In this document: one piece after another, positions 1 to 41,944 of the stretch
Layout of the letters: each line of letters opens with the position of its first letter
How positions within the stretch are numbered: the first letter of the stretch is position 1
Source: Rhodospirillaceae bacterium
GTDB taxonomy: Bacteria; Pseudomonadota; Alphaproteobacteria; MPNO01; UBA2964
Direction of reading: 5' to 3'
DNA length: 41,944 nt
NCBI GenBank assembly: GCA_002709075.1
Contig: PAPV01000013.1
Location: 127,749-169,692, forward strand
Notes under the pieces: model-generated
What the model was told of the DNA's origin: nothing
Database searches by the model: none
The model's input: only the letters and a program-made list of their open reading frames with translations
Position numbers and translations under genes: made by a program

Positions 1-1
1 G

Positions 2-607
2 CGTCGCGCAGTCGCAGGATATGAGTATAAAGGCAACTTTATAGATATTGGTATTCCCGACGATCTTATTCGTGCGGATAAGGTCCTCGGCAAATGGTTA
101 CACCGTCCTGCGGCCTTCCTCGATAGAGATGGAACAATTAATTGTGATCATGGATATGTACACCGCCAGGAGGACATTGAGTGGATACAAGGAGTATTGC
201 CGGCAATAAAGTTGCTCAATGACAGTGGTTATTTAGTTTTTGTGGTAACCAATCAAGCAGGAATTGCTAGAGGTTTTTTTTCTCGCACTGATGTTGAAAA
301 GTTACATATTTGGATGAATGCACGATTTTTTGCGTCTGGCGCACACGTTGACCGATTTTATTACTGCCCACATCATCCCACTGCTGGTAGCGGAAAATAT
401 ACAGTCTCCTGTGACTGCAGGAAGCCTAAGGGCGGGATGCTTCGCACTGCACTATCGGAGTGGTCTGTGGACAAAAACCGAAGTTTTTTGATTGGAGATA
501 AAGAAACCGATGTTGCCGCCGCGAGAGACGCCGACATTAAAGGTTTTTTGTTTGATGGAAAAAATTTGCACAGTGCGGTAAAAAAAATTTTACAGAAGCT
601 GGGTTAA
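2..607 (+). CDS. Bifunctional heptose-1-phosphate guanylyltransferase / GmhB-type phosphatase fusion (3' part)
   Basis: The reading frame is open from the left edge, so the 5' part lies outside the window. The first residues (GYEYKGNFIDIGIPDDLIRA) match the C-terminal end of a sugar-phosphate nucleotidyltransferase of the HddC type. After a short linker comes a HAD-IIIA phosphatase with motif I FLDRDGTIN, the Cys/His zinc loop of GmhB (CPHH, then CDCRKP) and the late motif IGDKETDVAAARDA. GmhB removes the 7-phosphate from heptose 1,7-bisphosphate, and the nucleotidyltransferase activates heptose 1-phosphate with GTP, both for cytoplasmic synthesis of LPS or S-layer heptose. An in-frame TTG at 197 would cut off motif I and is not the start. 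The family call is firm; the exact sugar is inferred. Confidence 0.85.
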   Translation, partial: RRAVAGYEYKGNFIDIGIPDDLIRADKVLGKWLHRPAAFLDRDGTINCDHGYVHRQEDIEWIQGVLPAIKLLNDSGYLVFVVTNQAGIARGFFSRTDVEKLHIWMNARFFASGAHVDRFYYCPHHPTAGSGKYTVSCDCRKPKGGMLRTALSEWSVDKNRSFLIGDKETDVAAARDADIKGFLFDGKNLHSAVKKILQKLG

Positions 608-1070
608 ACTTAGTGTGTTTTTGTAATCTATAGTGAGAAGAGATTTTGCATAATTTGCTAATATTTCCTTTAAAGTTAAAGAATTTGAGAGTGATCACTT
701 GGGAAAAACCTAGGTACTGAACATATGGCAGGGCAAACTTAATGTTTGCTTCCTCAAATTGTTACGTTACGGGAAAATTATTTTGCTAAATTATCAGAGT
801 GGGTTGTCAAGTGACCTTGTGTCTTTCTTCGTAGGGCAGATAAGGAAACAGTGTGTTACCTTAAGTAATGTTTTACTAAAAAGCTCGGTGATGTCATTAA
901 AATGTTGATTTTTGAATGTTGATACATTTAATAATCGGACAAGAAGCCTTTTTAAGGCTGTAACCAATTATTCTATTTACATTAAATATCGGGGATAAAA
1001 CTATCCTTTAATCCTAAATTGGATACCCAACATCGATTTAACAAATATATTTTTGGACCAAAGATTAGTC
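608..1070. other. AT-rich intergenic region, no gene seen
   Basis: This stretch has stop codons in all frames and no RNA gene that I can recognise. It holds a 9-bp direct repeat AATGTTGAT at 901-909 and 915-923, and a short palindrome AGCCTT-TTT-AAGGCT at 945-959 that is not followed by a T tract. It presumably holds the promoter of the nitroreductase-like gene, but no convincing -35/-10 pair stands out. Confidence 0.5.
901..923. repeat. Short direct repeat AATGTTGAT x2
   Basis: Two perfect 9-bp copies with a 14-bp period lie upstream of the Tat-exported nitroreductase-like gene. They could be a tandem regulator half-site or chance in AT-rich DNA; nothing else supports a function. Confidence 0.3.
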
Positions 1071-2291
1071 ATGACGGTTAATAAAAATCGGCGGAAATTC
1101 TTAATTCAGTCAAAGAGATTTGCAACAGTTGGTGTGGCCACCTTGTTAGGAGGCACCGTTGTTTGGAGAGCTCATGAACGGGAGGTGTTTTCTGAGAGCA
1201 AAGCATCAGGAGAACATTATTTAAATGTAGCTAAATCAACTTTTGGCGAGGATGCATGTTTTTTTTGTGCGGCGGGAGCACTGGCATCAAGTTATCTTAA
1301 TAGTCAACCTTGGAGTTTTGAGGTTTCAGACAAACAGATACTTGTTTTTGCAGATATGTCACGTTGGACAGGTGCAAATGATCCGGCTGCACGTATGTTG
1401 TTTATGAGCATAGGTGCTGCAATTCGAAATATTGAGATCGCTGCACGTGCTCATGGCAATGTAACAAAGACATCTATTGTTCTAGACGAAAGTGTTTTCA
1501 TACCGGGTAACGCAGAATTGGTTTTGGTTGCTCAGATTGATTTGTTTCCAAAACAGTTAACACAAGATTTTGGTAATTCATACAAGGCTATAGCAGATAG
1601 ACGAACAAATCGTCATACACATGATTTAGGAAGATATATTGCAAAGTCAGATATAAGAAAAATTCGAATTATAGGAGAGACAACCTTAACGAAAACTCTC
1701 CTAATTCCGCATACAGAGCGAAGTCATGGGGTTTTAGCGAGGCTGATGGCCGAAGCATCATTATTTCGTAGATCTAGCCGTGAATGTACAGATGATGCAG
1801 CACGCTGGTTTCGGTGTGAGCCGGTTGATGCGCTTGCGAAGCGAGATGGTGAAACCCTGGAGACCCTCGGTATCCCGCCGCTGTATTTGCCTGCATGGAA
1901 ATTTTGGAGATGTCCATCACCGCAGGACCTCGCCAACTTTAGGTCCGATATTATTGCAGAGCGATCCCGATACAGCAACTATCTTGGAGCCCTGATGTTA
2001 CCCAGAGACAAGGTGTCAATGCGTTCGATTGTCTTCGCAGGAGGTGTGTGGCAGAGCCTTTGTCTAACTGCAACGCAATTTGGACTCTCCATCCACCCAG
2101 TTAGTGCTCTATCTGAATATTTTTTCACACCTAGCCTTAAAAAAGCGAGACATGCTGAAGATCAGTTTCAACGTCATGTCTCTCGTACACGAGATTGGAG
2201 GGCGGTTCTGTCATTTAGATTGGGGCGTGCTACAGGTGAATCTTCATTTTCTTATAGAAGAAAGCCTAATTCATTCATCTTTAAAGTATAA
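1071..2291 (+). CDS. Tat-exported nitroreductase-like protein (Acg family)
   Basis: The N-terminus carries a twin-arginine signal: NRRKFLI, then a hydrophobic stretch around FATVGVATLLGGTVVW, which points to folded export with a bound cofactor. The following segment, SSYLNSQPWSFEVSDKQI then a DPAARMLFMSIGAAIRNIEIAARAHG block, resembles the FMN-binding first half of the Acg/nitroreductase-like family found in many proteobacteria and mycobacteria. The C-terminal segment (LSFRLGRATGESSFSYRRKP) keeps the usual RxGxA-type ending. The ATG at 1071 puts RR near residue 6, which suits a Tat signal better than the TTG at 1053. Flavin binding and reductase activity are inferred; Acg-type proteins often lack typical nitroreductase activity. 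It stands alone upstream of the GMC oxidoreductase. Confidence 0.7.
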   Translation: MTVNKNRRKFLIQSKRFATVGVATLLGGTVVWRAHEREVFSESKASGEHYLNVAKSTFGEDACFFCAAGALASSYLNSQPWSFEVSDKQILVFADMSRWTGANDPAARMLFMSIGAAIRNIEIAARAHGNVTKTSIVLDESVFIPGNAELVLVAQIDLFPKQLTQDFGNSYKAIADRRTNRHTHDLGRYIAKSDIRKIRIIGETTLTKTLLIPHTERSHGVLARLMAEASLFRRSSRECTDDAARWFRCEPVDALAKRDGETLETLGIPPLYLPAWKFWRCPSPQDLANFRSDIIAERSRYSNYLGALMLPRDKVSMRSIVFAGGVWQSLCLTATQFGLSIHPVSALSEYFFTPSLKKARHAEDQFQRHVSRTRDWRAVLSFRLGRATGESSFSYRRKPNSFIFKV

Positions 2292-2440
2292 AAAATAATA
2301 TCCTGTATCTCGTTAAATTCGGAATCCATTATTGCCAACGTAGAGAATTTAACAAAGCACTTGTAATTTACCCTTTAAAATTTAACTAGAGCTAGTATTT
2401 TCTTTTCTATGCAAGATGGTTTAATTTAACGGTCGCGGAA

Positions 2441-4153
2441 ATGGATTTCAATGGAAAGATATTTGATTATATCATAATTGGCGCGGGAAGCGCGGGATGC
2501 CCTTTGGCAAACCGTCTTTCTGAAAATCCTAAAAAAACTGTATTATTGTTAGAGGCTGGGGATGACTTTTTTCCAAAGAATCAACCTGCCATCCTCAATC
2601 AGGCATTTGTAACAAGTTCAAAAAAGAATGAACATTTTGTCTGGCGTGATCTTAAAGCGGCATTTCTGCCCCGCCCACCCAATGCTCCCGATAAAAGAGC
2701 ACGGAGGCGCTATCATCAGGGAAAATTTATTGGGGGTAGTTCAAGTGTGAATGGTATGTGTGCTGTTAGGGGTGTTCCAAGCGATTTCAGGGATTGGGAA
2801 CTAGCCGGTGCAAAGGGTTGGGGTTGGCAAGATGTTTTACCATACTATCGTAAGTTGGAGAATGATTGGGATTTTGATGGACCTTTGCACGGAAAAGATG
2901 GACCGATAACTTTACGTCGTTTGTTTTCGGATGATTGGCCTGGATTTACTGCAGCTGCCTGCCGTGCTTTCAGGGCATCAGGTTGGCAGGATCTTGGAGA
3001 TCAAAATGGTCAATTCGGAGATGGTTATTTTCCAATTGCTATGAACAAAATAAATGGACAGAGAATTTCATCCGCCGTTGGCTATCTTACGGCAGAAGTT
3101 CGTTCCCGGCCCAATTTTCAAATGCTTTGTCGTACCGTTGTTGAAAAAATAATATTTGAAAGGAAGACTGCGGTTGGAGCATTAGTTATCTGTAACGGCA
3201 ATAGATTTGTCCTAAAGGCGCATGAAATTATTGTATCTTCAGGTGCCCTGCACTCACCAGCCTTGCTCATGCGTTCGGGTGTGGGGGCGGCAGCTTCACT
3301 TGTTGAACACGGGATTGATATTGTTGCTGACCGATCAGGGGTTGGCAAAAACTTACAAGAGCACCCGGGTGTAAACTTTGGTGCGTGGTTGAAGCGGGGA
3401 GCGCGGCTTAAAAAAAATTTCCCGACCCATATGATTGCTTCTTTGCGTTATTCATCAAATTTTGAAAAAGTTCCAAAAGGGGATATGTATATCGTACCGA
3501 CCAATCGAGCTGCATGGCATGCTGTTGGCAGTCAAATCGGTATTATGCAGTTATGGGTAAATCGTTCCTATAGTCGAGGTGAAGTGACAATTGCAGGTAC
3601 AGATCCTCTTGAAGAACCAATTGTTGATTTTAATATGTGTTCTGACCGACGCGATATGGAACGCTTAATAGCAGGTGTGAAGCTAATGGCTAAAATCTGT
3701 GACCAACCGGAATTTAAAGATGTAGTAATAGATTTTTTCCCAGTTAGTTATTCGTCGCGTGCTTCAAAATATAGTGTTTACAAGAGTTGGTTGGCTTTTG
3801 AGACGTGGACAGCGTCCATACTGATGGATGCTTTACCGTTCGCTAGGAGTTGGTTTGTTGATAATATGATTTCTGATGGACCAACTATTCGCGAACTTGC
3901 AGAAGATGAATTAACCTGTGAAAATTGGATTTCAAGTACAGTTTTGGGGCACTGGCATGCTTCCTGTACTTGTAAAATGGGCGCTCCTGATGATCCAATG
4001 GCAGTAACTAATCCTAGCGGGAAGGTATATGGAGTAGAAGGGCTACGGGTTGCAGATGCATCGATTATGCCAATGATACCCTGCGCGAATACAAACTTAA
4101 CCTCGATCATGATTGGTGAGAGGATTGCGGATATGATTAAGGCAGAAAACTAG
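2441..4153 (+). CDS. GMC-family FAD-dependent alcohol oxidoreductase (choline dehydrogenase-like)
   Basis: At 570 residues this is full length for bacterial GMC oxidoreductases. The N-terminal Rossmann motif IIIGAGSAGCPLANRL binds FAD with the ribose-binding Glu in LLLEAGDD, and GMC signature 1 is visible in GKFIGGSSSVNGM. The C-terminal catalytic part has WHASCTCKMG with the likely base H506, and CANTN, whose Asn is near residue 550-552. Such enzymes oxidise primary alcohols to aldehydes and pass electrons to quinone or oxygen. The substrate cannot be told. The recX ATG follows 8 bp after the stop, so the two may be co-transcribed. Confidence 0.9.
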   Translation: MDFNGKIFDYIIIGAGSAGCPLANRLSENPKKTVLLLEAGDDFFPKNQPAILNQAFVTSSKKNEHFVWRDLKAAFLPRPPNAPDKRARRRYHQGKFIGGSSSVNGMCAVRGVPSDFRDWELAGAKGWGWQDVLPYYRKLENDWDFDGPLHGKDGPITLRRLFSDDWPGFTAAACRAFRASGWQDLGDQNGQFGDGYFPIAMNKINGQRISSAVGYLTAEVRSRPNFQMLCRTVVEKIIFERKTAVGALVICNGNRFVLKAHEIIVSSGALHSPALLMRSGVGAAASLVEHGIDIVADRSGVGKNLQEHPGVNFGAWLKRGARLKKNFPTHMIASLRYSSNFEKVPKGDMYIVPTNRAAWHAVGSQIGIMQLWVNRSYSRGEVTIAGTDPLEEPIVDFNMCSDRRDMERLIAGVKLMAKICDQPEFKDVVIDFFPVSYSSRASKYSVYKSWLAFETWTASILMDALPFARSWFVDNMISDGPTIRELAEDELTCENWISSTVLGHWHASCTCKMGAPDDPMAVTNPSGKVYGVEGLRVADASIMPMIPCANTNLTSIMIGERIADMIKAEN

Positions 4154-4161
4154 AATTGCCA

Positions 4162-4746
4162 ATGGTAAACGAAAAAGATACTTCCCAACGGTCCGGTATC
4201 ACGGTTCGCCGGATGACTTCAAAAAGGCTCAACAAACTAGCGCTTAATTATTGCAAAAAATATATTGTATCTTCAAAGAGACTCTCTGAATATCTTTTAA
4301 AGCGCGTTTACCTTGAAGAAAAAGATTCTGACAAAAAAAAAATCTTATCTGAAGAAATACAAAAAATAACAAACCGAATGATAGAATTCGGATTGGTTAA
4401 TGATTACGAGGCGGCATCCGCTAAACTTCGCTGTAATTTAAAATCTGGTTATGCGCCTGCCATGGCAGTTAGTTTTGCAGCGAAACGTGCATGCGTAGAT
4501 TTAGAATTGGTGGAAGATATTTTACCCGAAGCGATTCGGGATTCTTTCCAGAAACCTTGTAATGATTGTATTGAAGAGGATATTGACGACGTTCTATTAG
4601 CTCGATTAGCGCTTAAACGTAGACGCCGTGGTCCATTCCGAGTTAGTGGCCGCAGTGTAAACACTGATAAGCGAGATATTGGTTGGTTGCAGCGCCGCGG
4701 TTATACATTTGATATTATCCGAAAAGCAATGGAGTTGAGTGATTAA
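4162..4746 (+). CDS. recX: Regulatory protein RecX
   Basis: RecX binds RecA filaments and limits recombinase activity. The protein consists of tandem three-helix repeats: ALNYCKKYIVSSKRLSEYLL, then IEFGLVNDYEAASAKLR with the invariant GLxxD and following Tyr, and C-terminally RRGYTFDIIRKAMEL, the usual final RecX helix pair. Its length is typical of alphaproteobacterial RecX. The ATG at 4162 is preferred over the TTG at 4156. No recA is in the window, and the gene lies directly behind a GMC oxidoreductase. A run of ten A residues at 4333-4342 lies inside the coding sequence and could be prone to slippage. Confidence 0.85.
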   Translation: MVNEKDTSQRSGITVRRMTSKRLNKLALNYCKKYIVSSKRLSEYLLKRVYLEEKDSDKKKILSEEIQKITNRMIEFGLVNDYEAASAKLRCNLKSGYAPAMAVSFAAKRACVDLELVEDILPEAIRDSFQKPCNDCIEEDIDDVLLARLALKRRRRGPFRVSGRSVNTDKRDIGWLQRRGYTFDIIRKAMELSD

Positions 4747-4877
4747 ATATAGGATGATCCTGAAATTTGACTCAAATATTAAATAGTAACGTGTACATTT
4801 TGCGTAAAAAGGCGCTTGCGGATATAATGTCAGCCTTTGATATTCAAGTAAATTATTCCCTGTCGTCTACTTAATAT

Positions 4878-6089
4878 TTAAAATCGATGACTTTCTGCTT
4901 CAACACCTAACAGCACCGCTCCAACTGGTTCAAAGTTTGATAGATGTGATTGACCCTGAGCAGATATAGCTTGCAGGTCTCTAAACCTTCTTTCGAAAGG
5001 ATGCATCTCGAAAATACCATTTGTCCCCGTAGCGTGGAACGCATAGTTTCCTACCTCGCGAGCTTGCAGCATAGCCCAAGTTATTGCCATTCGCAGTCTG
5101 GCTCTTAATTTGAGTGAGGGTGCGCCGGTTTCTATTACTCTCTCCCAATATTCTTCAATTGTTTCTAATAATAAAGCTCTTGCTGAACATAGTCTTGCTT
5201 CATTTTCGGTCGTGTTGGACTGAATGACAGCATTATCTCTCATCATGACTGGTTTTCCATTTGATTTCCTGTTTCCACCAGCCGGTTTTTCCGCGGTAAG
5301 TTTTTTGAAATCTTCAAAAAGCGTCCTGGAAACGCCTAATGCTAATCCAGCAAAAATGATGCCATATGCGGTTAGAAGGGGCACAGAATAAAGGGGCCCG
5401 AATTCAGTCCTGTCCGGTTGAGAATCTCTCCATGTGGTGTGTGCATCGTCCACAAAAACATTGGTAGCGACATATGTGTCACTGCCGGTTCCCTTGAGGC
5501 CCATTACATTCCAGACTCCTTCAAAGTTTACTTGTTCTCTAGGTATAAGCATTGTTCGCATGATTGGTGACCCGTTTTTATTTTTAAGTTGATCACCATT
5601 TTTATCAACAACAAAACTATGACCTCCTACCCATGTTGCATTTAGGCTACCACTCCCAAAACGCCACTTACCATTTGAATTGTAACCACCATTTACTTTT
5701 TCGGCTTTTGCTGTTGCGTTTGGCGGTCCCCAAGCCAAAACGGCGTCATAAGGTTGAAAGATTTCTTTTGCGACTGCTTTCGGAACGTATGCCGCAGCCC
5801 AGCTACATCCGCTTGCTTGCCCTACACACCAGGCTGTACTTGCGTCAGCGCGGGCAATTGCTTCGGTTGCGAGGGCTATCTCCAGAGGGGTCGCTTCAGC
5901 GCCTCCTACGGTTCTAGGCAGAGCCATTCGAAAGAGTTGTTTCTCATGAAGTGCTGCCATGACTTCAGTTGTAACATGCCCCCTCGACTCTATGTTCGCG
6001 GAATTTTCACTTATTAAATTTTGCAAACTCTTGGCACGCGCAACCCAGTCAACAGATTGATTTGTAAAATTTTCAACCAACTGATCCAT
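4878..6089 (-). CDS. Acyl-CoA dehydrogenase-fold flavin-dependent monooxygenase (two-component type)
   Basis: The 403-residue protein has the acyl-CoA dehydrogenase fold but resembles the HsaA/HpaB-C2/DszC monooxygenase branch. The N-terminal helical domain includes LFRMALPRTVGGAEATPLEI and ATEAIARADASTAWCVGQ. The middle beta domain has the GLKGTGSDTYVATNVFVDD segment. The C-terminal part ends in FRDLQAISAQGQSHLSNFEPVG, matching the group's RDL...QxH...EPVG signature. Such enzymes use reduced flavin supplied by a separate reductase and O2 to hydroxylate phenols or oxidise S or N atoms; no small flavin reductase gene is seen in the window. The start is supported by GAGGAT about 7 bases upstream of ATG. 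It is divergent from the first UbiD gene, suggesting joint regulation. Confidence 0.8.
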   Translation of the reverse strand: MDQLVENFTNQSVDWVARAKSLQNLISENSANIESRGHVTTEVMAALHEKQLFRMALPRTVGGAEATPLEIALATEAIARADASTAWCVGQASGCSWAAAYVPKAVAKEIFQPYDAVLAWGPPNATAKAEKVNGGYNSNGKWRFGSGSLNATWVGGHSFVVDKNGDQLKNKNGSPIMRTMLIPREQVNFEGVWNVMGLKGTGSDTYVATNVFVDDAHTTWRDSQPDRTEFGPLYSVPLLTAYGIIFAGLALGVSRTLFEDFKKLTAEKPAGGNRKSNGKPVMMRDNAVIQSNTTENEARLCSARALLLETIEEYWERVIETGAPSLKLRARLRMAITWAMLQAREVGNYAFHATGTNGIFEMHPFERRFRDLQAISAQGQSHLSNFEPVGAVLLGVEAESHRF

Positions 6090-6204
6090 TATTAATCCTC
6101 ATCCACAACCTTTACCAATATACTCACACATTCTCTGTTGGCTAGCAATTTACGTCCCAGTATAAAGGTAATCAAATTTTATTTAAACAAAATTGGAAAT
6201 TACA

Positions 6205-7674
6205 ATGGTAGATGAATCGGAGCCTAAAAATTCATTGCGACGCAATGAGGGTTATGCAGATCTCAGAGAATTAATTGAGCGGTTTGAGTCAATGGGTGAA
6301 ATTGAACATGTTGATGGAGCTGATTGGAATCTAGAGGTTGCCGCGATAGCCGAGACAGTGGCTGCAAAGGCACCTGGTCGTGCCCCAGCCCTTATTTTTG
6401 ATAATATTAAGGGGTATCCCAAAGGTTTTAGAATTATGGCTGGCGGTGCAAACGGATTGAAACGTCTGGCGGTAGTTATGGATCTACCAGAGCCTGAAAC
6501 AGAGATGGAACTTGTGTCTGCAATGCGCCAACGGATGCGAAAAGATTTTCAACCCATTTCACCTATTGAGGTAAATTCTGGGCCGGTAATGGAAAACATT
6601 GATCGCGGAGATGATATTGATATGTGGAAGTTTCCTGTACCTTTTGTCCATGAGTTAGACGGAGGTCGTTACATTGGCACAGATGATCTCGTTATTATGC
6701 GCGATCCAGATAGTGGTTGGGTTAACTGTGGTACTTACCGCACCATGGTTCATGACAAAAACACGGTAGCTGTTTGGATGTCTCCGGGTAAACATGGACG
6801 GCTTATTGCCGAGAAATATAAGAAACGTGGTGAAGATTGTCCGGTACTTATTTCATGTGGTCAAGATCCGCTATTGTTTATTACTGCACACCAGGAAATA
6901 GATCCAGAGGTTGATGAGTTAGCTTATGCTGGTGGGCAAAGAGGCCGCGCTATCGATTATATTCCATCAGAGGTCCACAAATTGCCAGTTCCTGCAGATT
7001 CAGAACTTGTAATCGAGGGGACAATGAAAATGGATGAGATGCGGGAAGAAGGTCCGTTTGGAGAGTTTATGGGTTACTACGCCTCAAATGCTAGTGAGTT
7101 ACCAGTAGTGAACGTAGAGAGAGTATATTATCGGAACGAACCAATTCTTACTTTAGCAGTACCGTCTCGTCCTCCAGAAAATTTCACATTTGCTCGAGCA
7201 ACGGTTAAATCAGCGTTGATTTGGGATGAAATGGAAAAAGCAGGAATTCCCGGTGTCAAAGGGGTTTGGTGTCATGAAGCCGGTGCAGGGCGACTTTTCA
7301 ACGTTGTTGCAATTGAGCAGCTATACCCGGGTCATGCGTCGCAGGCAGCTATGGTTGCAACAAACTGTCACGCAGGAAATTATGCTGGACGGTGGGTAGT
7401 AGTAGTAGACCAAGATATTGACCCTTCCAATATTTTTGATGTGATCTGGGCAATGTCTACGCGTTGCGATCCGCCAGAAGATGTTCAATTTATTAAACGT
7501 GCTTGGTCAACACCCCTTGATCCTCTGCTTCGAGAGCCTCCGTGGCAAAACAATCGTGGTATTATCGACGCTTGTCGTCCTTACGGTTGGAAGGATGAAT
7601 TTCCAAAAGTTGCTGAGTCATCTCCTGAATTGAAGAAACAAATCCAAAAAAAATGGCCCTACCTATACAAATAA
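6205..7674 (+). CDS. UbiD-family prenylated-FMN-dependent decarboxylase (copy 1)
   Basis: UbiD-family enzymes reversibly decarboxylate aromatic, heteroaromatic or acrylic acids using prenylated FMN. The key residues of fungal Fdc1 are recognisable with the same spacing: N174 and R179 in NCGTYR, H197 in PGKHG, and E282/E287 in EEGPFGE, corresponding as I recall to Fdc1 N168, R173, H191, E277 and E282. The length of 489 residues is normal. The ATG at 6205 is chosen over the TTG at 6193. The gene stops 4 bp from the convergent MFS gene and is divergent from a flavin monooxygenase. It is not the ubiquinone-pathway UbiD by close resemblance; the general look is nearer to phenolic or heteroaromatic acid decarboxylases. 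No UbiX prenyltransferase is in the window. Confidence 0.88.
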   Translation: MVDESEPKNSLRRNEGYADLRELIERFESMGEIEHVDGADWNLEVAAIAETVAAKAPGRAPALIFDNIKGYPKGFRIMAGGANGLKRLAVVMDLPEPETEMELVSAMRQRMRKDFQPISPIEVNSGPVMENIDRGDDIDMWKFPVPFVHELDGGRYIGTDDLVIMRDPDSGWVNCGTYRTMVHDKNTVAVWMSPGKHGRLIAEKYKKRGEDCPVLISCGQDPLLFITAHQEIDPEVDELAYAGGQRGRAIDYIPSEVHKLPVPADSELVIEGTMKMDEMREEGPFGEFMGYYASNASELPVVNVERVYYRNEPILTLAVPSRPPENFTFARATVKSALIWDEMEKAGIPGVKGVWCHEAGAGRLFNVVAIEQLYPGHASQAAMVATNCHAGNYAGRWVVVVDQDIDPSNIFDVIWAMSTRCDPPEDVQFIKRAWSTPLDPLLREPPWQNNRGIIDACRPYGWKDEFPKVAESSPELKKQIQKKWPYLYK

Positions 7675-7678
7675 GTGT

Positions 7679-8911
7679 TTAATCGCGTGTAATCCAAATA
7701 ATTACTGCAGAAAGAAGTGATAAGCATGATGCTATAAGAACAATTATCGCCACTGGTGTTGGTGTTCCATCTGACAGAAATCCATATAATTGAACGAATA
7801 CCCCTGGCCAAAACATTTGCATAAAAACACCTATTCCAGCTGCAGTGCCCGATAAGCTTGGTATTGTGCCTATTGCGCCTGTCTGTGCACTAGGTAATGC
7901 CAAGCCCTGTGCAAATGTTATAAAAAAACCCGGCACGAATAAAACCCACGCGTTGACTGAAATTAGCCACACCCATGCGCCAAATACACTGCTTGTTACA
8001 ATTAATAAGAGAGAACCGGCAAAAATCATATTTTCAATACTTACTCTCCCAGATAATTGGCTGGAGGTAAAGTTTCCTAATAAGTAGCCAATGGGGAAAA
8101 GAAGAAAGAAAAGACCAAAATCTGTAGTTGGCAAATTTAGAAATTCGTTCATAAGAAGAGAATTCGCCGATGCGAGTGAAAAGAATGCAGCAGAGATGAA
8201 ACCCGATTGTAAAACGAAGGCCGTGAATCTAATATTTTTAAACAGCAAGATATAATCAGTAAAAAATCGATTGTGAGTTTTTTTTGTATTTCTGATTGGG
8301 TTAGTTTCATTTAGATTCGCCCAGGCTAGAACCGCAATTATTGCGCCAAACGCACTTGAAAAAAACATAACAGCACGCCAGTCAGTATATTCGACCAGAA
8401 AGCTGCTTAGTACAGGTGCGATCATTGACCCTATTGATATCATCATTGTTAGAAAAGCGATGATCCGCACTAGGTGTTCCATACCAAATACATCTCGGGC
8501 AATTGCGCGAGCCAATACCATTCCGCAAGCAGCTCCGGCCCCTTGGATCAGTCTTGCAATAATAAGGAACGTAATAGATGGTGCTAATGCGGATAGTAGC
8601 CCTCCTAATGCGTATAAAATTATTCCCACTATCAATACCGGTAGACGCCCACACCGGTCTGAAATCGACCCGTAAATCAAAGTCATCAGGGCCATTATGA
8701 AAGAGGGAACAGAGATTGCCAATTGAGTAATTGTGTCAGTAGAACCGAATTCCTCTTTTATGTAAGGAGTGAGAGGGAAGAAAAGGTGTTGTGTAAAAGG
8801 AAACAGTAACCCTATCAATCCGAGTGTAGACAGAAAAACATTAACTCTTTTCTTTTTACCAACCACATCCAAACAATTTTTAAAATAATCCATTTTCTTT
8901 GGCCGCTGCAT
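7679..8911 (-). CDS. MFS transporter, Bcr/CflA-like exporter family
   Basis: This inner-membrane protein of about 410 residues has roughly 12 hydrophobic segments. It opens with LSTLGLIGLLFPFTQHLFFP and has the MFS loop 2-3 motif as YGSISDRCGRLPVLIVG. LIQGAGAACGMVLARAIARD corresponds to the Bcr/CflA motif near TM4-5. Members are proton-driven drug or metabolite exporters. It is encoded just after, and overlapping, the TauE/SafE permease on the same strand, so the two are probably co-translated. An in-frame ATG at 8893 would shorten the N-terminus by six residues and reduce the overlap; neither start has a clear ribosome-binding site. The transported compound is unknown, though pathway location suggests a catabolic substrate or product. 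Confidence 0.85.
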   Translation of the reverse strand: MQRPKKMDYFKNCLDVVGKKKRVNVFLSTLGLIGLLFPFTQHLFFPLTPYIKEEFGSTDTITQLAISVPSFIMALMTLIYGSISDRCGRLPVLIVGIILYALGGLLSALAPSITFLIIARLIQGAGAACGMVLARAIARDVFGMEHLVRIIAFLTMMISIGSMIAPVLSSFLVEYTDWRAVMFFSSAFGAIIAVLAWANLNETNPIRNTKKTHNRFFTDYILLFKNIRFTAFVLQSGFISAAFFSLASANSLLMNEFLNLPTTDFGLFFLLFPIGYLLGNFTSSQLSGRVSIENMIFAGSLLLIVTSSVFGAWVWLISVNAWVLFVPGFFITFAQGLALPSAQTGAIGTIPSLSGTAAGIGVFMQMFWPGVFVQLYGFLSDGTPTPVAIIVLIASCLSLLSAVIIWITRD

Positions 8912-9647
8912 AAATTAATCGTATTGCTAATGCGGTCATTAAAAGTTTAAATGTCAAACGGAACCATTGTTCGGGTATTTTATTAAGTAAATATTTTCCG
9001 ATGTAATTCCCTAATACTCCGCAACCAATCATTGCGATGATTAATGGTAAATATGCACTGAAGGCTACACCTAGCGCACCAAAGGCGAGGAGTTTTGTAA
9101 TATGGCTTACTGCCATAAGGCCGGCCATGGTTGATGCATGATTTTGCCGTGTGTGAGCGGCGCCGGCGACAAATGACGCGACCATTGTGCCGGTTGCACT
9201 AACAAACATGCCTATAAAAGTTGCCGCAAATCCAACAATACAAAATCTAGAGGTGATTGTTCCAATTAATGTGAATCGGGGGCTCCACACAAGTACAATG
9301 ATCATTACAGCAATAATTCCCTGAAGAATTCCGGTAGGAAGAGCTATATATATTTGTGCCCCTGCGATGGCACCAATTGTCGCGCCCAAAAAAAAGGGAA
9401 TGAGTGTTTGTTTGATTATGTGCCTCCACATAATTATAGCTCTGCTAGACCCCACGCCCAATTGAACGCAGGTGTGAATAGGCACTAATAAGGTCGGAGG
9501 AAAAAAATTTGCCATTACAGCAAGCAATGCAAGCCCACCGGCTGTTCCAGTTATTAGGCCTAGCATCGCAGTGGCAGTGGTTGTTACTGCAAGTAACAAA
9601 AATAGCCAAAATGGAACATTCGGCACGCCCAGAAAATCAATTTCCAT
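8880..9647 (-). CDS. TauE/SafE-family membrane permease (anion or sulfite exporter family)
   Basis: The 255-residue, strongly hydrophobic protein has about eight predicted membrane segments and the family's two-fold repeat. The first half contains LGLITGTAGGLALLAVMANF and HTCVQLGVGSSRAIIMWRHI. The second half contains FAATFIGMFVSATGTMVASF, with the Gly-rich loops typical of TauE/SafE proteins. Known members export sulfite, sulfoacetate or other organic anions. It is the first gene of a two-gene leftward unit with the MFS transporter and is divergent from the FAD subunit of the Mo hydroxylase. A sulfur role would fit the sulfatase and flavin monooxygenases elsewhere in the window, but this is only a guess. 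Confidence 0.8.
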   Translation of the reverse strand: MEIDFLGVPNVPFWLFLLLAVTTTATAMLGLITGTAGGLALLAVMANFFPPTLLVPIHTCVQLGVGSSRAIIMWRHIIKQTLIPFFLGATIGAIAGAQIYIALPTGILQGIIAVMIIVLVWSPRFTLIGTITSRFCIVGFAATFIGMFVSATGTMVASFVAGAAHTRQNHASTMAGLMAVSHITKLLAFGALGVAFSAYLPLIIAMIGCGVLGNYIGKYLLNKIPEQWFRLTFKLLMTALAIRLIYAAAKENGLF

Positions 9648-9746
9648 AATATTCTCAATTGTGTATTTGTTTATGCTTAGCTGTTGGAGAGAATTTCGTC
9701 CATAGCTTTATCTTTCCCTTGTGAAAAAAATCTGTAGAATTAGATC

Positions 9747-9765
9747 GTTAAGATTAACCCTTAAC
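9747..9765. promoter_or_regulatory. Inverted repeat GTTAAG-N7-CTTAAC, candidate operator
   Basis: A perfect 6-bp inverted repeat with a 7-bp spacer sits in the divergent gap between the TauE/SafE gene and the Mo-hydroxylase FAD subunit. Its placement suits a dimeric repressor or activator. There is no second copy that I found, so this is tentative. Confidence 0.35.
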
Positions 9766-9844
9766 TATTTTTAATTAGGTTTCTGAGGAGTAATAGTGCA
9801 AAATCTTTTCCAATAATAAAAAATTAAATTGTATTTTAATTCAT

Positions 9845-9848
9845 GGAG
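9845..9848 (+). promoter_or_regulatory. Ribosome-binding site deciding the start of the FAD subunit
   Basis: GGAG lies 9 bases before ATG 9858. The upstream ATG at 9843 overlaps it and has no Shine-Dalgarno sequence of its own, so 9858 is preferred. Confidence 0.5.
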
Positions 9849-9857
9849 ACGCTGAAT

Positions 9858-10727
9858 ATGGATCAAGTCCGTTACGAAGCACCGGAAACCCTTGATGCGG
9901 CTATTGCCCTGCTTTCCGATGATACTACAGCCTCGACAATTTTTGCTGGCGGCACTGATGTTATGGTTCAACTGCACTCAGACTTAATTGAACCAGAAGT
10001 TATTGTGAACGTTAAAAATATTCCAGACCTTATTGGGATAGAAGAAATTGGAGGGGTATATACCATAGGTGCGGCAACCCCTGTCGCAGAATTACAGGAG
10101 CATAAAGAATTTTGTGAGGCATGGCCGGGGGTTATAGAGGGTGCAGAATTAATAGGGTCCGTTCAAGTTAAAGGTCGCTCAACAATAGTTGGAAACCTCT
10201 GCAACGCTTCGCCGGCAGCAGACTCTGTACCTCCGTCTATTGCTGCTGGAGCGACGGTTAATATTGTAGGCCCAAACGGAAAACGCAAGGTTGCTGTAGA
10301 AGATATAGTTACTGGTCCTAGGCAAACTTCTCTAAAAAAAGGCGAAATCATAGTTTCCACAACTTTTCCAGCGCGACCACCTCATTCGGGCGACGCTTAT
10401 CTCCGATTAACTCCACGAACGGAAATGGACATAGCAATTGTTGGTGCGGCAGTAAACCTCACCCTCGATGATCTGGGAATATGTACTACCGCCAGAGTTT
10501 CTCTGGGAGCAGTTGCACCGAAATTTCTTTTAGTTGAAGAGTGCGCAAATGCGTTAATTGGTACCAGAGTTGATAAAAATGCCCTTTATGCACTTGGTAA
10601 AGCTGCCTCCGATGCTGCGGATCCAATATCAGATAAACGTGGGACTAGAGATTATCGGGTTAAAACTATAGCCGTTATGACACTCAGGGCGGCGGAAAGA
10701 GCAGTCAAGAGAGCGAGAGAGAACTGA
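9858..10727 (+). CDS. Molybdenum hydroxylase FAD-binding (medium) subunit
   Basis: This is the CoxM/XdhB-type subunit that passes electrons from the Fe-S centres to FAD. The N-terminal FAD motifs are AGGTDVMVQLH and TIVGNLCNASPAADSVP, both hallmark motifs of the family. The C-terminal part (RVSLGAVAPKFLLVEECA...TRDYRVKTIAVM) is the CO-dehydrogenase flavoprotein C-terminal domain. It is first of a tight three-gene operon: its TGA shares a base with the next ATG. It is the only FAD subunit in the window although there are three Mo subunits. Confidence 0.9.
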   Translation: MDQVRYEAPETLDAAIALLSDDTTASTIFAGGTDVMVQLHSDLIEPEVIVNVKNIPDLIGIEEIGGVYTIGAATPVAELQEHKEFCEAWPGVIEGAELIGSVQVKGRSTIVGNLCNASPAADSVPPSIAAGATVNIVGPNGKRKVAVEDIVTGPRQTSLKKGEIIVSTTFPARPPHSGDAYLRLTPRTEMDIAIVGAAVNLTLDDLGICTTARVSLGAVAPKFLLVEECANALIGTRVDKNALYALGKAASDAADPISDKRGTRDYRVKTIAVMTLRAAERAVKRAREN

Positions 10728-11224
10728 TGGCAAAAGCTCATGTGACTACGACCGTAAATGGCGATGAGTATGAATTTTTATGCGAGCCGCAGCAATCTTT
10801 GGTAAATGTATTGCGCGATGAACTTAGGCTTTCTGGAACGAAAGAGGGCTGCTCGACCGGTGATTGCGGAGCATGTAGTGTCATGATGGATGACCGATTA
10901 GTTTGCTCTTGTCTTGTGCTTGCGGTTGAAACCGAGGGTAAGCATATTGAGACTATCGAAGGTATGGGCACAGCGGAGAATTTACATCCCTTACAGCGCC
11001 GGTTTTTGGAAATAAACGGCTTACAATGTGGAATTTGCACTCCTGGTATTCTTGTTGCAGCAAAAGCTCTCCTTAAAAAAAACCCAAATCCAACTGAAAC
11101 AGAAATTAGATTTTGGTTGGCTGGAAATTTATGCAGATGCACTGGTTATGATAAGATAATTCGTTCTGTTCAAGCGGCGGCAGAAGACTTAAGAAAGGAT
11201 AAATCCAATGGCAACCATTCTTGA
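10727..11224 (+). CDS. Molybdenum hydroxylase 2Fe-2S (small) subunit
   Basis: The 165-residue protein has both iron-sulfur clusters of the XDH/CoxS family. The plant-ferredoxin-type cluster uses EGCSTGDCGACSV and a further Cys in VCSCLV. The C-terminal cluster uses QCGICTPG and LCRCTGYDKI. It relays electrons from the Mo centre to the FAD subunit in the cytoplasmic heterotrimer. It overlaps the FAD subunit stop by one base and the Mo subunit start by 17 bases, indicating translational coupling. It is the only such subunit in the window. Confidence 0.93.
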   Translation: MAKAHVTTTVNGDEYEFLCEPQQSLVNVLRDELRLSGTKEGCSTGDCGACSVMMDDRLVCSCLVLAVETEGKHIETIEGMGTAENLHPLQRRFLEINGLQCGICTPGILVAAKALLKKNPNPTETEIRFWLAGNLCRCTGYDKIIRSVQAAAEDLRKDKSNGNHS

Positions 11225-13487
11225 AGAAAGTGGTTTTAATCCCGATGCTGACCTCAAAGTTGTGGGCACCAATCCGGTAAAGCATGATGGATTAGATAAA
11301 GTACTAGGTCGAGCAAAATTTGGTGCAGATGTTTATCTCCCAGGCATGCTGTATGGAAAAATTGTCCGTTCACCGCATGCGCATGCTAAAATTAAATCAA
11401 TTGATATTTCAGAGGCTAAAAAACTGCCCGGTGTAAAGGCAGTAATAACGGGTGCCGACTTTCCGGAAATACCACAAGGTAGTGGTTGGGGGGATATGAG
11501 TCGGACCACGATTGCACGCGAAAAGGTTTTGTTCGACGGGCATCCTGTTGCGGCTATTGCGGCTATATCGGAGCAGGTGGCAAAACGCGCCTGCAAATTG
11601 ATAAAGGTGGAGTATGATGTTCTGCCGCATGTAATAGAAGTCGAAGATGCTATCGCCAAAGATGCACCGATTTTGCACGATTATATGAGAACAAAGGGAG
11701 ATGAAGATGCGCCTGATGTTCCAACCAACATTTGCGAAAAAATGGTAAGTAAGATTGGGGATATCGATAGTGGATTTGCTTCTGCTGATTTTATTGTGGA
11801 AAATGATTTTGACTCAAAACCTATGCATCAGGGTTATATTGAACCTCAGGGTTGCATTGCGGATTACTCTCAGGATGGGCTCGTGGAATTATGGACCTGC
11901 ACTCAGGCACCATTTGTATATCGAGACCGTCTTTCCGCGATTCTTAAAATTGATGCAGCGAAGATCAATGTTCAACAGTCTGAACTTGGGGGAGGATTTG
12001 GAGGGAAGACAGGTTTCTATGCTGAACCCCTCGCCATTGTATTATCAAAAAAGGCGAGTGCCCCTGTCAAAATGACGTTAACACGGACGGAGGTTTTTCG
12101 GGGTACTGGCCCAGTTTCCGGAACAAAGTCTCGTATCAAAATGGGTTGCAAAAGAAATGGGAAAATTGTTGCAGCAGAAGCGGAATTATATTTTCAAACA
12201 GGTCCATATACGGGATCGATGTATTTTAATGCTCCAAATGCAATGTTCACACGTTATGACCTTCCAAATATTTATATCGAAGCGTATGAGGTTGTTTCAA
12301 ATAGGCCTAAAGTTAATTCGTTCCGTGCTCCTTGTGTACCCCAAATCGTATTTGGCGTTGAGGGTCTTATCGATGATATGGCGAAAAAAGTCGGTATGGA
12401 TCCCATTGATTTCCGATTAAAGAATGCTGCTACAGAAGGGCATACTACTATCTATGGTGATACCTGGGGCCCGGTAGGTTTTGTGGAAACACTTGAGGCA
12501 GCTAAAACAACGGAACATTATAGGACCCCAATAAAATCAGGGGAAGGCCGGGGTATATCCTGTGGTTTTTGGTTCAATCGAGGAGGAGAGACAGCGTCGA
12601 CAATGACCCTCGCCCCAGACGGCACAGTCACTATATCTACCGGGACTGCAGACGTCGCAGGATCAAGAATTTCTATAGCTATGATGGCAGCGGAAGAGCT
12701 TGGAATTGATGTTGATAAAGTTCGTGTCAAAATGTCCGATACAAATTCGCTTGGGTTTAATCGTGTGACTGCTGGCAGTAGAACAACATTTTCGGTGGGG
12801 ATGGTAGTGGTTGACAACGCAAGAAAATGTATTGGAGAACTTTGTAGACGTGCTGCAAATGAATGGGGTGTAGCAGAAGAAGAAGTAAAATTTGAAAATG
12901 GTGAGGTGAAACCTGCTAGTTCAAACGTGGGTGATTTCGCTCCAATGTCAATAGGTGATATCACGTCCAAAACAACAATGACTGATGGGGCTATTGTATC
13001 TTCGTCTTCTATGAATGTAACTGGTGCTGGGCCCGGATTTGGTGTGCATATTGTTGACGTGAAAGTTGATGAGGGGACTGGCCGAGTTGATGTCTTGCGT
13101 TGGACAGTAATTCAAGATGCTGGCAAGGCAATTCACCCTTTACAAGTGGAAGGCCAACTCCAAGGTGCAGCAATTCAAGGAATGGGGTGGGCGCTTAATG
13201 AAGAATACATCTACACTCAAGAGGGACAACTCGATAATCCAGGTTTTCTTGATTACAGAATGCCGGTAGCATCAGATGTTCCTATGGTTGATTGTAAAAT
13301 CGTAGAGGTCCCTAACCCATTACACCCATTTGGATTGCGTGGAGTAGGTGAAGTGCCGGTTGTACCAACGATGGCAGCAGTGGGGAATGCGATTACCGCC
13401 GCGATTGGAATTAGGCCGACATCGCTGCCAATGTCACCTCCAAAGTTACTCGATTTAATTGAAAAGAGAGATACATTATACCCCTAA
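11208..13487 (+). CDS. Molybdenum hydroxylase Mo-binding (large) subunit, copy 1
   Basis: This catalytic subunit of the xanthine dehydrogenase/CoxL superfamily has 759 residues. The N-terminal a/b hammerhead domain includes VLGRAKFGADVYLPGMLYGK and IVRSPHAHAKIKSID. The Mo-cofactor loops include ELGGGFGGKTGFYAEP, the NSFRAPCVPQIVFGVEGLID segment, and the C-terminal LRGVGEVPVVPT with the catalytic Glu near residue 715. It introduces an oxygen from water into an aromatic or heterocyclic ring or an aldehyde. It lacks the AYxCSFR loop of form I CO dehydrogenase. AAGGA precedes the ATG. The substrate is unknown; the convergent hydrolase, decarboxylases and PyrKD-like pair suggest a heterocycle. Confidence 0.92.
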   Translation: MATILEESGFNPDADLKVVGTNPVKHDGLDKVLGRAKFGADVYLPGMLYGKIVRSPHAHAKIKSIDISEAKKLPGVKAVITGADFPEIPQGSGWGDMSRTTIAREKVLFDGHPVAAIAAISEQVAKRACKLIKVEYDVLPHVIEVEDAIAKDAPILHDYMRTKGDEDAPDVPTNICEKMVSKIGDIDSGFASADFIVENDFDSKPMHQGYIEPQGCIADYSQDGLVELWTCTQAPFVYRDRLSAILKIDAAKINVQQSELGGGFGGKTGFYAEPLAIVLSKKASAPVKMTLTRTEVFRGTGPVSGTKSRIKMGCKRNGKIVAAEAELYFQTGPYTGSMYFNAPNAMFTRYDLPNIYIEAYEVVSNRPKVNSFRAPCVPQIVFGVEGLIDDMAKKVGMDPIDFRLKNAATEGHTTIYGDTWGPVGFVETLEAAKTTEHYRTPIKSGEGRGISCGFWFNRGGETASTMTLAPDGTVTISTGTADVAGSRISIAMMAAEELGIDVDKVRVKMSDTNSLGFNRVTAGSRTTFSVGMVVVDNARKCIGELCRRAANEWGVAEEEVKFENGEVKPASSNVGDFAPMSIGDITSKTTMTDGAIVSSSSMNVTGAGPGFGVHIVDVKVDEGTGRVDVLRWTVIQDAGKAIHPLQVEGQLQGAAIQGMGWALNEEYIYTQEGQLDNPGFLDYRMPVASDVPMVDCKIVEVPNPLHPFGLRGVGEVPVVPTMAAVGNAITAAIGIRPTSLPMSPPKLLDLIEKRDTLYP

Positions 13488-13541
13488 GATGGTTATGTTT
13501 TCTGTTGTATTTGTTTGAGTTTGTTATTTTTTAATTTTTTC

Positions 13542-14351
13542 TTATTCTTGGCGCAGATTTTTGGAAAAATTATAGAATCTGTTACTATCACACGAAAAAC
13601 GCCATGAAATATCATTGTGATTTCTTTCAGAGGAAAACACCCAGTTTAAAAATTTTTTTTGATCCAGTAATGCAATTTCTGCTGTTGTTTGTCGGTAGCG
13701 CCCCGGCATAGTATCATTCAACCAGCCATGGGGAGCATTCTTGTAAACATGTATTTGATACGATTTTTTGTGTCTTTCTAATGAATTTCTTAATCGACGA
13801 ACATTATCTATGCTGATTATATGGTCAGCTTCTCCAAACATTCCTAGAACAGGACAATCAATTTCGCCAATTAATCGATCCAGTGGTTTAGGAAACAATT
13901 TATTTTGTTCCCATTGCTGTTCTTGAGCAGAACCATACCAAAGCAATGCTGCAGCTATTTTTCGACGGGATGCTAAAACTAGTGGGAACCGTCCGGTCTG
14001 ACAAACGCCTTTTACTGCGATACGTTCATTATCCACGTACTTGCATTCTTTCAAAAAATCTAAAGAGATTGATAAATACTTAAAGGCTTCGTTGTCGTCG
14101 ATATCATATCTTTCACGACCCTCGTGGAGTAATTGTTTATTGGGTGCAAGAAAAAAACAATCAGGTGCGGCACACACATACCCATCTTTTGCGAGATGCT
14201 TTGCAAGATTCTTGGTATGTCTAACAAAGCCATAACGTTCATGAACTAATATTACTGCAGGTCGGTTAGTTCTAATTGTTTCAGGCTTCGCCAGAAAAAT
14301 TGGTAAACCACCATCTAGGACAAAATTTTCAATGACTATTTTTTTCGTCAT
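13542..14351 (-). CDS. Dienelactone hydrolase family protein
   Basis: This alpha/beta hydrolase has 269 residues. The triad of the DLH family is visible: nucleophile Cys117 in GVCQTGR, Asp176 in FGEADHII and His208 in APHGWL. Glu38 in LVHERYG is the residue that positions the Cys in DLH. The GVCQTGR elbow replaces the usual GxCxGG, so the glycine after the nucleophile loop is altered. Known members open dienelactones or related cyclic esters in the cytoplasm. It starts 7 bp after the isochorismatase-fold gene on the same strand, forming a two-gene unit that converges on the Mo-hydroxylase operon. Substrate unknown. Confidence 0.8.
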   Translation of the reverse strand: MTKKIVIENFVLDGGLPIFLAKPETIRTNRPAVILVHERYGFVRHTKNLAKHLAKDGYVCAAPDCFFLAPNKQLLHEGRERYDIDDNEAFKYLSISLDFLKECKYVDNERIAVKGVCQTGRFPLVLASRRKIAAALLWYGSAQEQQWEQNKLFPKPLDRLIGEIDCPVLGMFGEADHIISIDNVRRLRNSLERHKKSYQIHVYKNAPHGWLNDTMPGRYRQTTAEIALLDQKKFLNWVFSSERNHNDISWRFSCDSNRFYNFSKNLRQE

Positions 14352-14358
14352 GGATTTT

Positions 14359-15000
14359 CTATGAAATCAGACTTATTACTTTGTCAGTGTCCATTACTCG
14401 TCCCATGCGAGGAAAAACACGTTCGAGGAAAAATTCATTATTATTTCCCCGCATAGAATAACAACAGTCGCTGACTATTACTAAACCAAAATCAAGGTCA
14501 CGGGCAGCAAAAGCAGTTGACGCTATTCCAACATCTGTAGAGCCACCTGCAAGTATAATATTTTCAAGTCCTCGAACTCTGAGGGCAAACTCTAAATCAG
14601 TTTGAAAAAAACTATTCCAGCGATGTTTTGGCACTACCACATCGCTGTTAATTGGAGCCAATTCAGGCGCAATGTTCGCCGCATCAGTTCCCTTATAAAA
14701 ACCAGGTTTTATTGGTGTCTCTTTAGCCTCAATCGGCTTAAGTTCCATATCAGTATCGGTTAAGCGGGAAACAGTATCCGTGCCACCTTCCATATGCTGT
14801 CCGATAGGATAAAATGTGACTAAATTGGAGGATCTAGCTTTCTTCAGTAACCGTTGCATGTTGTGAAGAATTTGACGTTCGGCAAGAAATTTTTCTTTTT
14901 CTGGAATACCAGAATGCAGATAACCATTCAATGTATCAAAGAGAACAAGACCAGTATTGGTTGAATTTAACTTTTCTGAAAGTCGTGAAATAAAAGCCAT
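14359..15000 (-). CDS. Isochorismatase-fold hydrolase-like protein lacking the nucleophilic cysteine
   Basis: The 213-residue protein has the isochorismatase/amidohydrolase fold. Asp22 in LVLFDTLNGY and Lys125 in VVPKHRWNSF match two members of the Asp-Lys-Cys triad. The strand that normally reads GVxTxxCVxxTA reads GGSTDVGIASTAFAARD here, so Gly158 occupies the Cys position. Isochorismatase itself does not depend on a Cys nucleophile as the amidases do, so the protein may hydrolyse an ether or another bond, or have no activity. GGAAAAAAT precedes the ATG. It is upstream of and probably co-transcribed with the dienelactone-hydrolase gene. Confidence 0.75.
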   Translation of the reverse strand: MAFISRLSEKLNSTNTGLVLFDTLNGYLHSGIPEKEKFLAERQILHNMQRLLKKARSSNLVTFYPIGQHMEGGTDTVSRLTDTDMELKPIEAKETPIKPGFYKGTDAANIAPELAPINSDVVVPKHRWNSFFQTDLEFALRVRGLENIILAGGSTDVGIASTAFAARDLDFGLVIVSDCCYSMRGNNNEFFLERVFPRMGRVMDTDKVISLIS

Positions 15001-15093
15001 ATTTTTTCCAATAACTATATAATTTATAAAATTAATGCAGAAACCACAAAATAATTAAGTACATAGACACTGTATACTATATAAACAAATTAT

Positions 15094-15098
15094 GGAGG
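15094..15098 (+). promoter_or_regulatory. Ribosome-binding site GGAGG
   Basis: A strong GGAGG lies 8 bases before ATG 15107. It places the start of the cyclodeaminase-like gene there rather than at ATG 15092, which overlaps the site. Confidence 0.7.
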
Positions 15099-15106
15099 AG
15101 TGGCTT

Positions 15107-16177
15107 ATGGCTATCATAATCACAGACAATGATGTACGAAGATACATGCCGATGAAAGATTGCATTGAAGCTATGCATACCGCATTTGCTGATTTTTCCA
15201 AAGGACAAGCCCATTCGCCACCCCGTGTCAGGTATATTTCTGAGACGGAGGATCCTAACAGAAAGTACTGGAGCAACGTACATGCTGGAGCTGTTCCAAG
15301 TCTTGGAATGGCTTGCGTTCGTGCAGGTTCACACGTTATATCTTTTGATCCTGACGCTGTTTCTGGGCGCGCCCGTTCATATCCTGATAGTAAAAATTGG
15401 AGTGTAATAATTCTTTATGATCTATCGACAGCGGAGCCCATTGCTTTTATGCACGAATCTTATTTATCAGGGATGCGTGTCGCTGCAACAAGTGGAGCAG
15501 TTGTAAATTCGGTTTCTCGGGAAACAGTTACTACGCTTGGTTTGTTTGGCGCGGGACGCCAAGCCCGAGCTCATGTATTGGCTATTTGTGCAGTACGTCC
15601 ATCAATTTCGACAGTAATGCTGTATTCCCCAACTGCCGATCACTGCCAAAAATTTGCCGCAGAGATGCATGTTGATGGAGTTAAAATAATTCCTTGCAAT
15701 TATCCACGAGAAGCTGTTGACGGCTGCGATATTATATGTGCGGCAACAGCAAGTTCTAGGCCGGTATTTGACGGGAAGTGGTTGCAGGATGGACAAATGG
15801 TGATTTCCATAGCCAACTCTGACAAGAATCTCAAACGGTACGAAGTAGACAGTCAGGTCTTACAAAGTGCCGAGACAATTCTGATAAACGATTGGCATAG
15901 TGTTGAAGAGAATGAACAAATTGAACTTACAGACCTTGTTTTCTCGGATAAGGTCCCGCGTAATAGAGTTATCGAAATTGGAGATTTGTTTGCCCAAAAA
16001 AGACGCGTTCGTCAAAAAAAAACCGAAATCGTATATTATAAGAATAATAGTGGTTTAGGGATTCAATTTGCTGCTGCAGGAGCAGTCATTTACAATAAAG
16101 TTAAACACTTAGATAATCGTAAAAAAATTCCCCCAGATTGGCTTGGAGCAGAGGCTTATTCCCAAGGAACAAATTGA
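15107..16177 (+). CDS. Ornithine cyclodeaminase / mu-crystallin family protein
   Basis: The family includes ornithine and lysine cyclodeaminases, alanine dehydrogenase and ketimine reductase, all NAD(P)-dependent. The NAD-binding motif is GLFGAGRQARAHV at about residues 146-158, and the LSGMRVAATSGAV segment matches the family's LTxxRTAAxS motif. An EVD segment after SIANSDKNLKRY is also conserved in the family. The position usually holding the substrate-binding Lys (LGVKWVS in cyclodeaminases) reads LGMACVR here, so the substrate may differ. Length is slightly greater than the usual 310-350 residues. It is divergent from the cysteine-hydrolase-like gene. A ketimine or imine reductase role would fit N-heterocycle breakdown; this is inference. 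Confidence 0.8.
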   Translation: MAIIITDNDVRRYMPMKDCIEAMHTAFADFSKGQAHSPPRVRYISETEDPNRKYWSNVHAGAVPSLGMACVRAGSHVISFDPDAVSGRARSYPDSKNWSVIILYDLSTAEPIAFMHESYLSGMRVAATSGAVVNSVSRETVTTLGLFGAGRQARAHVLAICAVRPSISTVMLYSPTADHCQKFAAEMHVDGVKIIPCNYPREAVDGCDIICAATASSRPVFDGKWLQDGQMVISIANSDKNLKRYEVDSQVLQSAETILINDWHSVEENEQIELTDLVFSDKVPRNRVIEIGDLFAQKRRVRQKKTEIVYYKNNSGLGIQFAAAGAVIYNKVKHLDNRKKIPPDWLGAEAYSQGTN

Positions 16178-16331
16178 CAATTAACTTCGTAAATATGTTT
16201 ATGTTATTCCGTCTGCACGTATCAAACCTGTTGTATTTAATTTCTTTAAAATGCAACCTTTGGATATTTTTTTTTGATAAACAATAATTTTCATACGAAT
16301 TTTTGAATGCTTTAAGTGTATAGGAATACAT

Positions 16332-16349
16332 GTTGTTGAACCGAACAAC
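16332..16349. terminator. Small hairpin GTTGTT-N6-AACAAC between convergent genes
   Basis: A perfect 6-bp stem with a 6-base loop lies between the convergent cyclodeaminase-like and second UbiD genes. The following bases are AT-rich but there is no immediate T run on either strand, so terminator function is uncertain. Confidence 0.3.
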
Positions 16350-16380
16350 TTAAATAATTTTGATACAACAATTTTTTTTT

Positions 16381-17805
16381 CTAAAGTGGCAAGATGTTGC
16401 CAAATTTTTCTCGGATGCGTTTCTCCAAAGCTTCACTGTTTCTAGCAACAATAGGGAAGGTTTCGCGCCTTTTGAAAGGCTTACATGCGTCAACAACCAC
16501 GCGGGAATTTCTGGGATCCTCATGACTATAACTCATCGGATCGAGGTGTGTACTCCAACAACCATTAAGTATATCAACTCCGTCCTTAGGATCGCAGCGT
16601 GTGCACATTGACCATAATACATCATTCATATTTGCAGGATCAATATCATCATCCACTACGATTACCCAACGGTTCGCGTACGCACCAGCATGGCATTGGG
16701 ATGCGACTAATCCTGCTTGTTTTGAATGTCCTCCGTACATTTGTTTGATGGAAATTGTAAGCCACATGCGGCTGCCTCCTGCCTCATGTGCCCATACACC
16801 TCTCACCTCAGGAATCCCTGCAGCCTCGAGTTGATTCCAAACTGCTCCACAACGATACGTTCCACGGTAAAATGTGTCGTCGTTTGGTGGAACTGCCGGG
16901 ATTGCTCCTAAAAGAATTGGATCGTTGCGATGCATAAATGTTTCTATGCGTATGGCCGGTTGTTTGGTTTCTCCTCCCGCATAATAGCCTGTCCATTCCC
17001 CAAGAGGACCCTCGGTTACTCTATCATTTGGGTGAATAAACCCTTCGAAAGCTATTTCTGCATTTGCTGGAACGGGTAAACCGGTTTTGGGCATATTAAT
17101 GATTTCAACACTTTCACCCAAAAGCCCTCCCGCCATATCATACTCGTTTTTGCCGTAAGGCACTTCTAGTCCTGCAACCATGAAAAGTGCGGGATGCATC
17201 CCTACCACTACTGCTATTGGACACGCTTCACCCTTTTCATGGTATTTGTTTCTTATAATGTCACCATGTTTCCCTTTTGACGTCATCAAAGACGCCACAT
17301 TTTTGTCATGACTTTGGACACGATAAGCACCATAATTTATCCACCCAGTATCGGGATCTTTCATCACCACCATGCAGGCTGTTCCTATGAAGTAGCCGCC
17401 GTCTAATTCATGCCATCTGGGCGTTGGAATTTTGGTAATGTCAACTTTATCACCCTCATAAACATTCTCTAAAAGAGGACCCTTGCCCACGATTTTTGGC
17501 GCAATTGCAAGTTGATTTTTCATATATTTTCGCCAATAATCTACTAATTCGACTTCTTTTTTGTTAACATCCTCACCCAATGCCAAGTTTATACGAGGGA
17601 CTGCGGTGAGAATGTTTGCTAAAACGCGGAAGCCTTTAGGAAAACCGGGAATTTCATCAAACATCACTGCTGGATTAGTCATTTGTCGCATATAGATGTC
17701 TACTAACGCGCCGATTTCTTCCTCGCGCTCAACCCCAGAGAAATGCTGCACTTGATTGTTTGCTTCAAGATCACTGATCCAATCGCGTAAGTCCTTATTA
17801 GGCAT
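16381..17805 (-). CDS. UbiD-family prenylated-FMN-dependent decarboxylase (copy 2)
   Basis: A second UbiD family enzyme of 474 residues, clearly diverged from copy 1. The prFMN and catalytic residues are intact: N157 and R162 in NYGAYR, H180 in KGKHG, and E265/E270 in TEGPLGEWTGYY. The C-terminal part repeats the family pattern AGIPEVRGVWAHEAGGSRMW and SQCHAGAYANRWVIVVDDDI. AAGGAGC precedes ATG 17805. It follows the second Mo subunit by 20 bp on the same strand, so hydroxylation and decarboxylation of the same compound are likely. Substrate probably an aromatic or heteroaromatic acid; the direction in vivo could also be carboxylation. UbiX must be supplied from elsewhere. Confidence 0.88.
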   Translation of the reverse strand: MPNKDLRDWISDLEANNQVQHFSGVEREEEIGALVDIYMRQMTNPAVMFDEIPGFPKGFRVLANILTAVPRINLALGEDVNKKEVELVDYWRKYMKNQLAIAPKIVGKGPLLENVYEGDKVDITKIPTPRWHELDGGYFIGTACMVVMKDPDTGWINYGAYRVQSHDKNVASLMTSKGKHGDIIRNKYHEKGEACPIAVVVGMHPALFMVAGLEVPYGKNEYDMAGGLLGESVEIINMPKTGLPVPANAEIAFEGFIHPNDRVTEGPLGEWTGYYAGGETKQPAIRIETFMHRNDPILLGAIPAVPPNDDTFYRGTYRCGAVWNQLEAAGIPEVRGVWAHEAGGSRMWLTISIKQMYGGHSKQAGLVASQCHAGAYANRWVIVVDDDIDPANMNDVLWSMCTRCDPKDGVDILNGCWSTHLDPMSYSHEDPRNSRVVVDACKPFKRRETFPIVARNSEALEKRIREKFGNILPL

Positions 17806-17825
17806 AACAGAAGCTCCTTGAAAAT

Positions 17826-20144
17826 TTATATCCGTTTGTCGAGAATAGCTTTTAAACGTTGGGGTGAAACTGGAACTTGCTTTATCGCTCCGGGAATTCC
17901 GATTGCATCATCAATTGCGCTCGCAATTGCTGCCGCGGCGCCTGTGATACCTGCTTCTCCAGCCCCTTTTATTCCTATGGGGGTTCGTATCGATGGAAAA
18001 TCTTCAGTTAATAAAATTTCCGGATTGGGAATTTCCTTCATCGTCGGAATGAGATAATCAGCGAATGTCACAGACAAAGGTTCTCCATTAGGATCATAGG
18101 TAAACTCTTCATAAAGTGAACCACCTAATCCCTGAGCTAATGCTCCAACAAGCTGGCCTTCAACTAGCATAGGGTTAATAGATCTTCCTATATCGTATGC
18201 TATAAAATATTTTTCGACTTCAGTTTTTCCTGTTTCTTCATCCACCTTCACCACGCAAATATGATGTCCGTAAGGGTAAGTTTGATGGTCAATATTGAAC
18301 CACTCTTCCGCAGCTAGGTACGGCACTTTATCTCCTCTTTCTTTAGCAGTGGGCAGTAAAGCTTCAGCAATCTGGCCGAGTGTTAATGAACCGCCTTCAG
18401 GGTTGTTGATCGGATGCACTATCCCGTTGGTAATTGTTAAATCGTCTGAGCGCATTTGCAGTAACTCTGACGCCATATCTAAGGCTTTTTTACGTACAGA
18501 GAGAGCTGTTGCATTTACGGCGCTACCTGTCAAAACGCTGGCGCGAGAAGCGTGCGCTCCAACGCCATAATCTATCCTGTCAGTTCGTCCATGAACAACA
18601 TTGATGTTGCGGTAATTGGCTCCAAGTGCTTCGGCGCATATTTGTGCCATTGCTGTCTCGAAGCCTTGGCCGAGGGAGGCACCGCCAGTGATCACCTCTA
18701 TATGCCCTGTAGTATCAACAAAAATTTTTGCACCATCAGACGGGCCAAGCCCACTTTTTTCAAAAAACATTGAAAGCCCAACACCGACCAGTTCACCGCT
18801 CGCACGACGTTTCTCTAGGTCTGCTTTTAGATTTTCCCATCGAACGGCTTTTAAACCTTGATCTAACAGGCCCGCGTAATCACCGGGATCATGCTCTACG
18901 GAGTCACCAAGAACGTCGAGATCACGGCCGTAAGGCATTTCTTCAAGAGCAATTAAATTACGCCTACGCACTGCAACTGGGTCCATTCCCATCTCTTGGG
19001 CAATTTTATCCATTAAACGTTCCCGTACGAATGTACCTTCAAAGCGCCCGGGAGATCTGTAGGTAGCCGCTGGGGTTTTGTTTGTTAAACGAAAATGACA
19101 CACGGCCCTGTAATTGGGGATGCGATAAGGACCTGGCAGGGTGCCGGTGGTCATATTAGCTACTCTGGTACCGTGTGTGCGGATGTACCCACCTTGATCT
19201 AAATATAACTCGTCATCAATTGCTATCACTTCCCCATCTTCTGCGACAGCAGCCTTACAAATATGTCGCTGTTGACGAGAGTGATTTGCAGCCATCAGAT
19301 TCTCTTGTCGATCCTCAATCCACTTTACAGGCCGATCAAGCCTCATCGCTGCCACACAAACTAATACATCTTCTGGATACAATTCCCCTCTGATACCGAA
19401 GCCTCCTCCCGTATGTCCCTCAAATAAATGAACGCCGGATGAGGGGCGCCCGAGCATACGGCAAATTGTATCGCGATTTCGGTGTGGTACTTTTGCTGCA
19501 CCGTATAACTCAACTATATCTCGGGACGCGTCGTACCTTCCAACATTTCCTCGTGTTTCCAAAGGAACGCCCGAATGTCGACCGACTTTCACATCAACTT
19601 CAACAATTTTAAATGCTTCAGCGAAAGCTCTTTCAACATCACCGTAGCTTTGCTCTACTAATGCTGCCTCTGTTGTGTACCCATCTTTAAAATCTTGTGG
19701 AGGATCATCTGCGTTTATCAACACCTCCAAAGGTTCTAAGTCAAGTATCACATGCTCAGCAGCATCCTCCGCTATGTAGGGGTCTTCTGCAAAAACTGCA
19801 GCAACAGGGTCACCAACATAACGAACTAAATCCCGTGCAAGAGGATACTGACGAAACAACGCCAACGCTGGGTTGCTACCCTCTCGAAAGTCAATTGGGG
19901 GAATATCTTTTATATCATCAGCAGACCAAATGTCCACAACCCCCTCAACCTGGAGTGCAGCGGTTTTGTCCACCCCTATAATTCTACCGTGAGCAAGAGG
20001 GCTTCTGACTATCCTCATATGTAACTGGTTAGGAAAATTTATATCCCCAGCGAAGCGCCCCTTGCCTGTAATTAAGGGGGGGTCTTCTAGCCGTGGAACT
20101 GAATCACCTAAATGCCCGAGAAGTTCGTTTGTTTTAATATTCAT
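17826..20144 (-). CDS. Molybdenum hydroxylase Mo-binding (large) subunit, copy 2
   Basis: This 772-residue protein of the CoxL/XdhA superfamily starts with the hammerhead domain (VPRLEDPPLITGKGRFAGDI; MRIVRSPLAHGRI). It carries the Mo-pterin loops TGGGFGIRGELYPEDV and AATYRSPGRFEGTFVRERLM, and ends with IKGAGEAGITG, whose catalytic Glu is about residue 730. There are no adjacent FAD or Fe-S subunits, so it must borrow partners, perhaps those at 9858-11224. It is first in a leftward operon with UbiD copy 2 and is divergent from Mo subunit copy 3. TYRSPGR at the active-site loop differs from both other copies, suggesting a different substrate. Confidence 0.9.
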   Translation of the reverse strand: MNIKTNELLGHLGDSVPRLEDPPLITGKGRFAGDINFPNQLHMRIVRSPLAHGRIIGVDKTAALQVEGVVDIWSADDIKDIPPIDFREGSNPALALFRQYPLARDLVRYVGDPVAAVFAEDPYIAEDAAEHVILDLEPLEVLINADDPPQDFKDGYTTEAALVEQSYGDVERAFAEAFKIVEVDVKVGRHSGVPLETRGNVGRYDASRDIVELYGAAKVPHRNRDTICRMLGRPSSGVHLFEGHTGGGFGIRGELYPEDVLVCVAAMRLDRPVKWIEDRQENLMAANHSRQQRHICKAAVAEDGEVIAIDDELYLDQGGYIRTHGTRVANMTTGTLPGPYRIPNYRAVCHFRLTNKTPAATYRSPGRFEGTFVRERLMDKIAQEMGMDPVAVRRRNLIALEEMPYGRDLDVLGDSVEHDPGDYAGLLDQGLKAVRWENLKADLEKRRASGELVGVGLSMFFEKSGLGPSDGAKIFVDTTGHIEVITGGASLGQGFETAMAQICAEALGANYRNINVVHGRTDRIDYGVGAHASRASVLTGSAVNATALSVRKKALDMASELLQMRSDDLTITNGIVHPINNPEGGSLTLGQIAEALLPTAKERGDKVPYLAAEEWFNIDHQTYPYGHHICVVKVDEETGKTEVEKYFIAYDIGRSINPMLVEGQLVGALAQGLGGSLYEEFTYDPNGEPLSVTFADYLIPTMKEIPNPEILLTEDFPSIRTPIGIKGAGEAGITGAAAAIASAIDDAIGIPGAIKQVPVSPQRLKAILDKRI

Positions 20145-20190
20145 AGAATAGATATAGAATTATTTTTCACTATAGAAAAGGTTTTCGTGT

Positions 20191-20203
20191 GCAGTTAAAC
20201 TGC
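20191..20203. promoter_or_regulatory. Perfect 13-bp palindrome GCAGTT-A-AACTGC, candidate operator
   Basis: The site lies in the 151-bp divergent gap between Mo subunits 2 and 3. A good guess for the regulator is the XRE protein encoded two genes rightward. It could instead be a chance palindrome; no second copy was found in the window. Confidence 0.4.
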
Positions 20204-20295
20204 CGTTATTTTTACAAACTAATATATTTCTGTTATGGCAATCTGCATCTTCCATCCCTATGTAACGTTTTGGAACCAGTACGAGGAAAGTATAA

Positions 20296-22638
20296 ATGCC
20301 TGATTCTAAGCTTTTTGGAAAGGACATTAAACGTCTAGAAGATCCGGTGCTGTTGAGAGGACAAGCAAACTTTGTTGACGACATTTTTTTGCCGGGAATG
20401 CTGCATGCATGTTTTGTTCGCAGCCCATTTGCTCATGCCAAAATAAATAGAATTGACGGCCTCGCAGCAAGTGAATGTGAAGGTGTGATTGCTGTACTTT
20501 CTTTGAAGGATTTTAGACCCCACCTGATCAGCGAATATTTAGTAGTTGGTTTGCCAAGTCCTAGTTATCGGCAAGAGAGTGATCGTCCCATATTGGCAGA
20601 GAAAGAAGTTGCTTACGTTGGGGAGCCAGTGGCAATAGTTGTGGCTAACACTCGTCATCTTGCAGAAGATGCGGCGGCCATGGTCGAGGTTGAATATGAT
20701 CCACTCCCTGCAGTAAATGATTGTCAAAAAGCACTTAAAGAAGGTTCTCCGACAGCTAGATTAGATGCTCCCCACAATCTAATGGCTGAATTTCTTATGG
20801 AATATGGTAACGTTGAAAAAGCCTTTCTGGACTCTCCTCATGTTTTTAGTGAATCATTAATGATTCATCGAGGAGGCAGTCACTCTATCGAGTGTAGAGG
20901 TTGTGTTGTTCAATATGAAGAGATTTCGGACGAACTAACACTCTGGACATCACATCAGATGCCACATTCATTGATGAGAACATTTGTTGAAATTACTGGA
21001 ATAGATGAAAACCGGATACGAGTTGTCACCCCCCATGTCGGCGGTGGATTTGGTCCGAAGTTAGTGGTCTATCAAGAAGACGTATCTCTGCTGTTAGCTA
21101 CAAAAATTTTAAATAGACCTATTAAATGGATAGAAGATCGTAGAGAACATTTTACTAGTACTACGCAGGAACGTGATCAGTATTGGGAAGTTGAAATAGC
21201 ACTAGACGATAATGGGTTAATACAGGGAGTCAGAGGGGAAGTTATTCATGATCATGGTGCCTACACTGCGCGTGGAGTAAATTTACCCTACAACGCCGCT
21301 GAGACTACTTCGTTGCCTTATGAGATCGAAAATTTTCACATGACAGTTAAGGTTGCGTTGACTAACAAGGTTCCCGTGACACCAGTTCGTGGTGCTGGGC
21401 ACCCACAAGGTGTTTTTGTTATGGAACGGCTTCTAGATCGTGCTGCATCGGAGTTGGGTATCGATCGTGCAGAAATTCGACGTAGAAATCTTATTCCGGG
21501 TGATAAAATGCCCTATGAAAAACCCTTGAAAACACGCGGTGGAATGCCAGTTTTATTGGACTCTGGAAATTATCCTAAATGTCAACATCTTGCGGAAGAA
21601 GCTGCTGATTGGGCAGGGTTTCCATCAAGACAGGAGGAAGCTCGAAAAGAAGGTAGATACCTTGGAATTGGTATATCAAATTTTGTAAAAGGTACAGGTC
21701 GTGGTCCGTTCGAGCAGGTAACCGTTAGAATTGGTCCTTCCGGTAAGGTTCATGTATACACCGGTGGTGTGGCTATCGGCCAAGGAACACATACAATGCT
21801 AGCACAGATTGTTGGTGAACAGTTGGGTGCTGATGTTAATAACGTTACGCTGGTCGGTGGGGATACCCACGCGAACGCACTCGGTATAGGTACTTCAAAT
21901 AGCAGGCTTGCGGTGGTTGCAGGCACTTCGGCGCATGTTGCAGCGCTGAAAGTTAGAGAAAAAACCCTTAAAATTGCTGCTCAATTGTTAGAAGCATCTG
22001 AAGAAGACTTAGACATTGAAGGTGATCAGGTTTGTATTCGTGGCACAGATATGAAGATATCTCTCGGTGATGTAGCAAATGCTGTTGCGGGAACGCCGGG
22101 CTATGCATTGCCCGAAGGCATGGAGCCTGGTTTAGAAGCTACCGAAAACGTGGTTCTGGATAATCTTGCCTTTGCTAATGGCACAAATATTATTGAGGTT
22201 GAGGTTGATCCGGAGACGGGTGGGGTAGAAATTCAGAAATTTATTCTTGCTCACGATAGCGGTGTCATAATCAATTCTATGATGGCTGATGGCCAAATAC
22301 ATGGCAGTGCCGCACATGGAATTGGTAATTCTTTGTTTGAATGGATGGGTTATGATCAGGATGCTAATCCTGTGACGACCAATTTCGCTGAGTATCTCTT
22401 GGTGACAGCAACAGAAATGCCCAATGTTGAAGTGATCCACAATGAGTCCCCTTCCCCACTAAATCCTCTTGGTGTTAAAGGGGTTGGCGAGTGTGGCGTT
22501 GTGCCGACCCCCGCGGCTGTGATTTCTGCTGTTGAGAACGCGTTACAGCCCTTCGGAGTGTGTATTGATAAGGCGCCAATTAGTCCTGCAGAAATTTGTG
22601 CTCTGATTCATGGCGGTAGGGTGCAGGGTGCAGCTTGA
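20296..22638 (+). CDS. Molybdenum hydroxylase Mo-binding (large) subunit, copy 3
   Basis: A third catalytic Mo subunit of 780 residues. The hammerhead domain appears in LFGKDIKRLEDPVLLRGQAN and MLHACFVRSPFAHAKI. The Mo-cofactor loops are HVGGGFGPKLVVYQEDVSLL and PVRGAGHPQGVFVMERLLDR, and the terminal VKGVGECGVVPTPAAV holds the catalytic Glu near residue 732. It is more like copy 2 than copy 1 in the MERLLDR/RERLMDK region. AGGAAAG precedes ATG 20296. It leads an operon with the XRE regulator (18-bp gap) and the TPR oxygenase (14-bp gap). No FAD or Fe-S subunit is adjacent. Confidence 0.91.
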   Translation: MPDSKLFGKDIKRLEDPVLLRGQANFVDDIFLPGMLHACFVRSPFAHAKINRIDGLAASECEGVIAVLSLKDFRPHLISEYLVVGLPSPSYRQESDRPILAEKEVAYVGEPVAIVVANTRHLAEDAAAMVEVEYDPLPAVNDCQKALKEGSPTARLDAPHNLMAEFLMEYGNVEKAFLDSPHVFSESLMIHRGGSHSIECRGCVVQYEEISDELTLWTSHQMPHSLMRTFVEITGIDENRIRVVTPHVGGGFGPKLVVYQEDVSLLLATKILNRPIKWIEDRREHFTSTTQERDQYWEVEIALDDNGLIQGVRGEVIHDHGAYTARGVNLPYNAAETTSLPYEIENFHMTVKVALTNKVPVTPVRGAGHPQGVFVMERLLDRAASELGIDRAEIRRRNLIPGDKMPYEKPLKTRGGMPVLLDSGNYPKCQHLAEEAADWAGFPSRQEEARKEGRYLGIGISNFVKGTGRGPFEQVTVRIGPSGKVHVYTGGVAIGQGTHTMLAQIVGEQLGADVNNVTLVGGDTHANALGIGTSNSRLAVVAGTSAHVAALKVREKTLKIAAQLLEASEEDLDIEGDQVCIRGTDMKISLGDVANAVAGTPGYALPEGMEPGLEATENVVLDNLAFANGTNIIEVEVDPETGGVEIQKFILAHDSGVIINSMMADGQIHGSAAHGIGNSLFEWMGYDQDANPVTTNFAEYLLVTATEMPNVEVIHNESPSPLNPLGVKGVGECGVVPTPAAVISAVENALQPFGVCIDKAPISPAEICALIHGGRVQGAA

Positions 22639-22656
22639 AGTAATTTCAGGGCAGCA

Positions 22657-23523
22657 ATGACACTATTATTTGACGATATTGGTGATAGACTAAAGGCATT
22701 CCGTTTAGGATCTGGGCTTAGTGCGGAAGAAATTGCAAAACGCATTGGTGTATCACGCACAGCTCTTTATCGTCTTGAAAAGGGTGAATTAGTAAAAATT
22801 GATACGCTTGAACGCCTGTCGGAGCTGCTAGATGTTTCCGTACCGACTCTCTTGGGAGTTGGCGTGGAGTACATCGGATCTGCGGTGAGTTTCTTTGAAC
22901 GTTTACGCCAAATCGAAGAGGCAAGTGAGCATATTACGGTTTTGGCGGGATCAATATCCTATCTTCTAGCAAGTGAAGAGTTCCACGGGGTTTTGGCTGA
23001 AGTTTTGGCTGAAAGTTTACCAGAAGGTACAGATTCGCGGGTAAGCAACTTGTTAGAAGTTTTAAGGAGACGAAAAGACTCATACATGAGGCGGAGGCCT
23101 GGCATTCTAAATTTAATATCAGGAACAGAAATTGAACGGTTTTTAAGCAACGGTTTGGTTGGCAAAATTGGGTTAAGTCCAGATACTCAGTTTAAACGGC
23201 GCGCGGCAGCCCGCGCAGAGGCCTGTCACTTGGCAAATTTGATGGAGTCGGAACCAATCGGCGTACAGATTGGAATTATTCCCGGAACCTTGCCGCATAA
23301 TAGTTTTCAAATCTTTCGCCAAGCTCACCGCCGGTTGCTCGCCCTCAGTCCGTTTCGTCTTGGTGAACAGCCAAATATTAGTGCGGGAATCGCCATGATT
23401 ACTTCCGCGGAAGAGGCTCTCGCATTACATCAAAGAACTGTTGAAAATATGTGGCTTAGATCAAAGAAGGGATGTGCTGGAGCAACTTACCTGAGGTCTT
23501 TAATTGCAATTCATGCGGTATAG
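22657..23523 (+). CDS. XRE-family transcriptional regulator with an unassigned C-terminal domain
   Basis: Residues 8-60 form a Cro/C1-type helix-turn-helix: IGDRLKAFRLGSGLSAEEIA, then GVSRTALYRLEKGELVKIDT. The remaining 230 residues have no domain I can name; they contain a region GVQIGIIPGTLPHNSFQIFR followed by a segment rich in charged helices. The C-terminal part may sense a ligand such as the pathway substrate. It sits between a Mo subunit and the TPR oxygenase in one operon, so it probably controls this operon and perhaps the divergent one. A 12-bp tandem repeat lies at 22990-23013 in its coding sequence. Confidence 0.8.
   Translation: MTLLFDDIGDRLKAFRLGSGLSAEEIAKRIGVSRTALYRLEKGELVKIDTLERLSELLDVSVPTLLGVGVEYIGSAVSFFERLRQIEEASEHITVLAGSISYLLASEEFHGVLAEVLAESLPEGTDSRVSNLLEVLRRRKDSYMRRRPGILNLISGTEIERFLSNGLVGKIGLSPDTQFKRRAAARAEACHLANLMESEPIGVQIGIIPGTLPHNSFQIFRQAHRRLLALSPFRLGEQPNISAGIAMITSAEEALALHQRTVENMWLRSKKGCAGATYLRSLIAIHAV
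22990..23013. repeat. Tandem 12-bp duplication GTTTTGGCTGAA x2 inside the XRE gene
   Basis: Two perfect adjacent copies encode VLAEVLAE in the linker or sensor region. The unit is in frame, so copy-number change would add or remove VLAE without a frameshift. Confidence 0.7.
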
Positions 23524-23537
23524 GAAAGAAATGAGTC

Positions 23538-24938
23538 ATGGCCGACTCCTACACAAAAGAATTTGAAGCTGTTGCTGCAAAGGCAATCGATGCCTACAAA
23601 TCAGGTGACTTGATTTATGCAGAATCCTGTTGGAGAGAGGCTTTAAAATTAAAACCGTATCATGTCGGAGCGCGTCACAATCTTGGTGTGTTGTTGGCAC
23701 GTAAGAATGAACACAACGCAGCTATCGAAACTTTTAATATGGTTATTAAGGCAAAGCCTGATCACGCGCGGGCTCACGCCAATCGGGCCGGCATCCTGCG
23801 AGCTACTGGTAATATGCGTGGGGCACTCGCAGGATATCAGACCGCAATAGAAATAGATCCAAATTTTTTTCAGGCTTATGTCGCGAAAGGTGATGCATTA
23901 TTTTTTTGGCAACGGTTTACAGAAGCCGTAGAAGCATATGATGCTGTTCTTTTGCGAAATGAAAATTATCTTGGGGCGCTTAGAGGCAGAGCCTTGGCTC
24001 TCTTGGCTCTTGGTGATGAAGCTGCCGCATTAAATGACTTTGAGAAGATTTTTTTAGTGAGAGCATCGTTGGAATTCCGACCGAGTAAAATTTCTCGCCT
24101 CAAACTGAGACATGACTTGGATCAATTATCGTACTCTGGAAAGGGTAAAAAATATGCTAAAATACTATCCAATTTAGAATCAGAGATCCACTGGCCCGAA
24201 GATGAAAACGAACCAGTTAGACTCTCTAAAACATGGTCAAAATCCCTTGAGGAATTTTTTAACCAACCTACAAATATTGTTTTGGCAGAAAAAGTAAGTG
24301 AACCTCTGACAGTTAAGGCTATCTCTATTCTTAATTCCTTGGATGAAATTAAGGATGGCCCACAAATTATTGACGGCTTGCTGCATGAAGACGCGTTAAA
24401 AATGCTTCGCTATTATTTATTAAAAAGTACTATTTGGAATGATTTCACACATATCGATGGATTTGTTGCAACCTATCTTGAAACTGGCCTGGCCTCTCCA
24501 TTGTTTTTACAGTTAGTGACTGCACTACGTCAAACGTCAGCATTTCGTAATTTGCCTTTAGTGCAGGGTTGGGCATTTAAAGGTGTGTCTTCTGAAGCTA
24601 GGATAGGAATGCATTCCGACGAAGCAAAATTGAGTTTAAATATCTGGCTAACTCCAGATAACGCTAATCTCGAGCCAGAACATGGGGGCTTGATTGTTCA
24701 TCGGCACTTGCCACCTGCAGATTGGTCTCTATCTAACTATTCTGATGATAAGGCACGCATTGAAAAGTGGATTCTTCAAAAGAACACTGACTCGCTTGAA
24801 ATTCCATACCGTGAAAATCGTGCAGTTATTTTTGACTCTAGGCTTTTTCATGGATCGGGCTCAATGAAGTTTGCGGATGGATATGAAAATCAAAGGATAA
24901 ATATTACATTACTTTTTGGTCACTCCAGAAAATTGTAA
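23538..24938 (+). CDS. TPR-repeat protein with C-terminal 2OG-Fe(II) oxygenase-like domain
   Basis: The first about 190 residues are tetratricopeptide repeats (for example AVAAKAIDAYKSGDLIYAES, ARHNLGVLLARKNEHNAAIE, ARAHANRAGILRATGNMRGA). The C-terminal 110 residues have the iron ligands of a 2-oxoglutarate dioxygenase: H359 and D361 in GMHSDEA, H438 in LFHGSGS and Arg453 in QRINITLLFG. The middle about 170 residues are linker and dioxygenase N-terminal part. Such TPR-oxygenase fusions often hydroxylate proteins, peptides or small molecules, but the substrate is unknown. AGGAAAG precedes the ATG. It is the third gene of the Mo-subunit copy 3/XRE operon. Confidence 0.8.
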   Translation: MADSYTKEFEAVAAKAIDAYKSGDLIYAESCWREALKLKPYHVGARHNLGVLLARKNEHNAAIETFNMVIKAKPDHARAHANRAGILRATGNMRGALAGYQTAIEIDPNFFQAYVAKGDALFFWQRFTEAVEAYDAVLLRNENYLGALRGRALALLALGDEAAALNDFEKIFLVRASLEFRPSKISRLKLRHDLDQLSYSGKGKKYAKILSNLESEIHWPEDENEPVRLSKTWSKSLEEFFNQPTNIVLAEKVSEPLTVKAISILNSLDEIKDGPQIIDGLLHEDALKMLRYYLLKSTIWNDFTHIDGFVATYLETGLASPLFLQLVTALRQTSAFRNLPLVQGWAFKGVSSEARIGMHSDEAKLSLNIWLTPDNANLEPEHGGLIVHRHLPPADWSLSNYSDDKARIEKWILQKNTDSLEIPYRENRAVIFDSRLFHGSGSMKFADGYENQRINITLLFGHSRKL

Positions 24939-24976
24939 AAAAATTGGAAAATATATTTATTTTGAAACAAAATAGT

Positions 24977-24982
24977 TATAAT
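24977..24982 (+). promoter_or_regulatory. Candidate -10 TATAAT upstream of the PyrKD-like operon
   Basis: A consensus TATAAT lies 33 bases before ATG 25015 in a very AT-rich 76-bp gap. The -35 position is poor, so this is only a -10 guess. GAAGGTGGG at 25004-25012 is a good ribosome-binding site for the next gene. Confidence 0.35.
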
Positions 24983-25014
24983 ATATATCAGTCATTATAT
25001 TTTGAAGGTGGGTT

Positions 25015-25887
25015 ATGTCGGGGCATTTAGTTGAAAATAATTATACAACCGGTGCAATACGGGCTATGGAGTTGGATCCTTTTCCAAATAAACCTGCGGG
25101 TGAGTTTATTTGTAACGTCATATCGAATGATTGGGTCAATGAGGAATACAAACTGGTTGTTCTGGGTGCGCACAAAAAAGCATTAACAGCAGTAGCAGGG
25201 CAGTTTTTTCATTTATTGTGCCCAACCCCGGATGGGGCAGAGGTATGGATGAGGCGACCTATGAGCGTATACAGAGTTGATCAAAGTGGTGGAAGAATCG
25301 AATTTTTGTACAAGAGTGAAGGGCGTGGCACTAGAGGTATAGCCACTCTTAAGTCGGGAGATGAGTTCAATATTGCAGGTCCTTTGGGAGTTGGGTTTTG
25401 GCTTGAACCAGATTGGAAAAACATTGTTGTTCTGGGGCGTGGAGTAGGCTTGGCAACACTCGCACCTTTATCGCAAATGGCATTTGAGGCTGGGGTGAAT
25501 GTCACTGCACTTCTGAGTGCCCGTAATCGCGATGTAGTTATGTCACGTGATCTCTTTGAGAGTTATAATGCGGATGTAATTGAGTTAATTGATACCGATG
25601 GCTCATCAGACGTTTCAAATGTGAAAAATATTATTGAAGGTCTTATCAAAGATCAGAAAGCTGACGCATTTTTTACGTGCGGGTCAAATCGTTTATTGAA
25701 TTTGTTGAAGGATCAGGGACGAAAATATGGGATTCCAGGGCAGGTGGCTATGGAACAACTGATGGTTTGTGGTGTCGGTGCTTGTTACGTCTGCGTGCGG
25801 ACATTTAACGTGAATAACGAGCGGGTGTTGAGGCGAGTTTGCCGAGAGGGGCCGGTGTTCAAGATGGAGGAGACGGTTGGATGGTAG
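25015..25887 (+). CDS. PyrK-like FAD/2Fe-2S electron-transfer subunit
   Basis: The 290-residue protein resembles the electron-transfer subunit (PyrK) of class 1B dihydroorotate dehydrogenases. RPMSVY at residues 81-86 is the FAD-binding RxYS-type motif, GPLGVGFW at 122-129 and GRGVGLATLAP at 141-151 are the pyridine-nucleotide/FAD segments. The 2Fe-2S cluster uses Cys252, 257, 260 and 276 in MVCGVGACYVC and RRVCREGPVF. PyrK takes electrons from the FMN subunit and gives them to NAD+. It overlaps the following PyrD-like gene by 7 bases, as partner subunits do. It is slightly longer than usual because of an N-terminal extension of about 20 residues. Confidence 0.85.
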   Translation: MSGHLVENNYTTGAIRAMELDPFPNKPAGEFICNVISNDWVNEEYKLVVLGAHKKALTAVAGQFFHLLCPTPDGAEVWMRRPMSVYRVDQSGGRIEFLYKSEGRGTRGIATLKSGDEFNIAGPLGVGFWLEPDWKNIVVLGRGVGLATLAPLSQMAFEAGVNVTALLSARNRDVVMSRDLFESYNADVIELIDTDGSSDVSNVKNIIEGLIKDQKADAFFTCGSNRLLNLLKDQGRKYGIPGQVAMEQLMVCGVGACYVCVRTFNVNNERVLRRVCREGPVFKMEETVGW

Positions 25888-26828
25888 ATCTATCAGTTGA
25901 AATTGGTGAGTTAACGCTTCAAAATCCGATAACACCAGCTTCGGGCTCTTTCTCTTGGGAATATGACGAATTTATTGATCTTAATGAGTTGGGTGGTCTC
26001 GTGGCAAAGACAATTTGTCGTGAGCCTCGCGATGGAAACCCAACGCCGCGTATGGCTGAAACTGAAGCAGGGATTATTCAATCCATTGGGCTTCCTGGGA
26101 AAGGTATAGATTATTTTTTGGAAAATATAGTTCCCGAATATGCAAAATTTGACCCGCCTCTTATTGTTTCCTGTTCTTCGGAAGATCCAGATGAGTTTGC
26201 TTTATTAGCTAGTGAATTAAGTGTACCAGACGTAGATGTTGTGGAATGTAACATATCTTGCCCTACCCGAAATACTTCAGGAGGAAATTTTGCTTTAAGT
26301 GATGAACATACTGGAGAGGTTGTGAGCAAGCTTCGAGCCGCTACAGATAAGCCTCTTTGGGCTAAATTGTCCCCGAATGCCGGGGATATAGTATCTATCG
26401 CCAGGGCGGCGGAGGAGGCAGGTGCAGACGCTTTATGTATAGCTAATACATTTTTAGGTCTTAAAATCAGGACTGACAACTTTCGTCCAGCCATAGGAAA
26501 TAAGTACGGTGGTATGGTTTCTCCTGCTTTAAAGCCGATTGTACTTAGAATGGTCTACCAGTGCGCGAAAGAGGTGAAAATACCAATAATAGGTATTGGC
26601 GGGGTAACCAAAGCAGAAGATGTAGTGGAATACATGCTTGCAGGCGCAAGTGCCGTGGGAATTGGTTATGCTGCATTCCGAAACCCCACCGCCCTTACCT
26701 CTATTATTAGGGATTTAGAGGTTTGGTGTGATAATCGCGGAATAAAACGCGTTTCAGAGCTAATTGGCGCGATCAAGGATGAAGATATGGAGATGGATAC
26801 TCTAACTGCAGCAAGCCAAGGTGTTTAG
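25881..26828 (+). CDS. Dihydroorotate dehydrogenase-like FMN protein, likely not orotate-specific
   Basis: A class 1B-type (beta/alpha)8 FMN protein of 315 residues starting at ATG 25881. K43 in AKTICREPRDGNP and K162 in AKLSPN match the FMN or substrate Lys positions, and C127 in NISCPT is the usual catalytic Cys. Orotate contacts of lactococcal PyrDA, as I recall them, are altered: the Asn of the NxxGL loop is Gln67 (IQSIGLPG), the CPN Asn is Thr129 and the NS pair is Asn189-Thr190. IGIGGVTKAED and AGASAVGIGYAAF are the phosphate-binding ends of FMN. With the PyrK-like partner it forms a two-electron ring reductase or oxidase. A catabolic role is more likely than pyrimidine synthesis, though this is inference. 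Confidence 0.82.
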   Translation: MVDLSVEIGELTLQNPITPASGSFSWEYDEFIDLNELGGLVAKTICREPRDGNPTPRMAETEAGIIQSIGLPGKGIDYFLENIVPEYAKFDPPLIVSCSSEDPDEFALLASELSVPDVDVVECNISCPTRNTSGGNFALSDEHTGEVVSKLRAATDKPLWAKLSPNAGDIVSIARAAEEAGADALCIANTFLGLKIRTDNFRPAIGNKYGGMVSPALKPIVLRMVYQCAKEVKIPIIGIGGVTKAEDVVEYMLAGASAVGIGYAAFRNPTALTSIIRDLEVWCDNRGIKRVSELIGAIKDEDMEMDTLTAASQGV

Positions 26829-26942
26829 TAACCTAAGGCAAATATAACACAAGTATGATATCATCTTTAGTTTTGTTGCAGTTGTTTTTTTGAAGATATA
26901 ATGAAGCTAACGGTATAAAACTTTTTGTGTTTACTTTCTGAT

Positions 26943-27863
26943 TTAGCTTTCTTGCACAGTGAATCTATCGCCTGGAATGGTGCCCTTCGGAAGTGAGGAA
27001 ATGTGCGTGTATATGTCGCGCGGCCGAGCGAACCATACTTTTTCAACTTGAGGATGTTTACAAATATGTGTGAGAATATCTCTTAAACCCGCCAATCTAT
27101 AGGGTTGACCCACAACGAAGGTATGCAGAGCCAAACTGAAGACCAAAGGTTGTTGATCACTTAAAGACATCTGTTCGTCAAAATGTGAGCACACCATTTC
27201 CGTAAATTGACTAGCTGTATGTCGTCGAGAGAGTTGGGCCGGCGAATCATTAATTTCAATATGATAAGGAAGCATTAGCAATGGGCCGGCCCTCGTTTGC
27301 ATCCAAGTTGGCTGATCATCACATGACCAATCCATGATATATTTGTAACCCTCTTCTTTCAATAGGTCTGGTGTGTGGGCACTTTCGGATATCCAAGGGC
27401 CCATCCATCCACCAGGTCCATCGCCTTCATTTTCTCTAAAAACCGCGGTTGCAGCACGAATAAGCGCCTTTTCTTGTTTCTCAGGATAATCACCCTGTTG
27501 TTCTGAATTTGTTATACCGTGACCAATAAACTCATCGTTTCTTTCGCGGATCCGCGATGGGATTTGTGGTGCATATTCGTAGATTGACGTATTCATGAGG
27601 TGACTAGCAGGTAAATCAAATTCATCTAAAAGATCAAAGATTCGCCAAATTCCGACCCGCAAGCCATAGTCACGCCAGGCATAGTTTCGAACATCAGGTT
27701 GGACACCCGGATTTGTTGGTGTGTGGCCAAGACCTTCCCCAAAACTAAAATGCTCAATGTTAAGGCCAATATAAAATGCTAACCGCTTGCCCTCTGGCCA
27801 ATCATAATTGGTTCTCTCGATTATGGGGCTGTATTCATAACGACCATGTTTCTTTAATTTCAA
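26943..27863 (-). CDS. Polysaccharide deacetylase / PuuE-like allantoinase family protein
   Basis: This 306-residue protein has the NodB-homology fold in the PuuE subgroup: FYIGLNIEHFSFGE near residue 30, NTSIYEYAPQIPSRIRERND at about 92-111, IGHGITNSEQQGD at about 113-125 and the closing ALHTFVVGQPYRLAGLRD. The TFDD metal motif of true chitin deacetylases is absent, as in PuuE. PuuE opens allantoin; a cyclic ureide or amide is a plausible substrate here, but not shown. The start is a TTG at 27863, supported by AAGGTGA 4 bases upstream; no ATG lies near it in frame. It is convergent with the PyrD-like gene. Confidence 0.8.
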   Translation of the reverse strand: MKLKKHGRYEYSPIIERTNYDWPEGKRLAFYIGLNIEHFSFGEGLGHTPTNPGVQPDVRNYAWRDYGLRVGIWRIFDLLDEFDLPASHLMNTSIYEYAPQIPSRIRERNDEFIGHGITNSEQQGDYPEKQEKALIRAATAVFRENEGDGPGGWMGPWISESAHTPDLLKEEGYKYIMDWSCDDQPTWMQTRAGPLLMLPYHIEINDSPAQLSRRHTASQFTEMVCSHFDEQMSLSDQQPLVFSLALHTFVVGQPYRLAGLRDILTHICKHPQVEKVWFARPRDIYTHISSLPKGTIPGDRFTVQES

Positions 27864-28229
27864 TTGATCACCTTTATGTTGCCAGCACTTAAATATTGCT
27901 AGCCTCTCTAATCTAACGCAAAGGACGCCATCTATTTATAGATTAAACAGGAAAAATTTTTCAAGGAAAATTCGGAAAAAGAATTGATTTATTTAACCAA
28001 GGGTTTGATTTTTACCAGTAAATCCCTCTATTACTGACATAAAATGATTTATGGAGTGTATAGGGTTGAATAAAAGGGTTTGGCGATTTTTTTTAATTTG
28101 ATGTGTAAAACATTCGCAGTGCATCAGGTAGATTGACATTAGATGTTTGCATCTCATGGGTTGCGCTGGACCACAACCTAAGGCTAATTTATTGTGACAA
28201 CTTGTTAGATTTGCCCTGAAAGGATAACG
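27864..28229. other. AT-rich divergent intergenic region
   Basis: No gene or RNA is seen. Weak hairpin GGTTG-N10-CAACC at 28159-28178. The region must hold promoters for the PuuE-like and TcuA-like genes, but no clear -35/-10 pair is visible. Confidence 0.45.
27868..27874 (-). promoter_or_regulatory. Ribosome-binding site AAGGTGA deciding a TTG start
   Basis: On the minus strand AAGGTGA lies 4 bases before TTG 27863, the only reasonable start for the PuuE-like gene. Confidence 0.65.
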
Positions 28230-29714
28230 ATGTCTGAAAACGACTATGATGTAGTAATAGTAGGAGCTGGAAATGCAGCGGCCTGTGCTGCGATGGCCGC
28301 ACAAGATTCTGGAGCAAAAAAAATTACTATGCTGGAGTGTGCTCCAGAGGATGAGGCTGGAGGAAATACTCGCTTTACCGCGGGAGCTATGAGAGTAGTG
28401 TACGATGGTGTAGAGGACATTAAAAAACTCGTGGACTTGTCTAACAAAGAGCTAGCAGACACCGATTTTGGAACTTACACGCAGGATCAATTTTATGATG
28501 ATATTTTCCGAGTTACTGAATATCGTACTGATCAAGAAATGGCTGAGTCCTTAGTCACAAAAAGTTTAGATACTCTTATTTGGATGAAAGAAAAAGGTAT
28601 TAAGTTTGTGCCAATATATGGTCGGCAAGCGTTTAAAATTGACGGTAAGTTTAAATTCTGGGGTGGATTAACGGTGGAGACATGGGGTGGTGGCCCTGGT
28701 TTATATGATTCCCAGCAGGAAATAACAAAAAATTTGGGCATAGAAACAAAATTTGAGACAAGAGCAGTTGAGCTTGTAATGGAAGGAAGCCGAGTTGCAG
28801 GAGTGAAAATAAAGAAAAACGGACAAATAAGAATCATTAAAGCAAAATCGGTTATTATTGCGTCAGGTGGATTTCAAGCAAATCCGGAGTGGCGTACGCG
28901 CTACCTTGGTCCTGGTTGGGATTTGGCAAAAATTCGTGGAACACGTTTTAATACAGGTGACGGCATCCGTATGGGAATTGAGGCTGGTGCTGCGACATAT
29001 GGTAACTGGTCGGGTTGCCATGCTGTTGGATGGGATCGCAATGCACCCGAGTTTGGTGACTTGGGAGTTGGTGATCAATTTCAGAAGCACTCATATCCTT
29101 TTTTTATAATGGTAAATGCTACTGGCAAACGTTTTGTAGACGAGGGTGCCGATTTTAGAAACTACACTTATGCAAAATACGGTCGAGTCATACTTCAGCA
29201 ACCAAACCAATTTGCATGGCAAGTCCTAGATGCAAAAGTTGCTCATTTAAAACGCGATGAGTATTCTATTCGACAAGTAACTAAAGTTACTGCAGATACA
29301 ATTGAGGAGTTGGCTGGAAAGTTAGAAGGCGTTGATAAGGATACATTTTTAGCTGAAGTAAATGAATATAATAGTGCTGTTAAACAAGATATTCCGTATA
29401 ATCCAAATGTGAAAGATGGGCGTTGTACCGAGGGGCTCGCCATTAATAAATCAAATTGGGCGATGACCATAGACACACCTCCCTTTGAAGCATATCAAAT
29501 TACATGTGGAATTACATTTACATTTGGCGGATTGAGAATTAATCAAAATGGTGAGGTGGTTGACGGCGACTTGAAGTCAATTCCTGGGTTATACGCGGCT
29601 GGAGAGTGTGTAGGGGGATTATTCTATTTTAATTACCCAGGGGGATCCGGTCTTACGGCAGGTTCAGTATTTGGTAAAATAGCTGGGCATTCGGCAGGGG
29701 CATATTCCATTTAA
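28230..29714 (+). CDS. FAD-dependent dehydrogenase, TcuA (tricarballylate dehydrogenase)/fumarate reductase family
   Basis: The 494-residue protein has an N-terminal FAD Rossmann motif VVIVGAGNAAACAAMAA with Glu at MLECAPEDEAGGNTRFTAG. The middle of the protein is the fumarate-reductase-type capping domain, and the C-terminal GLYAAGECVGGLFYFNYPGG and GSGLTAGSVFGKIAG segments close the FAD site. This pattern fits TcuA, which oxidises tricarballylate to cis-aconitate, or a related flavin enzyme that acts on C-C double bonds of carboxylates. No TcuB is adjacent. AAAGGATAACG precedes the ATG. It converges on the amidase gene with 14 bp between stops. Confidence 0.82.
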   Translation: MSENDYDVVIVGAGNAAACAAMAAQDSGAKKITMLECAPEDEAGGNTRFTAGAMRVVYDGVEDIKKLVDLSNKELADTDFGTYTQDQFYDDIFRVTEYRTDQEMAESLVTKSLDTLIWMKEKGIKFVPIYGRQAFKIDGKFKFWGGLTVETWGGGPGLYDSQQEITKNLGIETKFETRAVELVMEGSRVAGVKIKKNGQIRIIKAKSVIIASGGFQANPEWRTRYLGPGWDLAKIRGTRFNTGDGIRMGIEAGAATYGNWSGCHAVGWDRNAPEFGDLGVGDQFQKHSYPFFIMVNATGKRFVDEGADFRNYTYAKYGRVILQQPNQFAWQVLDAKVAHLKRDEYSIRQVTKVTADTIEELAGKLEGVDKDTFLAEVNEYNSAVKQDIPYNPNVKDGRCTEGLAINKSNWAMTIDTPPFEAYQITCGITFTFGGLRINQNGEVVDGDLKSIPGLYAAGECVGGLFYFNYPGGSGLTAGSVFGKIAGHSAGAYSI

Positions 29715-29728
29715 ATTTTAAAAAATTT

Positions 29729-31009
29729 TCAAACAGAGACAATTTTTGTAACCCATTTAGCCCACGAAATGAGGGAGGTGTCCCCGTATCGCGGCCCAAC
29801 AATTTGGATTCCTACTGGTAATCCGTTGGGCCCACTGTGAGTAGGTAATGTAATGGTGGGTGTATGTAAAATCGTCCAATACCCCTGAAATCGGGCATCT
29901 CCTGTGCTTGCCAGTCCCTTTGGGGCTTCCCCGTGAGCAGATGGTGTGAGTATAAAGTCGAGTGGTTTAAGAATTGCGTCAACAGATGCACGTGCACTCT
30001 CGGCATGCTCGAGTGCAGCGCGGTATTGATCCCAAGAAATGGAATTACCATTTTGCACTTGTTTTAAAATATTATCTGACATTTGATTTTGATGATGGGC
30101 AGCATGCCATGAAAGAGCTTTACTTCGTTCAAAATCATTTATTGTGTTTCTTACATTAGTAAGACTTGTGAATGTTGCTGGCATTTTTGTTTCAACAATC
30201 TTTGCACCAAATCGCGATAACTCTTTAACTGCATTTTCAACTGCTGTGCGGGACTCTGGAGAGGCTTCATTCCACAAATGTGTTTTTGCAACTCCGATTA
30301 GAGGTTGTGAATTTTCATCTGGGGTTTGACTCAATGATCGGTTAAGAAGGACGGAAGCGATTAAATCGATATCTTCAATTGTCCTCGCCATTAGACCTAT
30401 TGTGTCGAGATTTTCAGCCGCAAATAACAGTCCAGCGCGGTTTATAATGTTATAAGTTGGTTTGTATCCAAAAATACCGCAAAATGATGCTGGTCGGATG
30501 ACAGATCCTCCAGTCTGAGTGCCAAACGCTGCATGAACCATCGTGTCTGCGACAGCAGCTGCAGAACCGCTAGAAGATCCACCCGGTGTATGTGCAAGAT
30601 TAAACGGATTAGTTGTTAAACTAGGGAAGGATCCCGCAAATTCGCACGTTGCTGTCTTTCCCATTATCACCGCCCCCGCATTTCGCAAAATATTTACGCA
30701 AGCTGCGTCAGTTGTTGGTTGCCATCCTTTGTAAATCGATGAACCCATTTGAGTTGGCATATCGAATGTGTCGAGAACATCCTTTATTCCGACTGATAAA
30801 CCAGACAATCTGCCAGATTTCTTATTTTTATCGATTATGCGAGCATTTTTTAATGCGAGGTCGCCATCAAGATAAGCCCATGCTTTCACGGTTTTTTCCC
30901 GAACATCAACTTGCTTCAAACAGTCCTGCATTACTTCTTCAGCAGTGAGCAATCCCTCAGTTTTCATTTGGATAATTTCTGTACCACTAATTTTGTTTAA
31001 ACTATTCAT
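29729..31009 (-). CDS. Amidase signature family hydrolase
   Basis: The Ser-cisSer-Lys triad of the amidase signature family is recognised: Lys in LSVGIKDVLDTFDMPTQMGS, the Ser-rich loop TPGGSSSGSAAAVA, and the nucleophile Ser in TGGSVIRPASFCG. It hydrolyses amide bonds of an unknown small molecule, releasing ammonia or an amine. The ATG at 31009 is chosen because AGGAT lies a few bases upstream at 31016-31020; upstream in-frame Met codons (31084, 31027) lack a site and lengthen the N-terminus unusually. It fits ring-opened lactam or amide breakdown in this cluster. Confidence 0.85.
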   Translation of the reverse strand: MNSLNKISGTEIIQMKTEGLLTAEEVMQDCLKQVDVREKTVKAWAYLDGDLALKNARIIDKNKKSGRLSGLSVGIKDVLDTFDMPTQMGSSIYKGWQPTTDAACVNILRNAGAVIMGKTATCEFAGSFPSLTTNPFNLAHTPGGSSSGSAAAVADTMVHAAFGTQTGGSVIRPASFCGIFGYKPTYNIINRAGLLFAAENLDTIGLMARTIEDIDLIASVLLNRSLSQTPDENSQPLIGVAKTHLWNEASPESRTAVENAVKELSRFGAKIVETKMPATFTSLTNVRNTINDFERSKALSWHAAHHQNQMSDNILKQVQNGNSISWDQYRAALEHAESARASVDAILKPLDFILTPSAHGEAPKGLASTGDARFQGYWTILHTPTITLPTHSGPNGLPVGIQIVGPRYGDTSLISWAKWVTKIVSV

Positions 31010-31318
31010 ATCAGTATCCTGAAACATATTTTTATCATTAAAGGGTAAGCAGTATGCCAGTTTTTTATCGATAATAAGGTGCACTTTGTTTTGTTTTTTT
31101 TCTACACAAGATCCTTTTTTAAAATGAATGATAAAAATTTACATGGTTTTAAATATTTTGAAGGGAGCTATGACTTTCTAAAAAGACCGGTATTTAAGTT
31201 ACTTTTTTATCAGAACGTTAGTACTCAGCGGTAAATGGCTGAGATTGTTAGTGCGCTCAACAAGAATATTTACAATGATAGAAAATTTCAATAGACCAAA
31301 CTATTTTGCCAGTTATGA
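31010..31318. other. AT-rich gap between the amidase and MetE-like genes
   Basis: Besides the amidase's ribosome-binding site (31016-31020) I see no gene, hairpin with T tract, or repeat. Confidence 0.45.
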
Positions 31319-32368
31319 CTATTTTGATCTTTCTCTCGCTATCTTTGTGCCCTCTGAGAGAATTCGGAGTTTCTTTTCGGCAATTTCAAAACTGCACGGG
31401 CTAAGGCCGCAGTCTGGCGCAGGCATTATTTGTTCTGGTGAGAGTATGTCTGCTGCGCGAAGCAAACGTTCTGCAACATAATCCGCTGTTTCTATTCTTT
31501 GGTCACTGTTCCATACACATCCAAACCTGACCCGTTTTGAGGGACATTTGGACAACAATTTAGGGTCTAATCTTGCTCCTTCAAACTCGAGGGCTAAAAT
31601 ATCAATATCACAATCCTCAAGAATAGAGATTAATCTGGGATAGCTATCCACTATGCTTCGTTTTTTTTCCGGATGAGGGTACCCATAACATATATGTACT
31701 GCTGTGTTAGCATTGAGGTCCGCGGCGGCAAGTTGGAGCATCTCAATTCCCCATTCGCTTACTTTTTCTGGGTAAAGACTAAATGCTGGTTCATCAAATT
31801 GTATTATTTCTGGCCCAAGTTTATCTAAAAGCTTAGCTTCACGATTTATCGCGATAGCCCAATCCTCAGCCATCGATTTTTCATCGAAATAATATTCATC
31901 ATGTGTTGAGTCAACAATTGTCATTGGTCCGGGCAATGTTATTTTTACCGGTTGATCCACTTTCTTCTTAAGAAAACTAAGATCATCAATTGTAATTGGA
32001 GCAACATGCTCTATTGGTGCCACACATCGTCCTACCATTGCCTTTGTTTCACCACGGATAATTTTTTCAGCTAGTCTTGAATAATCAAATCCAGACATTT
32101 TTTTGGTAAAATGAGTTAAATAATGCTCTCGACGCTGTTCACCATCGCTAATAATATTGATTGCGGCCTTTTCTTGCAATCGTATTGACACACGTATTGC
32201 GTCATTGATTGCTATGTTTCGCAACTGCCCGTCAAATGTCCAAACACCTCGTTCCCCGTATTTATAGTCTTCTTTTAATTCTTCGGCTGTTTTTGGACGG
32301 TACAACCAAGGAAATTTTGGCATTGACCCGACAACGGTAGTAGTGAAAGGCTGGTATGATTTCATCAT
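31319..32368 (-). CDS. Cobalamin-independent methionine synthase-like protein (MetE C-terminal family)
   Basis: The 349-residue protein corresponds to the C-terminal catalytic half of MetE. The zinc ligands are visible as His and Cys in VHICYGYPHPE, Glu in LALEFEGA and Cys in PAPDCGL. The N-terminal VVGSMPKFPWL and the IISDGEQRREHYL motifs are typical. Stand-alone proteins like this are found widely near catabolic genes and may transfer methyl or alkyl groups to a thiol; the acceptor and donor are unknown. The N-terminal half of MetE is missing by design, not truncation. No ribosome-binding site is clear; ATG 32368 or 32365 are equally good. Confidence 0.85.
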   Translation of the reverse strand: MMKSYQPFTTTVVGSMPKFPWLYRPKTAEELKEDYKYGERGVWTFDGQLRNIAINDAIRVSIRLQEKAAINIISDGEQRREHYLTHFTKKMSGFDYSRLAEKIIRGETKAMVGRCVAPIEHVAPITIDDLSFLKKKVDQPVKITLPGPMTIVDSTHDEYYFDEKSMAEDWAIAINREAKLLDKLGPEIIQFDEPAFSLYPEKVSEWGIEMLQLAAADLNANTAVHICYGYPHPEKKRSIVDSYPRLISILEDCDIDILALEFEGARLDPKLLSKCPSKRVRFGCVWNSDQRIETADYVAERLLRAADILSPEQIMPAPDCGLSPCSFEIAEKKLRILSEGTKIARERSK

Positions 32369-32990
32369 GCATTCAGTGTAAAGGGGATTCGAACTGCTCC
32401 AAATCGTATTTAATAAAACCCAACTTTCTTTAGAGACTCTCCCAACAAGAGATCTATTCGAAGTGTAATTTTAGCCGATCATCCTTTTCTGCCCCAATTA
32501 AGGGTGAATATTATGAGGTGGCACTAGATTAGTCTTCCCTACGCATCCAGTATTTATGATAATTAATCTGTACCCAGCCTACTCGTTTCTCTTTGGTCTT
32601 CAACAATCAGAGAAGGTTTAAAGGATTCCTCTCCATCTCATTATACCTTTGAGATCAGACAATTACCATTATTATGTGCACTAACAACGGATTGGGTCAA
32701 CTAACTGCTAGATTTATTGCAAATTGAAAAAATATTCTGTGTAACAACGTAAATTCTTTGTCCTCCGGTACTGGGGTAACTTTTTTTTTGTTGTTCAAAC
32801 TTTCAATCTGCAAGTGACATTTTTTCATTAACAGATGAGCTTCGTTTATTCGAATTTTATCATCTCATTCTGATGGCTAAATTTTGCGTAGGGCACAAAA
32901 TCGAATACCCAATGAGGCAATACCACTCTGTAGCAGTTTAGACATATTTCCGTTATTTTTTGCCGATCGCTGTCTCTACTTTGAATATTT
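32369..32990. other. 622-bp AT-rich region without a gene
   Basis: No long open frame is present on either strand, and no RNA gene is recognised. A T-run and several short A/T-rich stretches fill it. It may be a decayed gene or a spacer between two catabolic blocks; I see no remnants I can name. Confidence 0.5.
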
Positions 32991-33803
32991 TCAATGGTCC
33001 GGTTTTACATTCCCTCCATAATCTGAAGCAATACCTGCACTAACGTAGCCACCATCACAAAAAAGAATGTGACCATTCATATACGATGCGTTTTCTCCAG
33101 CTAGAAATAGAGCAGCATCCGCAACTTCTTCAACGGCACCATACCGTCCAACTGGGATGTACATTTTATATGCTTCTCTAGTTTCATTATTGTGAGTGAT
33201 GCGTGTTAATGGCGTGTCTATAGGACCGGGGCCAACAGCATTGACTGTTATTCCTTTAGGCCCAAGTTCTAAAGCAGCCTGACGAGTTAGTCCAATAACT
33301 GCCGCCTTAGATGTTCCATAAGCTGTGCGACCGGATCCGGCTCTTTGCCCAGCGATTGAGGCAATATTAATAATTCTTCCATAGGAATTTTTGATCATCT
33401 CTCGTGCTGCTGCTTGTGCACAATACAGGGTACCATAGAGATTTACTTTCATTACTCGATCGAATTCTTCCGGAGTTGCTTCAAGAAATGAATGCCGTTG
33501 TCCTGTTCCTGCAACATTGGCTAAAATATCCACTCGCCCGAATCTGTTGACTGTTTTTTCGATCATCTGTGTGGCATGTTCAGGATTTGTTACATCTATT
33601 TGAGTACTGAGTGTCTCTCCACCAATATTTTTAATGGTTTGGATTGTTTCAGATAGTCCCTCAATGTTTTTATCAGCAGCGACAATCTTTGCTCCATTCT
33701 GGGCGAATAAATAGGCTATACCTCTCCCAATGCCACTCGCAGCGCCGGTGACTACGGCAACACAATTCTTAAGGCGCATGATATAGTTTAGAAGCTTGGC
33801 CAT
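32991..33803 (-). CDS. Short-chain dehydrogenase/reductase (classical SDR)
   Basis: The 270-residue protein has the NAD(P)-binding TGAASGIGRG motif near residue 19-28, LANVAGTG in place of the usual NNAG, the catalytic YGTSK, and a C-terminal DGG (LFCDGGYVSAG). It oxidises or reduces a hydroxy/keto group of an unknown small molecule. ATG 33803 and an internal ATG at 33779 (MRLKNCVAVVTG) are both possible; no site decides. Codon use is like its neighbours. It follows the sulfatase on the same strand, 100 bp downstream of it. Confidence 0.87.
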   Translation of the reverse strand: MAKLLNYIMRLKNCVAVVTGAASGIGRGIAYLFAQNGAKIVAADKNIEGLSETIQTIKNIGGETLSTQIDVTNPEHATQMIEKTVNRFGRVDILANVAGTGQRHSFLEATPEEFDRVMKVNLYGTLYCAQAAAREMIKNSYGRIINIASIAGQRAGSGRTAYGTSKAAVIGLTRQAALELGPKGITVNAVGPGPIDTPLTRITHNNETREAYKMYIPVGRYGAVEEVADAALFLAGENASYMNGHILFCDGGYVSAGIASDYGGNVKPDH

Positions 33804-33903
33804 TTGTATTAAACAACATATTTTCCTCTTTCATAATAAAAGCAAGCTAGAATGGTTAGTGTATTAAATATCAATTTAAAATAAACTATTGTACGAAAGT
33901 TTA

Positions 33904-35520
33904 TTAGGGCCCGTGCGTAGTTGCAACCGGGCTCATTTCTGAACCATCCATAATTTCACGGAGCATTTGTTCTAAAAGCATTGAACGTATTGATGCATAT
34001 TTCAAATCATTCCATAAATTGTGAAATTCATTCGGGTCCTCTTTGAGATTATAAATTTCACCCCAATCGGTATCGCTGTAAAGCGTAAGCCTCCAATCAC
34101 CGCTGAGTAATGTTCGCGCTTTGAAGTTATCTTTCAATCCCATATATCCACGCCTTTGATTTTCCTCAATTATCAAACCAGTTCTCGCCTCGAGACCATG
34201 TGCTATGTCCACAAGAGACTTACTTTGTATTCCGTTGAAAGATTGAATGCCTGCTATTTCTAATATTGTTCCTGCGAGATCTATGGTACCAGATAAACCA
34301 CTACATATGCCGGGAGCCGAAGAATCATTCGGATCACTGAGAATGCATGGAACACGAATAAGCCCTTGATAATGAAGCGCACCTTTAAGGAGAAGTTGAT
34401 GATCTCCCATAAAATCGCCGTGATCAGTGGTAAATATTATGACGGTGTTATCATCTAAACCCAAATCGGATAGTGTGCAAATTACCTGTCCTATGGCGTC
34501 ATCAATCATAGTAATAGATCCATAATTGAGGGCAATTGCTTCTCTAACTTCCTCCTCAGTTGCTCCAAACGCTCTTTGTCCGGATTTATTAGATAGACCC
34601 GCATCTCTTTCAGCTAGAATTGCAGCCAAATGTGGTGGCCATTTATCTTCAGGGTGATTGTATGCATCAGGCAAGGGTACATCGGCAGGATCATACATAT
34701 CAAAATATTTACCGGGTGGGGTGAATGGATGGTGAGGATCGCCAAAAGAGCATTGTAACATAAATGGACTATTTGGGTGGTTCTTTGCTTGATCCTTTAT
34801 AAAAGAAATGCTCTCTTCAGCGATAAAAGTTGTCGGATAGAGTTCCTCCGGAATTGCCGTGCGCCAGGCCTGGGGTGCTTTTATATCGCGAGTTGCTGGT
34901 AAAGCGTTATTTGGACCTCTGATTGACTCTGGGTCGGGGTGCCGCTCTGCAAGCCATCGGGAATAGTGACCCCAAACACGATCGGAGTGTCCAATGGCAA
35001 GTGAAAGGTGATCAAAACCGTAGAATGGGGTTTTAGGTTCAAAAAATGGATCTTTATTCCACGTGGGTTTAAGTTCTTGTTGGTATTCTCCATCCGACCA
35101 ACGTCGGCGTCTGGCCTCTGAAAGATCAAACGATGGTTGTTTCTTTTTTGGATCATGCAGAGGCAATCCAACTTCTACTGCTGTGGCCGACATACCCTGC
35201 AAATGACTTTTCCCAATCAAGGCAGTCCGGTATCCCGCATTTCTCATTAATTGAGTAAAGGTAACTTCCTCAAAAGATAAAGAAATACCATTTTGTCTAA
35301 CGCCATGTAATGACGGCATTCGTCCGGTCATAAATGTTGCACGATTCGGCATACAGATTGGGCAGGAAACAAAAAATTTTTCGAATTTAGTGCCAGCTTT
35401 TGCTAAATTATCTATGTTAGGGGTCTGAACAATATTGTTACCATAACAACCCAAGTGATCAGCTCGATGTTGATCCGTAATAAATACAATAAAATTTGGC
35501 TCCTTACTCCTTCGTTTCAT
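33904..35520 (-). CDS. Sulfatase (FGly-dependent, Cys-type)
   Basis: Of 538 residues. The sulfatase signature CMPNRATFMTGR starts at Cys56, which would be converted to formylglycine; metal ligands appear in FIVFITDQHRADHLG and in FTTDHGDFMGDH. It hydrolyses sulfate esters. There is no signal peptide, so it acts in the cytoplasm, and organic sulfates of small molecules are a likelier substrate than polysaccharides. No sulfatase-maturing enzyme is in the window. GGAGAAAG precedes the ATG. The hydrolase gene follows in the opposite direction of the chromosome, on the same strand upstream. Confidence 0.88.
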   Translation of the reverse strand: MKRRSKEPNFIVFITDQHRADHLGCYGNNIVQTPNIDNLAKAGTKFEKFFVSCPICMPNRATFMTGRMPSLHGVRQNGISLSFEEVTFTQLMRNAGYRTALIGKSHLQGMSATAVEVGLPLHDPKKKQPSFDLSEARRRRWSDGEYQQELKPTWNKDPFFEPKTPFYGFDHLSLAIGHSDRVWGHYSRWLAERHPDPESIRGPNNALPATRDIKAPQAWRTAIPEELYPTTFIAEESISFIKDQAKNHPNSPFMLQCSFGDPHHPFTPPGKYFDMYDPADVPLPDAYNHPEDKWPPHLAAILAERDAGLSNKSGQRAFGATEEEVREAIALNYGSITMIDDAIGQVICTLSDLGLDDNTVIIFTTDHGDFMGDHQLLLKGALHYQGLIRVPCILSDPNDSSAPGICSGLSGTIDLAGTILEIAGIQSFNGIQSKSLVDIAHGLEARTGLIIEENQRRGYMGLKDNFKARTLLSGDWRLTLYSDTDWGEIYNLKEDPNEFHNLWNDLKYASIRSMLLEQMLREIMDGSEMSPVATTHGP

Positions 35521-35618
35521 TAAATTTCTTTCTCCGATTATTATTTTTTATTCATAACTTCGTTGGTAGATAGTTTTATAAAAATGCCGAAAAAATGTGG
35601 AGATGGAAACTGTATTAG

Positions 35619-36539
35619 TTATAAAAATTTAACAGAGGAAAAGAATTCTTTAACGGCATTTACACATTCGACTGGTTTTTCTAGTTGCAACATATGCGTT
35701 GTTCCAGAAACAGCCTCGTACTCATGTTTGTAGGTATGATGCAAATCGCGATTAACGAGCCCGGGAGATCGAACGTTTGCATCATCCGGATCACTTGCTA
35801 CAATTTTGAGTGGGCCTTTTATTTCTTGAAAATAGGGTGTTAAGTTCATTGATGCATTGGTTGCGTAGACTCTAGACTCCCCGGCTGGAGGACAGCATAA
35901 ACCCCATTCATTTTTGTTTGGTTCATGGCGTAGAATTGTTTTTGCCATAAGTTCATGAGCGCCTGTGATCCAGCGTGAAAGACTTTTTGATGCATGAAAT
36001 TGTTGGGCTAGATGATCGGGTGATTTGAAAAACTCTGGGCGGTTCATCGACCACTCAGCCATTTTTAACTCAAATTCCTGAGAAACATTATGAAGAACAT
36101 GCGTTGGTGGCATGACAAAGGGTGGGTCAAAAAGTACCAGCGCATCCCAACGCCATTGGAATTCAAGTGCATGTCTAAAGGATGTGATGGCAGAAATGGA
36201 ATGAAAAACCCCCGCAGTGGGTTTGTCGCCAAAGTGTTCCGTTATCTTTGTAAGTACCATTTCCATGTCCGATGTGAAGCACGGAACATCATGATGAACA
36301 AGATTATCATGTCTTGGATTCCAACCATGACTGCGTTGATCGTAAAGGCAAAGTTCGTAGTCCTGTAACAAGCGGGACCAAAAAGGAAAATATGCATCTA
36401 TTGCGAACCCGTTCCCATGTGACATAACTATCCGAGGTCCGCGAAGATTCCCATGTTGCCGAACGATGATCTTTGCTCCATCGATCATATCTAGGTCTAG
36501 AACTTTAATGGGCTTAGGAATTAAAAATTTTTCTGACAT
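35619..36539 (-). CDS. Alpha/beta hydrolase
   Basis: The 306-residue protein has the alpha/beta hydrolase pattern: oxyanion region MSHGNGFAIDAYFPFW, YDQRSHGWN after strand 4, nucleophile elbow GVFHSISAI and the C-terminal His in SGTTHMLQLEKP. Ser in HSIS is probably the nucleophile, though the elbow is not the canonical GxSxG. The substrate is unknown. It precedes the sulfatase on the minus strand with 98 bp between them, so co-transcription is possible. Confidence 0.8.
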   Translation of the reverse strand: MSEKFLIPKPIKVLDLDMIDGAKIIVRQHGNLRGPRIVMSHGNGFAIDAYFPFWSRLLQDYELCLYDQRSHGWNPRHDNLVHHDVPCFTSDMEMVLTKITEHFGDKPTAGVFHSISAITSFRHALEFQWRWDALVLFDPPFVMPPTHVLHNVSQEFELKMAEWSMNRPEFFKSPDHLAQQFHASKSLSRWITGAHELMAKTILRHEPNKNEWGLCCPPAGESRVYATNASMNLTPYFQEIKGPLKIVASDPDDANVRSPGLVNRDLHHTYKHEYEAVSGTTHMLQLEKPVECVNAVKEFFSSVKFL

Positions 36540-36617
36540 TGGACTCGCAGCGTTTCTATTTGAGATATTAAAATAAAATACCAGTTTATATCAATCATTT
36601 TGCTATTTGGTTTCAAT

Positions 36618-36645
36618 TTGCAATAAATTGGTCTTGGCATAGATA
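36618..36645 (+). promoter_or_regulatory. Possible promoter of the OmpA lipoprotein gene
   Basis: TTGCAA (36618-36623) and TAGATA (36640-36645) are spaced by 16 bases, a loose match to sigma-70. The AT-rich composition makes chance matches common. Confidence 0.25.
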
Positions 36646-36685
36646 AATACGCGTTGTAGATTGACGCAACTTAAAAAAAAATATG

Positions 36686-36691
36686 AGGCGG
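36686..36691 (+). promoter_or_regulatory. Ribosome-binding site GAGGCG for the OmpA lipoprotein
   Basis: It lies just before ATG 36695, favouring that start over ATG 36683, which overlaps it. The 36695 start also gives a normal-length lipoprotein signal. Confidence 0.6.
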
Positions 36692-36694
36692 AAA

Positions 36695-37573
36695 ATGCGA
36701 TTAAATTTTAAACAAGCTGGCGGTTTAGTCATATGTGGCTTGCTACTAAGTTCATGCACTGGTGTAGCAGATAAACCAAAGGTTAGCGGAGTTAAATCAA
36801 AAGGTGTTTCATTTGAGAAGCACCTAAGTAAAGAATATAAGAAATTAGTTTCCTACGAAAAAAAAGCGTCAAAAAAGAATCCGGTTTTACGTACAAAGAA
36901 GTTCGTAGCTTTTTTTGACACCGGTTCTGCAAAGCTTTCAAAGTCCGCGCAGATGGCCGTGGAAAGTGCGGTCGGTTTTGCTTTAAACAAGAATAGTTCG
37001 TCCATAGCAGTTACCGGTCACACAGACACTGTCGGAAGTCGGAAAGCTAACAAAACTCTTGCTAAAAAACGGGTTGCATCTGTTTTAGCTAATTTTAAGG
37101 CAGCAGGGTTTAATCTTAAAAAGGATATTGTTGACGTTGCGCTTGGTGAACTGGACCCCACTGTCCTTTCGGGAGATGGAAAGAATGAGAAATTTAACCG
37201 AAGAGTGGTTGTCGCAGTTGATTATAATTTGACGGATCCAAACGTAAAATACTTCGCTAAGCGCGCTAAGATGGCTGCTAAAGGAAAAGCACCTGGCCTG
37301 CAAATGCTCTCTGAAAGAAGGTTGAAGGGGAAATATGCTAAAGCCCTTGGTCCGGCATATGCTCGCCTTTGGTCTGCTTTAGATAGCAAGGGGGCCAAAT
37401 TAGATGGAAAAAATGCTGCTAAAGCACAGGTCAATTATGAGTGTTGGCTAAGACAGGCCGAGTTAAACAAGAAAAAAAATAAAAAGTTAGGCAAATGCAA
37501 AAGTAGTTTTTATGGTGCTATGGCAATGTTAGAGGGCGCCATATACAATGCTAAAAAGAAAAAGAAAAAATAG
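36695..37573 (+). CDS. OmpA-family lipoprotein with lysine-rich C-terminus
   Basis: The signal ends in the lipobox LLLSSC with Cys at about residue 21, so it is an outer-membrane lipoprotein. The OmpA domain (FFDTGSAKLSKSAQM, VTGHTDTVGSRKANKTLAKK) keeps the peptidoglycan-binding Asp and Arg. The C-terminal module contains the AQVNYECWLRQAE...KCKSSFYGAMAMLE pattern, which I recall as usual in alphaproteobacterial OmpA proteins; it ends in a run of lysines. A strong rho-independent terminator follows. It probably anchors outer membrane to peptidoglycan and is not part of the catabolic cluster. Confidence 0.85.
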   Translation: MRLNFKQAGGLVICGLLLSSCTGVADKPKVSGVKSKGVSFEKHLSKEYKKLVSYEKKASKKNPVLRTKKFVAFFDTGSAKLSKSAQMAVESAVGFALNKNSSSIAVTGHTDTVGSRKANKTLAKKRVASVLANFKAAGFNLKKDIVDVALGELDPTVLSGDGKNEKFNRRVVVAVDYNLTDPNVKYFAKRAKMAAKGKAPGLQMLSERRLKGKYAKALGPAYARLWSALDSKGAKLDGKNAAKAQVNYECWLRQAELNKKKNKKLGKCKSSFYGAMAMLEGAIYNAKKKKKK

Positions 37574-37595
37574 ATATTAGAGAAGTTGATAAAAA

Positions 37596-37621
37596 CGGGC
37601 CCTAAGTCGGGCCCGTTTTTT
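37596..37621 (+). terminator. Rho-independent terminator of the OmpA lipoprotein gene
   Basis: A perfect 7-bp GC-rich stem CGGGCCC/GGGCCCG closes the loop TAAGTC, followed by six T bases. It is the only textbook terminator in the window. Confidence 0.93.
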
Positions 37622-37996
37622 GTGAAAATTTTCAGGTTTTAACGCTTTTGAGTCCTTTTTTTTCTTGGTTTATTTTAATCTGGTCTTTATTACTTTTTAC
37701 TATGTTTATCGATAAAAAATGTAATTTAACACTTCGAGTTGTATATTTTTTATAGATGATGGGGCTTAATAGAATATTTTGAACTAAGTAATTTGTCGGG
37801 TTAAGGATACTCTGTGCTCGACTCCAATATTAGATTAGGCTGTTTTTTCATCAACAAAACATTTTCGATTACTCAAATAACCATTGGAGCTGCTTTAGTA
37901 ACTGTAATCCTTTACAAGGGCAATTCTTCAGTGTTGGTTACGTTATTTTTTGTTTATGATAGTCAAACTTGTACAAAATGTGATCGAGAGAAAATA
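37622..37996. other. AT-rich gap before the second SDR gene
   Basis: The SDR reading frame stays open upstream for 61 codons to a TTG/GTG-like start at 37814, including a hydrophobic stretch. This is unlikely to be translated since the SDR fold begins at 37997 with its own ribosome-binding site. No other feature is seen. Confidence 0.45.
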
Positions 37997-38758
37997 ATGG
38001 AAAATACGCTGGAGGATATGGTTGCGCTGGTTACGGGTTCCGGTCGAGGCATGGGAAGAACTCACGCGGAGCTTTTGGCCAGCAGAGGAGCAGATGTTAT
38101 TGTTCATGATATGGATAAGAAAAATGCAAATGAAACTGTTGAGGTTGTTCGTGCGCTTGGGCGCAAGGCGGAAGCAATAATTTCTGACGTGTGTGATGTA
38201 AAAGATTTTTCATCTAAAATTAAGCAAATGGAATATAAATTTGGGAAAATAGATATTTTGGTAAATAACGCCGGGATCGGCGGAAACAAGTTGGTTTTGG
38301 AAGATATTGATGAACTTGTTTACGATAGATTATTTGATACTCACGTTCGTGGCACTTTTTTTGCAACTCGCTCTGTTATACCCGGAATGAAAGAGCGGAA
38401 TTACGGTAAAATAATCAATATTTCCTCAATTTATGCTATGGGAGGAAGTAATTTTGCTAGCCATTATGCGGCGGCAAAATCGGCAATTTCTGGTTTGACT
38501 AAGAGTTGGGCGCGTGAGTTTGCCCCATGGAAAATATGCTGTAATGCTGTTGCACCCGGATTTATATTAACAGATATGACTCGTGGTAGTAATACAATTG
38601 AGATGTTGGAGGCACGATCGAAGGCCATGCCGCTTGGTCGTTTTACAAAATCTATTGAAATTTCCTACTCAGTATGTTGGCTTGCGTCACGCGAGTGTGA
38701 CATGATAACTGGTCAAGTAATTAGTCCGAATTCTGGCGAGGTTATAGTTGGGTACTGA
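37997..38758 (+). CDS. Short-chain dehydrogenase/reductase (classical SDR), second copy
   Basis: The 253-residue SDR starts at ATG 37997, preceded by GAGAGAAA. Motifs: TGSGRGMGRT for NAD(P), NNAGIGG, and the catalytic YAAAK after ISSIYAMGGSNFASH. The C-terminus NSGEVIVGY replaces the usual DGG. It oxidises or reduces an unknown alcohol/ketone. It is 206 bp upstream of the acyl-CoA ligase on the same strand, suggesting a shared pathway. Confidence 0.87.
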   Translation: MENTLEDMVALVTGSGRGMGRTHAELLASRGADVIVHDMDKKNANETVEVVRALGRKAEAIISDVCDVKDFSSKIKQMEYKFGKIDILVNNAGIGGNKLVLEDIDELVYDRLFDTHVRGTFFATRSVIPGMKERNYGKIINISSIYAMGGSNFASHYAAAKSAISGLTKSWAREFAPWKICCNAVAPGFILTDMTRGSNTIEMLEARSKAMPLGRFTKSIEISYSVCWLASRECDMITGQVISPNSGEVIVGY

Positions 38759-38964
38759 CTTGTATCATTAAATGAATAATCTTTCTATAAAGTTGTTCTT
38801 TCAGCCAGTACAGAAACATCGATGTCATAGCACATCATTGTCCTATATTCATTTATGCGTATTGATTTTCTATAAAAATATTAATAGGCCTCTTAGCAGG
38901 CTTGTCGTATAAAATGATAAGGATAAAATTTAAAGTTGCATAGCATATATACAGGGTGAAGGAA

Positions 38965-40587
38965 GTGAAAGACTATCATAAAATGATATATTCAAGAGAA
39001 TGGAATTCCTTTAAGGATCCCGATGTTCCCGAATATTTCAACCCCACTGTTCTTTTGTTGGATAACAATTTGTCTGCTGGTTACGGTGATAAAACCGCAT
39101 TGATTGTGGATAATCAATCCTATACTTACACTGATCTTTTGCATCATGTGTGTCGTGCAGCTAACGGCATGGCATCATTAAATCTTGAACCGGAAAATCG
39201 AATCCTGTTGTTTGGGACTGATAGTCTTAACTATATAGCGACTTGGTTTGGAGCAATCCGTAACGGTATAATTCCTGCAGTTATTTCAGATGCATACAAA
39301 GCGGAAAATTTGTTGTACTTTCTTTGTGATACTGCATGTAAGGTGTTGTTTATTGATCAGGAACAAATTGAAAAGTTTAATCAAATTTCCGATGAGATTC
39401 CGCATACACTTAAAATTGTGATTGTTAATGGAAATTTAGCGGATGTTTCTGAAACTGGTGATCGACAGACATTGCGGTATTTCGAAATGGTAGAGGGCCA
39501 TTCTTCAGTTTCCGAGCCGTATCCTATTCACAAAAATGATATCACTTACATGTTTTATTCAGGTGGCACCACTGGTACCGCAAAAGGAATTACTCATTTG
39601 GCACATGATTTTTATCTTGTTCCGGAGCGCCACGGAAAATTCCTGGAATATTGTGAGGAGGATATTGTATACGCAACATCAAAGAAGTATTTTACTCATG
39701 GTTTATGGCCGGGACTTTTAATACCGCTTTATTTTGGGGCAACGAGTGTGGTGTCCCAATTTTCACCATCTCCGGAGAATGTGGTGAAACTGGTAGAAAC
39801 AAATAATCCAACTAAAATGATTACAGTTCCTACTATTATAAAGAATATTATTTTATTTTCTAACCAGAATCGAATTCCAGACTTTTCTTCACTTCAAGTT
39901 GTTACATCTGCATCTGAGAAGATGCCACCCGAGGTGTTCGAACGTTTCTATGAATTGTTTGGGTTGGAGATTCATGATTCGATTGGCTCTAGTGAGATCA
40001 CATATGAATGGATAGCGAATAGACCGAAGGATTTCCGTCGCGGCAGTCTAGGGAAGCCGGTTTTTGGATTTGAGGTAAAATTAATGGATACCGATGACAA
40101 TGAAATACAAAAGCCTAATGTTGATGGGGAAGCATGGATTAAAAGTAAGACGACATGTTTTTTTTATTGGCGGAAATTAGATAAAACAAGAGAGACCTGT
40201 ATTGGAGAGTGGGCGAGAACCGGTGACACACTCAGGTATGACGAAGATGGGTTTTTCTGGTTCTCAGGAAGATCTGATGACGTTTTCAAGGTAAAAGGAC
40301 TATGGGTATCGCCAATTGAGGTTGAAGCTGCAATCACTGAGGACAGTGCAGTCTTAGAGGCTGCGGTGGTTTCGTATGAGGATGGTGCGGGGTTAACGAA
40401 ACCAAAAGCTTTTGTGGTTCTTAATCCAGGGGAGGAAACAACAGACGAATTGATTGAGCAACTTAAAAACCGGGTTCGTCAAATAGGTGGCTACAAGGTC
40501 CCTCAGGAATTTATTTTTGTCGAAGCGCTACCACGTACCACTTTAATGAAGATAGACAGACGTGCACTGAGAGATAAAAAGACGTAA
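38965..40587 (+). CDS. Acyl/aryl-CoA synthetase, benzoate-CoA-ligase-like
   Basis: An adenylate-forming enzyme: the P-loop-like motif YSGGTTGTAKG, the A5-type DSIGSSEITYEW segment, RTGDTLRYDEDGFFWFSGRSDD, and the terminal catalytic Lys in LMKIDRRALRD. The N-terminal YFNPTVLLLDNNLSAGYGDKTAL is reminiscent of benzoate-CoA ligases. It activates a carboxylic acid to a CoA thioester with ATP. GTG 38965 is preceded by AGGGTGAAGG and is preferred; GTG 38956 and ATG 38983 are alternatives. Substrate unknown; probably an aromatic or branched acid. Confidence 0.85.
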   Translation: MKDYHKMIYSREWNSFKDPDVPEYFNPTVLLLDNNLSAGYGDKTALIVDNQSYTYTDLLHHVCRAANGMASLNLEPENRILLFGTDSLNYIATWFGAIRNGIIPAVISDAYKAENLLYFLCDTACKVLFIDQEQIEKFNQISDEIPHTLKIVIVNGNLADVSETGDRQTLRYFEMVEGHSSVSEPYPIHKNDITYMFYSGGTTGTAKGITHLAHDFYLVPERHGKFLEYCEEDIVYATSKKYFTHGLWPGLLIPLYFGATSVVSQFSPSPENVVKLVETNNPTKMITVPTIIKNIILFSNQNRIPDFSSLQVVTSASEKMPPEVFERFYELFGLEIHDSIGSSEITYEWIANRPKDFRRGSLGKPVFGFEVKLMDTDDNEIQKPNVDGEAWIKSKTTCFFYWRKLDKTRETCIGEWARTGDTLRYDEDGFFWFSGRSDDVFKVKGLWVSPIEVEAAITEDSAVLEAAVVSYEDGAGLTKPKAFVVLNPGEETTDELIEQLKNRVRQIGGYKVPQEFIFVEALPRTTLMKIDRRALRDKKT

Positions 40588-40709
40588 ACTTGAGTAATTC
40601 TATGTAAAGTCTTAAAATTCTATAAATTTTCTCAAGTATTTGCTGCTCAAAATTCTATTGTACTGCCCGGAAACCAATCACCTGTATTTCTTCTTTTCGA
40701 ACATATGTC

Positions 40710-41944
40710 TTAAGGACTTTGAACTCCAAGTAATTCACGCAAAGTAGTCCCTTCATATTTAGTGCGGAAGATGCTCCTACTTTGCAATTCTGGAACGACC
40801 ATGTTTACAAATGCATCAAACTCATCTGGGAAAAGAGAAGGAATTAAGTTAAATCCATCACAAGCATTGCTTTCAAACCATTCCTGCATTGTGTCTACCA
40901 CGTTTTCGGGAGTCCCAATTAACACCATGTGACCCCTCGTTGCTGCAAAGTGCTGATACAATTGGCGTAATGTCCAGTTTTTTTCCCTGGCTAAATCGAG
41001 CATTTGTCCCGATCTTGTGCCCACCTCTTCCACAGCTTCTAAATTGGGAACTACTAAATCGGGATCCATTTTTGTAAAGTCGTGTCCTACTCGTCGCGAT
41101 AAATATGCGAGGCCATGATCTGGATGTATTAAATCCTGCAACTCTTGAAATTTGTTTTGGGCCTCCGCCTGAGTTTTTGCTACTGTCACAGATAAGCCAG
41201 GTAAAATTTTAAGGTCGGAATTATGACGCCCGTATTTTGAAAGTCTTGATTTGACGTCTGCATAAAACTCCTGAGCCATCTTAAGACTCTGCGTAGCAGT
41301 AAAAATGACATCAGCAGATTTGGCTGCCAACTCTCTCCCTTTTTCTGACGCTCCAGCCTGAACAATTATAGGACGCCCTTGCGGTGATCTTGGAACATTT
41401 AGTGGTCCTTCTACTTGAAAATATTTTCCTTTGTGATTTAAAACATGCATTTTGTTAAAATCGAAAAAGGTTCCAGTTTCTTTGTTCCGAATAAAAGCGT
41501 CCGCATCCCAACTGTTCCATAGGCCGCGAATAACATCTACAAATTCGTCTGCTATTGCATAGCGCTCAGATTTTGGTTTATGATCCTCTTGGCTATAATT
41601 TAGTGCTGCCCTTCCATTTCCGGTGGTAACGATATTTACTCCTGATCGCCCCCCCGATACTAAATCTAACGTTGCGAATTGTCGTGCAACTGTATATGGC
41701 GGATCAAAGCTAGTACTTTTCGTGCAAATAAGCCCAATATTTTTGGTTTGCGTCGCCAAAGCGCTGAGTAAAGTATAAGGCTCCAACCAGGCTGAGTAAT
41801 GCTGCCTATTGAGTGCAGAACCAAGCGTAGTCCATGCTGATGGTGTATCCGCGGAAAACAGCATATCGAATAAACCGCGCTCAGCAGTATGTGCCATTTC
41901 AACAAATCTTGAAAAATTAGCATTAGCATCATCATGAGCATTTG
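40710..41944 (-). CDS. NtaA/SnaA/DszA-type flavin-dependent monooxygenase (5' end missing at window edge)
   Basis: The frame is open to the right edge of the window (NAHDDANANFSRFVEMAHTA upstream of an internal Met at 41897), so the N-terminus is cut off. The bacterial luciferase-like fold shows ERGLFDMLFSADT, LSALATQTKNIGLICTKST, GVNIVTTGNG and QAGASEKGRELAAKSADVIF, as in nitrilotriacetate, pristinamycin and dibenzothiophene-sulfone monooxygenases. It oxidises C-N or C-S bonds using reduced FMN from a separate reductase. The substrate is unknown. Confidence 0.9.
   Translation of the reverse strand, partial: NAHDDANANFSRFVEMAHTAERGLFDMLFSADTPSAWTTLGSALNRQHYSAWLEPYTLLSALATQTKNIGLICTKSTSFDPPYTVARQFATLDLVSGGRSGVNIVTTGNGRAALNYSQEDHKPKSERYAIADEFVDVIRGLWNSWDADAFIRNKETGTFFDFNKMHVLNHKGKYFQVEGPLNVPRSPQGRPIIVQAGASEKGRELAAKSADVIFTATQSLKMAQEFYADVKSRLSKYGRHNSDLKILPGLSVTVAKTQAEAQNKFQELQDLIHPDHGLAYLSRRVGHDFTKMDPDLVVPNLEAVEEVGTRSGQMLDLAREKNWTLRQLYQHFAATRGHMVLIGTPENVVDTMQEWFESNACDGFNLIPSLFPDEFDAFVNMVVPELQSRSIFRTKYEGTTLRELLGVQSP

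Follow-up and report, generated by a model that had tools for sequence, protein, structure and literature searches.

A PyrK/PyrD-like gene pair in the window, the 41,944-nucleotide stretch of DNA analyzed here from a marine alphaproteobacterium (Rhodospirillaceae), encodes a dihydroorotate dehydrogenase (DHOD)-like enzyme whose substrate is probably not orotate, judging from its residues and gene context. The pair probably now serves, repurposed, in the breakdown of a nitrogen-containing ring, most likely one that closely resembles orotate. Apart from the other DHODs of the genome, three features support the change: two pocket substitutions, Gln67 and Thr129, are fixed across an entire clade; the PyrC proteins linked to such pairs form a clade with pocket changes of their own; and the ureido-hydrolase found beside an intact pair is replaced by an amidase and a TcuA-type dehydrogenase. 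Sequence and neighborhood give fairly good support to a changed substrate and less to the identity of the exact ring.

Active-site residues of the PyrK/PyrD-like pair

The pair is encoded on the forward strand by a PyrK-like FAD/2Fe-2S electron-transfer subunit of 290 aa (25015–25887) and a PyrD-like FMN subunit of 315 aa (25881–26828; ATG at 25881, stop at 26828), which overlap by seven bases (25881–25887), as the initial annotation of the sequence had stated. The PyrD-like protein aligns with Lactococcus lactis PyrDB (1ep1) across nearly its full length and passes both class 1B models, TIGR01037 (289 bits against a cut-off of 270) and NF005574 (320.6 against 269 bits). The window pair shares with the L. 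lactis class 1B enzyme (1ep1–1ep3) the arrangement of two adjacent genes, the PyrD fold family, Lys43, the catalytic Cys127, an Asn-Thr pair and the four 2Fe-2S cysteines of PyrK. It differs in Gln67 for Asn67, in Thr129 for the CPN-motif asparagine (Asn132), giving CPT, in Val-Ser-Pro for Ser-Gly-Pro in the loop facing C5 of orotate, in Gly-Tyr for Gly-Thr, and in its neighbors, which encode Mo-hydroxylase, PuuE-like, TcuA-like and amidase proteins. The PyrK-like subunit, which contains the DHODB Fe-S domain (PF10418), also sets it apart by scoring well under the curated PyrK equivalog cut-offs (best 138 against 314 bits). The cysteines in question, Cys252, Cys257, Cys260 and Cys276, are kept in all 60 CPT-linked PyrKs, and it is from this complete set that coupling to NAD through the FAD and 2Fe-2S centers is predicted.

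The residue claims of the initial annotation were borne out in part. Cys127, Lys43, Gln67 and Thr129 were found where it had placed them, and the replacement of the two orotate-contacting asparagines, Asn67 and that of CPN, is invariant in all 46 Gln67/Thr129 PyrDs of our tree. The Asn-Thr pair, described there as an altered Asn-Ser, is present but is no alteration: L. lactis PyrDB and nearly every class 1B relative in our residue table carry Asn-Thr, which rules it out as a specificity change. The wider proposal of a ring other than orotate survives the loss of this argument, with the refinement that the compound probably resembles orotate very closely and is not an arbitrary ring.

T. cruzi DHODH contacts orotate through the side chain of Asn67 at N1-H and C2=O, through Asn194 at N3-H and C4=O and through Lys43 at the carboxylate, and Lys214 is situated where C5 substituents reach (PMC4427443); Asn132 is also named as an active-site contact (PMC12060061). 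Placed on these positions in our own alignment, the window PyrD retains the residues that read the carboxylate and N3/C4, and has changes in the N1/C2 reader, at the Asn132 position and in the loop on the C5 side. Among the readers Asn67, Asn194 and Lys43, the change is seen solely at Asn67.

Dihydropyrimidine dehydrogenase PreA/PydA is likewise a DHOD-fold reductase that feeds a cyclic amidohydrolase and a ureido/amide hydrolase. The window pair differs from it in the absence of the CPH-type motif and in a PyrK partner in place of PreT, and the motif together with the NF006183 score (123.7 against 335 bits) ruled out PreA. Barba et al. (2013, PMC4016543) describe a DHOD-like clade, X1, that occurs together with genes of the xanthine-dehydrogenase type and for cyclic amidohydrolases. 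The uncharacterized X1 and X2 branch with PreA/PydA (PMC4016543), whereas the window protein scores as a class 1B PyrD in the model searches.

Other DHODs of the genome, distribution and the linked PyrC

The assembly of the window genome (2.52 Mb, 99.9% complete) contains two further full DHODs. One is a class-2 PyrD whose residues are ordinary; the other, a PyrK/PyrD pair on contig C6 (L002/L005), has Asn67 and CPN intact. The initial annotation had tied its case to a separate biosynthetic pyrD elsewhere in the genome, and this outcome favors it. The C6 operon runs XRE-PyrK-PyrD-M20 carbamoylase-PyrC-PyrE and supplies the sole copies of PyrC and PyrE found in the window genome; the order from PyrK to PyrE recurs in three of the four relatives examined, the fourth being without PyrC. 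The C6 pair resembles the window pair in its PyrD (49% identical), its adjacent XRE homologue and its diverged PyrK, and differs from it in the intact asparagines and in the carbamoylase, PyrC and PyrE of its operon. Since the genome holds both a class-2 PyrD and this intact pair with the only pyrC and pyrE, a biosynthetic role for the window pair is unlikely; the second pair is available for orotate, and the window pair would not be needed for pyrimidine synthesis. Just upstream of the C6 operon (L005:10712–11871) lies a gene for a TPP subunit similar to sulfopyruvate decarboxylase beta, with a small ORF that has no Pfam match in front of it; the arrangement resembles the two-subunit TPP heterocycle decarboxylase LumK/LumL (PMC12746152).

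Orthologues of the window PyrD, 71–100% identical, occur in 22 of 27 genomes of the order and in 11 of the 11 good ones. They are rare outside the order: two of 398 genomes of the phylum give a match at E ≤ 1e-60, one of them being the window genome. Searching 84,980 species genomes yielded 79 loci, many of them MAG contigs with loose organism labels. In a maximum-likelihood tree the 46 Gln67/CPT proteins, 67–100% identical to the window protein, form a single clade (support 100/100) nested inside a CPT clade (100/99), with the CPN proteins falling outside the latter. The pocket residues form a series that runs from ordinary class 1B (Asn67, CPN, SGP, GT) through the XRE-linked CPN paralogues to proteins with Asn67, CPT, SGP and GY or GF, and then to those with Gln67, CPT, VSP or ISP, and GY. 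The simplest reading of these sequences is that Asn132 was replaced by Thr first and Asn67 by Gln afterwards. A third pocket variant was seen in Rhodobacterales PyrD-like proteins (L099 and L100, near 10001–10900), which carry Phe67, CPN and Asn-Ala and have Mo-hydroxylase genes nearby.

The PyrC proteins linked to CPT pairs form a clade of their own. Numbered on what we take to be the E. coli PyrC sequence, they have Met or Ala for L222 (15/15) and Pro for A266 (GxPG; 13/15), keep R20 and N44, and have PY in place of PH. The readable unlinked and CPN-linked PyrCs, with L142, L146 and L148 left out of the unlinked comparison, have RPH or KPH and, except for one masked by N, CGCAG; Met at 222 also occurs in one unlinked PyrC. 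In M. jannaschii DHOase the equivalents of R20, N44 and H254 hold the carboxylate, and the residues that our alignment pairs with A266 and L222 contact N1 and the carbamoyl group, respectively (PMC12809426). In both cases it is the main chain that makes the contact, and the side-chain changes therefore need not abolish it. Genomes G427 and G437 contain an ordinary PyrC as well as the linked form; no other dihydroorotase was found in G426 and G438, where the linked PyrC may serve synthesis or the MAGs may be incomplete. These changed pocket residues weaken the use of a PyrC neighbor as proof of plain orotate.

Probable catabolic neighborhood and a proposed route

The operon of the window pair reads, on the forward strand, a Mo-hydroxylase large subunit (20296–22638), an XRE-type regulator with an HTH and about 220 aa (22657–23523), a TPR protein with a 2OG/Fe(II)-oxygenase-like C-terminal domain (23538–24938), PyrK and PyrD. 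A PuuE-like cyclic amidohydrolase of the polysaccharide-deacetylase fold faces it from the reverse strand (26943–27863), followed by a TcuA-like FAD dehydrogenase on the forward strand (28230–29714) and an amidase-signature hydrolase on the reverse strand (29729–31084). The best PDB matches of the first large subunit are 6-hydroxypseudooxynicotine dehydrogenase, CoxL and quinoline 2-oxidoreductase. Two more large subunits bring the number in the window to three: one is divergent from the first (17826–20144, reverse strand), and the other belongs to a forward-strand set of FAD, 2Fe-2S and large subunits (9843–13487), of which 11208–13487 was assigned to the large-subunit group by sequence clustering only. 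It is possible that this set supplies small subunits to the lone large subunits. The window also contains two UbiD-type decarboxylase genes (6193–7674 and 16381–17805), one of them adjoining the second large subunit, and UbiD homologues are recurrent near CPT pairs. An isochorismatase-family hydrolase (14359–15000), to whose family nicotinamidase and maleamate amidohydrolase belong, lies within the same catabolic region.

The PuuE-like protein has PuuE allantoinase (3cl6) as its closest solved match (E = 8.8e-21) and fails as a PuuE allantoinase in TIGR03212 (103.9 bits against a cut-off of 424.6). The nearest solved structure to the amidase is malonamidase E2, and it also matches biuret and allophanate hydrolases. 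The TcuA-like protein, whose nearest solved matches are fumarate and urocanate reductases, passes NF006130 (562.9 bits against a cut-off of 369) and falls short of TIGR02485 (252.9 against 372.55), and no TcuB was found in the window genome. With a different TcuA-like protein and no TcuB, the window genome departs from the Salmonella TcuAB tricarballylate dehydrogenase; true TcuA and TcuB are present in the nearest relative, a genome of the same genus (L092, G001). There an amidase, TcuA, TcuB and a PuuE-like gene form one run on the strand facing PyrKD; TcuA overlaps TcuB and passes both cut-offs (710 and 587 bits), and TcuB scores 453 bits in TIGR02484, above cut-off. This run, with a true TcuA and TcuB beside PyrKD, is stronger evidence for a tricarballylate link than the common TcuA-like genes, a group that passes one of the two curated TcuA models where tested. 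TcuA converts tricarballylate to cis-aconitate, according to work cited in one report (PMC10468695).

Neighboring genes were counted locus by locus in a tblastn table. TcuA-type genes lie near PyrKD at nine Gln67 and five Asn67/CPT loci, PuuE-like genes at 12 Gln67 loci, and PyrC at seven Gln67 and nine Asn67/CPT loci. No locus in this table has both a PuuE-like and a PyrC-like gene, a mutual exclusion that is only suggestive, the counts being small and following phylogeny. No M20 carbamoylase was found near PyrKD in the CPT loci by tblastn; an amidase and a TcuA-type gene appear there.

On these genes, residues, conservation patterns and linkages we base a tentative reading, one that we hold a little short of even, in which the pair uses NAD(P)H to reduce an orotate isostere without N1-H, most likely citrazinate, on a route via tricarballylate to cis-aconitate; each reaction, with its direction, substrate and cofactor, is predicted. 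The substrate would keep the carboxylate of orotate, held by Lys43, along with the NH-C=O edge that Asn189 and Thr190 recognize, and would lack the N1-H read by Asn67; the nearest isostere would be citrazinate (2,6-dihydroxyisonicotinate), with carbon in place of N1-H. Mo-hydroxylases would turn isonicotinate into citrazinate; the two hydroxylations would call for such enzymes, and three large subunits are encoded in the window. Electrons would pass from NAD(P)H to the FAD and 2Fe-2S center of PyrK, to FMN in PyrD and on to the ring C=C, converting citrazinate to 2,6-dioxopiperidine-4-carboxylate, an isostere of dihydroorotate. The ring would then be opened by the PuuE-like protein acting as a cyclic imidase, or elsewhere by the diverged PyrC-like one. 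Opening of an imide gives an amide and not a ureide, which would explain an amidase in place of the M20 carbamoylase. The amidase is predicted to convert the opened product to tricarballylate, and the TcuA-type dehydrogenase to oxidize this to cis-aconitate, which would enter the TCA cycle.

Kretzer and Andreesen reportedly described in 1991 a Mycobacterium isonicotinate pathway that runs through citrazinate and tricarballylate in CoA-bound form. Our literature searches for an isonicotinate/citrazinate pathway found no paper, and those for homarine or a DHOD-like ring-reduction system found no match; a riboflavin pathway paper contained no DHOD-like step. Several observations count against citrazinate: the window TcuA-like protein falls short of TIGR02485 and its genome has no TcuB, true TcuAB genes are near PyrKD at one locus only, some of the genomes encode many NF006130-positive proteins, some Defluviicoccus loci have no Mo-hydroxylase, amidase or TcuA nearby, and the Asn67/CPT relatives adjoin pyrC and pyrE.

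Alternative readings and significance

The last of these observations bears on the main rival, which we consider rather unlikely, that interconversion of dihydroorotate and orotate is kept, probably by an NADH-dependent orotate reductase for catabolism or salvage, with Gln67 and Thr129 tolerated. In some MAGs the pyrC and pyrE next to the Asn67/CPT pair are the sole dimeric-type copies found, which fits an orotate link; the window PyrD scores as class 1B in both models, and Gln is able to donate and accept like Asn. Set against this are the class-2 PyrD and the intact CPN pair in the same genome, a class-2 PyrD in the very cluster of the CPT pair at L087, L093 and L102, the missing carbamoylase in the tblastn survey of CPT loci and the changed pocket of the linked PyrC. 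It is less likely again that the pair reduces some other pyrimidine or N-heterocycle (a uracil or thymine derivative, barbiturate, or a 2- or 5-substituted orotate) in a series of reduction, ring opening and amide hydrolysis that does not end in tricarballylate. The same order of enzyme types would serve such a series, the amidase matches to biuret and allophanate hydrolases suit it, and VSP for SGP alters the loop facing C5; but Lys43 and, in the linked PyrC, R20 and N44 all remain to bind a carboxylate, the nearest relative links the system to TcuA and TcuB, and the PreA model scores far under its cut-off.

The most constant partner of the pair is the TPR/2OG gene, which adjoins PyrKD in 40 of 44 Gln67 loci as against 0 of 17 Asn67/CPT loci (tblastn). 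Three of the four exceptions are short contigs (L040, L052, L071), and L078 looks like a real absence. Close homologues (49% or more) were found in all 16 Gln67 genomes searched; among the Asn67/CPT genomes searched only G434 has any homologue, at 41–42% and apart from PyrKD, and more distant ones exist elsewhere without PyrKD. The C-terminal half of the protein has no Pfam or PDB match and contains an HxD...H facial triad with a distal Arg (HxD...H...R) that is invariant in 38 of 38 sequences, a motif from which an oxygenase fold may be predicted. It is conceivable, though improbable, that the pair acts with this protein, for example in a modification or repair reaction, and that the catabolic genes are chance neighbors. 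The presence of a PyrD orthologue in every good genome of the order agrees with such a role, as do three Defluviicoccus loci (L060–L062) where TPR/2OG, PyrK and PyrD follow recA and alaS and no catabolic genes accompany them. What speaks against it is the association of amidase, TcuA-type, Mo-hydroxylase and cyclic amidohydrolase genes with CPT pairs, which is repeated in varied orders and lineages.

The natural stepwise series from Asn67/CPN through Asn67/CPT to Gln67/CPT presents a biosynthetic core enzyme whose pocket has changed together with that of its partner hydrolase, and with the gene neighborhood it gives a concrete substrate prediction that can be tested cheaply. It also bears on annotation, as automatic naming would label the window PyrD, which passes the NCBI models for that enzyme, a dihydroorotate dehydrogenase despite the normal PyrD in the genome. 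More speculatively, and with somewhat less confidence than in the citrazinate reductase itself, a DHOD/dihydroorotase module may have been duplicated to become a citrazinate (1-deaza-orotate) reductase and imidase, giving marine and soil Proteobacteria an aerobic pyridine-carboxylate route that passes through 2,6-dioxopiperidine-4-carboxylate and tricarballylate and ends at cis-aconitate. If the citrazinate reading is true, these would be genes for a non-CoA breakdown of isonicotinate, tied to tricarballylate use.
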